A stretch of DNA of 64,000 bases, from NCBI GenBank assembly GCA_905220665.1, contig CAJNAR010000150.1, positions 186,001 through 250,000 of the forward strand, given 5' to 3'. This document shows positions 1 to 64,000 of the stretch, one piece after another. The translations under genes were made by a program, and so were the position numbers. The notes below the pieces were generated by a model. That model was not told the DNA's origin, searched no databases, and saw only the letters and a program-made list of their open reading frames with translations. The DNA is from Albugo candida. Taxonomy: Eukaryota; Oomycota; Peronosporomycetes; Albuginales; Albuginaceae. Within the stretch, counting starts at the first letter, position 1; every line of letters starts with the position of its first letter.

Positions 1-534
1 TCTCGTTGGAGATATCGATGCTTTATCATCGATCGGCTTTTGCGGGCCCACATCTTTCTGAGGTACTCCATCTCAAGTGATCTCGCTAGACAATGCAATA
101 ACACTATACGAGAGGAAGAGCGCTATCAATGAAAGCATTGCTGCTCCACCTCATGCTGATTTTATGCTGGGAGGAGGTTGATGTAACCCTCTTAGTAGAG
201 TCAAACCCAGTGGAGTTTTGTTCAAGTCCATTGCTGAGGCCGTTTTATCACGAGTTCATAATCCTATATCTAAACTAATTTTTCAATGCTACATTGAGAA
301 CTCGACAATGTTACCCTTCCAATTAATCCTACCGTTGAGAAGCTCAATTAGCATGCCCTCGAGCATATATTTTAAATCATCTAGCTCAGATGTTATAAGT
401 TTCAAGAAATTATCTTCATGCCATGGTCAATTGCATGCTAGTCTATTGTATTACCTTCGCGTCACATCACGACAAATCGTCGATAGCGTTTCAAGCGAAA
501 GATCGTCTAGGAACAAACCAGAATAATCAAAAGC
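1..534. other. left-edge stretch without a supported gene
   Basis: No reading frame here has a recognisable domain. The longest open frame, about 100 codons on the plus strand, has no coding-like composition and no family resemblance. The last part is presumably the 5' flank of the V-ATPase gene. The first 200 bases could hold the end of a gene that starts outside the window, but I cannot support one. Confidence 0.4.
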
Positions 535-1459
535 ATGAACGCTTCGGATGCTGATCGACAAATCAAACAAATGGTGAATTTTATTCTCCAGGAGGCTCGA
601 GAAAAAGCAAATGAAATACGTATCAAAGTGAGGAAACAATTAAGGGAAGCGCAAGACGCGGATACGGCATACTTATATGTTTAACGTAGACAGAGCATGA
701 TTTCAACTTGGAAAAACAAATGCTGGTTCATAATGCCAAATTGAAGATTCAGGAAGAGTACACCCGCAAGGAAAAGGAACGCGAGATCAACAAGCGAATG
801 TATAATTACGTCTATATCGCCACATCTTGTGATGAGCTGAACATAGCTCGCTATATGTGTTTAGTGCCAGATCAGCCGAGATTGGTGCATCCCGCCGAAA
901 GAAGATGATTGCTCGCGACGAGCTTTTGAAGGTTTGTTGCATAAGAGATTGCAGGGTATAACGTGAACTTAGCCGCTAATTTTTGACTTATCAGACTCTT
1001 ATCAATGATGGCGAAAATATTTTACGTGGTGTTCGTAGTGATGAGAGCAAATATAAGTCTATACTGCGAGATTTAATCGTCCAGGTAAGAAAATTTTATT
1101 CTCCGCAATAAAGTTGTTCCTTGAGCAGCCATACACTGTAGGGCCTCATCAAATTGTACGAACCAGAGGTTGTGCTGGCCGTACGAGCGAAAGACGTCCA
1201 GCCTGCCGAGCAAGTTCTCAAAGAAGCAATTGAAAAGTATATTTCAATCATGCGCGAAGAAGCAAATTTGGACGTAAGTAAAGTCAAAGTCACTCTTAAC
1301 AAAGTTGACGACGGAATGGTATCGGAGGACCGACCTGGTGGTGTCATCTTGTACGCAAAGCAAGGAAAGATTGTTTGCGACAACACGCTAAACACTCGCC
1401 TTGATCAGGTTTACTACGACCTTAAACCAACTATTCGGAAAATGCTTTTTCCCAACTAG
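535..1459 (+). CDS. V-type proton ATPase subunit E
   Basis: Peripheral stalk subunit of the vacuolar proton pump. With subunit G it links the V1 catalytic head to the membrane V0 sector on acidic compartments. I read five exons: 535-627, 690-799, 865-931, 995-1084 and 1142-1459. Their lengths sum to 226 codons including TAG, so 225 residues, almost the usual family length of about 226. The N-terminal part is a charged helix (exons 1-3, with KKMIARDELLK at the end of exon 3), and the C-terminal part has the family hallmark GLIKLYEPEVVL. The four introns are 57-65 nt with GT-AG ends. The ATG follows a stop-rich leader and gives the expected start of the E subunit. The family call is firm; exon edges are by-eye predictions. 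Confidence 0.93.
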
Positions 1460-1787
1460 ATTTAACGAAACATGCTTTTAAATTTGTAGATTGCCTGCCA
1501 GTAAAAGACTATCCAAAGTGGCGAAAAGGTTGGCCGCTCTTTGTAGAGACAATAAGCAAATTTGACCAATGAAAGTGATGTTATGTCGATATCACCCACT
1601 ATCTAATTCGGAGTGACGTGTAACGACATAGGGCAACCGTTTCACATCCTTCCGCTTAATTTCTCAGTTCGAGTTTCATTCTTTTTATATTTTATCCGAT
1701 TATATCTGGTCTCTTGTGTGGTATAAGCTCGTATTCCATACTTTGTTCGACATAATTGAGTCGTAAAGTTACCACTCACTGCTGGCC
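1460..1787. promoter_or_regulatory. intergenic spacer between V-ATPase E and the next gene
   Basis: About 330 bases without an open frame. It must hold the 3' end of the V-ATPase gene and the promoter of the downstream membrane protein gene. The part just before the ATG is T-rich with pyrimidine runs. No specific element was identified. Confidence 0.35.
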
Positions 1788-4700
1788 ATGCCTTCCTTAA
1801 TTATACACGAGGGTGCTAGCTCTGAACCGACTACAGAAGCAATTCAGCAGAGTGAGCGGTCAGTTAAGCAAGAGAAAAGGTATAGCTTCACTCCCTCGTC
1901 CTCTCCACCAGATCCTACCGTCAAACCGCGATCGGCATCGGTCCTTGTTTCGCCACGTGTTCGTCAATTTCAGCTTCACGATTATGACTCGATTCATTTT
2001 GCGAAGAAAAAATTATCAGTGGCATCTTCAGATGGAACGTTTTCTGCGGAATCTGCTGGTGAAAGTCCAAAGTCAAGCACTACAGGACCGTCATCCGCTG
2101 TTAATGGTCCATTCCTAACTGGCCCACTTGCAAAAGAATTCAGACATCCGGAACCGTTTGACATCCTCTCACCTCGATCTAGAGAGCGAGATGAGATTAG
2201 GAAGATAGATTTGCATGCTACTGGCCTCCTCTTCCCTCCTGCACCTGCTTTCAGCAGCTCAAATGAAATGGAGTTTTATCACCTGTGCTATCTACCCGAT
2301 CAACAAATACATTCATGTACCTCAACGATTAATCACACCATGCAATGCAATACATCGGAATCCGAAGCGCCAGCCGAACATAAGGACAGCTCGAGTTTAC
2401 ACGTTTCACATCAAGAAAGCGCAGCATCTATTCATTGCGCGTTGCAAGAAACGGTGGAATACGAGACACTTGCACGCCATTCCGATGAAAAAGTTACACA
2501 TCAGAGCGATCCAAATGTTTTTTCGAGTTCCACATTTCAGTTGTCGTCGCATGACGAGTTATCAAATCGTGCATCTATACCAGTCACAGCACGAACGATC
2601 AATGATAATGAGCCATTTGATAATGAATTTGGCGAGCAAAGAGTTGTTTCATCAATTGTTGCGCGCGATGTAGCATTTCATGATACGTTTGATCGCGTTA
2701 CTGTTGGAATGCTGGACGCTATGAAGTCGCTTTTACCACACACTGATGAGAAAATGACACATGCTCAAGTTGAACTCACATGTATTGTTCGCAAAGTCCA
2801 GACACAGCTGGAAATTCTCAACTCTGCTAGTCAACGGATACGTACAGATTTTGAGCAAAATACGCGTCGTTTAGTGCAGACAAGTGAGGAGAAACGATTT
2901 GCGGAAGCAAAAGTGGAACACTTGGAGCAGATGATTGAACAGGTGAAAAAAGAACGGGACTCACTACAACAGCAATTGTCGCAAAGTCAGGGAAAAGAAA
3001 ACCAATTCATACGCAGTACATTATCCAACTTTGAATGTTGCATCTCCGATAGTAGAATACAGTCGCTAGACTTGTTGAGCTCATTGCAGAAAGACGTTAC
3101 CTCACTATATAGTGCGGTAGGTGCTATTCCATCACTTGTGGAGAAGATTGACGAGATACAAAAAGCTCAGGCAGAAGCTCACACAACATTTAGTCGTGTG
3201 AGAAGTACAAACTTTGAAGACATAATGCACAGAAATCATTCGGATACAAATTCCACGAAGGGGTCAGATTCTTCGGGGGGAACAAACTGGCGATTGTACA
3301 TTACAGTGGTTTTGGTTGGAGTCACGTTCTGGTGCATCACATTGTCTAGTATATATATCCTATTTCAATACGCACTAATGCCGCAGATGCATCAACAAGG
3401 GAAGTTTACAGGCGTAGTAGCAACAAAATCAACACAAAATTCGATGATCCAGGCATCTATGTCTGGAATCAAAGTCTCAGACCCATTCTTACATCATGAT
3501 GGAGAAAGTTCTGGTGACGAAATGTGTATTGCTGATCCAGAACGATTCAATCCAACCGCCACCTCTTGTAGTGGGATTGTAGCTAAGAAAATTTTACCGA
3601 TAAAGAACATGGACTCTGAGCAATTAGAGGGGCGATACCAAGCGACCAATGATGATGATGTTAGTAAATCGCACGTCTCAAAAGACGAACAGATTTTACA
3701 ATCCAAACTTCAATGGCAACAAACACTCTTTATTGCTCTTGGTCATTTTCATGATCAATTTTTCAGTCAAACAAAGTCGCATTTATTAAATTTTAAAAGT
3801 AGCTGGAGCTGGCATCCAGACCTATCGGAACAGCTTTTTCGGGCACTTGGAAGATTGACACATGCACTCAAAGCATTAACTGGAACCTACAGCTCCATCA
3901 TAAATGGCAACGTTACCAAGCATGAGATATCTGGGGATGGAATGTCTGGCGAACTTGTAAATAATCAGCCAGACAATCTTAATCCGGAATCTGACAATAC
4001 GAGTATTGACAGTTTGCTGAATGTACATTCCAATTCGTCTATTGCGACTTTAATGCATAGCTTTGTGAATGAAGAAGACTCGGAGGCAAACTTGACTCGC
4101 AGGAGTACGCACACCGTAAGCCAGATCCTCGTTGATGGATTGAGGAACAAAAATACAAAAGTTAACAAAGGTCTGGGTCTGAGCGAAGAAGGTTGTACGG
4201 AAAAGAATCCGATATGTACATGGTACGATTTCTTCACGATCTATACTGTGCCAGTGAAAATCTCTGCTGTCAAAGACCAAGCTGACCGGGTATATGATCT
4301 AAACAAAATGGGCAGCAAGAAGTCAGTTGTGAGTCATGTTAAAATCAGGACCACTTGGGACAATAAATCAATTTGCTCTTTTAGTGATCAACCGGTGTCA
4401 CACAGGTTACCTGATGATACTTTTTCACCACGCAGTTATGATCAACGTACGACGAATGTCAAGGCCGCAATGCGGGGTGATAAGTTGGCCTTGGATGAAG
4501 GATCGGATGATCAAGCGCTGCCCGACAAAAGTAATGCAATTTCAGCGCTAAAGGGGCAGAATCTGGATGATATCTGGCGTGGCGAGGGCCTTGATAAATG
4601 GCAAAGCGTCAATGTCTATAAAACAACGCTCCAGAAGGATTTGTCATCTGCAAGTGCCGAAGGTGATGAAGAAGAGTCTAGCCAAATTGTAGAAAAGCGA

Positions 4701-4934
4701 TTTGACAGCGATGGCTCAAGTACGGCAATGTCCTTATCCGGAGAAACAGAGCAGTCGTATTGCCCTTTGAAGACTCCATTTCCTACAAATGCGAAGGAAC
4801 TTTGCTCGACATCTAGTCCGGCTCTCGTATCGGAGACCGAGTTATCGGGTGCGCCCATCACCAAACCGATCGGAGCTATCGGTAATCTAGCTGCATCACT
4901 TGTTTCAATGGTTCGAGATCCCGATCAGCACTAG
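1788..4934 (+). CDS. large single-pass membrane protein with central coiled coil, function unknown
   Basis: An uninterrupted 1048-residue frame from ATG to TAG. I do not recognise a family. The first 290 residues are Ser/Pro-rich and low complexity. Residues about 300-410 form a long charged helix with heptad character, for example EAKVEHLEQMIEQVKKERDS. One strong hydrophobic segment lies at about residues 504-530 (LYITVVLVGVTFWCITLSSI). The remaining 500 residues are acidic and Ser/Thr-rich with no clear fold. There is no N-terminal signal peptide, so the topology is probably cytosolic coiled coil, one membrane anchor, then a lumenal or outer tail. It could be a tether or organelle-envelope protein, but nothing in the sequence proves this. 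The lack of introns over 3.1 kb is clear. Confidence 0.85.
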   Translation: MPSLIIHEGASSEPTTEAIQQSERSVKQEKRYSFTPSSSPPDPTVKPRSASVLVSPRVRQFQLHDYDSIHFAKKKLSVASSDGTFSAESAGESPKSSTTGPSSAVNGPFLTGPLAKEFRHPEPFDILSPRSRERDEIRKIDLHATGLLFPPAPAFSSSNEMEFYHLCYLPDQQIHSCTSTINHTMQCNTSESEAPAEHKDSSSLHVSHQESAASIHCALQETVEYETLARHSDEKVTHQSDPNVFSSSTFQLSSHDELSNRASIPVTARTINDNEPFDNEFGEQRVVSSIVARDVAFHDTFDRVTVGMLDAMKSLLPHTDEKMTHAQVELTCIVRKVQTQLEILNSASQRIRTDFEQNTRRLVQTSEEKRFAEAKVEHLEQMIEQVKKERDSLQQQLSQSQGKENQFIRSTLSNFECCISDSRIQSLDLLSSLQKDVTSLYSAVGAIPSLVEKIDEIQKAQAEAHTTFSRVRSTNFEDIMHRNHSDTNSTKGSDSSGGTNWRLYITVVLVGVTFWCITLSSIYILFQYALMPQMHQQGKFTGVVATKSTQNSMIQASMSGIKVSDPFLHHDGESSGDEMCIADPERFNPTATSCSGIVAKKILPIKNMDSEQLEGRYQATNDDDVSKSHVSKDEQILQSKLQWQQTLFIALGHFHDQFFSQTKSHLLNFKSSWSWHPDLSEQLFRALGRLTHALKALTGTYSSIINGNVTKHEISGDGMSGELVNNQPDNLNPESDNTSIDSLLNVHSNSSIATLMHSFVNEEDSEANLTRRSTHTVSQILVDGLRNKNTKVNKGLGLSEEGCTEKNPICTWYDFFTIYTVPVKISAVKDQADRVYDLNKMGSKKSVVSHVKIRTTWDNKSICSFSDQPVSHRLPDDTFSPRSYDQRTTNVKAAMRGDKLALDEGSDDQALPDKSNAISALKGQNLDDIWRGEGLDKWQSVNVYKTTLQKDLSSASAEGDEEESSQIVEKRFDSDGSSTAMSLSGETEQSYCPLKTPFPTNAKELCSTSSPALVSETELSGAPITKPIGAIGNLAASLVSMVRDPDQH

Positions 4935-5495
4935 AGACGTCACTCCCAGGTCAAGTCTAGCGGCGATGGCTCGGTGAGAACAATTTTGAGCTGCATTACT
5001 AATTATCGCAGAATAGTATTACGATTACGCCGTATTGTTGTTTAAAATCTCAACTCGTTTCTTCCACCTATGCAGCAACGCCATTAGCCGAATGAATAAA
5101 TGAAGCAGATGTCATTAATACTCTTCATATTGACATTTCTCATAAGCGTGACGCAAGTCCACACATTTCCAAGGCGCATATAACGTTTCGCGCCGGCATT
5201 CATTCAATGGGATTAGAATCCCTGCGCATAAATCTCGAAAGTGTAGCGGCACTCTTGCGTCTACCATTTCTTTCCGTGTTGCAATACGTGAAGCTACGCA
5301 GCACAATTCAATCATCATCAATCCAATACGAACAGAATAAGGTCACTAAATTCTCACAAACTACTTACGAGCAACGTCATATCCATGCGCCATATTTTCA
5401 CTGTGTATGTTCCTATACTCTGTGGAATTTAATATATAGAAGTTGGAGTACTTATCGTATCGTATAATGTTATCAGTACGTCGCATTGCTGTGTC
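4935..5495. other. intergenic region upstream of LSM12
   Basis: A spacer of 560 bases. Short frames on both strands (up to 86 codons) show no family resemblance. It should contain the 3' end of the membrane-protein gene and the LSM12 promoter. Confidence 0.4.
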
Positions 5496-6308
5496 ATGAC
5501 CACAGCGGTCCATAGTGACAAGAAGAAAGCTGTTCTGCCAACCGAATTTCTAGACGGAAAATGCGACTTTATTGGAGCTACTATTTCCGTAAAGAATCAT
5601 CAAGGAGAGAGCATTGAAGGATCCGTATTCACAATTGACCCTGTAGCAAATTTTCTTATCCTTGGTAAGCTCTAGCCGCACAAATCGTCTCAATACAAGG
5701 TTTGATTTGCGTTTTATGTCAAGAGGAACGGACAAGCAAAGTAACACTCAAGAAAAAGACTCACTTCTTTCAACTAGATACATTGCAGCAAATCAAGGTG
5801 AGCCATAAAATGGGCTCATACTAATTGCTTATAGTTTTGCTGCATATATATAGCTCGTTCGAATGGCAGACGGAGAAAATGATGCAGAGTTACCGCATAT
5901 TTCAGAAGAAGAATTGTTGCGTCTAGAACAACGGAATAAAGAAAACGCTGAGCGTGCTTTAGCTTCCATAGGAAATGGTGTGAGTCCAGAAGCTCAAGCC
6001 ATCTTTGATGCATTAAACAAAACGTATTTTTTTATCACTATTCGTCTCAGATTTTGTGGTTGTGACAGAAATACATATTTGCTTTGTAGAATGCCTTGTC
6101 AATGGGATAAGCAAAATATTTGGGTGATGCGAGAAGTTACCATCAGACCTCCCTACGACGTTAAGGATTGTGTCAGTTCGGATCAAGCAGCGCTTGGTCG
6201 TGTTCGCAAAGTTGTACGTACTGTCTCGTATAATCCTAGCAGACTTTTTATATATATACGTAGCTGGAAGGAGAGAAATCTAGATTGAAGAAAGCGATGC
6301 TGTTGTGA
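5496..6308 (+). CDS. LSM12: LSM12-like RNA-associated protein
   Basis: Five exons (5496-5664, 5724-5797, 5854-6023, 6090-6213, 6264-6308) give 193 residues, close to human LSM12 (195). The N-terminal part is an Lsm-like beta domain (FIGATISVKNHQGESIEG). The C-terminal part is the anticodon-binding-like LSM12 AD domain, with the conserved signature WDKQNIWVMREVTIRPPY and the family-typical ending VRKVLEGEKSRLKK. Family members bind RNA and associate with ataxin-2; which RNAs are bound here is not visible. All exon junctions are in phase with GT-AG introns of 50-66 nt. Several exons are shorter than 180 nt, so single-frame gene finding would miss most of the protein. Confidence 0.92.
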
Positions 6309-6420
6309 GCCAATCATTCCGTTTCAAGACAATCCTTTATATTTCCAGGTAACAAAAGCTCAACCAGCAGACACAAGTAGATATAATCGGATCGGATTTT
6401 ATCAGATGAATCCAAAGTAC

Positions 6421-7496
6421 TCATTCTTGATGTGGGCCTGTTGAATCTGAGTCTGTGTCACTATCTTCCTCTGGGCAAAAATTCCGATTGTACATTTCTT
6501 GTTGTATGATGCGCGCTTGCTCAATTGAAATTGTACCTGAGTCCAACTTGGACAAAAGGAACCGCTTGAGCACTCGATATCCAACGAAAACGCCGACAAA
6601 AGGTAGCATGAAGCTGAAAAAGAAGTAATCCGAAGACTGTTCTTGGTATTGATGACTTTCTGCATCAAAATCCTCTTTCTCTCCCGAATCGGGTGCGACA
6701 GAGCCATCAAAACAACTTTGTTCCTCCGCCTCATCTCCAGTGGCAACCTCATATCCCATTCGCGAACAGAAAGCGGAACCGCTGATTAGGGAGCAATGTG
6801 ACCTCAGCAATAAAATGATTAGATTTGTCAGACAGCAGCATACCTATTTACGATTCGGGACAGCGGAGAGCATATTAAAGCATCCCCATAGCATGGTGTG
6901 AGTGTCTTTCCGTTGGCTTCATAAGAATAGAACTCTGATTTACAAGCTGAATACCTAAGCAAGGAATTTGATCAGAATAGAGTTCTAAAATAAGACAACC
7001 CTTGTAATTGGCAAACTTGTTACCATTCTTGACAAAGATTTGGACACATCTTTCTCATCTGCCACGTGCCCACAAGAGGATGACATGAGGCACAAACGAA
7101 TTCCTACATTAGACAAAGGCTGTAACGATTGTGATTTAGAACCCCATGAACCAGCAATACCTCTGTGATCTGGCGGCAGGTGTCAGAAAACCCAGCTACT
7201 ACTGGTTCCATGATCTTCCTAGCGTACATATCACAGATATAAAAATTCCAAGTAGTGGGCATGGAGTAGCTGTCGTCCTACGTTCGTAATGCCAACGTGT
7301 GCGTTGTATTGCAGCATGTGTTGTGCTGATATTTGCTACAAACGTCGAGTCGATTACGATTTTTCGGGTACTGGGATGCATCGAATTTCATTTTTCCAAC
7401 TCTGCGACATTTGGCTCCTCCAACGCTGTGCTCTTGGGAGCGGGATAGCAAGGCATGCAGAGATACAAGAATGATTGCTGTATAGGCTGAATACAT
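6421..7496 (-). CDS. folate-receptor-like cysteine-rich type I membrane protein
   Basis: Minus-strand gene with exons 7496-7282, 7218-7161, 7103-7024, 6954-6844 and 6802-6421 (281 residues). The start gives a signal peptide (MYSAYTAIILVSLHALL). The ectodomain has the folate-receptor/riboflavin-binding pattern: CSKYQHNTCCNTTHT, then TCRQITEEFVCASCHPLVG, CPNLCQEWYSACKSEF, PCYGDALIC and FCSRMGYEV. This matches plant and protist folate-receptor-like proteins in cysteine order. Near the C-terminus is one membrane helix (FFFSFMLPFVGVFVGYRVL), then an acidic Ser/Asp-rich tail. It is likely displayed on the plasma membrane or an endosome; the ligand is unknown. Introns are 41-69 nt. The in-frame TAG at 7280-7278 lies inside the first intron under this model. 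Confidence 0.85.
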
Positions 7497-7562
7497 CTAG
7501 CAATAATATCTCAAGTTGATTAATCAGTCGTTCACAATCAAGGGGATGATCCATATATCGCA

Positions 7563-8348
7563 GGATATCAAAGAAACGAGGTGCTCGCAGCGTGGAATTT
7601 GTATGATGACGAGCTCTCCATTTTATGCGAGATGTTTCCATCATGGGAAGCAAGTGCTTTGTTTCTTGTGCTAATGGAGCACCAAGGGGGATTAGAGAGC
7701 ACAATCGAGACTGTTTTATCAATGGAAACTCCCGCCATCACTCGAGAGGCAATTAGCTCGGCTACAAGCACCTCGTTAACGCAAGTGTCCACGACCGTAG
7801 TTGATCAACCTCCAAATCGTTTCATCCTTGATGAGCAATTCTTACGACTTCCTACTCACCTTGATGTGTCAAGAGACTCGACCATAAGGGCAGGTCATAA
7901 TGATCACACTTATCAAAACGAATCCCTGGACGGAATGCTGCAGGAACGATTCGTGTACAGGGAAGAATGGCCCACCACTAGAAGCAGAGGATGGTCTTCG
8001 CAGAAAGATCCCAGAAGCACAAGGTTATTGGCCGAAGTAGCTTCTGACGCTATCTCTACAGCCAAGGAAAAAATTATAACAGCAGGAGGAGGTACTACGC
8101 ATCTCTTAGTGGCATCGCATCACCGCACACGCAAATCAAGTATTTTGTTATCCGTAGTGGCAAAAGAGAGAATGCATCAATGGTACGTGAGCTTCCACAC
8201 ACGTTGTGACTTGACCATACCGGCAGAGGATCGCAGGTACGTGGCAGTGCTTTGCCCCTCTGTCTATACATACTTCATACGCTTTGTTATCAGCTTGCAA
8301 CCACTGATATTAAGGTACAATTCAGATGACGAAGCAGCGAAGTACTAG
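7563..8348 (+). CDS. CUE-domain-like small protein
   Basis: The frame is open from 7524 to the TAG at 8348. No in-frame ATG lies before the domain, so a short first exon upstream is likely, with an acceptor AG at 7561-7562 (tatcgcag). Residues near the start (ELSILCEMFPSWEASALFLV, then GGLESTIETVLSM) match the CUE ubiquitin-binding fold, including the MFP motif. The rest is Ser/Thr/Arg-rich and ends in a basic helix with RTRKSS. Near the 3' end there is a donor GTACGT at 8183 with possible acceptors at 8237 and 8314. Using the latter ends the protein in HQWYNSDDEAAKY. The unspliced frame is also open, so the C-terminus is uncertain. Role inferred: ubiquitin binding. Confidence 0.6.
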   Translation, partial: GYQRNEVLAAWNLYDDELSILCEMFPSWEASALFLVLMEHQGGLESTIETVLSMETPAITREAISSATSTSLTQVSTTVVDQPPNRFILDEQFLRLPTHLDVSRDSTIRAGHNDHTYQNESLDGMLQERFVYREEWPTTRSRGWSSQKDPRSTRLLAEVASDAISTAKEKIITAGGGTTHLLVASHHRTRKSSILLSVVAKERMHQWYVSFHTRCDLTIPAEDRRYVAVLCPSVYTYFIRFVISLQPLILRYNSDDEAAKY

Positions 8349-8555
8349 TGAATCTATGATCCTATCTTTACATGACAAAATATGGACAGCTGAAATGAAT
8401 CTAATCAAGTTATAGCATACCATATTTGTAGGGTCTCCACTTCATGGAGGAGTGAGCTTGTGTCGGGTACAGCCCTTGTTTCCTACTCTTATCGATCTTC
8501 CGAGCCGTATCTAGTTCCCTTGGTGTGTGCTGGTACATATAAGCCTTAGAAGGTT

Positions 8556-8957
8556 TTAAATGGGACGAGCTTTCAGGAAAAGGTTTCCGCGACTTAAGCA
8601 GTTGTCCCAGCGAATTTCCGCTCTGGAAAAATCCGGTAAAATCCTATCATGATCTGAATTGTCACGTGGCGGTGCAAAATCAGGGCTGACTATCATGTAA
8701 TCTCGTTCAGCCATAATGTTTAGCCTTTGTCGTGCCAAAGTAGGTCGGAGCGCTCTCTTCGTCAGCAATGCGATGCACGCATAAGGATTCAGCCACAGCA
8801 AAACTTCATTTACTTTGTTTGATAGGCCTCAAATTTTAAATGTCTTTCTACAGGATGTATTAGTGCTTGCACTATTACTACAAGTGCTTTCAAGCATTGT
8901 TCTGACGTCTGAATCACTTACACGTGCACAATTGTCTGCGGGTGCGATCCGAGCCAT
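8556..8957 (-). CDS. small conserved-looking protein of unknown function (two exons)
   Basis: Minus-strand model with exons 8957-8924 and 8812-8556, 96 residues. It starts MARIAPADNCALNEVLLW, has a short hydrophobic stretch (LNPYACIALLTKR), a basic segment (RPTLARQRLNIMAER) and an acidic/aromatic tail. The donor reads GTGTAAGT and the acceptor lies at 8813-8814. The composition and length resemble small mitochondrial subunits, but I recognise no family. The second exon alone could be fortuitous; the model depends on the inferred intron. Confidence 0.4.
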
Positions 8958-9443
8958 TTTGTTATAGAGATCATATCCTGTAGTCTATCTCAACTATAGA
9001 ACTGAACATAGTTTATCAACACCAGAAAAGCGAAACAGAGCCACATAAAACCGAGTGACAGAGCTCAAGGCTATCTACCTTACCTGAACATGAAGTACAA
9101 AGAGCTGTGACCGTAGTAATTATCTTGAAAAAGAGACAATGCGGCAATATCCGGTAGACTCTATCATTTGATTAAAACACGTACATCTGTTCTCATTACG
9201 CGCAGCGAGACTGAGCTCTCTCACTGCTATCCCAAGCGTCGGGTACCTCGAGTTGCATTTAATCGATGCGACCGACCAAAAGCTTGTGCGTCTCGCTAGC
9301 TCTTACATTACTTGTAGACTGCGACTAGCACACATCAGTACACACGCATGGTATTTCTTGCCTACGCTAGAACGATGCGTTTTTCTGGTAATCTATAAAC
9401 ATAAGAGTACCGACTTGATGAAAGGATTACTTTTTAGTCACGC
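8958..9443. other. intergenic spacer
   Basis: About 490 bases between the start of the small minus-strand gene and the stop of the purine-synthesis gene. It holds the promoter of the former and the 3' end of the latter. A 124-codon plus-strand frame overlapping the purine gene has no protein-like features. Confidence 0.4.
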
Positions 9444-12400
9444 TCAATCTAACGTGCCTCTCAAAATCACTTGCTCTTGTTCTCCTTGCCGTATGACTAC
9501 CTTACCCAAATGCATTGCATTTTCGCCGTGTGCTTTTAGTAGGTCAGTCACTTGGACAGCATTTTCGGGTGCGACTAATAAGACCATCCCGATACCGCAA
9601 TTGAATGTTCGAGCGAGCTCTTCTTGACTCAAATTGGCTGTCTCTCGTATCCATTTGAAGAGAGGTGAAAGTGTCCAGCGAGAACAGTCGAGCTCTACGG
9701 CTAGAGACTTTTCCAGTACACGAGGAATGTTTTCTAGCAACCCACCGCCTGTGATATGCGCGAAAGCATGTACCAATCGTTGTCGGATCAATGGTAGCAG
9801 ATGCTTCACATAAATTCTCGTTGGTTTCATCAGCTCTTCGCCAAGTGTTTTACTTGAACTTGGGAACGGGCATGGGTCTGAGTAATTGAGACCAACCATT
9901 TCGACTAGTTTGCGTACGAGAGAGTAGCCATTCGAGTGTACGCCAGAAGAGGCGAGACCAAGCACAAGAAAGCCTTCTTGAACCCGGCGAGGAAGAATAT
10001 CTGGCTTTCGTACAGCACCGACACAGAATCCAGCAAGATCGTAGTCCTTACCATGATACATTGACGGCATTTCTGCAGTCTCACCACCAACTAGACTGCA
10101 ACCCGATTGGAGACAGCCTTCAGCGATACCTTTGACTACTTGTGCGGCCTCTTCGACCTCAAGTTTACCACATGCATAGTAGTCCAAGAAAAACAGAGGC
10201 TCTGCCCCTTGCACAAGCAGATCATTGACACACATCGCAACGAGATCTATACCGATTGTGTCATGCATCTTCGTTTCTGTTGCGATACGAAGTTTCGTTC
10301 CTACTCCATCAGTACAAGCAACGAGAACTGTATCGCTGCTATATCCAGCAGCGCTCAAGTCAAATAACCCACCAAAACCACCAAGATCTGCATCACAACC
10401 AGCCCGAATGGTCGACTTGCAAAATGGTTTTATCAGTTTCACGAGCTTGTTCCCTGCTTCAATATCAACACCAGCCGTCGCATAAGTTATCATTCCCTTC
10501 TCTTCAAGCATTGGGCGACACATTCCGGTCTGAAATAACTTTATCGCGTGCAAAAAAGCTTTGCCTTCAAGCGCCTGTACACGAGCTTTAAGTAACTCGG
10601 ATGAATCGTCCGGATATACAGGACATCTCATCTGAACCACAATTGGTCCAGCATCGACTTGTTCTGTAACAAAATGGATAGTGCATCCACTTTCTGATTT
10701 ACGAGCATCTAACACTGCTTGGTGGACAGCCAAATCCATACCCCCTGCAAACGCGGGAAGTAATGAGGGATGTACATTCAGGACCTTGCCTTTCCATTGT
10801 TTGCAGAATTTCCCAGATAATATTCGCATGTACCCGATCAAGAGTACCAAATCAACTTTTTTAGCTTCTAAAACGTGCGATACTTCGTCATCAAAGTCCT
10901 CTCGAGATTTCCCTACACATGATAGATGCACTGCTTCAATATTTTGTGACTTGGCACGTTCCAGTATCACTGCTGATGCCTTGTTGCTGATAACTATTTG
11001 AATGCTTGCTGCGAGTTGCCCAGTCTGAATAGCATCTATAATTGGTTGCATGCTACTTCCACGTGTTGAGCCTAGTACAGCAATTCTGATAGGTTTCGCG
11101 GTGTATAGAAGTCCCTTAAGGCCAATGTCAGAGCGGTATTGTTTCCCCTTAAACTCAACCTTTCTACTTCTTGCATATGCACGAAGGATTGCGCTTTCCA
11201 GATTGGACGCTAGGGCACTCACAGCCAGGACGCGACCACCAGACGTGACGATGTTTCCACTTACTTGATCAATAGAAGTACCAGCATGAAAAATGACCAC
11301 GTCATTATCGTTCCCTTGTTTTAATCCTGTAATACTTTCACCTTTCGAATAACTATTCGGATACCCACCAGAAGCTAATACAACCGCTGCCGCAGCGCTG
11401 TTACGCCAAGCTACAAGAGAAGGATCCAGCTGGCCTTGTACACATGCTTGCATAACTTCGAAAAGGTCGCTTTGTAAGAGTGGTAAAAGTACTTGGGTCT
11501 CCGGATCACCAAATCTGCAATTGAATTCTAAAACTCTTGGCCCGACCGGAGTCAGAATGAAGCCTGGGTATAAAACACCCACATAAGGCATTCCTTCCTT
11601 TTTCATCGATAAAATTACTCGTTCGATAATTTGCACACATTCGACTTCAAGTGCTCGTGTGAGACATGGGGCCGGACAAAAGACTCCCATTCCACCGGTG
11701 TTGGGACCTTGATCATCGTCGAATACACGTTTGTGATCTTGAACACCTGGCATGGTTACCACATGCTCCCCATCGCTAAATGCCAATAAGGAGACTTCTT
11801 CACCTGTCAGAAATTCTTCCACCACAACTTCGTCACCTGCATCACCAAAAACTTTGTCTACCATGATTTCACGCAGTGCCGAATGAGCTTCAATCTTGGA
11901 GTTCGGGATCACGACTCCTTTACCAGCAGCAATTCCTGATGCTTTGATAACGACACTATGATTGACTTTATCAAGGTACTCTTTGGCCTCGTAATAATCA
12001 GTAAAGTTTTGATACTGCGCTGTCGGAATGCTATTACGTTGCATAAAGTCTTTGGCGAAAGCCTTGGATGCCTCCAATTGCGCTGCCTTGGCACTTGGGC
12101 CGAAAGCCAAGATTCCAACGGCATTCATTTTATCTGCTAGTCCGGCGACAAGTGGTGCCTCTGGACCAATCACGCATAATGAAATATTCTTCTCAACAGC
12201 AAATTTAACCAGTCTTTCGTGTTCATGAATTGAGATATTCACATTCGTAACATCGATATCTGACGCCATTGCAGTCCCGGCGTTCCCAGGTGCAACGTAA
12301 ATGTTTCCTGTTGACACTGATTGGGATAATTTCCATGCGATGGCATGTTCTCTCCCTCCATTTCCAACGACAAGGACATCATGAACTTTAAGATTCTCAT

Positions 12401-12890
12401 CCGCGATCGCAATGGAAATAGCTTGGTCCATATCGGCAAATGCTCTGAATGCTGATTCTGCATAGTGCTTATTTTCCTGTTTCGAAAACGTTAATCGACC
12501 ATCTTTAGCAATCTTAGTAGGCACGACATCAAATTCGTTTGGGTCCAACATCACAGTAATTTGCTGGTGATTCCACGCAGCAGTACGTAAAAAAGCGCAT
12601 GATCCATTCATCCATGCATCAATCATCTTGTAATCTTCTTTTTTTACACATTTGATGGCTTGAAACTCGGCGAGAACCAATTCAATTCGATCAGATAGTA
12701 AAATACCAACATCAGTTGGGTTTTGCACAGAAATATGCGGGACTTCTGCAGCAACTAGAGCTTGTTCGATGGAATGAGAGAGAAGAACAGCAATTCGAAT
12801 TTGGTTTTCGCACAGCTTTTTCGCGACTTCGATAAGTTTGGGCGACGCATTTACACCACAAAGCACTGCAATGGCGGTCGATTCGGACAT
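9444..12890 (-). CDS. multidomain purine synthesis enzyme: IMPCH-like + GARS + GART + AIRS
   Basis: Intronless, 1148 residues from ATG at 12890. Residues 1-170 resemble the IMP cyclohydrolase half of PurH: LLRAAAKNH-like LRTAAWNH at 101-108, followed by ITVMLDPNEFD and an AF-x-YD-AIS-like helix (AFADMDQAISIAI). The catalytic GGRVKTLHP segment of PurH is absent. Residues about 171-596 are glycinamide ribonucleotide synthetase (VVGNGGREHAIAWKL, KASGIAAGKGVV, EFNCRFGDPETQ). Residues about 599-793 are GAR transformylase, with catalytic N705, H707 (NVHPSLLPAF) and D746 (QVDAGPIV). Residues about 800-1148 are AIR synthetase (CTDGVGTKL, GGETAEMP). So steps 2, 3 and 5 of de novo purine synthesis sit on one chain in the order PurD-PurN-PurM, unlike the animal order PurD-PurM-PurN. 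Cytosolic. Family calls for the three enzymes are firm; the N-terminal call is a motif-level inference. Confidence 0.95.
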   Translation of the reverse strand: MSESTAIAVLCGVNASPKLIEVAKKLCENQIRIAVLLSHSIEQALVAAEVPHISVQNPTDVGILLSDRIELVLAEFQAIKCVKKEDYKMIDAWMNGSCAFLRTAAWNHQQITVMLDPNEFDVVPTKIAKDGRLTFSKQENKHYAESAFRAFADMDQAISIAIADENLKVHDVLVVGNGGREHAIAWKLSQSVSTGNIYVAPGNAGTAMASDIDVTNVNISIHEHERLVKFAVEKNISLCVIGPEAPLVAGLADKMNAVGILAFGPSAKAAQLEASKAFAKDFMQRNSIPTAQYQNFTDYYEAKEYLDKVNHSVVIKASGIAAGKGVVIPNSKIEAHSALREIMVDKVFGDAGDEVVVEEFLTGEEVSLLAFSDGEHVVTMPGVQDHKRVFDDDQGPNTGGMGVFCPAPCLTRALEVECVQIIERVILSMKKEGMPYVGVLYPGFILTPVGPRVLEFNCRFGDPETQVLLPLLQSDLFEVMQACVQGQLDPSLVAWRNSAAAAVVLASGGYPNSYSKGESITGLKQGNDNDVVIFHAGTSIDQVSGNIVTSGGRVLAVSALASNLESAILRAYARSRKVEFKGKQYRSDIGLKGLLYTAKPIRIAVLGSTRGSSMQPIIDAIQTGQLAASIQIVISNKASAVILERAKSQNIEAVHLSCVGKSREDFDDEVSHVLEAKKVDLVLLIGYMRILSGKFCKQWKGKVLNVHPSLLPAFAGGMDLAVHQAVLDARKSESGCTIHFVTEQVDAGPIVVQMRCPVYPDDSSELLKARVQALEGKAFLHAIKLFQTGMCRPMLEEKGMITYATAGVDIEAGNKLVKLIKPFCKSTIRAGCDADLGGFGGLFDLSAAGYSSDTVLVACTDGVGTKLRIATETKMHDTIGIDLVAMCVNDLLVQGAEPLFFLDYYACGKLEVEEAAQVVKGIAEGCLQSGCSLVGGETAEMPSMYHGKDYDLAGFCVGAVRKPDILPRRVQEGFLVLGLASSGVHSNGYSLVRKLVEMVGLNYSDPCPFPSSSKTLGEELMKPTRIYVKHLLPLIRQRLVHAFAHITGGGLLENIPRVLEKSLAVELDCSRWTLSPLFKWIRETANLSQEELARTFNCGIGMVLLVAPENAVQVTDLLKAHGENAMHLGKVVIRQGEQEQVILRGTLD

Positions 12891-13700
12891 TTTCACTGGA
12901 GGTGAAGCTCGTTGGTGTGGTGCACATTGCGAGACGAAGGTGTTGTGCTAAAACATGAAATCAGGCTTTAGTGTTCGCTATGATCTTGCGTGGCTTATGA
13001 TGCCGCAAAGCACGATCGAAAGTGCAAGTACAAAAATAAACCAAATTCGCTGGCACACGATTATTAAACGCCAATGCTTACAAGCAGATAAAACTAATTG
13101 GCACCCGGAACATAGCCATAGGAAATTTCATTGCTTACAATCGAGCTTTCGGGATACGATTTACAAATCTCCACCTCTGTTTGAACACGTGTGAGTTTTG
13201 ATAACTGTACAAAAAGTCATTATAAACTTGACGATGCGTAAAATGTCTCATTCGTGACCCACCATATCTGATGTGGAAACAAGCTGGGGAAGCTCCCTTT
13301 GCAAAGGCAATACTGCGGAAAAATCCTTCTGACGAATTGGTCATTTTTTTCATATACAGATTAACTAAGGCATGATACTTGCTTTGTTGATACAATAGAA
13401 GTCTTATCGTTTCTTCGCAATAAGCATTCGTAAGGAGGCAAAGGGGTACACCGTGCTGTGGTGATCTTTAGCTGCTTATCACTAGCATACCCGAGTGGAA
13501 GTCACGTGATGCGAAATTTGCTCTAGCGGCGCTTTGTCAGTTCTAACAAATTGTAGAAACGATGTTTACGCAATTGTAATTTCACATTTCTCGGAAACCA
13601 GATTTCGATCGACATTGATCTGACCGCTGCTGAGCAGTGATTAAACAAGAAATTGAAGTCAACTACGTATGACATTCCGGCCGTAACACTACTGATTCAC
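12891..13700. other. stretch without a supported gene
   Basis: Upstream of the purine gene on its strand, so the first few hundred bases must contain its promoter. Short frames (up to 86 codons) on both strands show no family resemblance. It grades into a region of decayed coding sequence. Confidence 0.4.
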
Positions 13701-13779
13701 AGAAAGTAGATCCAACACAGTGACAAGGCAACTCATGCTGGTGTTGATAAGGGTGATCCGGGTGTGGACGAAGAGCAAA

Positions 13780-14660
13780 ATCATTTGGAACTAGTGCGTT
13801 TGATGTAGAGAAATTACTCGATTACTGTCAAGCTTCTACGGGAGATGTTGATTTCGAAAGCGCCCTAGATAGCTTACGACCGATGTGTGCAGTACAGCGT
13901 ACTACAAAGCTACTGTGGTAATCTCTTTCTTTTCACTTTTTCACACATACTATCTCTGGATAGAGACTTCGCACGGCCATTTTACCATGCTGTAAATCTT
14001 CTTTTGATATCAATCACCGCTTGTATGCATTCATGAGAGATTTCGTCAACTCCTGCTTGACCTCTCCCATTTCGTCACCACATTCAAAATTTGCAGGCTA
14101 AGCCATCTTGCGAATACTTAAATTACTATTTCTTCTCATATACCGTCGCTTCATTGGATAGACAGCATCCTTCAGACTAATACAAAGGATATTTTCAAGA
14201 ACGTCCCAACTCGTTCTAATAACACTTCTTCAGAGAAGCTTATAGCGCTATATATAACCGTCTCCCAGGAGCCACAAGAAGTAGCCTCCTAATTTCTCTA
14301 TCGACGAAAGATTTCCAGACCATTACAAACGAGACATCTTTGAAGACATGCATAAACAGCTGCTCGTGTTAGGTCTATATGACGTAAAGAACATGCCAGG
14401 TCGCATGCCTGTCGTGATCGCGTACAGAGACTAAATGCAGGATTTACATTTTTCAGCCTCCCGTGAAGGATTTATCGGGAGGTATCATAATTAGATCATT
14501 GAAGCGTTTTAGACTCTCAAATGGATGCTGGAGCAGTTATTGGGTCAATCAGGTGCGGAAATGGCTTCTACTTTTTGGACCATTCAAGCTCATTTATAAA
14601 GATCCTGATAATATTGCGCGAGATCCAACAAACTAAATTTCGCTCTTTGCTGTCTCCATA
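13780..14660 (+). pseudogene. decayed protein-coding relic, family unknown
   Basis: Two short stretches read like protein. At 13789-13920 the plus frame gives FDVEKLLDYCQASTGDVDFE followed by a helix-like segment. At 14337-14600 a single frame reads FEDMHKQLLVLGLYDVKNMP, then RMPVVIAYRD, and after several stops LHFSASREGFIGR and GQSGAEMASTFWTIQAHL. The frame holds for over 250 bases although it has at least four stop codons, which fits an inactivated gene better than random DNA. I do not recognise the family. Introns could explain one or two of the breaks but not all. Confidence 0.4.
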
Positions 14661-15980
14661 ATTTGAGATAGAATGACAGCAATCAAAATAGAAATTTGGA
14701 TGTCGAAAAGCCCAGATAGCAAAATTTTCTATCATCCAATATCATGCGATATCATATAGATTGAATCTTTGGCTCGGCATTGCAGACGCCCGTTCACAAC
14801 TGCGGTTGCGACCCTGCAAAAGACAACTTGATTAGATGACCGCCCCGTGGTGTATCGGTGCCATAACGTATCTGTGCCATCATGAAGCAAGGCTAAGAAC
14901 AGAAAACGATATTGGACCATGCTTCTACTTCCTGCCTCGCATAATATTTATTTACTTTTTACTGAAAGCGCTGTATCCGTAGTGAAATATGGCATTACAC
15001 TATGCATGTGGACATATCAGCAGTAAAAATGATATCCTTTGCTATATCTCACGTGGAAGGTGACAGAAACATGATACGACATAAAAGTGCAGATTTTACG
15101 TCATGGTAGCAATCATTTACAGCATGTGAACGCTGTTTACCAACGAATGTCCATATTGTGTCTCTAGGATTGTCGTCGAGAGAACCGTGTATAATGAATA
15201 AGCGACGCACGTCTTCGCAAAGACCTTTGTCTTGGTAAGGGATACAAAGCTAGACTTCTCATTAGCGCACAGCTGCTAGCTCAAATAAGGGTAGATGATG
15301 CGAGGACGACAAAATTAGAATGCCCATCAGATCGTGTGCACCCGCAATGCTGCGTTTCGATGCGAAGGGATGCAGAGGTATGATATAGACTCAAAGAATA
15401 TGAATTCGTGTCAACCATTAGTTGGATCACTTAGCAGAGCAACTGAGTAAGAAACAAAAATGTTTTCACTCAAAGAAGGTTCAAGCATAACCGGGTTAGC
15501 TTTAGTAAATTACCACTTTCTTCAGAACGACGTGCGAACAGAGAATCCACCATGCCATGATCCCCAAAAATCATCAACCGCACTCTTGGCTGCTATCAGT
15601 GACTTCATTTGATTAGCGTAAGTCGTATCGACATCAAGGAGAACATAAGTGGCACACTTAACTTGCCACTAGTGCCTGGCTGTTGGCTGAATAAAGGTTT
15701 TGGTATGTTCCAACATTGTCAGATACAAAAACCATAAATCTTGAAAGCGAGTGGTTCGCGACATGTTCTGTTAGTACATAAACTATACTGAAACGTGTCC
15801 TCTTCTTAAGTAGACAAACCCATGGAAAGATCATATAAATCATGTACTAATGTCGTGAAATATACGAATCGCCTTCACAGAAGCAGAAAATGCAGAACAC
15901 CATATATATAGGGAATTCCTATATATAATGTACAGTCTCTGAAGAGCCATTGAAGATCGATACGAGTGTAATTACACAAT
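14661..15980. other. stretch without a supported gene
   Basis: No open frame above 62 codons has protein-like character, and no clear repeat or RNA gene was seen. It lies between the unknown relic and a Crinkler-like relic and is probably decayed sequence. Confidence 0.4.
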
Positions 15981-15987
15981 TTGGCGT

Positions 15988-17290
15988 TCAAATCTTTTCT
16001 TTGCTTCTCGATCTCATGGGAGTAAATAGTGCATCTAGTCTCTTCAGCTGTTCTGCATCGATCCCTTGTTTTTTTACCGATAGTAATTCAAATCTGGAGA
16101 TATGCCAACATACTCTCATCAGTGCGAGGAGTAAGCTTGGCAATACTATCAACATTCGGAGAAGATTTGCTCCAAAGAAGTCGAAACGTGAATGTTCTAT
16201 CATCCCTCCAAACCACAAATTAATCGCATGTCGTCCCACCACCCTTGCCCATACCTCCTTGTCGGGTAACCGTTCCATATTGAGAAGTCGAGAAGCTAAT
16301 ATATTCGCTTGTACCCGGCGAAACTAATATATTCGCTTGTACCCGGCGAAATCCACGTTGAGACGACCAGGCTTAAATTGCTTTCAACAGCAAGTTGATG
16401 TAAATAAAGCTCAGCAAATGTTTTAGCGAGTGCTACGCGCGCAATAGTCTTTTGCCCATTCCTACAAGGGATAGATAAACCTAACTGAAGTCTATATGGA
16501 AGAACAGACATAGCATATCTGTAATCAATGTATTCATTCCAAAACTCGGGACTGGTTAACTTACACTGGTTCGTCACGTCTAGCACGAAAGCGCGAAATA
16601 AACTATCGACAAATGTAGTTAAGTACAAGCAAGGAGTAGAGCCCCGAATCAAAAATTCTTTCTGTAATATCTTGACAGCCTTGATTTTCCTGGCGTACGT
16701 CATTCGAAGTCGCCATCGTGAAGTTCCGCCGCTACTGCCGGATTAGCAAAACTTCTTATCCATGTCGTTACGCGTGACGTTGTAAAGCATACCCCCAAAC
16801 AAGAGTAAATTTTCTAAAGGCCAAGCAGGCAGAGGACAGCTGTACGTGCCCATCAAGAATTGAAAATTATAAATACTTGCTGTGATGTCATCAGCAAGAA
16901 CAATTTGTGCAAACTGTGTGGAATTTCTTCATAGTGAAATCCGTCTAATAGTACCCACATAACCGTTGCGCCTTGTCGACAAATTAACTGTCTGTGATTT
17001 TTTTGATTGCGCTTTTTACGTCACAAGTTTCTCGCAGTGAGAAAAAACACATCCTTTTCATCGTTGTATCCCATATAGAATACGTAGTCTTCGTCCATCC
17101 TATTTCTTATTTGTTAATACACCAGAAACTTTCTTTTCTGTTCAAAAAGACGAGATAAAATGCTATCAGACCAAGCAATGTTGATTTGCCGAAATCAGGC
17201 GATATAATCACGATACTGCTCAACTTTTCGTCAATCATGCTGCTTTTCCCAAAAGAATAATTAGAGCATTCATCGAGTAATTCAAAACAA
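15988..17290 (-). pseudogene. decayed Crinkler (CRN)-type P-loop effector-like gene
   Basis: On the minus strand the translated fragments follow the order of the CRN ATPase region: a P-loop-like SPDFGKSTLLGLIAFYLVF near 17200, then WVLLDGFHYEEIPH near 16940, LLMTSQQV, a CLLPAWPLENLL-like segment (read as CLLGL at one frame step) near 16800, and an SGGTS-R-like motif near 16720. A 135-codon frame follows at 16703-16296. The fragments are in different frames and interrupted by stops, so no intact protein is made. A close nucleotide match runs at 60180-61290 on the plus strand. CRN proteins are cytoplasmic effectors of oomycetes; this copy is dead. The family call is an inference from motif order. 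Confidence 0.6.
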
Positions 17291-20200
17291 GTTGCTTGTC
17301 TTCCAAACGCCAGAAGATCTCACCAGTTCGGGGTGCATTCACCGAGATATTTGATAAGCTTCCAGACGGGAGGAATCCTGTGTTCATTGCTAGCATCCAT
17401 TCTGGTATGCACAGATGGGTTCATGTGTGCAATCTTGAGCGTGGTGCCGTTTGATCAAATGCGTCAATGTTGCGATTCGAAGAAGCAGACGAATGTGGAG
17501 GGAAGATCACTAAACCGTATCTCGTTGTGCCATGTATGAAGACTACCCAAAATATTATGACAAGTAAATCGAATTACAAACCTTTACGTCCTATTGCGAG
17601 AACGACCCGGTGTCCTTCTTGGCGAAAAAGAGGCGCAGTCCATCAGTATCACGCTTGATTTTATTTAGCTTCCGCCACGTTCGCCTTTTCATGTGATCAA
17701 ACGGACTTGGCCGCATCTATTTCCGCAGCGAACGAGTATGCTATGCTTCTCACTAGCGCACAGAACACCATCACCATCATATTCTTTTCTCTTTTTTTCA
17801 CCCAATCAGAGCAATAATGTACACTGACTTATGCAGGTTTGCCAACATGATTGATTGAGTGAAATGATCGGTATCGCTCACCTTTTCATGACACTAATTG
17901 GAGATACAAGCATGCGCTACAGAAAAGCTACATGACTCTCACGAGGATGGTGTTTTTTCTATACTTTTTAGGGTAAAAAATAAGGCCCAATGGAAAAATG
18001 GGCGGATCCGCTATGTTTATTTTCGTTCACGCATGTGTCGCGGAACTTCTGCGTTGTATTGGGAGCAATAACACGGGCGCTTTGTGTACAGGAATCGACG
18101 GATCTCAATTTGGGTTGATGGCTTACTGGATGTCTACATGGGGCGATGTAGATACTAGAAGACAAGTTTTTTTATTCTAAAAGTAAGCCAGCTTCTTATA
18201 CGATGCAATTGTTTGGCTTAAGCTGCCAGTGCGAACCAGATTTGTTGAATTTTTCTCAAAGTCTTAATGCCTATTGGAACACGCCATGTAGCTTTCTGCC
18301 ATGAAAATGCGTGAGCAAAATTTACCAAGCACGTCAACCATGTGCTTCAGATAATACGGGAGCACTGAGAAACGACGAAAACAGTCGTTCGGTGCCAAAA
18401 CCCGTACAATATGAGCCGCATAGATAGAGAATTGGGCGTTTATACGCTCAAAATGTGCAAAGTCATTCAGTAGAAAGAGATCAGTAACTCTACGATCTTC
18501 CTCTTGCATGAAATGGTCAAGAATGTTCTGGATCGCTTTCATAACAGCATATTTGGGTTTTAAGACGATAGCAAATTGCTATTGTACACTTTGTTTACTC
18601 ACTTCAATCAGAACTTTGACGTGGCTGAAATTACGGTCAATTCTGATGATAATCGATTCGGGAACTTCTGATGCGCAAAGCATCATCTGGTATATTTTCG
18701 TCTGTTCATGTATCTGGGTGGCGGGGTTGTGAAACAGTGAAAACCAAGTCGACGAGGAATACAACAAAATAGTTGCCTAACGAGATTATTATGAGGAAGT
18801 GGATATATAGGCAAATCCCTTTGTATAAATGCATCATTCGTCATTCTGCAAATTAGATATTCTCCTTGTGATCACACTAATTCAGCCTTCTCTGATTGAT
18901 ATGTGCGTGACTTCATCAATCGCGGCAACTTTGGCTTGCACATTCTGCCGTATTACAACACGAATACCGTACATAACACCGGTCAACTTGCAAAGCGGTT
19001 TGCATATCTTCTCATTGCACATATCTCAGAGTTTTGGCAAATAAAGCAATGCACAACATCATCTTAATCCTGCCAGTCAGTGATTCAAGATGGTGAGTCA
19101 AACGAAGCGGACGTCAATATTATAAGTCTATTAGGTGACGCTCGACGCCAATGACAAAACGATGCGAAACCATTCAAGAAAGCTACGCGTGCTGCACGAT
19201 GTGAACTTTCTACCCGTTCTAACGCATCTTCTGTAGCAGAAAAGGTTGAACTTAAAGCATCGACGGAATCAACCCATCTATCTGCCGAGCGGAGTCAGGT
19301 AAAAGAAGATCCTGAAGAAAAATATTTTGTTTGCGAAGTAGTGTAATTTTTCGTGAACCATTTCAGGAGACGTTGATGTCTTGATCAAACTCGGATCCGG
19401 ATGCGTGTTGGGCTCTCCGTAAATTTTATAGTGTGGCATGACGAACTGAATAACTCTATGTACTTGACGATATTTTTTGTACAGCCGTCTTCACATTAAT
19501 CACCATAACCTCCTCACAAGTGTGAATACTTGGATGCAGTAGCAACAGGATTACGTCGTAGGCCTTATTGTTGTCGTTGCATCCCGCCTGAGTGGCTTGA
19601 TTGATGTATGAATTGAGCCTTCCTATTATCAAACTTGGAGTTCTAACGTCCACCATCGAGCTCTAATTTTTCCCAAAGTTGTGATAGATTCTTCTCGTAT
19701 ACAAGTCGAAATGGGAAAAACCCCGTGTTACTGCTCGGTTTCAAAGATGCTGTCCTGATATCTACCCAGTTTTTCGTGATCGTCATCGCTTTGGCAAAAA
19801 ATGTTCGCAGCGACTTTGCTCTATCGATGAAGAGTGCTTACTTCATCAACGTACGGTTGCGGCACTTCTACAAATGAAGCGAAAGGTTGAGAAACGAAAT
19901 TGCTGGATGTACATACTTCTGGTTACTAACGAAAAGCGGGAGATACGTTAAGCAATCTCACAACACTTGTTGCTCAAATGACCAAATTACAATTTGGAAA
20001 GCCTGTCATACTGATCCTCATGAGATCGCACAGATTCGATTATCAAATGGATTGGGCAGGTTTGCTCAGTTCAAATGGGCGTGATTGTTGACTAGACGAA
20101 ACTGCCGGATACATTCCTCTCGGGGAGATCGTACTATACTGGCGACCAAACAGACTCATGCCCACCGTATTGAGTTTCGGCTTCTTGCATAGATTTAGTG

Positions 20201-21344
20201 CTGATTGAAGCATGGAAGAGAGCCAGTTTGCCGGAGTGAGATGCATGTTTGCTTGTCCAGACATGACTTTGATTGTGTCGCCAGTTGCCGGATCTGGCGC
20301 TGCAGATGAGTTTTTTTGATGGATATATGATAGATTATATGAAGTTTCTTAGCATTCCCGATCAGAATTGGCGTACAGAAAAAACCCAGTGTTATATTGG
20401 ATTTCGAAGCAATACATAGGGGTGCAAATCTTATTTGAATTACATCGAAGCTCGGTGGTATCTCATCCTACACTTCGTTCGAGTTGCGACCTGTTGAGTC
20501 AAGAAATCGGGATAGAAGCTAAAATCATGCAGCAATACGTGGTAGACAGGATTGGAGCGTCTTTTATTGGCGAAACGTTTTTGCTTTAGTCCCTTGGCTT
20601 CTCTGGGTCTTTGTCAGAACTCGAGCAGGCGAATCGAAGGAAGATGAAAGCTCCCTGATTCAAAACATGAAGATATACTATCAAATTTTTTGCGCATACC
20701 GACAATTTTTTGAGCTTCAACGGCATTCATGAGAAAAAGTTCTTGTAATGATCTTCGTGAGTCTTGACGAGCGGACATCGCCTATCTTCATCAGCATTCG
20801 GTAGAACTCGAAAGTAGAAATCGGTAGCGTAGTATGAACATTGTGCTTAGCTTCTCTCGACAAAAGCGCAGTAATTATAGCTGTTGTAAAACTTACGAAG
20901 TGCATATTGTTTGTGCAATCATAAAATCCTATTCAGTGATTTCTTATAGTCTGTTACAAATCTACGCACCACCAAGTGCATGCCACGGTGAGTGTTGCAA
21001 GAGGATACATTCCGTCACGATTAGAGGTATAGCCTCGACCGAGTCGCACTAAAGCATTGGATAAGATGATAGTTCGGTAAACGCTAACTTTTCACTGAAA
21101 AAAGTGCTTGAAAGACCCTCAGCTCTGATGCGGGAAGCAGTAAAGGTTCAGTCGCTCAATTGATCGTGTGCTTATATGTGATTAATTTGCACAGGTTATG
21201 ATTATTGAAGATCTCAACGGGATTGAGCATCTTATCAGCCACCGTAATCTTATGACTTTTTACTTGATCCGCCGCACTGCTTTTTCGATGGTTTGTCAGT
21301 AACCTCAGTAAGACAAAGTCAATCTGAAAGGAAACTCAACAAGA
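17291..21344. other. 4-kb region of short frames, probably decayed sequence
   Basis: No gene model can be supported. A 92-codon minus-strand frame at 18542-18264 has a protein-like composition (DLFLLNDFAHFERINAQFSI) and lies upstream of the CRN-like relic on the same strand, so it may be part of a second relic. Two segments, near 19705 and 20380, share the phrase aaaaccc-x-gtgttac/tat and a following tttcgaa or tttcaaa, which may mark a degenerate repeat. No tRNA or rRNA was recognised. Confidence 0.4.
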
Positions 21345-22550
21345 ATGCGGTTCAGAAAGGCAAAACATTGTGATGTAATACAGGAAGAAAGTCTTGTGTC
21401 GACGTATTCTCCTTCCTCTCAGTGCAGTTTCATCTATGATACCGATCGAAAAACACTTAACTATGACCAGCTTATGGTAAATATTGATGAGAACCGATTG
21501 TCCGCGGCTGATTTAGCGCCTATAAGCGATGGTCATGCTTCATTCGTTGATGATGGCGTAAACTCCAGCGAAATTCTTCAAGAAATAAAAAGAAAGAACA
21601 AGCTGTCATTCGACGATATGGTAGACTTTACGCGTACAGAAACGGAATCATCACAATCCTCGTGTTCGGAATTTGACTTTTATAGTGACTCTGAATCTAT
21701 CGACGATCAGGACCTAGAGCTCCATGAATTTAGTATACCCGCAGCACAGTCGAGAAGAAGATCTTCGGAAATGCCAAATGCTTGTGTGGATAGACTACAA
21801 GTACGCATTTCATCTCGTTCCTACTCCAAGACTCCTTCCTTTTCCAAATCTTCTTCTTCCACCAACGATCCCTCCTCTTTTAACTTTCGGTCCTCCACCA
21901 GTACTCCAGCTCGAACTCACGCCGTGGAGACCAATTTGACTGCAAAGTGAGTGGCATACCTGTACTTGGACGATATTAAATTTAAAAAACTGTGGTTCTA
22001 GGAAAGAATACGATGATGACTTCGTGCCAAAGACATCAACGAGAAGAGCAGAAAGCGTCTTGGTTTCTTCTCGGAGTACCTTAGGCGGGGTATCGTTTCG
22101 GTTTGAGCAAGCGCCATTGCAACGCAAAGAAAATTCAAGTTCTGCTTATCTTACGCAAGACGAAAACTCTTCATTATACTCACGACTAGCCAATTTGACC
22201 CGTCAGCTGAACAACATCGATTGCATAATAACTTCCTTTGAAGATTTATTCAGCAGCGGACGAAGGACTTTAAGACCACTCGCCTCAATTATCAATCACG
22301 AACTCGAGCAACTGAAGGGAAGTGTGCATCAACTGCGGTGTGAGGGATCAGCACTTCTTCGCGTCTATTCTGACAAGGTCTACGCAACCCAGGTAAATAG
22401 AACTAGCATTACTGCTTCTTGCATCACATCAACTAATGCTCTTTGAAGCTTTTGAGTGGGGTGCAGCGTTATGTCATGCATGCAAAGAATACTTCCGCAC
22501 GAATCGATCTCCTTATTGTGGCAATCGGGAGCTTCAAAATTCGTTCGTGA
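21345..22550 (+). CDS. Ser-rich protein with C-terminal helical segment, function unknown
   Basis: Three exons, 21345-21946, 22002-22392 and 22449-22550, give 364 residues. The first half is acidic and Ser-rich (ESSQSSCSEFDFYSDSESID) and then basic Ser/Pro-rich, as in a disordered phosphoprotein. The second half from about residue 255 is predicted helical (LYSRLANLTRQLNNIDCIIT, INHELEQLKGSVHQLR) and could form a coiled coil. The last exon gives LLSGVQRYVMHAKNTSARID and a hydrophobic end. Donors GTGAGT and GTAAAT and the acceptors keep phase. No family was recognised. The next gene starts about 220 bases downstream on the same strand. Confidence 0.7.
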
Positions 22551-22768
22551 CAGGAGTATTTCTTGCAATTCAACTTCGAACTCGCTTGGGACACATTCAA
22601 TTTTACAATCATGTATATTTGGTTGCAAACATAGAGTAATAGGTGCCATGATATACCTCATGGCAGCGTGATGCAATTGGTGGTAAATCTAGCTGCATAT
22701 TTCTACCGCACACTTAACAGCCGTGACAATAAAATTTAACGTGCTTTAGAATCCACGTCAACGCTATA

Positions 22769-25269
22769 ATGAACTTCTTGAAAACTTTGGGTGGTTATGT
22801 CGCGGGAAATTCTTCTGTCGGTGGCTTACCATATGTGATGGACTCTGGTGATCTTAAAGGGATATCTTACATGAAAGTGAAGAAGAAGTCTATCGCCGAT
22901 AATGCAGACACGGGCGGGACGCTCTTGCTTCCAGTGGCACCAGCGCCAGCTCTCGATGAGCTTCAGTATTTCGAGTTATACCCAGGGCATCACCGCACTA
23001 ATTGCTTGCAAACTGTCTCGATTTTCAAATCAAAAAATGCTGCACCGGACCAATTGACTCAGAATGCCTTGAGATCTATGAAAACCTTGCGACATCCCAA
23101 CATTCTATCCTATCTCGATGGCACTGAGATTGCTTCTAGACATGTGAAAACAGCAACAGCTTCACAAAACACAGTCTGGATTGTCACTGAACCTGTAATG
23201 CCGCTAAAATATTATTTGGAATCGTTAAGAGAGCAATATGGAAGTTCTAGCGAAGAATTCACGATAAGTGTGGCTTGGGGATTACGAAGCATACTTCAGG
23301 CGCTCAAATTTATCAACAATGACTGTAAAATCCTGCATGGACGGATTACATCGCAAAGCATATTTGTTACGACGGTGAGCTCTTATTCATCTCGCACACT
23401 CTCTTCTCACATATATAGTAGGGAGGTGACTGGAAACTCGGTGGATTTGAGCTGGCTGGAGAGCTTACAAGCGATGGACCTTCTTCGATTTTTACTATCC
23501 ACGAACAAGCTACAGATGCGGCTCACAAATGTCCAGAATGGCAAGCACGTCATTGGCGATCGCTTGGAACAAATTCACCTTCCGCAATAGATATGTGGTC
23601 GTTTGCATGTTTGATGTACTATGTGTTTAACGAGAATCAGATTTTGCAGGCAAGCGTCATACAAAGCGGCTCCAATGATCTTGCAAGCAACATTCCGCAT
23701 GCACTTCGCACGCACTATCGCAAAGCGTTAGACAGAAAGCATCCTGAGAAACGCTCAAACCCAGAAAAATTCATCACCTCCAGCTACTTTGACACTCCAT
23801 TCATTCGCCGCATGGATTTTCTGGATCATTTGGCAATCAAAAGCCCTGATGAGAAATCACAGTTTTATGGAGAATTGAGTACCAACATGCAAAAGCTACC
23901 CATCGCTTTTGGACTGTATAAAGTCTTGCCAGCATTGCAGGCTGTGGTCGACTTTGGAGCCGTAAACGGTCCAAAAACTGGTCCTGTTCGACTCGATCCA
24001 TCAGCAAGTCATATGCTTCCGGTATTAGTTCAAATCGGTAGCTTGTTTCCCGATGAAGAATTTAAAAGCAAAGTCCTTCCTACCATTCTCAAGATGTTCT
24101 CTTGCCATGACCGTGCTGTTCGTGTTCAACTCTTACAAATGATGGAGAAATTCGCCAATTACTTTGACGCAAAATTAGTGAATTCAAGCATTGTATTTGA
24201 CAATATCTGCAGTGGATTCTCGGACACCTCTCCAGTAGTGAGAGAACTCACTGTCAAGTCGATTTTGCAACTTGTGGACAAATTGTCGGAAGCAAATTTG
24301 AATACGCGCGTGATGAAATACTTTGCGAAATTGCAAACAGACCCTGAACCTGCCATTCGAACGAATACAACAATATGTATTGGTCGGCTTGCAAGTAAGA
24401 TGAATGACTCAACTCGGGCTAAAGTCTTATTACCAGCTTTCACAAGAGCAATCCGCGATCCTTTTCCACATGCTCGACTGGCTGGTCTCAAGTCCATTTT
24501 TGCTTGTGAATGTTACTTCTCTTCTGAAGCTATCGCGACTACAATTCTACCTGTCATGGCCCCACTGCTACTGGATGCTTCTCGACTTGTTCGGGAACAA
24601 GCGGCGACTTCATTTGAATGCTTTTTGAAAAAAGTCAAAATCGCCGCCAACGAATTAAATAGACGAGATGACGAGCAAATTGAACAGGAAAAGATCAAGC
24701 AACAGCAAAGTAGCCGGGAAATAAATGTGCATTCAGGTTCCATTCCGACAGAGAGTGCGCAGCCGGAATATAATCATCGCTCCGCCGAGGCTGCACCTAT
24801 CTCGAACTCAAGGTCATATCCAGAAGTCTCAGCAGATGTGCATGACACTCCTGGCATGTCTTTGGTTATGGACACTATGATAACGGGGGACGAATTTGCT
24901 TGGGGTGATGATGATGACTTGGACTTCAGCTCCAAGTTAGAGATCACAGGTCCGATTCAATCTCGTGCAGCTTCATCTACAGGCCTCAATGTCGAAATAG
25001 CGGCGGAGATAAAAAGCCACTCAAATGATTTTAATGTGAGGAATGCCACAAGTTCACTGGATATGACTGTTGATAAAAATGAGGACACAAATGGCTGGGG
25101 TTCCGATGGGTGGGGAGATAACAAATCGGTCGATGCTAACAAAGCGAATATCAAAATAGGCGTTCAAGGTCGAAGCAACGTGAACACATCTGTCAAAGCA
25201 TCCACAGCCCGGACGCGACGCTTGCAAGCAAAACCGGCAAAAGACGAGTGGGATGATTGGAGTTTCTGA
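22769..25269 (+). CDS. SCYL1: SCYL1-like pseudokinase with HEAT repeats
   Basis: Two exons, 22769-23374 and 23422-25269, give 817 residues; human SCYL1 has 808. The N-terminal half is a protein-kinase fold without catalytic residues: MKTLRHPNILSYLDGTE, then CKILHGRITSQSIFV in place of the HRD loop, GGDWKLGGFELAGE where DFG is expected, and AIDMWSFACLMYYVF. The middle (about residues 330-610) is a run of HEAT-type helical repeats. The tail is disordered and ends DEWDDWSF. SCYL1 proteins act in Golgi-to-ER COPI traffic and tRNA export. The vertebrate C-terminal dibasic COPI signal is not seen here. The gene is convergent with the NOG1-like gene, with stops only 29 bp apart. Confidence 0.93.
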
Positions 25270-25298
25270 ACGTACGGGAAAGAAGAATTTAATCACAG

Positions 25299-26766
25299 CT
25301 ACAAATTGCACAATGCTTTGCGAATTTCGGCGCCAAGCTCACTCAAATGGCGATTGGTTTCAGTAGAGACGCTGAAGATTACATTTTCATTCCCAGTCCT
25401 AGCACAATGATTGGTACATGATTTTATGGGGTGTACATAAAGTGCTTACCGTGCAAGGATTTGTTCGACCTGGTCAGTTGTCGCTAAATCAGACTTTGAT
25501 ATGACATCAATCCACTGATAGCTACCTTTCTCACGCATTGTACGAACTTTTGTCTGGATTTCATCCCGTAAAAGCAGCTGATTTCCCACACAATTGCCAG
25601 AATGGCCACTTGGATCAATCACAAAGCCGATAGACTACAGACCGCATCAATTTAGGAACACCAGGAAGAGGAAGCCTTCGTACTACTTTGGTCTTCTCAA
25701 TGATTGCGAGCGATAACTTCTCAATAACGTTTCTCTTGATATCGGGTCGATATAGTAGCCCTGGCGTATCGACAATCTACTGGATTGTGTACGATATGGA
25801 ATTTGCGAGTGAGAACGATCGAAGGGTAGAAATAAGAGTGCTTCACCTGACGTGGGATCCCATCCACAAAAATATGCCCCATGGTGATACCTCGTGTTGT
25901 AAATGGATAGTTGGCAACCTAACACGACAATCAGCGCTCAGCATTGCCTAGGAGAGTGCCTCACCTCCGGTGACGCTGTCGAAAGAGCGCGGACAAGACT
26001 TGATTTTCCTGACACATTTGATTCCTTAGCTAAGCAATTTGTAGAACGAATATAGCCTACCAACGTTTGGTGCACCAACAAACGCAAAACCGGACTCATC
26101 AAGGTTGAAAGTTGGCAGGGCACGTAGTGTCTGCACGAAAGCTTAGATCATCCATCAGATGTAGATTATCAGACGTACTTTAGTCATAACAGCTACTTCT
26201 TCTAAGTTTTCTTGTTGCTCCTCTATTGTCGTCTTCATTTTTTCAATGCAAAGGAATCCAACATCGATCGCTTCTTGCTTGGTAGTGGCATTAAGTAGGT
26301 TTTTCTCGCTGCTTTTGGCGATATTATGGCAAATCGCGTATACTTTGCGCAACATTTGCAGCTTCTGCTCATACACTTTGTCTCCCAGCGTTAACCGAAC
26401 GACTTCCTATGTCACTTGACCGACCATAACATGATGCAATTGCATACAACAGGACTATGTAGGTACCCTTTCAAATGCGTGCATACGACTCAATGCAGGA
26501 AACGCAAGCGACGTTTTCCTTGTGGCAGCTGATAGCTTTTGCAAATTGTAGTTGATGAGTCTTGCCACCTGATTCTTCGCACGCTTGATTGGATCGACGA
26601 TATGACGCTTTTCATGCACAGAAGCCTTCCAAAATCGCATTTGATTTATTTCCATTGCTGTATAAACATATGGAAGTCTACAAACATGTGATCAAGTCCA
26701 TTAGCTGTACAGAAGCAAATCGAGACAACAACGACACCTTTGTAAGGCTCCGCTTGGCAATGACAT
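25299..26766 (-). CDS. NOG1-family GTPase, organelle-type
   Basis: Minus-strand gene of about nine short exons. Clear pieces: 26657-26467 (QMRFWKASV, RKTSLAFPALSRMHAFER), then from 26406 EVVRLTLGDKVYEQKL, the G1 loop GAPNVGKSSLVRALST (split by an intron inside the G1 motif near 26065), PFTTRGITMGHIF, G3 VDTPGLLYRP, FVIDPSGHSGNCV, and the G4-like VISKSDLA. It ends IRKALCNL. This layout matches the NOG1/Obg-HflX superfamily members with a helical N-terminal domain, closest in style to plant organelle NOG1-like proteins. Likely role: ribosome large-subunit assembly. The start at 26766 (MSLPSGALQ) is supported by the decayed copy at 59840, which aligns there, but the first intron is uncertain. 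It lies 65 bp downstream of DNAAF1 on the same strand. Confidence 0.85.
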
Positions 26767-26831
26767 TCTTTTTGAGATCGAAAGAAAACAAGAACTCGAA
26801 CAAATGATTGGCTTAGATTCTTCCTTATGAC

Positions 26832-28645
26832 CTAAAGTCCTCCATCAAAATCTCGACTACCTGTAAATTCTCTGCTCAATATATCTCCGACACCCTTTGG
26901 AGATTCTACATCGTGATATGCCTCACTTTCAATCTCACGCAAGATTTCCTCCCTCGACAAGACGTGAAGATCGGTTTTTGTGGAAGAAGATGATTCGCTA
27001 TCGTCCTCCTACATTCATGTATTTAGTGGGACTTCGACAATTGGATCGGAAAGAGGTCCCAACCTGCGGCAATAACACAGACGGAAGCGTTTGTGGAATG
27101 CTCATGAATCTCGTTGTAGAAGGATTGGCTTGTGAGCTTGCTACAAAATGATCCCATGACTCTCTGTGTACTACCTCGTCTGGCGGCTTTGGCGCTGTCC
27201 TCTCTTCTGCTAAATTCGACTTTGGAAAAATTGGAAATGGTGGAGGAGGCGGTAACGCGGTATTCTTCGCATTTAATAGCTTCGCTCCATTGCTCAAGGA
27301 GACTTCGGCCAAAGCTGTTTCAGATTGGTTTTCGCTGAGATGAAGCTTCTTGAGCGTACTAGCACCATCGTTGCCCGGATGATCCAAGTCGGTGGAATTG
27401 CGATTGGAAGCATTGTCCGCCCAAAACGCTGTACCCGCACGTAAAATTCCATCATTTTCAACAGACTGTGCGGCTTGAACTGCATCCTCATGAGCTTTTT
27501 CGACTCTTGATAACCAAACCTTCTTCTCCGAAGCGGGCAAGCCAATGAATTGCTCTTTTGTGACACCACGAAATCCTTTAAAATCAACCTCACTCGTTTC
27601 TGCTTGATTCGTTGGTGATGCATAGGACCTTTCATGTCGTAGCTTTGGTCGTTTTCCAATATCTTCAGCTGATTTCTGACGTCGTATGTTTTCCTGCCAG
27701 TCTCGGAACTCTTTAAGTGTCCTTCGTCGCTCTTCATGCTACGATCGATATAGGCTACTCAGACAGCTTCTGAGAACAAAGGCAAAAGTTGAGACCTCTT
27801 TTAAGACGAATGATTTCCTAGCTTCCAATTCCGCTTCCCTTCCCCCAATCTGCCAAGCCTCAACCGCGGCTCGTTCGACAGGAAATACCGGACGATCCAA
27901 GAACGCCAAGTCTGGAATGGCAGCAAGAAACGTTTTGCGGAATAACCTTGTTTGCGACACGATTGGATTCCCTGTGATACGTAGTGACCTCAGGTTTGGT
28001 ATGGAGGCCACAACTTCGAGTACTTTAGCTCCTTCTAGTCGATTATGACTGACATCAAGACTTTGTAGTGCACTACAAGCGACTAAAGTGACCAAACTAT
28101 TGCCATTCTCGAGACAATTCCGGGATATATCGAGCGTTTGCAAGTTGGATAACTTTTCAAGTCCAGAAACCGTTTTGATGCGATTGTCACAAAGACTTAG
28201 TGTACGAAGATCAGATAGACACTCGAGGTTTTCTATGCACTCAATGAGATTCTTTCCCAAATACAAACATCTCAACTGGGTGAGGGGATGGAGGTTCTCA
28301 ATCTTGCAAAGTCCGTTCGACTCCAGCCAGAGCGCCTTCAGGTTATGATATGGTTCAAGCCCTTCGATCTTCTGGAAGCCATGAAAATGTGCATATCTAT
28401 CAGAGCAAATTTTATATTACTTGTAGAGTACAAGTAGAGTTCATTTCAGCCTACAGAGAATCATTCAATTCAGGTGTCTCGTAGCCAGCACTTTCAATAC
28501 AAAGCTGTCTCAAAGTCTCAGCATCCATGACTGGAACCCTTCCTTTTCTATTTTCACGAAAGCGGTCGCGTTCTCGCTGACGAAAGTGATCATATGTTTG
28601 GATTGTTTCTGAAGATACATCAAATTGACGGGAGGATATCGGCAT
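26832..28645 (-). CDS. DNAAF1: DNAAF1/LRRC50/ODA7-like dynein assembly factor (left-arm copy)
   Basis: Four exons on the minus strand: 28645-28455, 28396-27796, 27738-27064 and 27008-26832 (547 residues). The family start LRQLCIESAGYETPELND is followed by HFHGFQKIEGLEPYHNLKAL and six leucine-rich repeats (for example LRTLSLCDNRIKTVSGLEKL). The cap has the diagnostic FLDRPVFPVERAAVEAWQIG. The C-terminal half is a charged helix, then a Pro-rich disordered tail ending DFDGGL. DNAAF1 helps preassemble axonemal dynein arms in the cytoplasm, so the organism should have motile flagella. The exon model was set on the right-arm copy and transfers base for base. This copy is intact. Confidence 0.92.
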
Positions 28646-28764
28646 GAGAAAAGAAGTGGACGATTTTGACGAAACGTCACGGGTCCTGTTTCTCAAGAAT
28701 TAACCAAAGGTCGATAATGACATTATGAGAAAGCTGATTACTGAGCTGTTAGCCATTAATACAG

Positions 28765-30700
28765 TCACATTTTTAAAATTTTGAACTCGTCACGAAATTG
28801 CCGCAAATCGCGCGATTCTGTTGCTTGAACCAAATCGAATCGTTCCATGCATGTGAAACAGATTCTCAGATAGCTCCAGATATGATCTGCTTGTTCGTTC
28901 AGTGATAAAGCTTGTAGATAGCAATTTGCAGCGCTTTTGTAATTTCCGAGATTCGCATGACTGATCCCCAAGTTTTGCCATCCCCGCGCATAACGAGGCT
29001 TTATTTCCAATGCACGGAGGTAAGCTGGAATTGCCTCTGTAGAATGCGACGAGTTTGCTAAAGTAGCACCAAGCTTATTCCATAGCGAGTGCTCATCCGG
29101 TCGACGCTGGGCCGCGAATCGGAAATTCTGAAGTGCGGCATCGTAGTCTTTGGAAACACTGTAGAGTACTCCAAGAACAACGTGGATATCTGCATCTTCT
29201 GAATCATGATTTTGTGCATGTAACATAAACTGCATGACTTGATCCATAAGCGAGCCATCGCTGTATTCATCGTCACGTACTTCAAGACCATGAAACTTTG
29301 GATTATGTTTCACCCAGCTTTTAAGAGCTCTTAGCGCACCTTGCGAATCAGATTCATTCACAAGACTGACTCCGAGTGCAAGCAATGCGTCGACGTTATA
29401 AGGATCTTCTTCAACGGCTCGTTCCAAGCACTTTATTGCGCACTTATCCTCGTCATTTTCAGCATGTGACTCCCCTAGCATTCGCCAGGCTTCACTGTTT
29501 TCTGGATGTTGCTGAACTTCTGCCTCAAAAGCGTAAATTGCTTCCGCTAAGTGACCTGACTTGTATAGCCGAACGCCTCGTTCAAAGTTTCCACTTTGGT
29601 TCAGAAAAGGGTTGTCAGATTTGTAGATATACTGCGAGCCTTCGTTAGCTGAGAAGTCGCCCCACGCATCCTCAAAAACATCCGTGCTTTGTGCATCTTT
29701 CAATGCTTTCTCCCAAAGTGTTTCCTAAAGAAAAGAATGCTTAGATATTCAAGGTTTAAAGAATTGCTGAATGGAAGATATTTTGCCATACCAAACTATC
29801 TGGCTGTTGGGAATTCCACGCATCCTCAAGTCTCTGGGATTCCACATCCACTCGTTCAGCATCTACCCATGCTTTGTGGAATCGGCTCTCTTGTTCTAGT
29901 AAGACTGCTGATTCGTCAATGGTATCCCGCCAGGCTGATTCGCATGTATCATACTGCTGTAACGAACTCTGGTTCCAAACGTTATTCATTCTCTTGTTCT
30001 GACTCAATTCATCTAGATCGACTGTGCCTTCTCCTATCTGACTCATAAAGTGCGCAAATTGACTATTTTGAAATTTGGAACTTCTATTCTGTCCCAAAGT
30101 TTCCGCAATAGAGTTCGCTGTTTGCATTGTTGCAGCCCTCTCGTCGATTGGTACATTCATTTCTTGTGAGGCGATCCAAGACTCTTCCATCTTTTCTGCA
30201 TGTTTGACAGAGGCCTGCGTTTGTTGCCACGCCAATTCATGCTGCTGTGAATTCGTACATGATACTCTAGATTCATTCATTTTCAGATTTTGGAATTCAC
30301 TGACCCAACAATTTTGGAATTGAAAAGGTTGGTTCATAGACGGTGGAACATTGACAATTGCTTGCATTTTTGATTCTTGGAAAGCTGCTTCCATTCTTCC
30401 GAATGATTCCAATGAATGATGACATAACGATCCATTCATATATGCATTTCTTTCCAATTTCTCCATCTCCAATTGCTTCATTCGATGTTCGTGACCTGAA
30501 ATTCTCACATGCTGTGTGTGTTGTACGGGATGATTTGTATTCTGTTGGACTATGACTGGTGTATCGCTAGCAATTGCATTGATATGGAACGCTTTTGATT
30601 GTAATACATTGTTGATCGCTTTTGTAAGCGGGTTTTGGGCGGACACAGTTCCATCCACGCTGCATCCAGTCCCTTGCACGAGTTTGTGCAGCACATCCAT
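28765..30700 (-). CDS. PEX5: PEX5-like peroxisomal targeting signal 1 receptor (left-arm copy)
   Basis: Two exons on the minus strand, 30700-29792 and 29724-28765, 622 residues (human about 639). The N-terminus MDVLHKLVQGTGCSVDG has the conserved early cysteine used for monoubiquitination and recycling. The first half contains several pentapeptide-like aromatic motifs (CWVSEF, AWRDT, VWNQSS, DAWGDF) that bind Pex13/Pex14. The second half has TPR repeats (GVRLYKSGHLAEAIYAFEAE, EAWRMLGESHAENDEDKCAI, GWQNLGISHANLGNYKSAAN) that form the PTS1 pocket. It cycles between cytosol and peroxisome. The intron (GTATGG...TTTAG) is 67 nt. The copy is intact and nearly identical to the right-arm copy. Confidence 0.93.
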
Positions 30701-30931
30701 AGTCTTCTGATCTATCACTGCGTTTACTATCAGCGCCAGTACGGTACCGGTAGGTCATGTTGTAGGGCTATCAAGGACAAAGATCAGACTCACATCGATC
30801 TAGTGACTTTTGTTCTAATGGCACTCGGCTCGACTCAGCGCTCGTACTTGTATCGAGTCAATACCATGCTTTACTAGTCTTTGGTGATAATTAGTAGCTG
30901 ATCAATACTCGTCGTTGAATTGTTCAACTAG

Positions 30932-33900
30932 CTACAGTTTGTTGTGTAAAGTGATCAAAAGACTAGTTTCTATCATTTCTGCACATTCGTCGACCTCCTT
31001 CAAATGCTTTCGATTGATTATTATCTTCTCGTACATTGTCTGTACATTGTCTGTAAGGATTCTGTTACCGAATCATTGTGATCATTTTGATGCTGGACAA
31101 GGATCTGTGAATGCTTCGCAATCAATGTTCTCATTAGATTTTGGCTAAACATTTGACGTTTTTGTAATGAATCGGCTTCTTCGACTTCATGTTGTGGTCG
31201 TATGTCACAAATTTCTCTGGTTTTCTCTAAGGATGATAAAAGTTCTGGGTTATCATTCTGTTCACCAGCCTCGGAAACCTTCTCTCGACAACTTGAGTAG
31301 TTTCGTCGAACTGAATCCGACTTCATATCTTCTGCTGTATGAACTCGTACACATGATTCAGAGCCGGAAGCTGTAGGATGTGGATCACTTCGAAGCAGAC
31401 AAATGATACTGTCTTGTGGATTCTTGGCCTTCTGGATCCGGTCTTTGAATTGTGGTTCACCTCTGTCGCTATTTTGAGTCTCATTCGTTTCCCAATGAGT
31501 TCCGTCCGGATGATATAGCTCGGATGCTCTCCTATGCTCACTTTCACTAACCATTTTGCTGCATTGGACTGAGGAAATCGTTCCAGATTTACTTAAGATA
31601 CTTTCAAGCTGTGCTAAAAAGTCTCGTGGACGGAGAGGAACATCTCGTGAAGAATCAGGAACCACTCCGGCCATCCATCTCCCTCTGATGAGTGCAATAG
31701 CATCGGATGAGCCTTCCATCTCATCACAGCGTAAGGGAAAAAGAATACCTTGGGCGCTCTCCTTCCCCGTCGTATCAAATTGTGTATGTTCGATGGTAGA
31801 ATTCCTTAGCGGATTACGTAAAATCTTATGGATATCCTTCTGGGATTTGAATTCATCAGTTCTTTCAACTCGAAGAAGCTTGATCCTTTTGTGAAAAGGC
31901 AAAGCGCTCATTCTTGTACACTTTCTCGCTTTCGCCTGCATTCTATTGGCTTTGAGATCTCTTGTTGCTTGCTCGCTAGTCGATGCATACAAGCTGACCA
32001 GATCGTGCAATCGGCTAAAAGCAGAGCTGGTGTCGCCTTTACCATTGCGATTAAAACTCTGTGTAACCTCTTTGTCGGTGTTGAAGCTTAAAGGCTTCAT
32101 CTGATTGCAAACTGTGGGTGTCAAGTCTTGCCTCGATTGGATTACCGATGCCAAGTCACGAAACTCGTTCATAAATAACTCAGAAGTATCAAGTCTATCC
32201 GAAGTAGACAATGCTCTACGAGATAACACATCCTCTTTTGGAAAACCACAGGAGGGCATGTTGGTTACAGAAGAAAGACATTGGCTTGTGCTGGTGATAG
32301 CTGGCGCTTCTTTCTCAAACTTATATGGCGGACTTATTGGGAACATCGTGACTATCACAAGCTTTTGAAGTTGCACATTTATCGAACAAAACATCAGAGA
32401 GTCAATTTCATCTCGCACTTGATCCATTGTCAACGTTTTCGAAAATTGCGAGAGTGAATGAGCATACAAAGACTGCTGCAAAGACTTTCTCAAAATTTCC
32501 AACCTGTACTGCTCTTCTTTGATCGGGATGGAGAAAGTATCCAAGCTTGCTTTCACTCGATCGCATAGGTTGTCATATCGCTTCAATAGTTCTACTTCTG
32601 ATAGCGTCTGTGGTAGAGCCCAAGCAATTCCAGTTCGTACCTTCTCCGCGTCATGTCGCAAACCTCTTTCAAAAAGCTGGAGCTGTAATTCCAAGATGTC
32701 TTTCCTTCTTTTCTTTGACGCTAACGGATATATGGGGCCCCATTCAATCGATGTGGTGACATTCATATTGGCCAGACATGGCCATTTTGACCTGTCGATT
32801 GAATGCCATGAAGCTTCAGGTGCGTTCTTCATCCTCAAGTGGCAATCACGTTCAAAACGACTGGAAATCTGAAGGCAATACGCTGTTTTTTTACGCATCC
32901 AGATAGTCCATAAAGCAACGCCCAATGATCTCATAGTCCGAAAAATAGTGTAAAGACTACTTGTATGTGCCAAGCATGGCAATTCCAGCACGTTTCTCTG
33001 AGTTTCTTCTGATCCAAGACTTTTGTCTATATAAACGAGATGATGCTGGAAGCTGTGGTCCGTACTATCGATAGTTTTCCATAGATCTCTATACTGAACC
33101 CATTTGTCGTACGCAAAATGGTTTTGTCGAACTTGGGAGTGTTTCCCATTAAACCGGACCAATTGAAAACATTCAAGAACGAGAATCGCCCTTACATACC
33201 GTGCCGTCAAACCAGAGTACTGGGATAGAATTTTTGATAACAAGCCGAAATGCCACGCAATTGATTCAATGCGCTCCAGCAAGCTCTTTTCAAGATCCTG
33301 TTCCTTAGATGACATTTTCCAAAGCAATTTACAGTTTGCTGACTCTGTAACGCTTTTCTTCTTACTTTCTAATACAAAGAGATTGATGATTCGTTGTCGA
33401 AAGTTGCTATAGTTGATTTTAAGATTGCGCTTGATTATATTCCCACCCCAAGTTGTTCTATTCTGATCTTGGGCGGTATCCCAATCAGGTACACTGAGAT
33501 CAGAGATAGTTAGACTGGCATCTAAAATTGAAGCCAATTCATTCACGTGACCTTCACATATCTGTATATGAATAGCAATTCCGTCGCTTTCGGTTTGTAT
33601 TTGACGTTCGATTTTATCGCTGTGTAACGACGCGATCAAACGAAGCATTGTATCTCGATCCTTCCAACCAGTTTCAGAATTGGTACGTTGAAGTAGATGA
33701 CCGATGAGATACTTCAGCATTCCAGCTGTAGCTGCTAATGAGACAGCCATCTCAATGTCGCATTTTGAAGTCGCTGAATTTGAAGGTAAATTTCGATGTA
33801 CGAGCATATCTGGTGGCTTGATTTTGTAAAGCAATCGTCAATGCTTCCTATGTTTTCAAGCATGATTAAGCTGATGAAATGAGAGAGCCCAACTGAAGAC

Positions 33901-34265
33901 GGTAATGTAATCGGTGATCGTAAAATACAGCTCATCATAGCATATGACACAAGTAGAGATGTGAGTCGATCTTCTGCTGCTTCCTCTTCGTCAGTTATGA
34001 GGTTGTCGACATCGGAATTCTGTATCATGGAATCTCTACGCATTCGGATCAATCTCTGCTTCGCATACTTCGCTTCCATCAATAATGTATCATAATCGTT
34101 TATTTGTATAGAGCGAAGTAATTTATCATACTGCTGCGAAATCACACCTGTGCGCTGCTTGAGCACCAGTCTGACGATTATCGGTAAAAGGGATTTCAGA
34201 ACTGGTTGTGCATTTTGCTGCTTCATAAATGTATCAGCTTGTGAAGAGTCACTGGAAGCATCCAT
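30932..34265 (-). pseudogene. large unknown gene, frameshifted (left-arm copy)
   Basis: Counterpart of the intact 1107-residue gene at 52353-55676. On the minus strand the frame is open from 34265 to 33735, then shifts. The T-run at 33822-33825 is one base shorter than the A-run of the right copy (52793-52797), which loses the frame after CFTK. The following 937-codon frame is open until near its end, where an 11-nt tandem duplication (gtacattgtct at 31031-31041 and 31042-31052) shifts the frame again, replacing about 29 C-terminal residues with RQCTRR. The net +10 bases explains the change of coordinate sum between the arms from 86608 to 86618. Either the copy is dead, or one of the two lesions is an assembly error; both would have to be. 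Confidence 0.8.
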
Positions 34266-34650
34266 AAGCGATTTTGACCTTCCGTATCCAATCCAATGGC
34301 ACTCAATGATCGAGTCAACGATTAGTATCAGATCAGAACGCGTAGTACACAGTAAGCTTATCGTGGGCGTCGCGCCAACTGATTCGCCTGCTAACCCGCT
34401 TATGAAGACTCCTACTAAAGTAGATGCTGATTCTATGTTATTAAAGACGTCACGAGAGAAGAGTATGATCTATACTTGATCAATACTTATTGCATAATGA
34501 TGTGTAAGGAATCGCGTTGTCCAGGCGATTACAAAGCACTGCAAACATCAGAGACATATCTCAAAAAATTTGCATCTTTAGAATGATATACATTCGTTGT
34601 TTGTGTATTGTGTTGAGACTCGCTATTCCATGTTCCAGCATTCCTATGAC
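34266..34650. other. upstream region of the left-arm unknown gene
   Basis: About 380 bases between the frameshifted gene and the decayed outer gene. It is closely similar to 51970-52352 in the other arm and should hold the original promoter of the large unknown gene. No element was identified. Confidence 0.35.
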
Positions 34651-34659
34651 TGCATTACT

Positions 34660-35490
34660 CTAAACTCGGATCAACTTTTCGAAAAGAGTCAAGAGTTCCG
34701 GTTCCATACCATGAGTGATATAATGCTTAGTTGGAGTTCCATTCTGAAGTTCAAACTGATTCTTTCGGTCAACAACAACGTATCCAGACTGATAATGTAG
34801 CCAGTCCTTCAGTTCCTCTCCTTGTGATAGAAGGATTCTTGTAGAATGCCCTTAGTATTGTCTCCTTCTGCTACTAGGGTTGATTGAGGTCAGCCACCAT
34901 TGCACTCATTTCCCGAAAATGTGATCACCTGAAATACGGGACAGCTATGAGCCTTCTTAAAGCGTGAGTGATTCCCATGACATGGATGGTTGCTAGGCCT
35001 TGTCTTGAAACATTTCGATTTGGTCCTTCCATCCCTCGGAAAGCTTGCAACATAAGTCAGGCTTGTTGTAGGATGATATTTTTTAACACAACGCTTGCCT
35101 GTGACTGAGAATTTTCGAAGCTCTTTGATGACGAGAGGCGGTTCCTGATCACTCACTTCCAATAGCACAAAACTCGTCCTGATAAAAAAGACGATCAGGT
35201 TGGTGTTGAGATCGTCCAAAATACATTTACTACCATAAGTGTAGCCTTATACCGATCAGCCAGGCAGAATACTATCGCCACGTAAGAGCACCAAGCAGTA
35301 CTCGAAGCTGGCTTGCAACCTCGTGACGGGCGAACTAGCTACCCTACACAGCTAATACTTGGCTTGTATTCGGTCTGATGCCGGGTGCTCCCGAGTCATT
35401 CATACATACAGGCGATTACGATCCAGAGAATAAATTCACAAAAAACAAGACGCATACGAATTTCTGATGACCTCATTTTCTGCATAAAGC
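34660..35490 (-). pseudogene. decayed outer gene of the left arm, possibly once secreted
   Basis: Reading the minus strand from about 35468, an ATG opens MRSSEIRMRLVFCEFILWIV, which looks like a signal peptide but stops soon after. A 109-codon frame at 35219-34890 gives LIVFFIRTSFVLLEVSDQEP, VASFPRDGRTKSKCFKT and CPVFQ. After a GT...AG-like gap another frame reads AEGDNTKGILQESFYHKE, and after a frame change LKDWLHYQSGYVVVDRKNQF to a stop at 34660. The order of these pieces is kept in the other arm. The frame changes are not explained by plausible introns, so I call a pseudogene. The family is unknown. Confidence 0.5.
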
Positions 35491-35499
35491 TGTGACTCG

Positions 35500-36720
35500 A
35501 ATATGAGTGATATACTGCTATAGAAACAGACTACACCTATTAGTTGTGTGCATCTATTACTTATGGAGATCTAACCAAAACAAGCGCAGTACGGGGAAGA
35601 TCATCGACGCTATAGACAGTCTTCACTACAGTATCGAATCAGGCGGACGTGTCAAGTGTCCGCCTCATCGAAACAAATGCGCTTGTTTTCTTTGCTCTTA
35701 ATCAAGTCTATAGCGAGCCGATCAGACTCGGATCCCCAAGAATCTCCTGCTTTTCGACTGTTCGATATAATTCGCTAGCAAAACTCCCAAATCGATTCGT
35801 TGATGATGTAACAAAAGTATCTGCTGGCTCGAGGCCGAGCAATTGTGATCTTTCGTACAAAGATATCAAAAACGATAAAAATGTCATATAATGAATGGTT
35901 AACTTGCAAGACTTCTCCCTCAGAAAGAAGCGACAACGATTACTTTCTTATTTCAAGAAGCATCCAGACGTCTAGGTTTTGTTGCAAAAAACTCTCATCG
36001 AGACCCGATATGGGACTAGGTGACGCGTAAACAGAATACTCTTGCAGAGAACAAGTTCTGCAGTCAGGTGATTCAATTGCAGCTGCAAAAGTCAGGGTCT
36101 TTTGGCCAATTTCATATACTGATCAGACACATGCGAGAGAAGAACTAGAAAATACACATGACCACCAGTAAGGGAAGCTTTCAAGGTTATGGAATGGTAG
36201 GAATATGTAGGCGCTTCATAGGTGAGAACTGAGCCTATTTGTGGCAAGTGTCCCACAACATGAGCATATGCGTATTTGTATTCTTGTCTACTTTACAATC
36301 TGACCATTGTGTACAGTACACTTGAAATCGTACGGCTCTATGGTCGTTGTAGTCTACATGTATCAATCAACCATATGGTACATGGTTTCATGTGAGATAT
36401 TTACAAGAGCTATTTTACTATTTATTAACTTGTGGCAAACTAAGCTACATACCTTCAGTCTTGTGACTTGCGATTTTACAAGCTGGATAGTCTGCATCTA
36501 CTAAGTATTCACAAGGAGTAGCTTGAGCACTCAAACGTTGGTGGTTGACTGCCCGCTTCGTGATTTTCTATTTTGACGATGATTCTTATATTCTTTGCAA
36601 CCGAATGCGATATTGATGATCCACTATGAGTATTTTAGCATCAAGACGAACTCCTTCTCTGGATGCCATCGCATGCATTTGCTAGACCTTTGCCCTTGTC
36701 TGACTTTTCCCAATATTGAT
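35500..36720. other. stretch without a supported gene
   Basis: About 1.2 kb at the left edge of the region between the two arms. Short frames up to 80 codons show no family resemblance. The last part is the 3' flank of the minus-strand coiled-coil gene. Confidence 0.4.
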
Positions 36721-36721
36721 C

Positions 36722-38323
36722 TTAATCAAAATTTCCTACATTTTCTTCGAACATGAGATCGCTCTCATTTTTCTCCTCAAGTCTTTTCTCCAGTTGATTA
36801 CACCTCTCTTGGAGGATTTGTTTTTCAGCGCATAAAAGTGCGTATACTTCGTCAGGCAATTCATTTTGACGTGATAGCTGCAGCATTCGGACAGTTGTAT
36901 CACTGGAAAGATTCGATTGTGCATTCTGCTTGATTTCGTAATGCTCTCTAAGCTTTTCATTTTCTTCACGTAATTTTTGTGCAATGTTCTCTAGTATGCC
37001 TACTTTTTTTGTTAGCTCTAGAGCTTCGGCCTCTCGCTCCACAAGTCGAAGTAATTCTGATGATCTTACTTGTTCATAATTAGCATCATGTTCTGATACA
37101 GAGGCAGCAGGTGCAATGGTCGTTTCATGAAGGTCCTCGGCTCCCAACACATGTAGCATATCGTGATGTCTGATTTTCTCTAATTGTAACTCTTGGATTT
37201 GTTGTTTTTGAAGTACCACTTGTGCATCCAAGCTTTCCACCAAGCCTGTCAAAGAATTAACCTGCTCAATGTACTCAGATCTTTCTATCATCCATACTTT
37301 TGTAACTTCTTCGGAAGCATTGTTGGCGGCGTTCACTTCTCTCATTATGCTTCGGTGCTCTTTTCTCTGAATCGAATCAAGGAGATGCCGTTTCTCCTCC
37401 CTCCATACTTGGAGACGACTTGCCAAGCATTCCTCTGATTTCAATTCGCGTTCTTTCGCAGCTTGTAGTTCTTTTTGCGCATGAAAGTACTTGGATTGCC
37501 ATGGTATTGTAGTTGTCGTGTCACCCTACAGCAAGAGATATAAGAATGATCCAGTTATGTATTTCTTCTCATACTTCTGAGCTCTTGAGATGAGCACGAA
37601 GGCTTAGAAGAAGGGTCGTCAAGGACTTGATCGTATTGTTAAGATTTTCTATTCGCGAGGCCGCGTGGATGCATTTTTGTCCCAAAACTTTCATGTTCGT
37701 TTCATTCTCTACCTCTTTTTCCTCCAACTGCCGAATCCTCAGTAACAGCTTTTTATTGCTTCCCAGGAGATCTGAACATCTTCTTTCAGAAAATGAAATC
37801 TATGGCATAAAAAGAGTTCAACCCGCTAGCTTTCATTTGCGACTAATAACAACAAGAGACCTACACGTTGATATAAAGGACGAGTGTCCTCAAGATTGAC
37901 TGTTGTGCTGGAAGAAGAAACATCAAATTGTAATGTGTTACTCTCTTTCTCGTCGACAAGTTCGTTAGCCTTATAGCTTTCATTGTCCTGTTCAGAATAA
38001 CTGGATGTTTTGCCACGAGTAAAACTATCGAGTACATTCTCTTTTTTTGTGTCAGATCCAAGAGATTTTGACGCATCAGTTCTCTGCTGCAAAGTGGCCA
38101 GAAAATTTGTTTTTTTCTCGATTTGCATATTGCTCCTTCGTCGTGGAATCGTCATATCCTCTAGTGAATAATCAGAGAGAGAAAAGTTACGAATTTTCTT
38201 ATCCATCTTCGTGTCAGATTTTTCTGTCGACGGAACATTAAAGGAAACTACTCGTTTCGAAATGTCATCAGCACCAGCTTTGTCAATGCCAGTTTTTTTA
38301 GATTCAGTCTCGTATCTGAACAT
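36722..38323 (-). CDS. coiled-coil protein, function unknown
   Basis: Three exons on the minus strand, 38323-37865, 37799-37575 and 37525-36722, give 495 residues, all junctions in phase 0. Residues 1-153 are disordered, Ser/Lys-rich (RRRSNMQIEKKTNFLATLQQ). From about residue 155 the protein is almost continuously helical: LLRIRQLEEKEVENETNMKV, EEVTKVWMIERSEYIEQVNS, VGILENIAQKLREENEKLRE and ILQERCNQLEKRLEEKNE. The last residues are acidic. Such proteins are common at centrosomes, basal bodies and Golgi, and nearby genes include ciliary ones, but I cannot assign a family. The start is the first ATG of the open frame; an upstream exon is possible. Confidence 0.75.
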
Positions 38324-39894
38324 ATAATCCTGATTGCTGACGATTGTTTGTATTCTATGTGGAGAGGCATATAAAGACTTTTCGATATGTCAAGGATATT
38401 ATTTGCTTTGCTGCAGGTTAACAATAGAATCAAAGAAATTCAACACATGTAATTTGCTAAACTCCATTACTAGTAAGTAATTTGATTTTGAATATAGCTC
38501 TATTCTTGAACTCCTTTTTTCGCACAAATGTGAGGAATGTGTAAAGTCACCACCACCACCAAAGTCAAGCGCGTAATAATACTTCTGATGGCTCTACAAA
38601 CTACGTTGAGTTGTATGTCTTACTTGATCGTACCGCAATCGATATAAATGAGTCCTTTAATTGCAGTAAATGCTTAGCATCTACCACCTGCCGAGACTAC
38701 TCTACAAGTCTTTTCACCTTCTCCAATTTATTGTGGAACGAAATAAGCATTGCTTGACTTTCCTCTTTCTCCTCCGTTATCTGCATTACCGGAAGCAGTG
38801 CTGCTATCTTCCAATAATCAGTGAAGCGGACTACTCAAGCGTTGCAACTGTTGTCTCCAGCAAAGAAGGTCCTGCAAGCTATCAATCACTGTATGAAGAA
38901 GCAGCTTTGTCAAGTAAGTGACGATCCACTCTATACCGATAACTCGACCAATTTATTCATACAAGGCTTATATAGTGAAATGCTGTTTCGGCAGATACTT
39001 ACAATGCGGAGACTTGGGATAATGCAAATACCGCAGCTTAGGGACTGATAACGGATGGCGTGGTTACTTGATCTCAGTAATTGATGTTCCCATGGAGTTG
39101 CTTTTGTAGTGCCTGAGTCATGCATATGCATGACCAAAGCCATTCCAAATTTTGCAACCTATTCATTTGCGTCATCAGCATTCTTTACGCCTCCAACAGC
39201 GCTTTCTCTTCCTTCTGGCACTATGATCTCTCTCCTTAGTCGTTTGATCCTATTTTTTGGCGTCGTATTTTCTTCTCTCCGCTGCAGGAGAATACCTATA
39301 GCTTATAGGAGCGGCGATCACACTTCGATTGAGCCAATATCACGAAGCTTTTAGGTCGTTATTGCTGGCACCTTCATTCGTGCCCATGCAAAGTATGACC
39401 CTATTGGACCGTCTCTAAACGCTGTAACAGCACGTGCATCCCCATCAATAAAAGTAGGATAGGGATAAGTCACGGGAGGTGAGCTATCTCGGCCTCCCAG
39501 CCTCAGTCAACGCATACGATAGCGACGACGAATTTGGTTCCTACATAAAATGTCAAGATACCACACACAGCCTTCATCGTGTGTAAGCGTGATTGTGACT
39601 GTGTTGTAAGGCTTCTTTGAATCGCGTGAAATGCACGTAGCCAGAGTTACAAAAATTGACGAGACTTGGTGTGTGCTTGAAATTGTGCTATTCTCATCCT
39701 CGTAAAGTCGAGGATTAGCATAAAATCCTCGTATCCGCAGTCGTGATCAGATTATTAAAAAATGGCAAAAATATTATCATGTGATAAATCATGAGATCCC
39801 AAACACTTATCTGCGCAGCTTGAGACTACTTCCAACAGTGATTTATCAACAGACGATCATCGAGTTGATAGATTTGAGCGCGATCATGCATTAT
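38324..39894. other. intergenic region with possible short exons
   Basis: Plus-strand frames at 38670-38921 (EADYSSVATVVSSKEGPA) and 39130-39230 (FCNLFICVISILYASNS, hydrophobic) have some protein-like character, and a GTAAGT donor follows the first at 38911. I could not join them into a consistent gene. A small spliced gene or a relic is possible. 39360-39890 shows nothing. Confidence 0.35.
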
Positions 39895-42800
39895 TCAGTG
39901 GCACATATAGCTTTCAGCTGCAATGACATGCTCAACATGCGATTTTGCTGACCAACTACGAACATAAGCTGCAAACACAATCAGCTGTCGTATGAACCAT
40001 AACAATATTACGACTGAATTGATTGTAATAAATGCATCGCCAATGCCGTATCGAGTAGATGTGCTCATGTTCGTTGTGCTCAAAAACGCAAAAGCAAGAC
40101 TGTGATTTATAATCATCAAAGTTTCCAAAATATAAATAGCTTTGACCATAAGCGCATCGGCGTATGGATTAAAGGAGAAAACTGCTATAAAATATGACAA
40201 CCGCAACAACATGACTGCCACCATTTGACCGGGGTCGTTGTCGAAAAATCCGACACAGATTCCCAATGTTATCTGAAATACACCAATGATGATAAAAAAC
40301 ATCCGACTACGATATGTCAATTCACTGTACAGACTTCCCCATAATGCCAACATATTATCCTCGCGAAGGTCGGTCTCAGTAGCATGCATAATGACATAGC
40401 CGGATATAATCAATCCTCCAATACATACAACTAGCACGAGTGCTATTGCCACAAATAGAGCAGGATAGATTTCTCCTGCTATGTATTCCATCGACATTTC
40501 AAAAGAAGCGTACATGCTGATCGGAAAAAGCGAACAATACCAAAACAAGATGCACAAGCCAGCCGTACGAATGGATATTCTTCGATAGGGGGAATTGGAC
40601 GTTTGCATGAACTTGGCTTCTTTGTCAGAATGGTATTTGGCGCACAGATTGAAAAGGCAGAATGCCACGAGTAGTGTCGCAAAGACAATCGAGAAGCCAA
40701 TCAGAGCCTCGTAGAGAATTTTGTCTTCATGTATTGCTAAACGATCCCCGAATGAGACGATGCCACCCAATATCAGCTGTTGCAAGCGTCGAGTAATATG
40801 GCCTCTATTCAGGCCCAAGTCTGATTGGATTAAGAGCCCAGTCCAAGCAAAAGAGTCGGTGTATTCCCATACAAAGTAAGGTGTTTTCAAGAGTAGGAGC
40901 TGAGACACCGAGCTCATTTGTTGAAGATATCCAATATAGTAGATCAATTCCCACGAGTTCGGTGCCCAAAAGGCATTCTGCCAGCACAAAGAGCGATCCG
41001 TTAAAACAAAATGGAAAAATAACAAGAATGCAACCGTTATACCAGCGAAGGTAGAGGCTGCATACTTGATAACCTTTTGGATCATTCGTTCGCTCTGCGA
41101 CAGCTCGCTCGGTAGTCCGTCATCAGTGGGAAATCGATTGCGTCCCCCAATTACAATGACCTCTGGATTTATACCTTCCGTCTGAGCTTTTTTTATAAGT
41201 GGTGTACCACGCACATACATACGCAAAGAGGGTGAACTTGATTCTTGTGCTGGTGCGCTCACTGTCGTCTTGATGTCTAGAACCGTGACCTCAGCTTTGT
41301 CTCTTGTTTTAACGCGGTTCGGCAATGACTCCGTTACTAGCGGATTTTCCGCTTTGCTTGCATTATACAAAATCACATCACGCTGATTTGCACTCTGAAT
41401 CGCTGGTGGTTTCCTCAGCCTCAGATTGAGATGTGCTGAGCTCGACGTACTGGACTCAATCGCAACCTTGGGCATTATTCCAGTTGTATTATTTTGACTC
41501 CTTGCCTCATGTGGAGGCTGGGTGGTTTCGTCATCGCCATACGAGTCTTGTGTATCGACGATCAGACGTGAGTTGCTCGGAAGCTCTTCAACGCTTGGCG
41601 TAGGTTTTGAGTTCAGAATCTCTGGCAGACCAGACTCTGTTTCCAAGCTGTTCAAAGGTTGGATTTTGCCACTTTCCCTAGTCAGTGTGTTTGCTTCCAT
41701 ATCAATGAGTGTGGATGATGGGTTCGATACGTTCAAAATAATATTTTCTGATACCGTATTATCAGCTGCATCCCGAAAGGGAGAGATCACCGCAGTTTTA
41801 GCTGTTGATGCATTATCCAATGTTGGATTTGGAGCTAGATTGACTGGATTCGAGCCAAGTTTTCCATCTAGTACTATGTTGCCGAGGATCAAATTGTCCG
41901 CATCTACCGAAGCGTCCCTCTCATCAAAGCCTTCTGAATGGTTACCGTTATTCGTGTTTGGCAGAGGAGATCGTGTTGCGGGCCAATCTGGATTCTGAAG
42001 ATTTGATCCATCTGACCCTATTGATAACAAACTCGGCTTTTGAATTTGCGGTTCGGTCGGATTTCTTGCTTTGCTTTCGAAAGGGTGCGCTGCCGTTTCC
42101 ACGGGTTCTGGTCCAGAGATTAAATCTTCAATTAAATTGCCCGTTCCTTTTATTGCGCGCTGATTTTGGTCGTTATGGTCAGTAATCACAGGTAACTCTT
42201 TCTCACGCGGAAGTACCTCTGCCACATAAGAAATTGAAACTGCTGGTGTAGTTGACACGCTGGATGATATTGGGGAAGGAAGCAAAGGTATGGGCGGCGT
42301 CGGTGAAGTAATGATACCAGATAGGATGGACCTTCTTTCATTACTAGAGCCAGCATCTACTTCCTGAGATTCGATGTTCTTGTCTATCGAATTCGAACTT
42401 GACTTTGTCGGTGATATTGACGTTTCAAGTGGGATTGTAGGAGTCTGCTCGTGTATCCCATAATACAGGCCTTGAATGGGATTGGCACGTGGCGGCGAAG
42501 ACGAAGTTGATTTTATCGTTGACTGAGGAGGTTTACCGAGCGATGGTATTGCATCAGGCACATCTAAGAGTGATTTCGTCGGATCAGATGACAAAGCGGA
42601 TATGTACGAAGATACTGACTGCTCAGTAGGTGAATTGATGACTGGAGCTATACTGGTACCCAACAATTTTTTTGTCGTTTGCGCGGGACTCGACGTGAGT
42701 TCATTTATAGAATTAGGTTCTGTGGCTGTATTTATTGTATGACTTTGCTCTGTATTTTCTGTTCTTCCTGAATATTTCTGGCTTGCATTGCTAAATGATG

Positions 42801-43329
42801 ACTCGGAATGTGTCTCTATCGGCGTGTTACTCAGATATGTTTTGAGCGGTGTGATGCTAGTGGTGATGCTTTCTGGTGGATTTTCGATCAATTGAGGTAC
42901 CACGCTACCCAATGGCGACTTTTTTACAGTGTCAGAAATTACTCCCAATTGTACCACAGGGTCTTCTTCAATCTGATTTCTGGGCCCAACTTCATTGGCA
43001 GTGGTGTAGTCCAGCGTGGTCGAAGATCCATTATTAGGTGCCGGAATATCTTGCGTTATTTCATTCGCCTCTGGGTGCTTCAATAACTCATTGGGTTTGA
43101 TGTTTGGGATAGACGGCTGTTCTGGGACAGTTCTCTCCGTAGCCTTTTCGGTCTCGTCATTATATGATTTTGGAAACGAAGAATCAGGAGGACCAAGAAG
43201 ATTTAACGAGCTCGGTTCTTCGACTCTCTCACTGTTTTCGTCTATAAAGTCTAAAAGAGCAACCCTGCCGTGTACGAAACGTGCTGCATAATATATCTGA
43301 TGGCAAAGAAGCCACAAGACATGATTCAT
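39895..43329 (-). CDS. TRP/Flc-like multi-pass membrane protein with long Ser/Pro-rich N-terminal region
   Basis: Intronless frame of 1144 residues on the minus strand. The first about 25 residues are moderately hydrophobic (HVLWLLCHQIYYAARFVHG) and may be a signal or anchor. Residues about 35-740 are low complexity, rich in Ser, Thr, Pro and Asn, as in a cell-wall-facing or glycosylated stalk. The last 400 residues hold about eight or nine membrane helices, for example FAGITVAFLLFFHFVL, LIGFSIVFATLLVAFCLF, ALFVAIALVLVVCIGGLIIS, FFIIIGVFQITLGICVGFF and INSVVILLWFIRQLIVFAAY. Spacing and the motif LRLSYFIAVFSFNPYADA resemble the TRP-like domain of fungal Flc and related protist proteins. Possible role: ion or FAD transport or surface sensing. 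The family assignment is tentative. Confidence 0.75.
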   Translation of the reverse strand: MNHVLWLLCHQIYYAARFVHGRVALLDFIDENSERVEEPSSLNLLGPPDSSFPKSYNDETEKATERTVPEQPSIPNIKPNELLKHPEANEITQDIPAPNNGSSTTLDYTTANEVGPRNQIEEDPVVQLGVISDTVKKSPLGSVVPQLIENPPESITTSITPLKTYLSNTPIETHSESSFSNASQKYSGRTENTEQSHTINTATEPNSINELTSSPAQTTKKLLGTSIAPVINSPTEQSVSSYISALSSDPTKSLLDVPDAIPSLGKPPQSTIKSTSSSPPRANPIQGLYYGIHEQTPTIPLETSISPTKSSSNSIDKNIESQEVDAGSSNERRSILSGIITSPTPPIPLLPSPISSSVSTTPAVSISYVAEVLPREKELPVITDHNDQNQRAIKGTGNLIEDLISGPEPVETAAHPFESKARNPTEPQIQKPSLLSIGSDGSNLQNPDWPATRSPLPNTNNGNHSEGFDERDASVDADNLILGNIVLDGKLGSNPVNLAPNPTLDNASTAKTAVISPFRDAADNTVSENIILNVSNPSSTLIDMEANTLTRESGKIQPLNSLETESGLPEILNSKPTPSVEELPSNSRLIVDTQDSYGDDETTQPPHEARSQNNTTGIMPKVAIESSTSSSAHLNLRLRKPPAIQSANQRDVILYNASKAENPLVTESLPNRVKTRDKAEVTVLDIKTTVSAPAQESSSPSLRMYVRGTPLIKKAQTEGINPEVIVIGGRNRFPTDDGLPSELSQSERMIQKVIKYAASTFAGITVAFLLFFHFVLTDRSLCWQNAFWAPNSWELIYYIGYLQQMSSVSQLLLLKTPYFVWEYTDSFAWTGLLIQSDLGLNRGHITRRLQQLILGGIVSFGDRLAIHEDKILYEALIGFSIVFATLLVAFCLFNLCAKYHSDKEAKFMQTSNSPYRRISIRTAGLCILFWYCSLFPISMYASFEMSMEYIAGEIYPALFVAIALVLVVCIGGLIISGYVIMHATETDLREDNMLALWGSLYSELTYRSRMFFIIIGVFQITLGICVGFFDNDPGQMVAVMLLRLSYFIAVFSFNPYADALMVKAIYILETLMIINHSLAFAFLSTTNMSTSTRYGIGDAFITINSVVILLWFIRQLIVFAAYVRSWSAKSHVEHVIAAESYMCH

Positions 43330-46300
43330 GATGAATATTCAATATAAGCAAGTATATAAATGACGTATAAACGAGTATACATAGACCTTGTGCACATGCG
43401 TCATCTTGGTGGCTCGCAGATGCACGTGTACACTCAGCGTTTGAATCATGGTTGCAAGGGCTGAGTCATTCTGATTTTGAATAAGTAACAGCTGGCGTCG
43501 ACGAAACTTACTGTCATTCGCTATATTTACGCATCGAGGCCAGATTGTTGAATTTATAAAGCGCCTCAACGGGCAATTAGTGACTATATACGTACGAGCC
43601 ATAAATTCCGTAAGTGCGGATTACTCAGGCAACAATGGATACACGGATTGATGTCCAACTGTATCTGCAACATCGTAAAATTCTCAGTTTGATTCTTCAT
43701 ATCAGCCGGCGGTCCTGGCTAGTTTACGCGTGAATTCAAGACACTAACATTCTCCTGAACCTCATACGATCAGTATCACTAATTATGTCTGTATAATTAT
43801 AGTGGCGAAAACCTTTGAGAGCTCAACATAAATGGTAAAACGCGTTCGAGATAAATTGATTGGTGGCGTTGTTCAATCTCAAATGTTAATGGTGTTTTGC
43901 TGATCATGTCAAGCTTCTCCTATCTGAACAAGGACACCGACCAAACATTGCATTTAATGATTTTACAGATCGAAGCGCTGCCTGACACACTACAAAAGGT
44001 GCGCCTTATAGTTTCACGAATATGGATTGCCTTAAGAGGCCTGCCGCTGGATTTGCATCGAGATCTTACTTCATCCAGCTAATGGTTAAGATGTTCTGCG
44101 ACGAAGAATGGCCAACACAAATATACGGTCTGAATAGCTGCTTTCAAGCCATCAGAATATGTGATAGAAGCAAGAGATCCTGTTCCAATATTCAACGAGT
44201 CTGATGAAAACATCAATGCAGAACAGTGTACAAACGTCCACTAGGCATAACAACGCAAATGGCGAGGTCTCAAAGGCCTGGAGATGAACTTCTGGTAACA
44301 GTAGATCTTTGATTTAGGGTGTCGACAATTCGCGCAATTAGGCACGTTTCTTGGGTTATAGTTCCCTCACGTGCCATCTCCTAATCAAAGCGGCTGGAAG
44401 CGATCGTTATTGAACATGTCATATTCATCAGAAGTACAGCAAGTAATGAAAGGTATCGTCCTTAGCTCAAGACAGGTGCAAGAGTGTAGGGATTAGTCTT
44501 TTGTAAGCGGGAACGCTCGCCTATGCCACCACATGTAGTCACAATTGAAATAGCATGGTGAAAAATGTCGACGATAAAGAAGTAAAGTTAGATACTTGGC
44601 TCGTTATCCTTGAATTGTAGATTGTCACGGCTGAAAACGTTTTGGTGGAGATAAACAAAAATGACCACATACAATTGCGTTTGCAAACATATATATGTAT
44701 CAAAGTCATGCCCGGCACATCAAGAACAGGCATCATTTGCGCGGGTATATTCAGAGTATAAGGCAACTGGCCGAAATTCTTACAAAAGCATTAAGGAGAA
44801 GATAAAATTCCAGCTTTTTGGCGAAAGTCGAAGATTAGATATGCCATTTGGCGAACGTTGTCGGGCGAGATGGGACATAAGAAGCTTCGTTTACGCTAGC
44901 ATCACTCAAAATGCTTTTAACATTATTTATTGGCTGGTGCTAGCGCTCAAAACGCTCAATCTCTTCTCTTCGAGCAGCGGGGCATAAATTTAGTCGGACG
45001 CGCAACAACCAAACACACAAAACACACCAATGACCAGTCTTCGTCATTTGGATGAAATTGCAAATGTCGTGAAAATTTGTAACAGTACTCAAGCGATTGG
45101 TTCCCTTCGCTGATAAAGTGGCAGTATTGGTAACTGGCCTTCCTGTTATAAGTATATGAAATTGGGACTCTACGAATTCGATACAGCTAAGAAGAGATGA
45201 CATGCAAAAATTTTTGCGCGACGTACGCATTCTATTGAAATCTAGTAGCAGTTAACTGCACCCCTCACGAGACTTTGCAGACGGTACCATTGAGACTTTT
45301 GACAGGTCAGCTTTGCTGGTGGAAGGGCTCGGTGGTAAGAAAAGAATAGGTTTTCCACTTATTAAATGTTCAAATATGAAGCTGACGTGCTCTAAAAATC
45401 TAATTATATGAATGGGGCTGAACGTACGTGTATATTTCCAAAGGAATTCTGGTCGATTTATCGCTGGTTCTATATTTCTCCAATTGTGTATTCTACTGAA
45501 GCATTCAGCAATATGAAAGTCAGATACGTTGTCGAAAGAATCAGGCTGGTTCGGAGGGATCCAATTGATTTGAGCTTAAGCATACAAAAGTTTGTCCATG
45601 TTGGATATAGTGTCGAATAATGCAGAAAGAGAGCACAGAAGATGTAAATATTGCAATCTTGCTTTCCAGTGTATTCATTTGGATACAGTTCTGGTAATCC
45701 AACGTTATCAACATCCACATACACATTTTTATATACGCGAGGCGATCACGTTGTGTGTAATCCCCCACGCTCTTCCCGCGCTGATAATGGAATTCGAAGA
45801 GTCTAGTACATGCGGCTTACGTTCCGCAAAAGATTATACATCGAAACTCGACAACTTTCAGCTATTTCGGTGTGAAGGAATGGAATGACAAAATGACAAC
45901 CGCACGAGCTACTGCTTCTTAGATATAACTTGGTACGTTTGTAAATGTCCAGAATTTCCTACTGTGATCAAATATTGCGATGCGGAATGGTGCAATCGAA
46001 GTACACAAGCTCGGAGACTCCATATGTCGAAGTCTGTCACTCGAAATATTTATATTACGACACGTCGACGATAAGCTTACCCATATACCCATTGCATGCG
46101 CATAATAACGAGTCCGCATGGATAGATTATTGTCTTCCACATTCTGAGGTTATTCCAGAGAAAGCGCGCTGAATATAAATGATCTGAACATCTTCCAAAT
46201 TTAGACACACACATCCCTCTCTCGGATTTAGGCAGCATATTGCTGCAGTCAAGGCTTGGCTAAATATAATCGTAATGTAAATGTACTACTCAGTTTCTAG

Positions 46301-46351
46301 ATTGAATCACAGTGTCATCAAGATTCATTTGTGCAATAAACTCGGTAAAGC
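43330..46351. other. 3-kb stretch without a supported gene
   Basis: Upstream of the TRP-like gene on one side and of CEP19 on the other, so it holds both promoters. Frames of up to 108 codons were inspected on both strands and show no domain, no consistent splicing and no clear repeat. A weakly coding-like frame near 44661-44987 is Lys/Cys-rich without family features. Confidence 0.4.
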
Positions 46352-46981
46352 ATGCGGCTTTTGACTCAGCGATTAGCACTTCAGTACAGACCTCCTATGC
46401 TGGTTATTGAATACGCTGTTTTAAGTGAGTGCGGATCAAAAAAGCTGTATCAACACGATATTTCACTCGAAGTACCACTGCGTTGCATTTATGATATGTC
46501 TGAATCTTTGAATGCAGGGGCTGGCATTACTGTAAGTCAGCTTTTATCAATCCACAACTCTACCCACTAGTACTATCAATTGATGTATGTAGTCACTGGC
46601 AGATAAACTAAGGGTGGAACACGCACACGTGTGCGGGCATGGGCAAATCTCGACACAGCAAGTACGTTCTTTAGTCAGCAAGTCTGAATAGCCTTTTAGA
46701 TCAGCTTGTTTTTTTAGTTAGTAAGGATGCTGAAGATGTTGTATAATGCACTCGCAGAAGAAATAGATTCCGAGAAAAAAAGATCAAGACAGCTGACTCC
46801 CGAGCTGCCTTGTGCCGATTATAATAACGTTTCCGAGGCACAGCTGGTTTTTGTCAAAAATCGTATGGATACCGCTTTCCAAAGACACGAAGTTCGGCCA
46901 GGTGATGATAATTACGTTTACGATAAGCGGATTGTTTATGATTCAGTGCAAACGCCTTCCGACTGGGATGACGAGATATGA
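46352..46981 (+). CDS. CEP19: CEP19-like centrosomal/ciliary protein
   Basis: Three exons, 46352-46531, 46593-46661 and 46718-46981, give 170 residues (human 163-167). The N-terminus LALQYRPPMLVIEYAV matches the CEP19 start (FQPPAIILIYE in human). The middle exon gives SLADKLRVEHAHVC, then LVRMLKMLYNAL. The C-terminal signature VFVKNRMDTAFQRHEV, then PGDDNYVYDKRIVY and SDWDDE, matches the human KRKSIMDELFEKN, NFVYDIEVEFP and CGWDTE pattern. CEP19 recruits RABL2 and IFT-B to the basal body for ciliary entry. The protein is only visible after removing two introns of 61 and 56 nt. Confidence 0.85.
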
Positions 46982-47329
46982 TGTTTCGTTTTGGAGTGGA
47001 GCGTCTTCGTAGTATTAATTAGACGAACGTATCTAAGGACTTCCATACAAGAAGTCGTCTCCAGCGCCTTGGCGTGAAATATGGCTGATTCGAGACAGTT
47101 GCTAAGGATTTCAACAATAAATACAGTGCACATTCGCACTATGGATATTAACAGTATGGTTTCCATGCAACTACTCTCTCTCCGTGTGGCACTCAATTGG
47201 GTTCCCGTGATTCAGATCGATTATGGCTATATTGGAACGATTAAGATTCTTTGCTCCGAAGGAATGACCATATCATTAGGACAAAAGATCTTAGCAATAA
47301 TCAAAGTCCGTTTGAATCCGTAGCACGCA

Positions 47330-48760
47330 AAACTCACGTCAGAATGCTTTGTATCCGAATCGAAGTCGATCACGGAAACGTTCTTGGCGCCCAAGGAACA
47401 AAATCCAGATAAACGGGCTGTGAAGCGCATTCACTTCCTATCAGATTTTTTATCAATGCTTTTGACGATAAGAAGACTTACTACATACAACAATCGAGAT
47501 ACCCACGTGGGACTAGCGAAATTATAATACCAGATTTCCAAACACCGTTTCTTTGTGTCAACGTTTTGTGTTGTTGTGAGAAAAGCTAGACAAAGTATTT
47601 CTCTGAGGGCTCGACATGTTTATCGTCAAATTACTCGACAGTGTCTGACAATGGACCTATCAAATTGTCGACTCAGCTCGTTATCAAGCAAGAAAAATGG
47701 TCTGATGTCGAGGAATTAAGAATAGGATGGACGAGCCTGCTTATTCTATCTGGGATACCAGAATGGAAGCCTCGTGATTTTCTTACTGCAAGAAAAACCT
47801 GTAAAATACTAAGCGTGATCAGAATGCACGCACAGCTCATTCGTCTACAAGGCGTGATGAGTGTGTGGCTTTCCTGAACGGATATTGCCGGGAAGAGTTT
47901 TTCAAGGTTTTAAGGAGCTCTCCTTGCTGGCGACATCGCACCAAGTAGACTGAAGCCTCAATGTTCTATGGGTATTTGTCGTGTATATCTTATTTGTATA
48001 CCTTCGGTAGGTGACATGCTCCACAAATCTTCCCACGTGATGGCGTGGATGAGAGGTCTTTTTATTCTGACGTTAGTATGCTTAACTCCATGATGGCAAC
48101 TCGGACGAGATACGCAAAGAAATAATCAGGCTACAAATATACTACAGAGAGAACTCAACGCAGGTCTCATTGCATACTCCCCGTGTACTGGAACACCATC
48201 TCTCGATCGTTTGTGTTGCATTTTTGTCATAGACGCGGCAGATCAGAATCACTTTACGTATACAGCTTCCGAAACACTTTATTGGCTCCAGATATGGCAT
48301 CGTGCAATTTCAGATACAGCTTAGCCAGACTGTATATACCTTTCTACAAATGAGCAAAAAATCCAATGATCGCGCAGCACTCGCTGGAAAGCATCAATTC
48401 TAGGTCTGCTACTTTGCCGCTGAAAGCTAACTGACTTCTTTGGTCTGAGAGTGCTATTTGCCGGAGAGATCTGAATGTAAAGGCTCTCGACTTTTGAATA
48501 TAGCACGACGCACTGCGAAAGAATCTCTTGTCATGGCTGGTGGAGTGACATGCAATAACTTCGCGACGCAGAGGATGTTGCAATTTTTACGTGTTGGCTT
48601 TTGCAGATACACTTTATCTTCAACCTTACTTGAGGAGAAATAAGCGTGATCGAACGGTTGCTTTGGAAAAACATTGTCGATTTCCTCGGCGAAATTGGGA
48701 GGCTCGCAACCGTACCGAGTCAGGAAGTTTCTCATCTGGGTTGTTCCTGACAAAATAGTG
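47330..48760 (+). pseudogene. decayed Crinkler-type effector-like gene (between the arms)
   Basis: A 78-codon frame at 47641-47877 (WTSLLILSGIPEWKPRDF, ending MHAQLIRLQGVMSVWLS) aligns at the nucleotide level with 60340-60480 (shared aggatggacga, ctactgcaag-like and attcgtc-acaaggcg phrases). After stops, 47915 onwards reads LLAGDIAPS-like and then a CLL-type segment. 48458-48640 (SRLLNIARRTAKESLVMAGG) aligns with 60990-61070. Upstream, 47310-47620 is also coding-like (RIEVDHGNVLGAQGTK, IIIPDFQTPFLCVNV) and may be the N-terminal part. Many stops and frame changes make it non-functional. Family assignment rests on its match to the other two relics. Confidence 0.5.
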
Positions 48761-51009
48761 ATTCATAACAAAGCACGTCAAACACAGGCATATATTTATT
48801 GATGCCTTCCACGTCCTGAGTAGCTATGTATACAGTCGTTTCATATCGAACAATAATGTAGTATAATGGTGTCGCCCACCTTCAAGCACAGGAAGAGCAA
48901 TTTTATAATACTTGTGTCAATATCGGGTAACATAAGAGAAGACGCTTGTAGACCATTCCTGTCAGAAAGTGTCAAAGGACTCATTCCTGACAGATAATAA
49001 ATACAATTTGACAACTCGGGTACGATCGAGTGCAATATACTGCTAAACGTAGCTTATGAAAGGCACAGAAGTTTTGTCGCGCGTGTGAGATAGGTGCTAA
49101 CTCTATTCAAGCGTTCTCCCTATCCGTGCGCAAAATGAACAGTACTTGATGATTTGTAAGATGAAATGCTAGAGGCTAGGAAATCTTAAGCGGTGAATTT
49201 CTTTCATCTTTACGATTATCGCGCTTCTCGCGAGCTAACGAGACCTATTTGCTCCCTCGATAAACTTCAGCAAAGCAACTTGCGAAGAATTATCGGAAAG
49301 TCTTTACAGGCCTTTCCAAAAACAAATACAGTCTATCTCCAGTAGCTAGGATTATCTAATGTTTAGCTACGATTCTGAACCGAGTAACGCTGAAAAGTAG
49401 CGAAGATGGTGCTGATGACATCGTCCAGCGAGCACTTTGCTATTTTGCGTCGACGACATAAAAGATTTGCACGAAGATGGATAAAAGTTCGCAATTATTA
49501 TCTCTCTAATTATGCACTAAAGAATTTGTCGATTCCACGACGAAGTCGCAATACGCATAGCGAGAAAAAAAAGCTCATGACTGATGTAGCATTAAACTGG
49601 CGCGCCAAGAGACCTTGAATCCGTCACATAGAAAGAGAATGCACTTTTAATTTTATGTGATACGAAACATTCGCTTTTATTGGACAAGACAATGAAGCCT
49701 ATGTCCCCAGCAAAACTTTCGATGAGAAAGAAAGTGAAGCATTGCAATATGATGTTGCTACCAGAACAACAGTTAAATCTGAGGACGCTCGTCCTCAATA
49801 TCAACGTGTGCGTCGCTTGTTGCTCAATCAGCAAATGCATGCAGAAGACATCCTAAGCAAGACGTCGTCTTGATGCTATCTACTCATGGTTCCGATAGAT
49901 CTTGTCTTCATAATAGATGATCACGAAGCCGGTATCCAAACATCAATCGTTTGAAAGCTGAAGCTACTCGGCGTGAATACTTATTCTATTCAGACTATCC
50001 AGCTTGTATAATCGCCAGTCCAAATAGCAAATAGATAGCGTAGTTCACCTCACTTCGAGAGAAAGTGCCGAAAATGGTTCTTGTAAGCATGTAGCATGGA
50101 ATCATGTCCCATATGGATGACTGATGCATGTGAATCACAGCCACCATTCAAGTGTACGATTCCGAGTCAATCTAATGGCCAAAATGTCGCGTGGGTAACA
50201 ATTCAAATACGCATGATCGCGCGAAGAGGCTTCCAATAGAAGCTTCCTCAGATACACCTGCTTCAAATAATCTCAGCATCCACCTTCAAAGCTCCTGGTC
50301 ATTTCCACCACTTAGCTGAACCCTGACACTTCCTACATCATCGAGTCTCTAAATTTTCAGTGTTACCAGCGTATGTCCGATCACTGCATTAATCCGGTGC
50401 TAAAAGTACTTGAATTTTAAAGCTGTGAAATGTAACGCTTCAAGTCCCTCAAGCTCTCTCTGAAAGATGATCATATTTTCGCGTCATTTAAAAACGTTCT
50501 ACATTGATCAGACTGTGATCAGCTTGGGATGCAGATCTTTTGCACCAAGTCCCGTTTTCCTGATTGTTTCCTAAACTACAAGTCAATTCCTGTCGCTTCT
50601 TGTGGCAAAAGAAAACTCCGCACGTCTATCCATTATATCCCAGCTCCATCGTGCGTGAGATCATGATTTTCCCGGCCTCAAGCAACCAATACTCATATTT
50701 TGTATTGTAAACGGAGCTTCACTATGCCTTCGGATGCTATGCTAACGAGCTATATCGGGGAGTCAAAAGGATTTGCTTCGATGTCTATTGACGAGTCTGA
50801 TGTTCAGAAGAAAAGTAGACAAGATTAATTCTTCAATGAGGTGGATACTTCATACGTCCTCCTGACTCGATTCTGCTGATAATACTGTCCAAGCGTCGAC
50901 GATCCTCCCCATACTGCACTTGTTCGGATCAGATGCCTGTAAGGAATAAATTCAAACAAATTACGAATAGGTTTAGCCTGTACCTATAGCCTAATGCAAT
51001 AAATCGCTC
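48761..51009. other. 2.2 kb of degraded sequence with one coding-like fragment
   Basis: No complete gene. At 49662-49874 a plus frame of about 70 codons reads ETFAFIGQDNEAYVPSKTFD, then DARPQYQRVRRLLLNQQMHA, and ends at TGA; its composition is clearly protein-like. A basic frame at 49406-49618 (RRRHKRFARRWIKVRNYY) precedes it. They may be exons of one decayed gene. I do not recognise the family. The rest shows nothing. Confidence 0.4.
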
Positions 51010-51961
51010 AATTCGATCCACCAGCTATATGCCGAAGATGAGGCAATCAGCAGTTGTATCCGTCTTGTATTTGTGAATTTATTTCCTGCCTCTTAATCGC
51101 TGAAATGTGCAAATACTTCCATCGAGATAAGATGCCATTTCAGTGCGAAATGATGATACGAAGATTGATTTATGACTCGGAAGCGCCCGTTATCAGGACG
51201 GATGCAAGCTAAGCATTAGCGGTTGTAAGCCAGATTCGAGTATCTACTAGATGTTTTTACGCCGCGATAGTATACTCCCTGGCTGTTGGTATACGGCTAC
51301 ACTTATGGTTGTGTAAATGGCTTTTTTGGACGATCTTAAATGCATGAGCGCATGTATTTGCTGCTACAGCCCAAAATAACAACCTCATCGTCATTGCTCA
51401 TCAAAGAGTATTGCTGTCTGGGATATCATCCTAATAATTTTGACGTGAAGCAAGAGCAATGTCCATCAGGAAGATGTGCTGTTTGGAATCAAGTGATGGG
51501 GAACTACACCTCGTCATCAAAACGCTAAAATATGCCATCCAAACTTTATCATCCTAGAACAAGCCTGAATTATATATGGCATTTCGAGGGATGGAAGAAC
51601 CAGTTCGAAACTTTCAACACAAGGCCTAGCAACCACCTATTCACGGAAATCTCTCACGCTATAAGAAGGCTCACAGCTGTCCCGTATTTCAGGTGATCAC
51701 ATTTTCGGGAAAGGAGTGCAATGGTGGCTGATCTCAATCAACCCTAGTAGCAGAAGGAGACAATACTAAGGGCATTCGACAAGAATCCTTCTATCACAAG
51801 GATAGGAACTAAAGGATTGTCTATATTATCAGTCTGGATACGTTGTTGTTGACCGGAAGAATCAGTTTGAACTTCAGAATGGAACTCCAACTAAGCATTA
51901 TATCACTGGTGGTATGGAACCGGAACTCTTGACTGTTTTCGAAAAGTTGATCCGAGTTTAG
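51010..51961 (+). pseudogene. decayed outer gene of the right arm
   Basis: Counterpart of the relic at 34660-35490. Shared phrases appear in the same order: cgtcttgt-ttgtgaatttat near 51060, atttatgactcgg near 51170, ggctacacttatgg near 51293, ctcgtcatcaaa near 51507, cgagggatggaag near 51585, and the terminal frame QSGYVVVDRKNQFELQNGTP ending at the TAG at 51959-51961. This copy has an extra stop just before that frame (aaggatag), an early stop after ttttttggacgatctt, and extra sequence near 51340-51430 relative to the left copy. It is more decayed than the left copy. Confidence 0.5.
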
Positions 51962-52352
51962 AGTAATGCAGTCATAGGAATGCTGGAACATGGAATAGCG
52001 AGTCTCAACACAATACACAAACAACGAATGTATATAATTCTAAAGATGCAAATTTTTTGAAATATGTCTCTGATGTTTGCAGTGCTTTGTAATCGCCTAG
52101 ACAACGCGATTCCTTACACATCATTATACAATAAGTATTCATCAACTATAGATCATACTCTTCTCGACGTCTTTCAATAACATAGAATCAGAATGGACTT
52201 TAGTAGCAGTCTTCATTAGCGGGTTAGCAGGCGAATCAGTTGGTGCGACGCCCACGATAAGCTTACTGTGTACTACGCGTTCTGATCTGATACTAAACGT
52301 TGACTCGATCATTGAGTGCCATTGGATCGGATACGGAAGGTCAAAATCGCTT

Positions 52353-55300
52353 ATGGATGCTTCCAGTGACTCTTCACAAGCTGATGCATTTATGGAGCAG
52401 CAAAACGCACAACCAGTTCTGAAATCCCTTTTACCGATAATCGTCAGACTGGTGCTCAAGCAGCGCACAGGTGTGATTTCGCAGCAGTATGATAAATTAC
52501 TTCACTCTATACAAATAAACGATTATTATACACTATTGATGGAAGCGAAATATGCGAAGCAGAGATTGACCCGAATGCAAAGAGATGCCATGATACAGAA
52601 TTCCGATGTCGACAACCTCATAACTGACGAAGAGGAAGCAGCAGAAGATCGACTCACATCTCTACTTGTGTCATATGCTATGATGAGCTGTATCTTACGA
52701 TCACCGATTACATTACCGTCTTCAGTTGGGCTCTCTCATTTCATCAGCTTAATCATGCTTGAAAACATAGGAAGCATTGACGATTGCTTTACAAAAATCA
52801 AGCCACCAGATATGCTCGTACATCGAAATTTACCTTCAAATTCCGCGACTTCAAAATGCGACATTGAGATGGCTGTCTCATTAGCAGCTACAGCTGGAAT
52901 GCTGAAGTATCTCATCGGTCATCTACTTCAACGTACCAATTCTGAAACTGGTTGGAAGGATCGAGATACAATGCTTCGTTTGATCGCGTCGGTACACAGC
53001 GATAAAATTGACCGTCAAATACAAACCGAAAGCGACGGAATTGCTATTCATATACAGATATGTGAAGGTCACGTGAATGAATTGGCTTCAATTTTAGATG
53101 CCAGTCTAACTATCTCTGATCTCAGTGTACCTGATTGGGATACCGCCCAAGATCAGAATAGAACAACTTGGGGTGAGAATATAATCAAGCGCACTCTTAA
53201 AATCAACTATAGCAACTTTCGACAACGAATCAATAATCTCTTTGTATTAGAAAGTAAGAAGAAAAGCGTTACAGGGTCAGCAAATTGTAAATTGCTCTGG
53301 AAAATCTCATCTAAGGAACAGGATCTCGAAAAGAGCTTGCTGGAGCGCATTGAATCAATTGCGTGGCATTTCGGCCTGTTATCAAAAATGCTATCCCAAT
53401 ACTCTGGTTTGACGGCACGGTATGTAAGGGCGATTCTCGTTCTTGAATGTTTTCAATTGGTCCGGTTTAATGGGAAACACTCCCAAGTTCGACAAAACCA
53501 TTTTGCGTACGACAAATGGGTTCAGTATAGAGATCTATGGCAAACTATCGATAGTACGGACCACAGCTTCCAGCGTCATCTCGTTTATATAGACAAAAGT
53601 CTTGGATCACAAGAAATTCAGAGAAACGTGCTGGAATTGCCATGCTTGGCACATACAAGTAGTCTTTACACTATTTTTCGGACTATGAGATCATTGGGCG
53701 TTGCTTTATGGACTATCTGGATGCGTAAAAAAACAGCGTATTGCCTTCAGATTTCCAGTCGTTTTGAACGTGATTGCCACTTGAGGATGAAGAACGCACC
53801 TGAAGCTTCATGGCATTCAATCGACAGGTCAAAATGGCCATGTCTGGCCAATATGAATGTCACCACATCGATTGAATGGGGCCCCATATATCCGTTAGCG
53901 TCAAAGAAAAGAAGGAAAGACATCTTGGAATTACAGCTCCAGCTTTTTGAAAGAGGTTTGCGACATGACGCGGAGAAGGTACGAACTGGAATTGCTTGGG
54001 CTCTACCACAGACGCTATCAGAAGTAGAACTATTGAAGCGATATGACAACCTATGCGATCGAGTGAAAGCAAGCTTGGATACTTTCTCCATCCCGATCAA
54101 AGAAGAGCAGTACAGGTTGGAAATTTTGAGAAAGTCTTTGCAGCAGTCTTTGTATGCTCATTTAATCTCGCAATTTTCGAAAACGTTGACAATGGATCAA
54201 GTGCGAGATGAAATTGACTCTCTGATGTTTTGTTCGATAAATGTGCAACTTCAAAAGCTTGTGATAGTCACGATGTTCCCAATAAGTCCGCCATATAAGT
54301 TTGAGAAAGAAGCGCCAGCTATCACCAGCACAAGCCAATGTCTTTCTTCTGTAACCAACATGCCCTCCTGTGGTTTTCCAAAAGAGGATGTGTTATCTCG
54401 TAGAGCATTGTCTACTTCGGATAGACTTGATACTTCTGAGTTATTTATGAACGAGTTTCGTGACTTGGCATCGGTAATCCAATCGAGGCAAGACTTGACA
54501 CCCACAGTTTGCGATCAGATGAAGCCTTTAAGCTTCAACACCGACAAAGACGTTACACAGAGTTTGAATCGCAATGGTAAAGGCGACACCAGCTCTGCTT
54601 TTCGCCGATTGCACGATCTGGTCAGCTTGTATGCATCGACTAGCGAGCAAGCAACAAGAGATCTCAAAGCCAATAGAATGCAGGTGAAAGCGAGAAAGTG
54701 TACAAGAATGAGCGCTTTGCCTATTCACAAAAGGATCAAGCTTCTTCGAGTTAAAAGAACTGATGAATTCAAATCCCAGAAGTATATCCATAACATTTCA
54801 CATGATCCGCTACGAAATCCTATTATCGAACATACACAATTTGATACGACGGAGAAGGAGCGCGCCCAAAGTATTCTTTTTCCTTTGCGTTGTGATGAGA
54901 TGGAAGGCTCATCCGATGCTATTGCACTCATCAGAGGGAGATGGATGGCCGGAGTGGTTCCTGATTCTTCACGAGATGTTCCTCTCCGACCACGAGACTT
55001 TTTAGCACACCTTGAAAGTATCTTAAGTAAATCTGGAACGATTTCCTCAGTCCAATGCAGCGAAATGATTAGTGAAAATGAGCATAGGAGAGCATCCGAG
55101 CTATATCATCCGGACGGAACTCATTGGGAAACGAATGAGACTCAAAATACAGACAGAGGTGAACCACAATTCAAAGACCGGATCCAGGAGGCCAAGAATC
55201 CACAAGACAGTATCATTTTTCTGCTTCGAAGTGATCCACATCCTACAGCTTCCAGCTCTGAATCATGTGTACGAGATCATACAGCAGAAGATATGAAGTC

Positions 55301-55676
55301 GGATTCACTTCGACGAAACTACTCAAGTTGTCGAGAGAAAGTTTCCGAGGCTGGTGAACAGAATGATAACCCAGAACTTTTATCATCCTTAGAGAAAACC
55401 AGAGAAATTTGTGACATACGACCACAACATGAAGTCGAAGAAGCCGATTCATTACAAAAACGTCAAATGTTTAGTCAAAATCTAATGAGAACATTGATTG
55501 CGAAGCATTCACAGATCCTTGTCCAGCAGCAAAATGATCACAATGATTCGGTAACAGAATCCTTACAGACAATGTACGAGAAAATAATAATCAATCGAAA
55601 GCATTTGAAGGAGGTCGACGAATGTGCGGAAATGGTAGAAACTAGTCTTTTGATCACTTTACACAACAAACTGTAG
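52353..55676 (+). CDS. large protein of unknown function (right-arm, intact copy)
   Basis: Uninterrupted frame of 1107 residues from ATG to TAG. I do not recognise a family. The first 600 residues are mostly helical and moderately hydrophobic, for example VLKSLLPIIVRLVLKQRTGV, YAKQRLTRMQRDAMIQNS and ILELQLQLFERGLRHDAEKV, without membrane segments. The region GLTARYVRAILVLECFQLVR is the most protein-family-like. From about residue 690 the chain is Ser/Lys-rich and probably disordered, and the end is helical (ESLQTMYEKIIINRKHLKEV). It could be a scaffold protein. PEX5 follows 230 bp downstream on the same strand. The intact state of this copy next to a broken left copy suggests it is the functional one. 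Confidence 0.8.
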   Translation: MDASSDSSQADAFMEQQNAQPVLKSLLPIIVRLVLKQRTGVISQQYDKLLHSIQINDYYTLLMEAKYAKQRLTRMQRDAMIQNSDVDNLITDEEEAAEDRLTSLLVSYAMMSCILRSPITLPSSVGLSHFISLIMLENIGSIDDCFTKIKPPDMLVHRNLPSNSATSKCDIEMAVSLAATAGMLKYLIGHLLQRTNSETGWKDRDTMLRLIASVHSDKIDRQIQTESDGIAIHIQICEGHVNELASILDASLTISDLSVPDWDTAQDQNRTTWGENIIKRTLKINYSNFRQRINNLFVLESKKKSVTGSANCKLLWKISSKEQDLEKSLLERIESIAWHFGLLSKMLSQYSGLTARYVRAILVLECFQLVRFNGKHSQVRQNHFAYDKWVQYRDLWQTIDSTDHSFQRHLVYIDKSLGSQEIQRNVLELPCLAHTSSLYTIFRTMRSLGVALWTIWMRKKTAYCLQISSRFERDCHLRMKNAPEASWHSIDRSKWPCLANMNVTTSIEWGPIYPLASKKRRKDILELQLQLFERGLRHDAEKVRTGIAWALPQTLSEVELLKRYDNLCDRVKASLDTFSIPIKEEQYRLEILRKSLQQSLYAHLISQFSKTLTMDQVRDEIDSLMFCSINVQLQKLVIVTMFPISPPYKFEKEAPAITSTSQCLSSVTNMPSCGFPKEDVLSRRALSTSDRLDTSELFMNEFRDLASVIQSRQDLTPTVCDQMKPLSFNTDKDVTQSLNRNGKGDTSSAFRRLHDLVSLYASTSEQATRDLKANRMQVKARKCTRMSALPIHKRIKLLRVKRTDEFKSQKYIHNISHDPLRNPIIEHTQFDTTEKERAQSILFPLRCDEMEGSSDAIALIRGRWMAGVVPDSSRDVPLRPRDFLAHLESILSKSGTISSVQCSEMISENEHRRASELYHPDGTHWETNETQNTDRGEPQFKDRIQEAKNPQDSIIFLLRSDPHPTASSSESCVRDHTAEDMKSDSLRRNYSSCREKVSEAGEQNDNPELLSSLEKTREICDIRPQHEVEEADSLQKRQMFSQNLMRTLIAKHSQILVQQQNDHNDSVTESLQTMYEKIIINRKHLKEVDECAEMVETSLLITLHNKL

Positions 55677-55907
55677 CTAGTTAAACAATTCAACGACGAA
55701 TATTGATCAGCTACTAATTATCACCAAAGACTAGTAAAGCATGGTATTGACTCGATACAATTACGAGCGCTGAGTCGAGCCGAGTGTCATTAGAGCAAAA
55801 GTCACTAGATCGATGTGAGTCTGATCTTTGTCCTTGACAGCCCTACAACATGACCTACCGGTACCGTACTGGCGCTGATAGTAAACGCAGTGATAGATCA
55901 GAAGACT

Positions 55908-57843
55908 ATGGATGTGCTGCACAAACTCGTGCAAGGGACTGGATGCAGCGTGGATGGAACTGTGTCCGCCCAAAACCCGCTTACAAAAGCGATCAACAAT
56001 GTATTACAATCAAAAGCGTTCCATATCAATGCAATTGCTAGCGATACACCAGTCATAGTCCAACATAATACAAATCATCCCGTACAACACACACAGCATG
56101 TGAGAATTTTAGGTCACGAACATCGAATGAAGCAATTGGAGATGGACAAATTGGAAAGAAATGCATACATGAATGGATCGTTATGTCATCATTCATTGGA
56201 ATCATTCGGAAGGATGGAAGCAGCTTTCCAAGAATCAAAAATGCAAGCAATTGTCAATGTTCCACCGTCTATGACCCAACCTTTTCAATTCCAAAATTGT
56301 TGGGTCAGTGAATTCCAAAACCTGAAAATGAACGAATTGAGAGTATCATGTACGAATTCACAGCAGCATGAATTGGCGTGGCAACAAACTCAGGCCTCTG
56401 TCAAACATGCAGAAAAGATGGAAGAGTCTTGGATCGCCTCACAAGAAATGAATGTACCAATCGACGAGAGGGCTGCAACAATGCAAACAGCGAACTCTAT
56501 TGCGGAAACTTTGGGACAGATTAGAAGTTCCAAATTTCAAAATAGTCAATTTTCGCACTTTATGAGTCAGATAGGAGAAGGCACAGTCGATCTAGATGAA
56601 TTGAGTCAGAACAAGAGAATGGATAACGTTTGGGATCAGAGTTCGTTACAGCAGTATGATACATGCGAATCAGCCTGGCGGGATACCATTGACAAATCAC
56701 CAGTCTTACTAGAACAAGAGAGCCGATTGCATAAAGCATGGGTAGATGCTGAACGAGTGGATGTGGAATCCCGGAGACTTGAGGATGCGTGGAATTCCCA
56801 ACAGCCAGATAGTTTGGTATGGCAAAATATCTTCCATTCAGTGATTCTTGAAACCTTGAATATCTAAGCATTCTTTTCTTTAGGAAACACTTTGGGAGAA
56901 AGCATTGAAAGATGCACAAAGCACGGATGTTTTTGAGGATGCGTGGGGCGACTTCTCAGCTAACGAAGGCTCGCAGTATATCTACAAATCTGACAACCCT
57001 TTTCTGAATCAAAGTGGAAACTTTGAACGAGGCGTTCGGCTATACAAGTCAGGTCACTTAGCGGAAGCAATTTACGCTTTTGAGGCAGAAGTTCAGCAAC
57101 ATCCAGAAAACAGTGAAGCCTGGCGAATGCTAGGGGAGTCACATGCTGAAAATGACGAGGATAAGTGCGCAATAAAGTGCTTAGAACGAGCCGTTGAAGA
57201 AGATCCTTATAACGTCGACGCATTGCTTGCACTCGGAGTCAGTCTTGTGAATGAATCTGATTCTCAAGGTGCGCTAAGAGCTCTTAAAAGCTGGGTGAAA
57301 CATAATCCAAAGTTTCATGGTCTTGAAGTACGTGACGATGAATACAGCGATGGCTCGCTTATGGATCAAGTCATGCAGTTTATGTTACATGCACAAAATC
57401 ATGATTCAGAAGATGCAGATATCCACGTTGTTCTTGGAGTACTCTACAGTGTTTCTAAAGACTACGATGCCGCAATTCAAAATTTCCGATTCGCGGCCCA
57501 GCGTCGACCGGATGAGCACTCGTTATGGAATAAGCTTGGTGCTACTTTAGCAAACTCGTCGCATTCTACAGAGGCAATTCCAGCTTACCTCCGTGCATTG
57601 GAATTAAAGCCTCGTTATGCGCGGGGATGGCAAAACTTGGGGATCAGTCATGCGAATCTCGGAAATTACAAAAGCGCTGCAAATTGCTATCTACAAGCTT
57701 TATCACTGAACGAACAAGCAGATCATATCTGGAGCTATCTGAGAATCTGTTTCACATGCATGGAACGATTCGATTTGGTTCAAGCAACAGAATCGCGCGA
57801 TTTGCGGCAATTTCGTGACGAGTTCAAAATCTTAAAAATGTGA
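55908..57843 (+). CDS. PEX5: PEX5-like peroxisomal targeting signal 1 receptor (right-arm copy)
   Basis: Two exons, 55908-56816 and 56884-57843, 622 residues, same architecture as the left copy: early cysteine in LVQGTGCSVDG, aromatic pentapeptide-like motifs in the first half, TPR repeats in the second. Differences from the left copy are few and conservative in the TPR half (for example ALQNF to AIQNF and LEIKP to LELKP), and somewhat more in the N-terminal half (EMEK to EMDK, NESRV to NELRV). Both copies keep the splice sites. The ATG at 55908 was preferred to the in-frame GTG at 55890. The reason for keeping two receptors is unknown. Confidence 0.93.
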
Positions 57844-57962
57844 CTGTATTATTGGCTTACAGCTCAGTAATCAGCTTTCTCATAATGTCACTATCGACCT
57901 TTGGTTAATTCTTGAGAAATAGGACCCGTGACGTTTCGTCAAAATCGTCCACTTCTTTTCTC

Positions 57963-59776
57963 ATGCCGATATCCTCCCGTCAATTTGATGTATCTTCAGA
58001 AACAATCCAAACATATGATCACTTTCGTCAGCGAGAACGCGACCGCTTTCGTGAAAATAGAAAAGGAAGGGTTCCAGTCATGGATGCTGAGACTTTGAGA
58101 CAGCTTTGTATTGAAAGTGCTGGCTACGAGACACCTGAATTGAATGATTCTCTGTAGGCTGAAATGAACTCTACTTGTACTCTACAAGTAATATAAAATT
58201 TGCTCTGATAGGTATGCACATTTCCATGGCTTCCAGAAGATCGAAGGGCTTGAACCATATCATAACCTGAAGGCGCTCTGGCTGGAGTCGAACGGACTTT
58301 GCAAGATTGAGAACCTCCATCCCCTCACCCAGTTGAGATGTTTGTATTTGGGAAAGAATCTCATTGAGTGCATAGAAAACCTCGAGTGTCTAATTGATCT
58401 TCGTACACTAAGTCTTTGTGACAATCGCATCAAAACGGTTTCTGGACTTGAAAAGTTATCCAACTTGCAAACGCTCGATATATCCCGGAATTGTCTCGAG
58501 AATGGCAATAGTTTGGTCACTTTAGTCGCTTGTAGTGCACTACAAAGTCTTGATGTCAGTCATAATCGACTAGAAGGAGCTAAAGTACTCGAAGCTGTGG
58601 CCTCCATACCAAACCTGAGGTCACTACGTATCACAGGGAATCCAATCGTGTCGCAAACAAGGTTTTTCCGCAAAACGTTTCTTGCTGCCATTCCAGACTT
58701 GGCGTTCTTGGATCGTCCGGTATTTCCTGTCGAACGAGCCGCGATTGAGGCTTGGCAGATTGGGGGAAGGGAAGCGGAATTGGAAGCTAGGAAATCATTC
58801 GTCTTAAAAGAGGTCTCAACTTTTGTATTTGTTCTCAGAATTTGTCTGAGTAGCCTATATCGATCGTAGCATGAAGAGCGACGAAGGACACTTAAAGAGT
58901 TCCGAGACTGGCAGGAAAACATACGACGTCAGAAATCAGCTGAAGATATTGGAAAACGACCAAAGCTACGACATGAAAGGTCCTATGCATCACCAACGAA
59001 TCAAGCAGAAACGAGTGAGGTTGATTTTAAAGGATTTCGTGGTGTCACAAAAGAGCAATTCATTGGCTTGCCCGCTTCGGAGAAGAAGGTTTGGTTATCA
59101 AGAGTCGAAAAAGCTCATGAGGATGCAGTTCAAGCCGCACAGTCTGTTGAAAATGATGGAATCCCACGCGCGGGTACAGCGTTTTGGGCGAACAATGCTT
59201 CCAATCGCAATTCCACCGACTTGAATCATCCGGGCAACGATGGTGCTAGTACTGTCAAGAAGCTTCATCTGAGCGAATACCAATTTGAAACAGCTTTGGC
59301 CGAAGTCTCCTTGAGCAATGGAGCGAGGCTGCCAAATGCGAAGAACACCGCGTTACCGCCTCCTCCACCATTTCCAATTTTTCCAAAGTCGAATTTAGCA
59401 GAAGAGGGGACGGCGCCAAAGCCACCAGACGAGGTAGTACACAGAGAGTCATGGGATCATTTTGTAGCAAGCTCACAAGCCAATCCTTCTACAACGAGAT
59501 TCATGAGCTTTCCACAAACGCTTCCGTCCGTGTTATTGCCGCAGGTTGGGACCTCTGTCCGATCCAAATGTCAAAGTCGCACTAAATACATGAATGTAGG
59601 AGGACGATAGCGAATCATCTTCTTCCACAAAAACCGATCTACACGTCTTGTCGAGGGAGGAAATCTTGCGTGAGATTGAAAGTGAGACATATCACGATGT
59701 AGAATCTCCAAAGGGTGTCGGAGATATATTGAGCAGAGAATTTACAGGTAGTCGAGATTTTGATGGAGGACACTAG
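57963..59776 (+). CDS. DNAAF1: DNAAF1/LRRC50/ODA7-like dynein assembly factor (right-arm copy)
   Basis: Four exons, 57963-58153, 58212-58812, 58870-59544 and 59600-59776; 191+601+675+177 nt = 548 codons. Leucine-rich repeats, the diagnostic DRPVFP...EAW cap (here with AAIEAW), a helical region and a Pro-rich tail (ALPPPPPFPIFP). Compared with the left copy the LRR half has only about four substitutions (for example LECLIDL for LECLSDL); the C-terminal tail has more, as expected for disordered sequence. All introns are 55-58 nt and conserved. Intact. It acts in the cytoplasm in assembly of outer and inner dynein arms. Confidence 0.92.
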
Positions 59777-60060
59777 GTCGCTGGAAAGCAGCTTGGGCAT
59801 TCAAATTGTTCATTGACTCGATCTCGAATAGCATGTGTACCGCTGGTAGACTTGACGAATGCTTTGGAGCAAATGAGATTCTGGAAAGCTTCCGTGCCTA
59901 ACACCGTCAAATCCTCGATAGCATCAAGCGTGCGTAATTGTGAGATCGATAAATCACAATTTACAAAGCTATCAGCTATCACAAGAGAAAAGTCGCTTGA
60001 AAATAGAATAGAACTCTCACACCGTGTACCCGCGTTGCATCCAGCTTCCAGTCAAGTATA
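59777..60060 (+). pseudogene. decayed 5' end of a NOG1-like gene
   Basis: Immediately after the right DNAAF1 copy, in the place where the intact NOG1-like gene lies in the left arm. The frame at 59813-60061 contains EQMRFWKASV and FTKLSAITREKSL, matching NQMRFWKASV and LQKLSAATRKTSL in the intact gene, with a shared tcaagcgtgcg phrase between. The upstream 60 bases also align with the NOG1 leader (ttgttc...tcgatctc). No GTPase domain follows. Divergence is much greater than in the neighbouring DNAAF1 copy. Confidence 0.7.
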
Positions 60061-60179
60061 AATACCATCAGCATTGAAAAATTGTGAGGCCATCGGAATC
60101 ATCTCAAGCCGTTGGGAGGCAGCACACAGAAACTCATCCCCCCACCAATGATGCTGAATAAGAGCTCACTTTATAACTA

Positions 60180-61390
60180 GTTGATCCTTCTTCCGGGAAA
60201 AGCAGCATGATCAAGAAGGAACTGAGGAGTACCATGATCGGATCGCCTGGTGTCGGTAATCAACAGTGCTTCTTCTGCTGGCAATTGATGTTGTCTCAAA
60301 CAGAGAAGAAAGGGTCTGGTCTATTGACAAATAAGAAATAGGATGGACGAAGACTGCTTCCTCTGTATGGGATATAACGTTGAAAAGGTTGTGTGTTTTT
60401 CTCACTGCAAGAAATTTGTGACGTAAAAAGCGCAATCATAAACCACAGACAGCTAATTCGTCGACAAGGCGCACAAAGATATTCCACGCGGTTTGCACAG
60501 ATCCTCCTTGCTGACGACATCACAGCAAGTAGAATTCAAGCCTAAGTACTTGGTGAACATGAATTGTTGTCTTCTGTTTTCTTGCTCTCAACGAGATCTA
60601 TTCTCGTTGGGTGATATGTTCCACATCTTCAAACGTAACGACAAGTATGAGAGGGTTTTTGATTCTGGTGGCAGCGTGCATGACTTTACGATGGCCGATG
60701 ACGTACGCGAAGAAAAAATCAAGGCTGCCAATATACACAAAAAGAAGGCTCGTTGGATCTTTCACTGCTGTACCTCCAATTGTCGATAGCTTGGCCGTAC
60801 TTTGGTCATAGACGTGGCGCACCAGAATCACTCCTCCAGTAAGAGTTTTGGTACCGATTCACTAACTCCAGATATGCTACTTCTGCTCTAAGCACGCACA
60901 CGCTGGTAATCTTAATGAGATCTATATACTGTTGGGCAAAATGAGTTTGGTGGTCTTGGAATATATTCCACCAGGAAAAAGTGATAGTCTGAACTCTCGG
61001 CTTTTGAACATGGCGGCTATCTGCAAAAAAGTATTTTGATCAAGTGTGGTGGAACGATATGCGATAAATTCGCGGCTTGGAGGAATGATACAGGATCAAC
61101 GTATTGGGTTCGTAGAAGCAAATCTTTTCGGAACATTGACAGTAATGCCAAGCTTACTTTACCCACTCGTCGAAGTATATTGTGATACCTCCAAATCGTA
61201 TCCACTACAATACATGGAATCGATGGAAAAAGCTAACGAGATTAGATGCACTATTATTTCCGATGCGATCGAAAAGCAAAATAACATTGAAACCAATTCA
61301 TCCATACAGCTGTTTTTTCGAATTTCCAATCCTACGAGAAGCTTAATATACAGCGAGCAGCACAGGCTCTGTCAGTGTGCAAGTCATTGA
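60180..61390 (+). pseudogene. decayed Crinkler-type P-loop effector-like gene (right)
   Basis: The best-preserved of three relics. In order on the plus strand: MIGSPGVG near 60235 (P-loop start), RQGAQRYSTRF-like near 60470, SSLLTTSQQVEFK near 60503, CCLLFSCSQRDLFSLGDMFH near 60570 (the CRN CLLPxW-like segment), then VFDSGGSVHDFTMADDVREE near 60655, which is a typical CRN motif, and MVERYAINSRLGGMI near 61046. Frame changes and stops separate the pieces. It aligns with the reverse complement of 15988-17240 over about 1 kb and with 47640-48700. CRN proteins are delivered into host cells; this copy cannot be made intact. Confidence 0.65.
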
Positions 61391-61859
61391 CGATAGCCGA
61401 CTGCCGCTCGCTGCCGGCTTTGTTCCCAGTCCCAAAACATATTTTCTTACGTCGATACGACTTACGCTTCTGAAGCCACCGATAGCAATAAGAGTACGAT
61501 GAAGAATCTCTAGGATCATTGCGTGTGTATGGTCTGTTCGCACATTGTTGAGATTTGATCGTGCTTTAAACTTCCTTTAGAGAATCTTTATGATTCAAAA
61601 TAGTGATCATCACGAAATCCTTACTCTCCTCGGTGTTCAGGGCAATACAGAGACTATCTTTATTCCGTACTTACCGGTACTGAGGTGCAAGCAGCCATAA
61701 GTGCTTACCGATTGTTGACTAATACCAACACGTGTTGAAACACAAGTGTGCATTTTTGACTGGTCGACTGCACAAACGGAATAAATAAATTACAACGAAT
61801 CACAGCTACAACTTATCATTCGACAATTTCGACATGTCAGTATCGTCAAATACTTCAGA
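61391..61859. promoter_or_regulatory. intergenic region upstream of CSTF3
   Basis: About 470 bases between the Crinkler-like relic and the CSTF3 ATG, without a convincing frame. It should include the CSTF3 promoter. No specific element was recognised. Confidence 0.4.
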
Positions 61860-64000
61860 ATGGAACGCAATGCCAACGATCATCGAGGATCACATTTGAA
61901 GGAGAGTACCGATTATCACATCGATAGTGTGCTCTCAGAAGCAAAACAAACTTCAAAATTACCCATAAACGTCAACGATGTCAATTTACCAACTCTCACC
62001 GCGGTAATCTCAATAGACATCACAGAGAAAGCAATGATAATTAAGTATTTCATTCGCTGTAGCCTTCCTGGATCGGTGAAGATGATGAAGAGGAAGAAGA
62101 AGATGCGGATTGGAACCAACTACCACTTTCTTATCCATCGGATTCTCTAAAGTCTAAAGAACCGGTGTCTTTGATTCCAGAAATCCGAAATGAGGTTAAT
62201 GGACTTGAAAACTTACCGCGCTTTAAGCGATATATCACTGCTGTGGAAAAGGATCACTGGAATGCTGATGCGTGGATAGCTTTTCTGAATGAGCTACAAC
62301 GTGTTCCTGCTGAAAAGGCTCGCTTTTACTACGAGCGATTCTTTAAATATTACCCCACCGCCGGACATTGGTGGAAGATATATGCCGAACATGAGCTTCG
62401 TGAGAAACAGTATGATCGAGTACAAGGAATCATACAGACTTGTCTCATGGAAATTCGTTGCCCGCAAGTTGATTTATGGAATTTCTACTTAAGCTTTACT
62501 AAACTTCTTAAATACGACGCTGTTGTATCCGCTTCCGATCCCACGTATACGGAAAAAGACGAAAATCCAGCTGAAAATGAAACAACCGATCCCGCTCTCG
62601 CTCTTAATGCTGCCAAACAAGTCATGATCGAGGCATTCGAGCTGGCAATCGAGCGAGTGGGAGGCTCTATCTATGCGGCCCCAATTTGGCAGTCGTACTT
62701 GTCGTTTCTACAGAATGATTCTTCTATCGATTCGCAGGCTTTTGTCGCAGTTCGGAAAGTATTTCATCGAGTATTAACGATTCCAATGCATCACATGGAA
62801 ACGCTTTGGAAAGAGTACGAAAAATTCGAAAGATCAATTCCCAACAATGAGACACTTGCACAAAGCTTTTTCAAGCTATTTCGGCCTAAATTCGATGCTA
62901 CACGCGGTGTCTTCCGATATCGAAAAGCGTTGTACGATGCTGTGAATGTGAATGCTTTGGCCATCCCTGGATATTGTAAGAAGAAAGATGGATCGCTGAC
63001 TCAGAGTGCAGTGGCAAGCGGGTCGATGGCAAATTGGAAAAAGATTGTTGATTTCGAACGAGGCAATCCCGAGCGTCTGGACCCTCTTCGACTGAAATCA
63101 CGCGTACGATTCACATTTGAGCTTTTGGTCAGCGTCAAACGACACTATCCTGAGGCTTGGTATCTTTACGCGGCCTACGAGAACGAAATGGGTGATCAAG
63201 AAGCAGCAACTTTGGTCTTCGAGCGGGCATTAGAAGCGATACCGGAATCTTTGTACCTCCAATTTGCTTGTGCGGATCATCACGAGCTACGTGGCAAAGT
63301 CAAAGCGTCCAAGCTCATCTATGAGAATCTTCTGAGAGATTATCCGTCATCATTGGTATACATTGTGTATCAGCGATTTGCCCGACGCGCATTGGGCCCA
63401 AAGGGATTGCATGAAGCACGAATCATCTTCAAACGCGCTCGGAAAGACGAGCGACCGGGAGCGTGTACTCATCATGTTTACGTCGCATCAGCATCACTCG
63501 AGTTCCAAGGCGATCCATGCGGGTCTGGAAAAGAAGTCGCACTTCGCATCTTTGAGCTTGGACTGAAACGCTATATCCAAGTGCCAGCATATGTTCTTTG
63601 CTACTTGGATCTACTCGGACATCTGAATGAAGATAATAGTACGTCAGTCTGCTCCATCGCTTCAATGCTCATGTTCTGTGACAGATATTCGATCGCTGTT
63701 TGAGAAATCACTCGCAGTGATGCCCGTGGAGAAATCCAAAGTCATTTGGGATCGGTACGTTCAGTTCGAACACACAATGGCTCGCAATGGAGGTAATCTA
63801 GCCACAGTCGCCAAGGTCGAAGCCCGTCGCGCGCTGGCGTTACCAGATGCTCGGTATCCCAGCACAAAAGGATTGCTCAGCGTGACGCATCGATATTCCT
63901 TCATGGATCTCAAATCCACTTCCAAAAACGATCAAAGCTTCTTGGAAATGTATCGTGTGCAGCTCGGTACCGATGTCAATACAAACTCGACGGAAGGGGC
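61860..64000 (+). CDS. CSTF3: cleavage stimulation factor subunit 3 (CSTF77/Rna14-like), partial at window edge
   Basis: Exons 61860-62003, 62063-63638 and 63685 to beyond the window. The N-terminus has an acidic stretch (WIGEDDEEEEEDADWNQL). HAT helical repeats follow: ARFYYERFFKYYPTAGHWWK, VRKVFHRVLTIPMHHMETLW, AWYLYAAYENEMGDQEAATL. Then come the strongly conserved YQRFARRALGPKG, ARIIFKRARKDER, HHVYVASASLEF, LRIFELGLKRY and, across the intron, HLNEDNNIRSLFEKS. The order and spacing match human CSTF77 rather than Prp39. It is a dimeric scaffold of the nuclear pre-mRNA 3'-end cleavage complex. After the last intron the frame is open to the window end, with RYSFMDLKS matching the family RYKFMDLYP. 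The C-terminal part is missing. Confidence 0.93.

What the first reader, a model, noticed from the sequence alone, without database searches (positions are those of the whole stretch)
9444..12890. Degenerate IMP-cyclohydrolase-like domain fused to GARS-GART-AIRS
The first 170 residues match the second half of the PurH cyclohydrolase domain (LRTAAWNH, ITVMLDPNEFD, AFADMDQAISIAI) but lack the PurH GGRVKTLHP catalytic segment. They sit on the same intronless chain as three earlier purine enzymes. A dead cyclohydrolase domain at the N-terminus of a GARS-GART-AIRS protein could serve as a regulatory or docking module. I know of no described example.
Basis: partly seen in the sequence, partly recalled or inferred. 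Interest (0 to 1): 0.8.

Follow-up and report, generated by a model that had tools for sequence, protein, structure and literature searches.

The report
Dead cyclohydrolase domain on purine enzyme
In a white-rust oomycete and its relatives, the enzyme that runs three early steps of purine synthesis carries at its front a degenerate copy of the enzyme domain for the last step, which has kept its shape but lost its catalytic residues, so it probably serves as a structural or docking part.

The parts
9444..12890 (-). CDS, 1148 aa: degenerate IMPCH domain - GARS - GART - AIRS, intronless
   Evidence: same start Met as P0001
12396..12878 (-). Residues 5-165: degenerate IMP-cyclohydrolase-fold domain (pseudoenzyme domain)
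   Evidence: PF01808/PRK00881/TIGR00355 matches; hhalign 98.6%; AF2 pLDDT 88.4; fold search
12678..12683 (-). Codons 70/71: point where about 32 residues of the PurH domain (TLHP...ID, after GRVK) are missing
   Evidence: combined alignment; hhalign gap at the same place
12567..12590 (-). LRTAAWNH (residues 101-108): counterpart of PurH LRxAAKNH; catalytic Lys replaced by Trp106
   Evidence: K in 25 of 25 PurH rows; W in 27 of 28 oomycete-type rows
11115..12377 (-). GARS (PurD) domain
   Evidence: TIGR00877 534.9 bits, cut-off 288
10524..11087 (-). GART (PurN) domain
   Evidence: TIGR00639 186.1 bits, cut-off 150.1
9495..10490 (-). AIRS (PurM) domain
   Evidence: TIGR00878 433.1 bits, cut-off 236.35

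Best explanation
The first 165 residues are a former IMP cyclohydrolase domain that has lost its active site but kept its fold. Shown: common origin with the IMPCH domain, loss of the catalytic and phosphate-loop residues in the rows examined, fusion to GARS through a linker of about five residues, and conservation across oomycetes and beyond. Inferred: it now works as a non-catalytic structural or docking part of the GARS-GART-AIRS protein. It would hold the multidomain enzyme together, by self-association or by pairing with a partner such as the true PurH dimer, while the real cyclohydrolase reaction is done by the separate PurH. The stated confidence is for the structural or docking role; I put the identity as a catalytically dead IMPCH-fold domain at about 0.95.
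For: Sequence profiles and fold; controls (shuffles; five other domains of the same protein, hhalign probability 1.9% at most). Active-site columns changed in the 38 fusion rows examined. Complete PurH elsewhere in the genome (550.2 bits, cut-off 528). Conserved in 26 oomycete-type rows with 13 invariant positions, among them R102 and D155, which are also kept in PurH and in all 35 rows of A2. Helix 137-164 ends about five residues before GARS strand 170-176 in the full-length model, which suggests rigid coupling. No fusion row keeps either Gly of the STGGT loop, which speaks against nucleotide binding at the old site. Of the 37 proteins with at least 120 residues before GARS, the 36 whose order the motif scan could read are all GARS-GART-AIRS.
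Against: No interaction, oligomer or expression data were available. The full-length model has pTM 0.60, so packing between domains is not resolved. The domain evolves faster than the enzymes: 41% identity Albugo to Peronosporales/Pythiales, against 69-73% for the other domains. The two copies in this genome differ by 2 amino-acid-changing and 0 silent codons in the domain, against 7 and 23 in the rest, so no purifying selection is visible at that scale. Some GARS-GART-AIRS proteins lack the domain (11 of 47 have fewer than 120 residues before GARS, two of these with a partial domain), so it is not indispensable everywhere, unless these are short gene models. In the distant group P0119 matches neither profile well, and P0109 and P0042 match only the oomycete profile at E up to 1e-3.
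Confidence: 0.5

Rival explanations
1. Allosteric sensor: the domain binds a purine nucleotide and tunes GARS or the whole enzyme, as the related MGS-fold domain of carbamoyl-phosphate synthetase does.
Against: No fusion row keeps either Gly of the PurH loop STGGT, and no replacement is evident. There is no PF02142 (MGS) match at E up to 1, while PurH and two other loci of the genome do match.
Confidence: 0.25
2. Passive remnant: an old fusion left a folded but functionless domain that drifts.
For: Faster evolution than the three enzymes; 2 changing and 0 silent codons between the two genome copies; short forms exist.
Against: Frame and domain are kept from Albugo to Saprolegnia and in more distant rows, with invariant positions; Trp replaces the catalytic Lys in 27 of 28 oomycete-type rows.
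Confidence: 0.17
3. The domain has a new catalytic activity at a remodelled site.
For: Conserved new residues at the old site (W93 and W106, each in 25 of 26 rows).
Against: The 13 invariant positions are mostly hydrophobic, Gly, Ala or Pro; R102 and D155 are shared with PurH and are not among the four catalytic residues that I recalled; nothing resembles a new polar active site.
Confidence: 0.05
4. Gene-model artefact: the true protein starts at GARS.
For: Some database models begin at GARS (P0022, P0024).
Against: Single ORF; no Met between residue 154 and the start of GARS (sequence); conserved N-terminal protein sequence and start; two relatives' transcript proteins carry the domain or part of it.
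Confidence: 0.03

Closest known systems
IMP cyclohydrolase (N-terminal) domain of PurH/ATIC
   Different: About 32 residues with TLHP deleted; STGGT glycines, Tyr104, Asp125 and Lys137 lost; no AICAR transformylase domain; attached to GARS
ForH (PDB 6nko, an IMPCH-sized chain)
   Different: ForH is a separate chain of about 190 residues; its role in formycin synthesis is recalled, not checked here
Trifunctional GART of vertebrates (GARS-AIRS-GART; domain order recalled)
   Same: Same three enzymes on one chain (domains named in PMC10912719, passages seen)
   Different: Here the order is GARS-GART-AIRS with an extra N-terminal domain; the listed vertebrate and insect rows with a readable GARS motif have 2 to 19 residues before it
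MGS-fold allosteric domain of carbamoyl-phosphate synthetase
   Different: C-terminal in CPS; no MGS profile match here; ligand binding unknown

Membership tests
PurH IMP cyclohydrolase | IMPCH fold | tested here: met
   AF2 model and fold search
PurH IMP cyclohydrolase | Profile match to PF01808 / PurH models | tested here: met
   PF01808 27.8 bits (cut-off 25) for the domain alone, 24.7 within the full protein; far under the full-protein NCBIfam cut-offs, as expected for a part
PurH IMP cyclohydrolase | KTLHP catalytic segment | tested here: not met
   TLHP absent in 38 of 38 fusion rows
PurH IMP cyclohydrolase | Asp125 and Lys137 (roles recalled) | tested here: not met
   0 of 38 rows have D at the D125 column; at the K137 column W in 27 of 28 oomycete-type rows, A in one, and no K in the ten others
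PurH IMP cyclohydrolase | IMP cyclohydrolase activity | not testable with these tools
   needs an enzyme assay
PurH bifunctional enzyme | C-terminal AICAR transformylase | tested here: not met
   only positions 1-59 of 311 of PF01808 match; the complete PurH is at G000:C156
GARS-GART-AIRS multienzyme | PurD, PurN and PurM domains over curated cut-offs | tested here: met
   534.9/288, 186.1/150.1, 433.1/236.35 bits
MGS allosteric domain | PF02142 profile match | tested here: not met
   no match at E up to 1; not among the genome's three matches
MGS allosteric domain | Fold | tested here: inconclusive

The most novel reading that the evidence does not exclude
A dead copy of the last-step enzyme domain, fixed early in stramenopile history (or before) to the multienzyme of steps 2, 3 and 5, acts as a built-in link between the two ends of the pathway. 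It would dock the true PurH, or mimic half of its dimer, and so build or regulate a purine-synthesis assembly that animals, judging by the animal rows seen here, achieve without such a domain.
Probability: 0.25. Interest if true: 0.8.

Novelty: new variant of a known kind. Interest (0 to 1): 0.55.

Why it matters
How the enzymes of purine synthesis are held together is a long-running question. Here evolution has attached a catalytically dead domain from the end of the pathway to an enzyme from its beginning and kept it across oomycetes and some other lineages. It is a ready test case for docking or regulation by a pseudoenzyme. It is also a part absent from the animal rows seen here, and it probably explains one mislabelled database entry (a Plasmopara fusion named PurH).

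Tried and rejected
Reading of only half a domain: rejected. The N-terminal half also aligns and the model covers ATIC 4-200. Local gene-model accident: rejected because of the wide spread. Hit by chance or composition: rejected by 2000 shuffles and by five domain controls. Decayed PurH in place of a working one: rejected, a full PurH exists.

Led nowhere: the search for related loci with the Albugo PurH gave 3 bacterial loci only, matched from query residue 225 or later. The tree does not resolve one or several gains: the carrier label needs 8 changes (shuffled mean 9.0, 138 of 500 shuffles as low). P0022-P0024, which lack the domain, sit among oomycete carriers on short branches and look like truncated models, but that was not proven. 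The bacterial promoter and terminator scan says nothing for a eukaryote and was not used. The organism behind MMETSP0294 was not found (no paper). The search for a paper on the catalytic residues listed two unrelated papers.

Rows dropped: of 120 proteins, 37 had at least 120 residues before GARS and were kept with the window (38 rows); 78 had fewer; 5 had no GARS motif (P0019, P0036, P0053, P0117, P0120). These rows were chosen by length, not by a match. Of 30 bacterial PurH loci, 24 were kept with the Albugo PurH (25 rows). Only ORFs with the G[RS]VKTLHP motif were kept, so K66 in 25 of 25 is by construction. The group called Sapro holds six Saprolegniales and the unnamed P0026. In A2 and A3 I used 34 of the 120 proteins with the window; A2 includes P0119 and not P0035, A3 the reverse. 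In one search I used 36 of 120.

Full report
WHAT IS THERE. On the minus strand of the window one uninterrupted frame runs from 12896 (GTG) or 12890 (ATG) to 9444. The reading from the ATG is 1148 residues and starts at the same Met as the database protein P0001 of Albugo candida, which is 99% identical over the N-terminal region. The window lies in a 38.9-Mb assembly of 196 contigs. NCBIfam models for PurD, PurN and PurM all exceed their curated cut-offs, in the order GARS-GART-AIRS, so these three enzymes look intact.

WHY IT IS CALLED DEAD. In the combined alignment (25 PurH rows, 38 fusion rows) the PurH segment from T of KTLHP onward is missing in all 38. In terms of the Albugo PurH about 32 residues are gone, between window residues 70 and 71. 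The loop STGGT has become, for example, CSPAV or LSHSI, and no fusion row keeps either Gly. The column of D125 holds no D in any fusion row. The column of K137 holds W in 27 of 28 oomycete-type rows, A in one, and other residues or gaps in the ten others. The column of Y104 holds no Y. The numbering and the catalytic roles are recalled from the ATIC literature, not read here (the search found no suitable paper). Two of the ten distant rows show K in the K66 column, next to gaps, where the alignment is unsure. Kept from PurH are R102 (of LRxAA) and D155 (of YDAAI), invariant in all 35 rows of A2.

A COMPLETE PurH IS ELSEWHERE. The genome has one full PurH, 648 residues, at C156 (L001:970-2916), 550.2 bits for TIGR00355 against a cut-off of 528, with GRVKTLHP and AAKNH present. 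It also has a second copy of the fusion on a short contig, C195, 98.7% identical over 4.8 kb of DNA, which may be the other haplotype. The two copies differ by 2 changing and 0 silent codons in the first 166, and by 7 changing and 23 silent codons in the rest. That is too few for a test, but it does not show constraint on the domain.

HOW WIDE IT IS. Searching residues 1-175 of the window found 5 proteins among 1321 candidates, and of the Phytophthora citrophthora protein 17 among 7994 scored. All that carry an organism name are oomycetes: Albugo, Phytophthora, Nothophytophthora, Peronospora, Bremia, Plasmopara, Peronosclerospora, Pythium, Globisporangium. A full-length search with the Pythium oligandrum protein (5306 proteins at E up to 1e-100 among 7977 scored, the best 120 listed) added Aphanomyces, Thraustotheca, Achlya, Saprolegnia and unnamed proteins with an N-terminal extension. 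Among the 120 proteins P0001-P0120, 37 have at least 120 residues before GARS. The 36 of these whose order the motif scan could read are all GARS-GART-AIRS, and none of the 16 proteins read as GARS-AIRS-GART has such an extension; for 57 of the 120 the scan missed at least one domain motif. Of 47 proteins with the order GARS-GART-AIRS, 11 have less than 120 residues; two of these (P0025, P0104) still match the PurH profile with a partial domain. P0104 is from Octactis speculum, an ochrophyte. Of 41 N-termini of at least 60 residues, 36 match the PurH profile at E up to 1e-3 in that small set. P0042 and P0109 match only the oomycete profile at that level, and P0119, P0051 and P0113 match neither. 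The domain is thus shared by oomycetes and, at least in part, by an ochrophyte. A single ancestral gain is plausible but not shown: the tree needs 8 changes of the label.

CONSTRAINT. In 26 oomycete-type rows 13 positions of the domain are invariant (V9, R32, L36, P51, V72, G96, F100, R102, A105, G131, F148, F151, D155). Identity between Albugo and Peronosporales/Pythiales is 41% in the domain, against 69-73% in the enzymes. The domain is kept, but under looser constraint than the enzymes.

HOW IT MAY WORK. The model of the full chain (pLDDT 79.9, pTM 0.60) keeps the domain's secondary structure and shows its last helix (137-164) ending about five residues before the first strand of GARS. Parts of AIRS are poorly modelled, and the arrangement of domains is not resolved. 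Loss of the phosphate loop and of the catalytic residues argues against catalysis and against nucleotide binding at the old site. What remains is a folded domain whose relatives form dimers in ATIC (recalled). I take a structural or docking role as most likely (0.5), an allosteric role next (0.25), then a remnant (0.17).

LITERATURE. Of ten searches of the open-access library, eight were aimed at this architecture or its setting. Two of them found no paper; for the broad ones only the top of the list was shown (for example 15 of 864 and 10 of 6,356). Nothing in the listings and abstract starts describes it. In PMC2705460, on oomycete fusion proteins, I saw the passages found for purine terms and read section 10. 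A P. sojae 'AIR synthase related protein' is tabled, without mention of an IMP cyclohydrolase domain; whether it is this fusion is not known. In PMC6995639 (diatom nucleotide metabolism) I saw passages only, with no mention. In PMC10912719 I saw passages on the vertebrate trifunctional enzyme. Subscription papers were not searchable. The precomputed Pfam lists already carry PF01808 on 24 of the 37 proteins with a long extension, so the domain is visible in databases, and one Plasmopara entry is named PurH, probably because of it (P0014).

VERDICT. The finding is real, correctly interpreted in its main line, and broader than thought. Its function is open. It is a new variant of a known kind, a pseudoenzyme domain in a metabolic multienzyme, and not a new kind of system.

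Noticed in passing
window 26829-35078 and 51547-59779: An 8.25-kb inverted duplication, 97.3% identical. Each arm carries a 312-aa ORF (TPR repeats in the copy scanned), a 320/325-aa ORF (weak PEX18/PEX21 C-terminal match in the copy scanned), and a 937/1107-aa ORF, of which the 1107-aa copy has no Pfam match. The first two look like parts of a peroxisomal import receptor gene (inference).
   Followed up: partly
G000:C195:22000-31553 (L012): Second copy of the fusion gene on a 31.5-kb contig, 9 amino-acid differences from the window copy; haplotype or duplicate not decided.
   Followed up: partly
P0014 (Plasmopara halstedii): Database name 'putative bifunctional purine biosynthesis protein PurH' for a GARS-GART-AIRS fusion, apparently named from the degenerate domain.
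   Followed up: no
P0025: 1464-residue protein of unnamed source with two GARS units in tandem before GART and AIRS, and a partial IMPCH-like N-terminus; may be an assembly or model artefact.
   Followed up: no
P0030 (Aphanomyces astaci): 1596-residue model with extra domains ahead of the fusion (PF00249, PF12874, PF16835; Myb and zinc-finger-like by recall); probably two genes merged by prediction.
   Followed up: no
window 39895-43329: 1144-aa ORF with a C-terminal TRP ion channel match (PF06011, E 6.9e-14).
   Followed up: no
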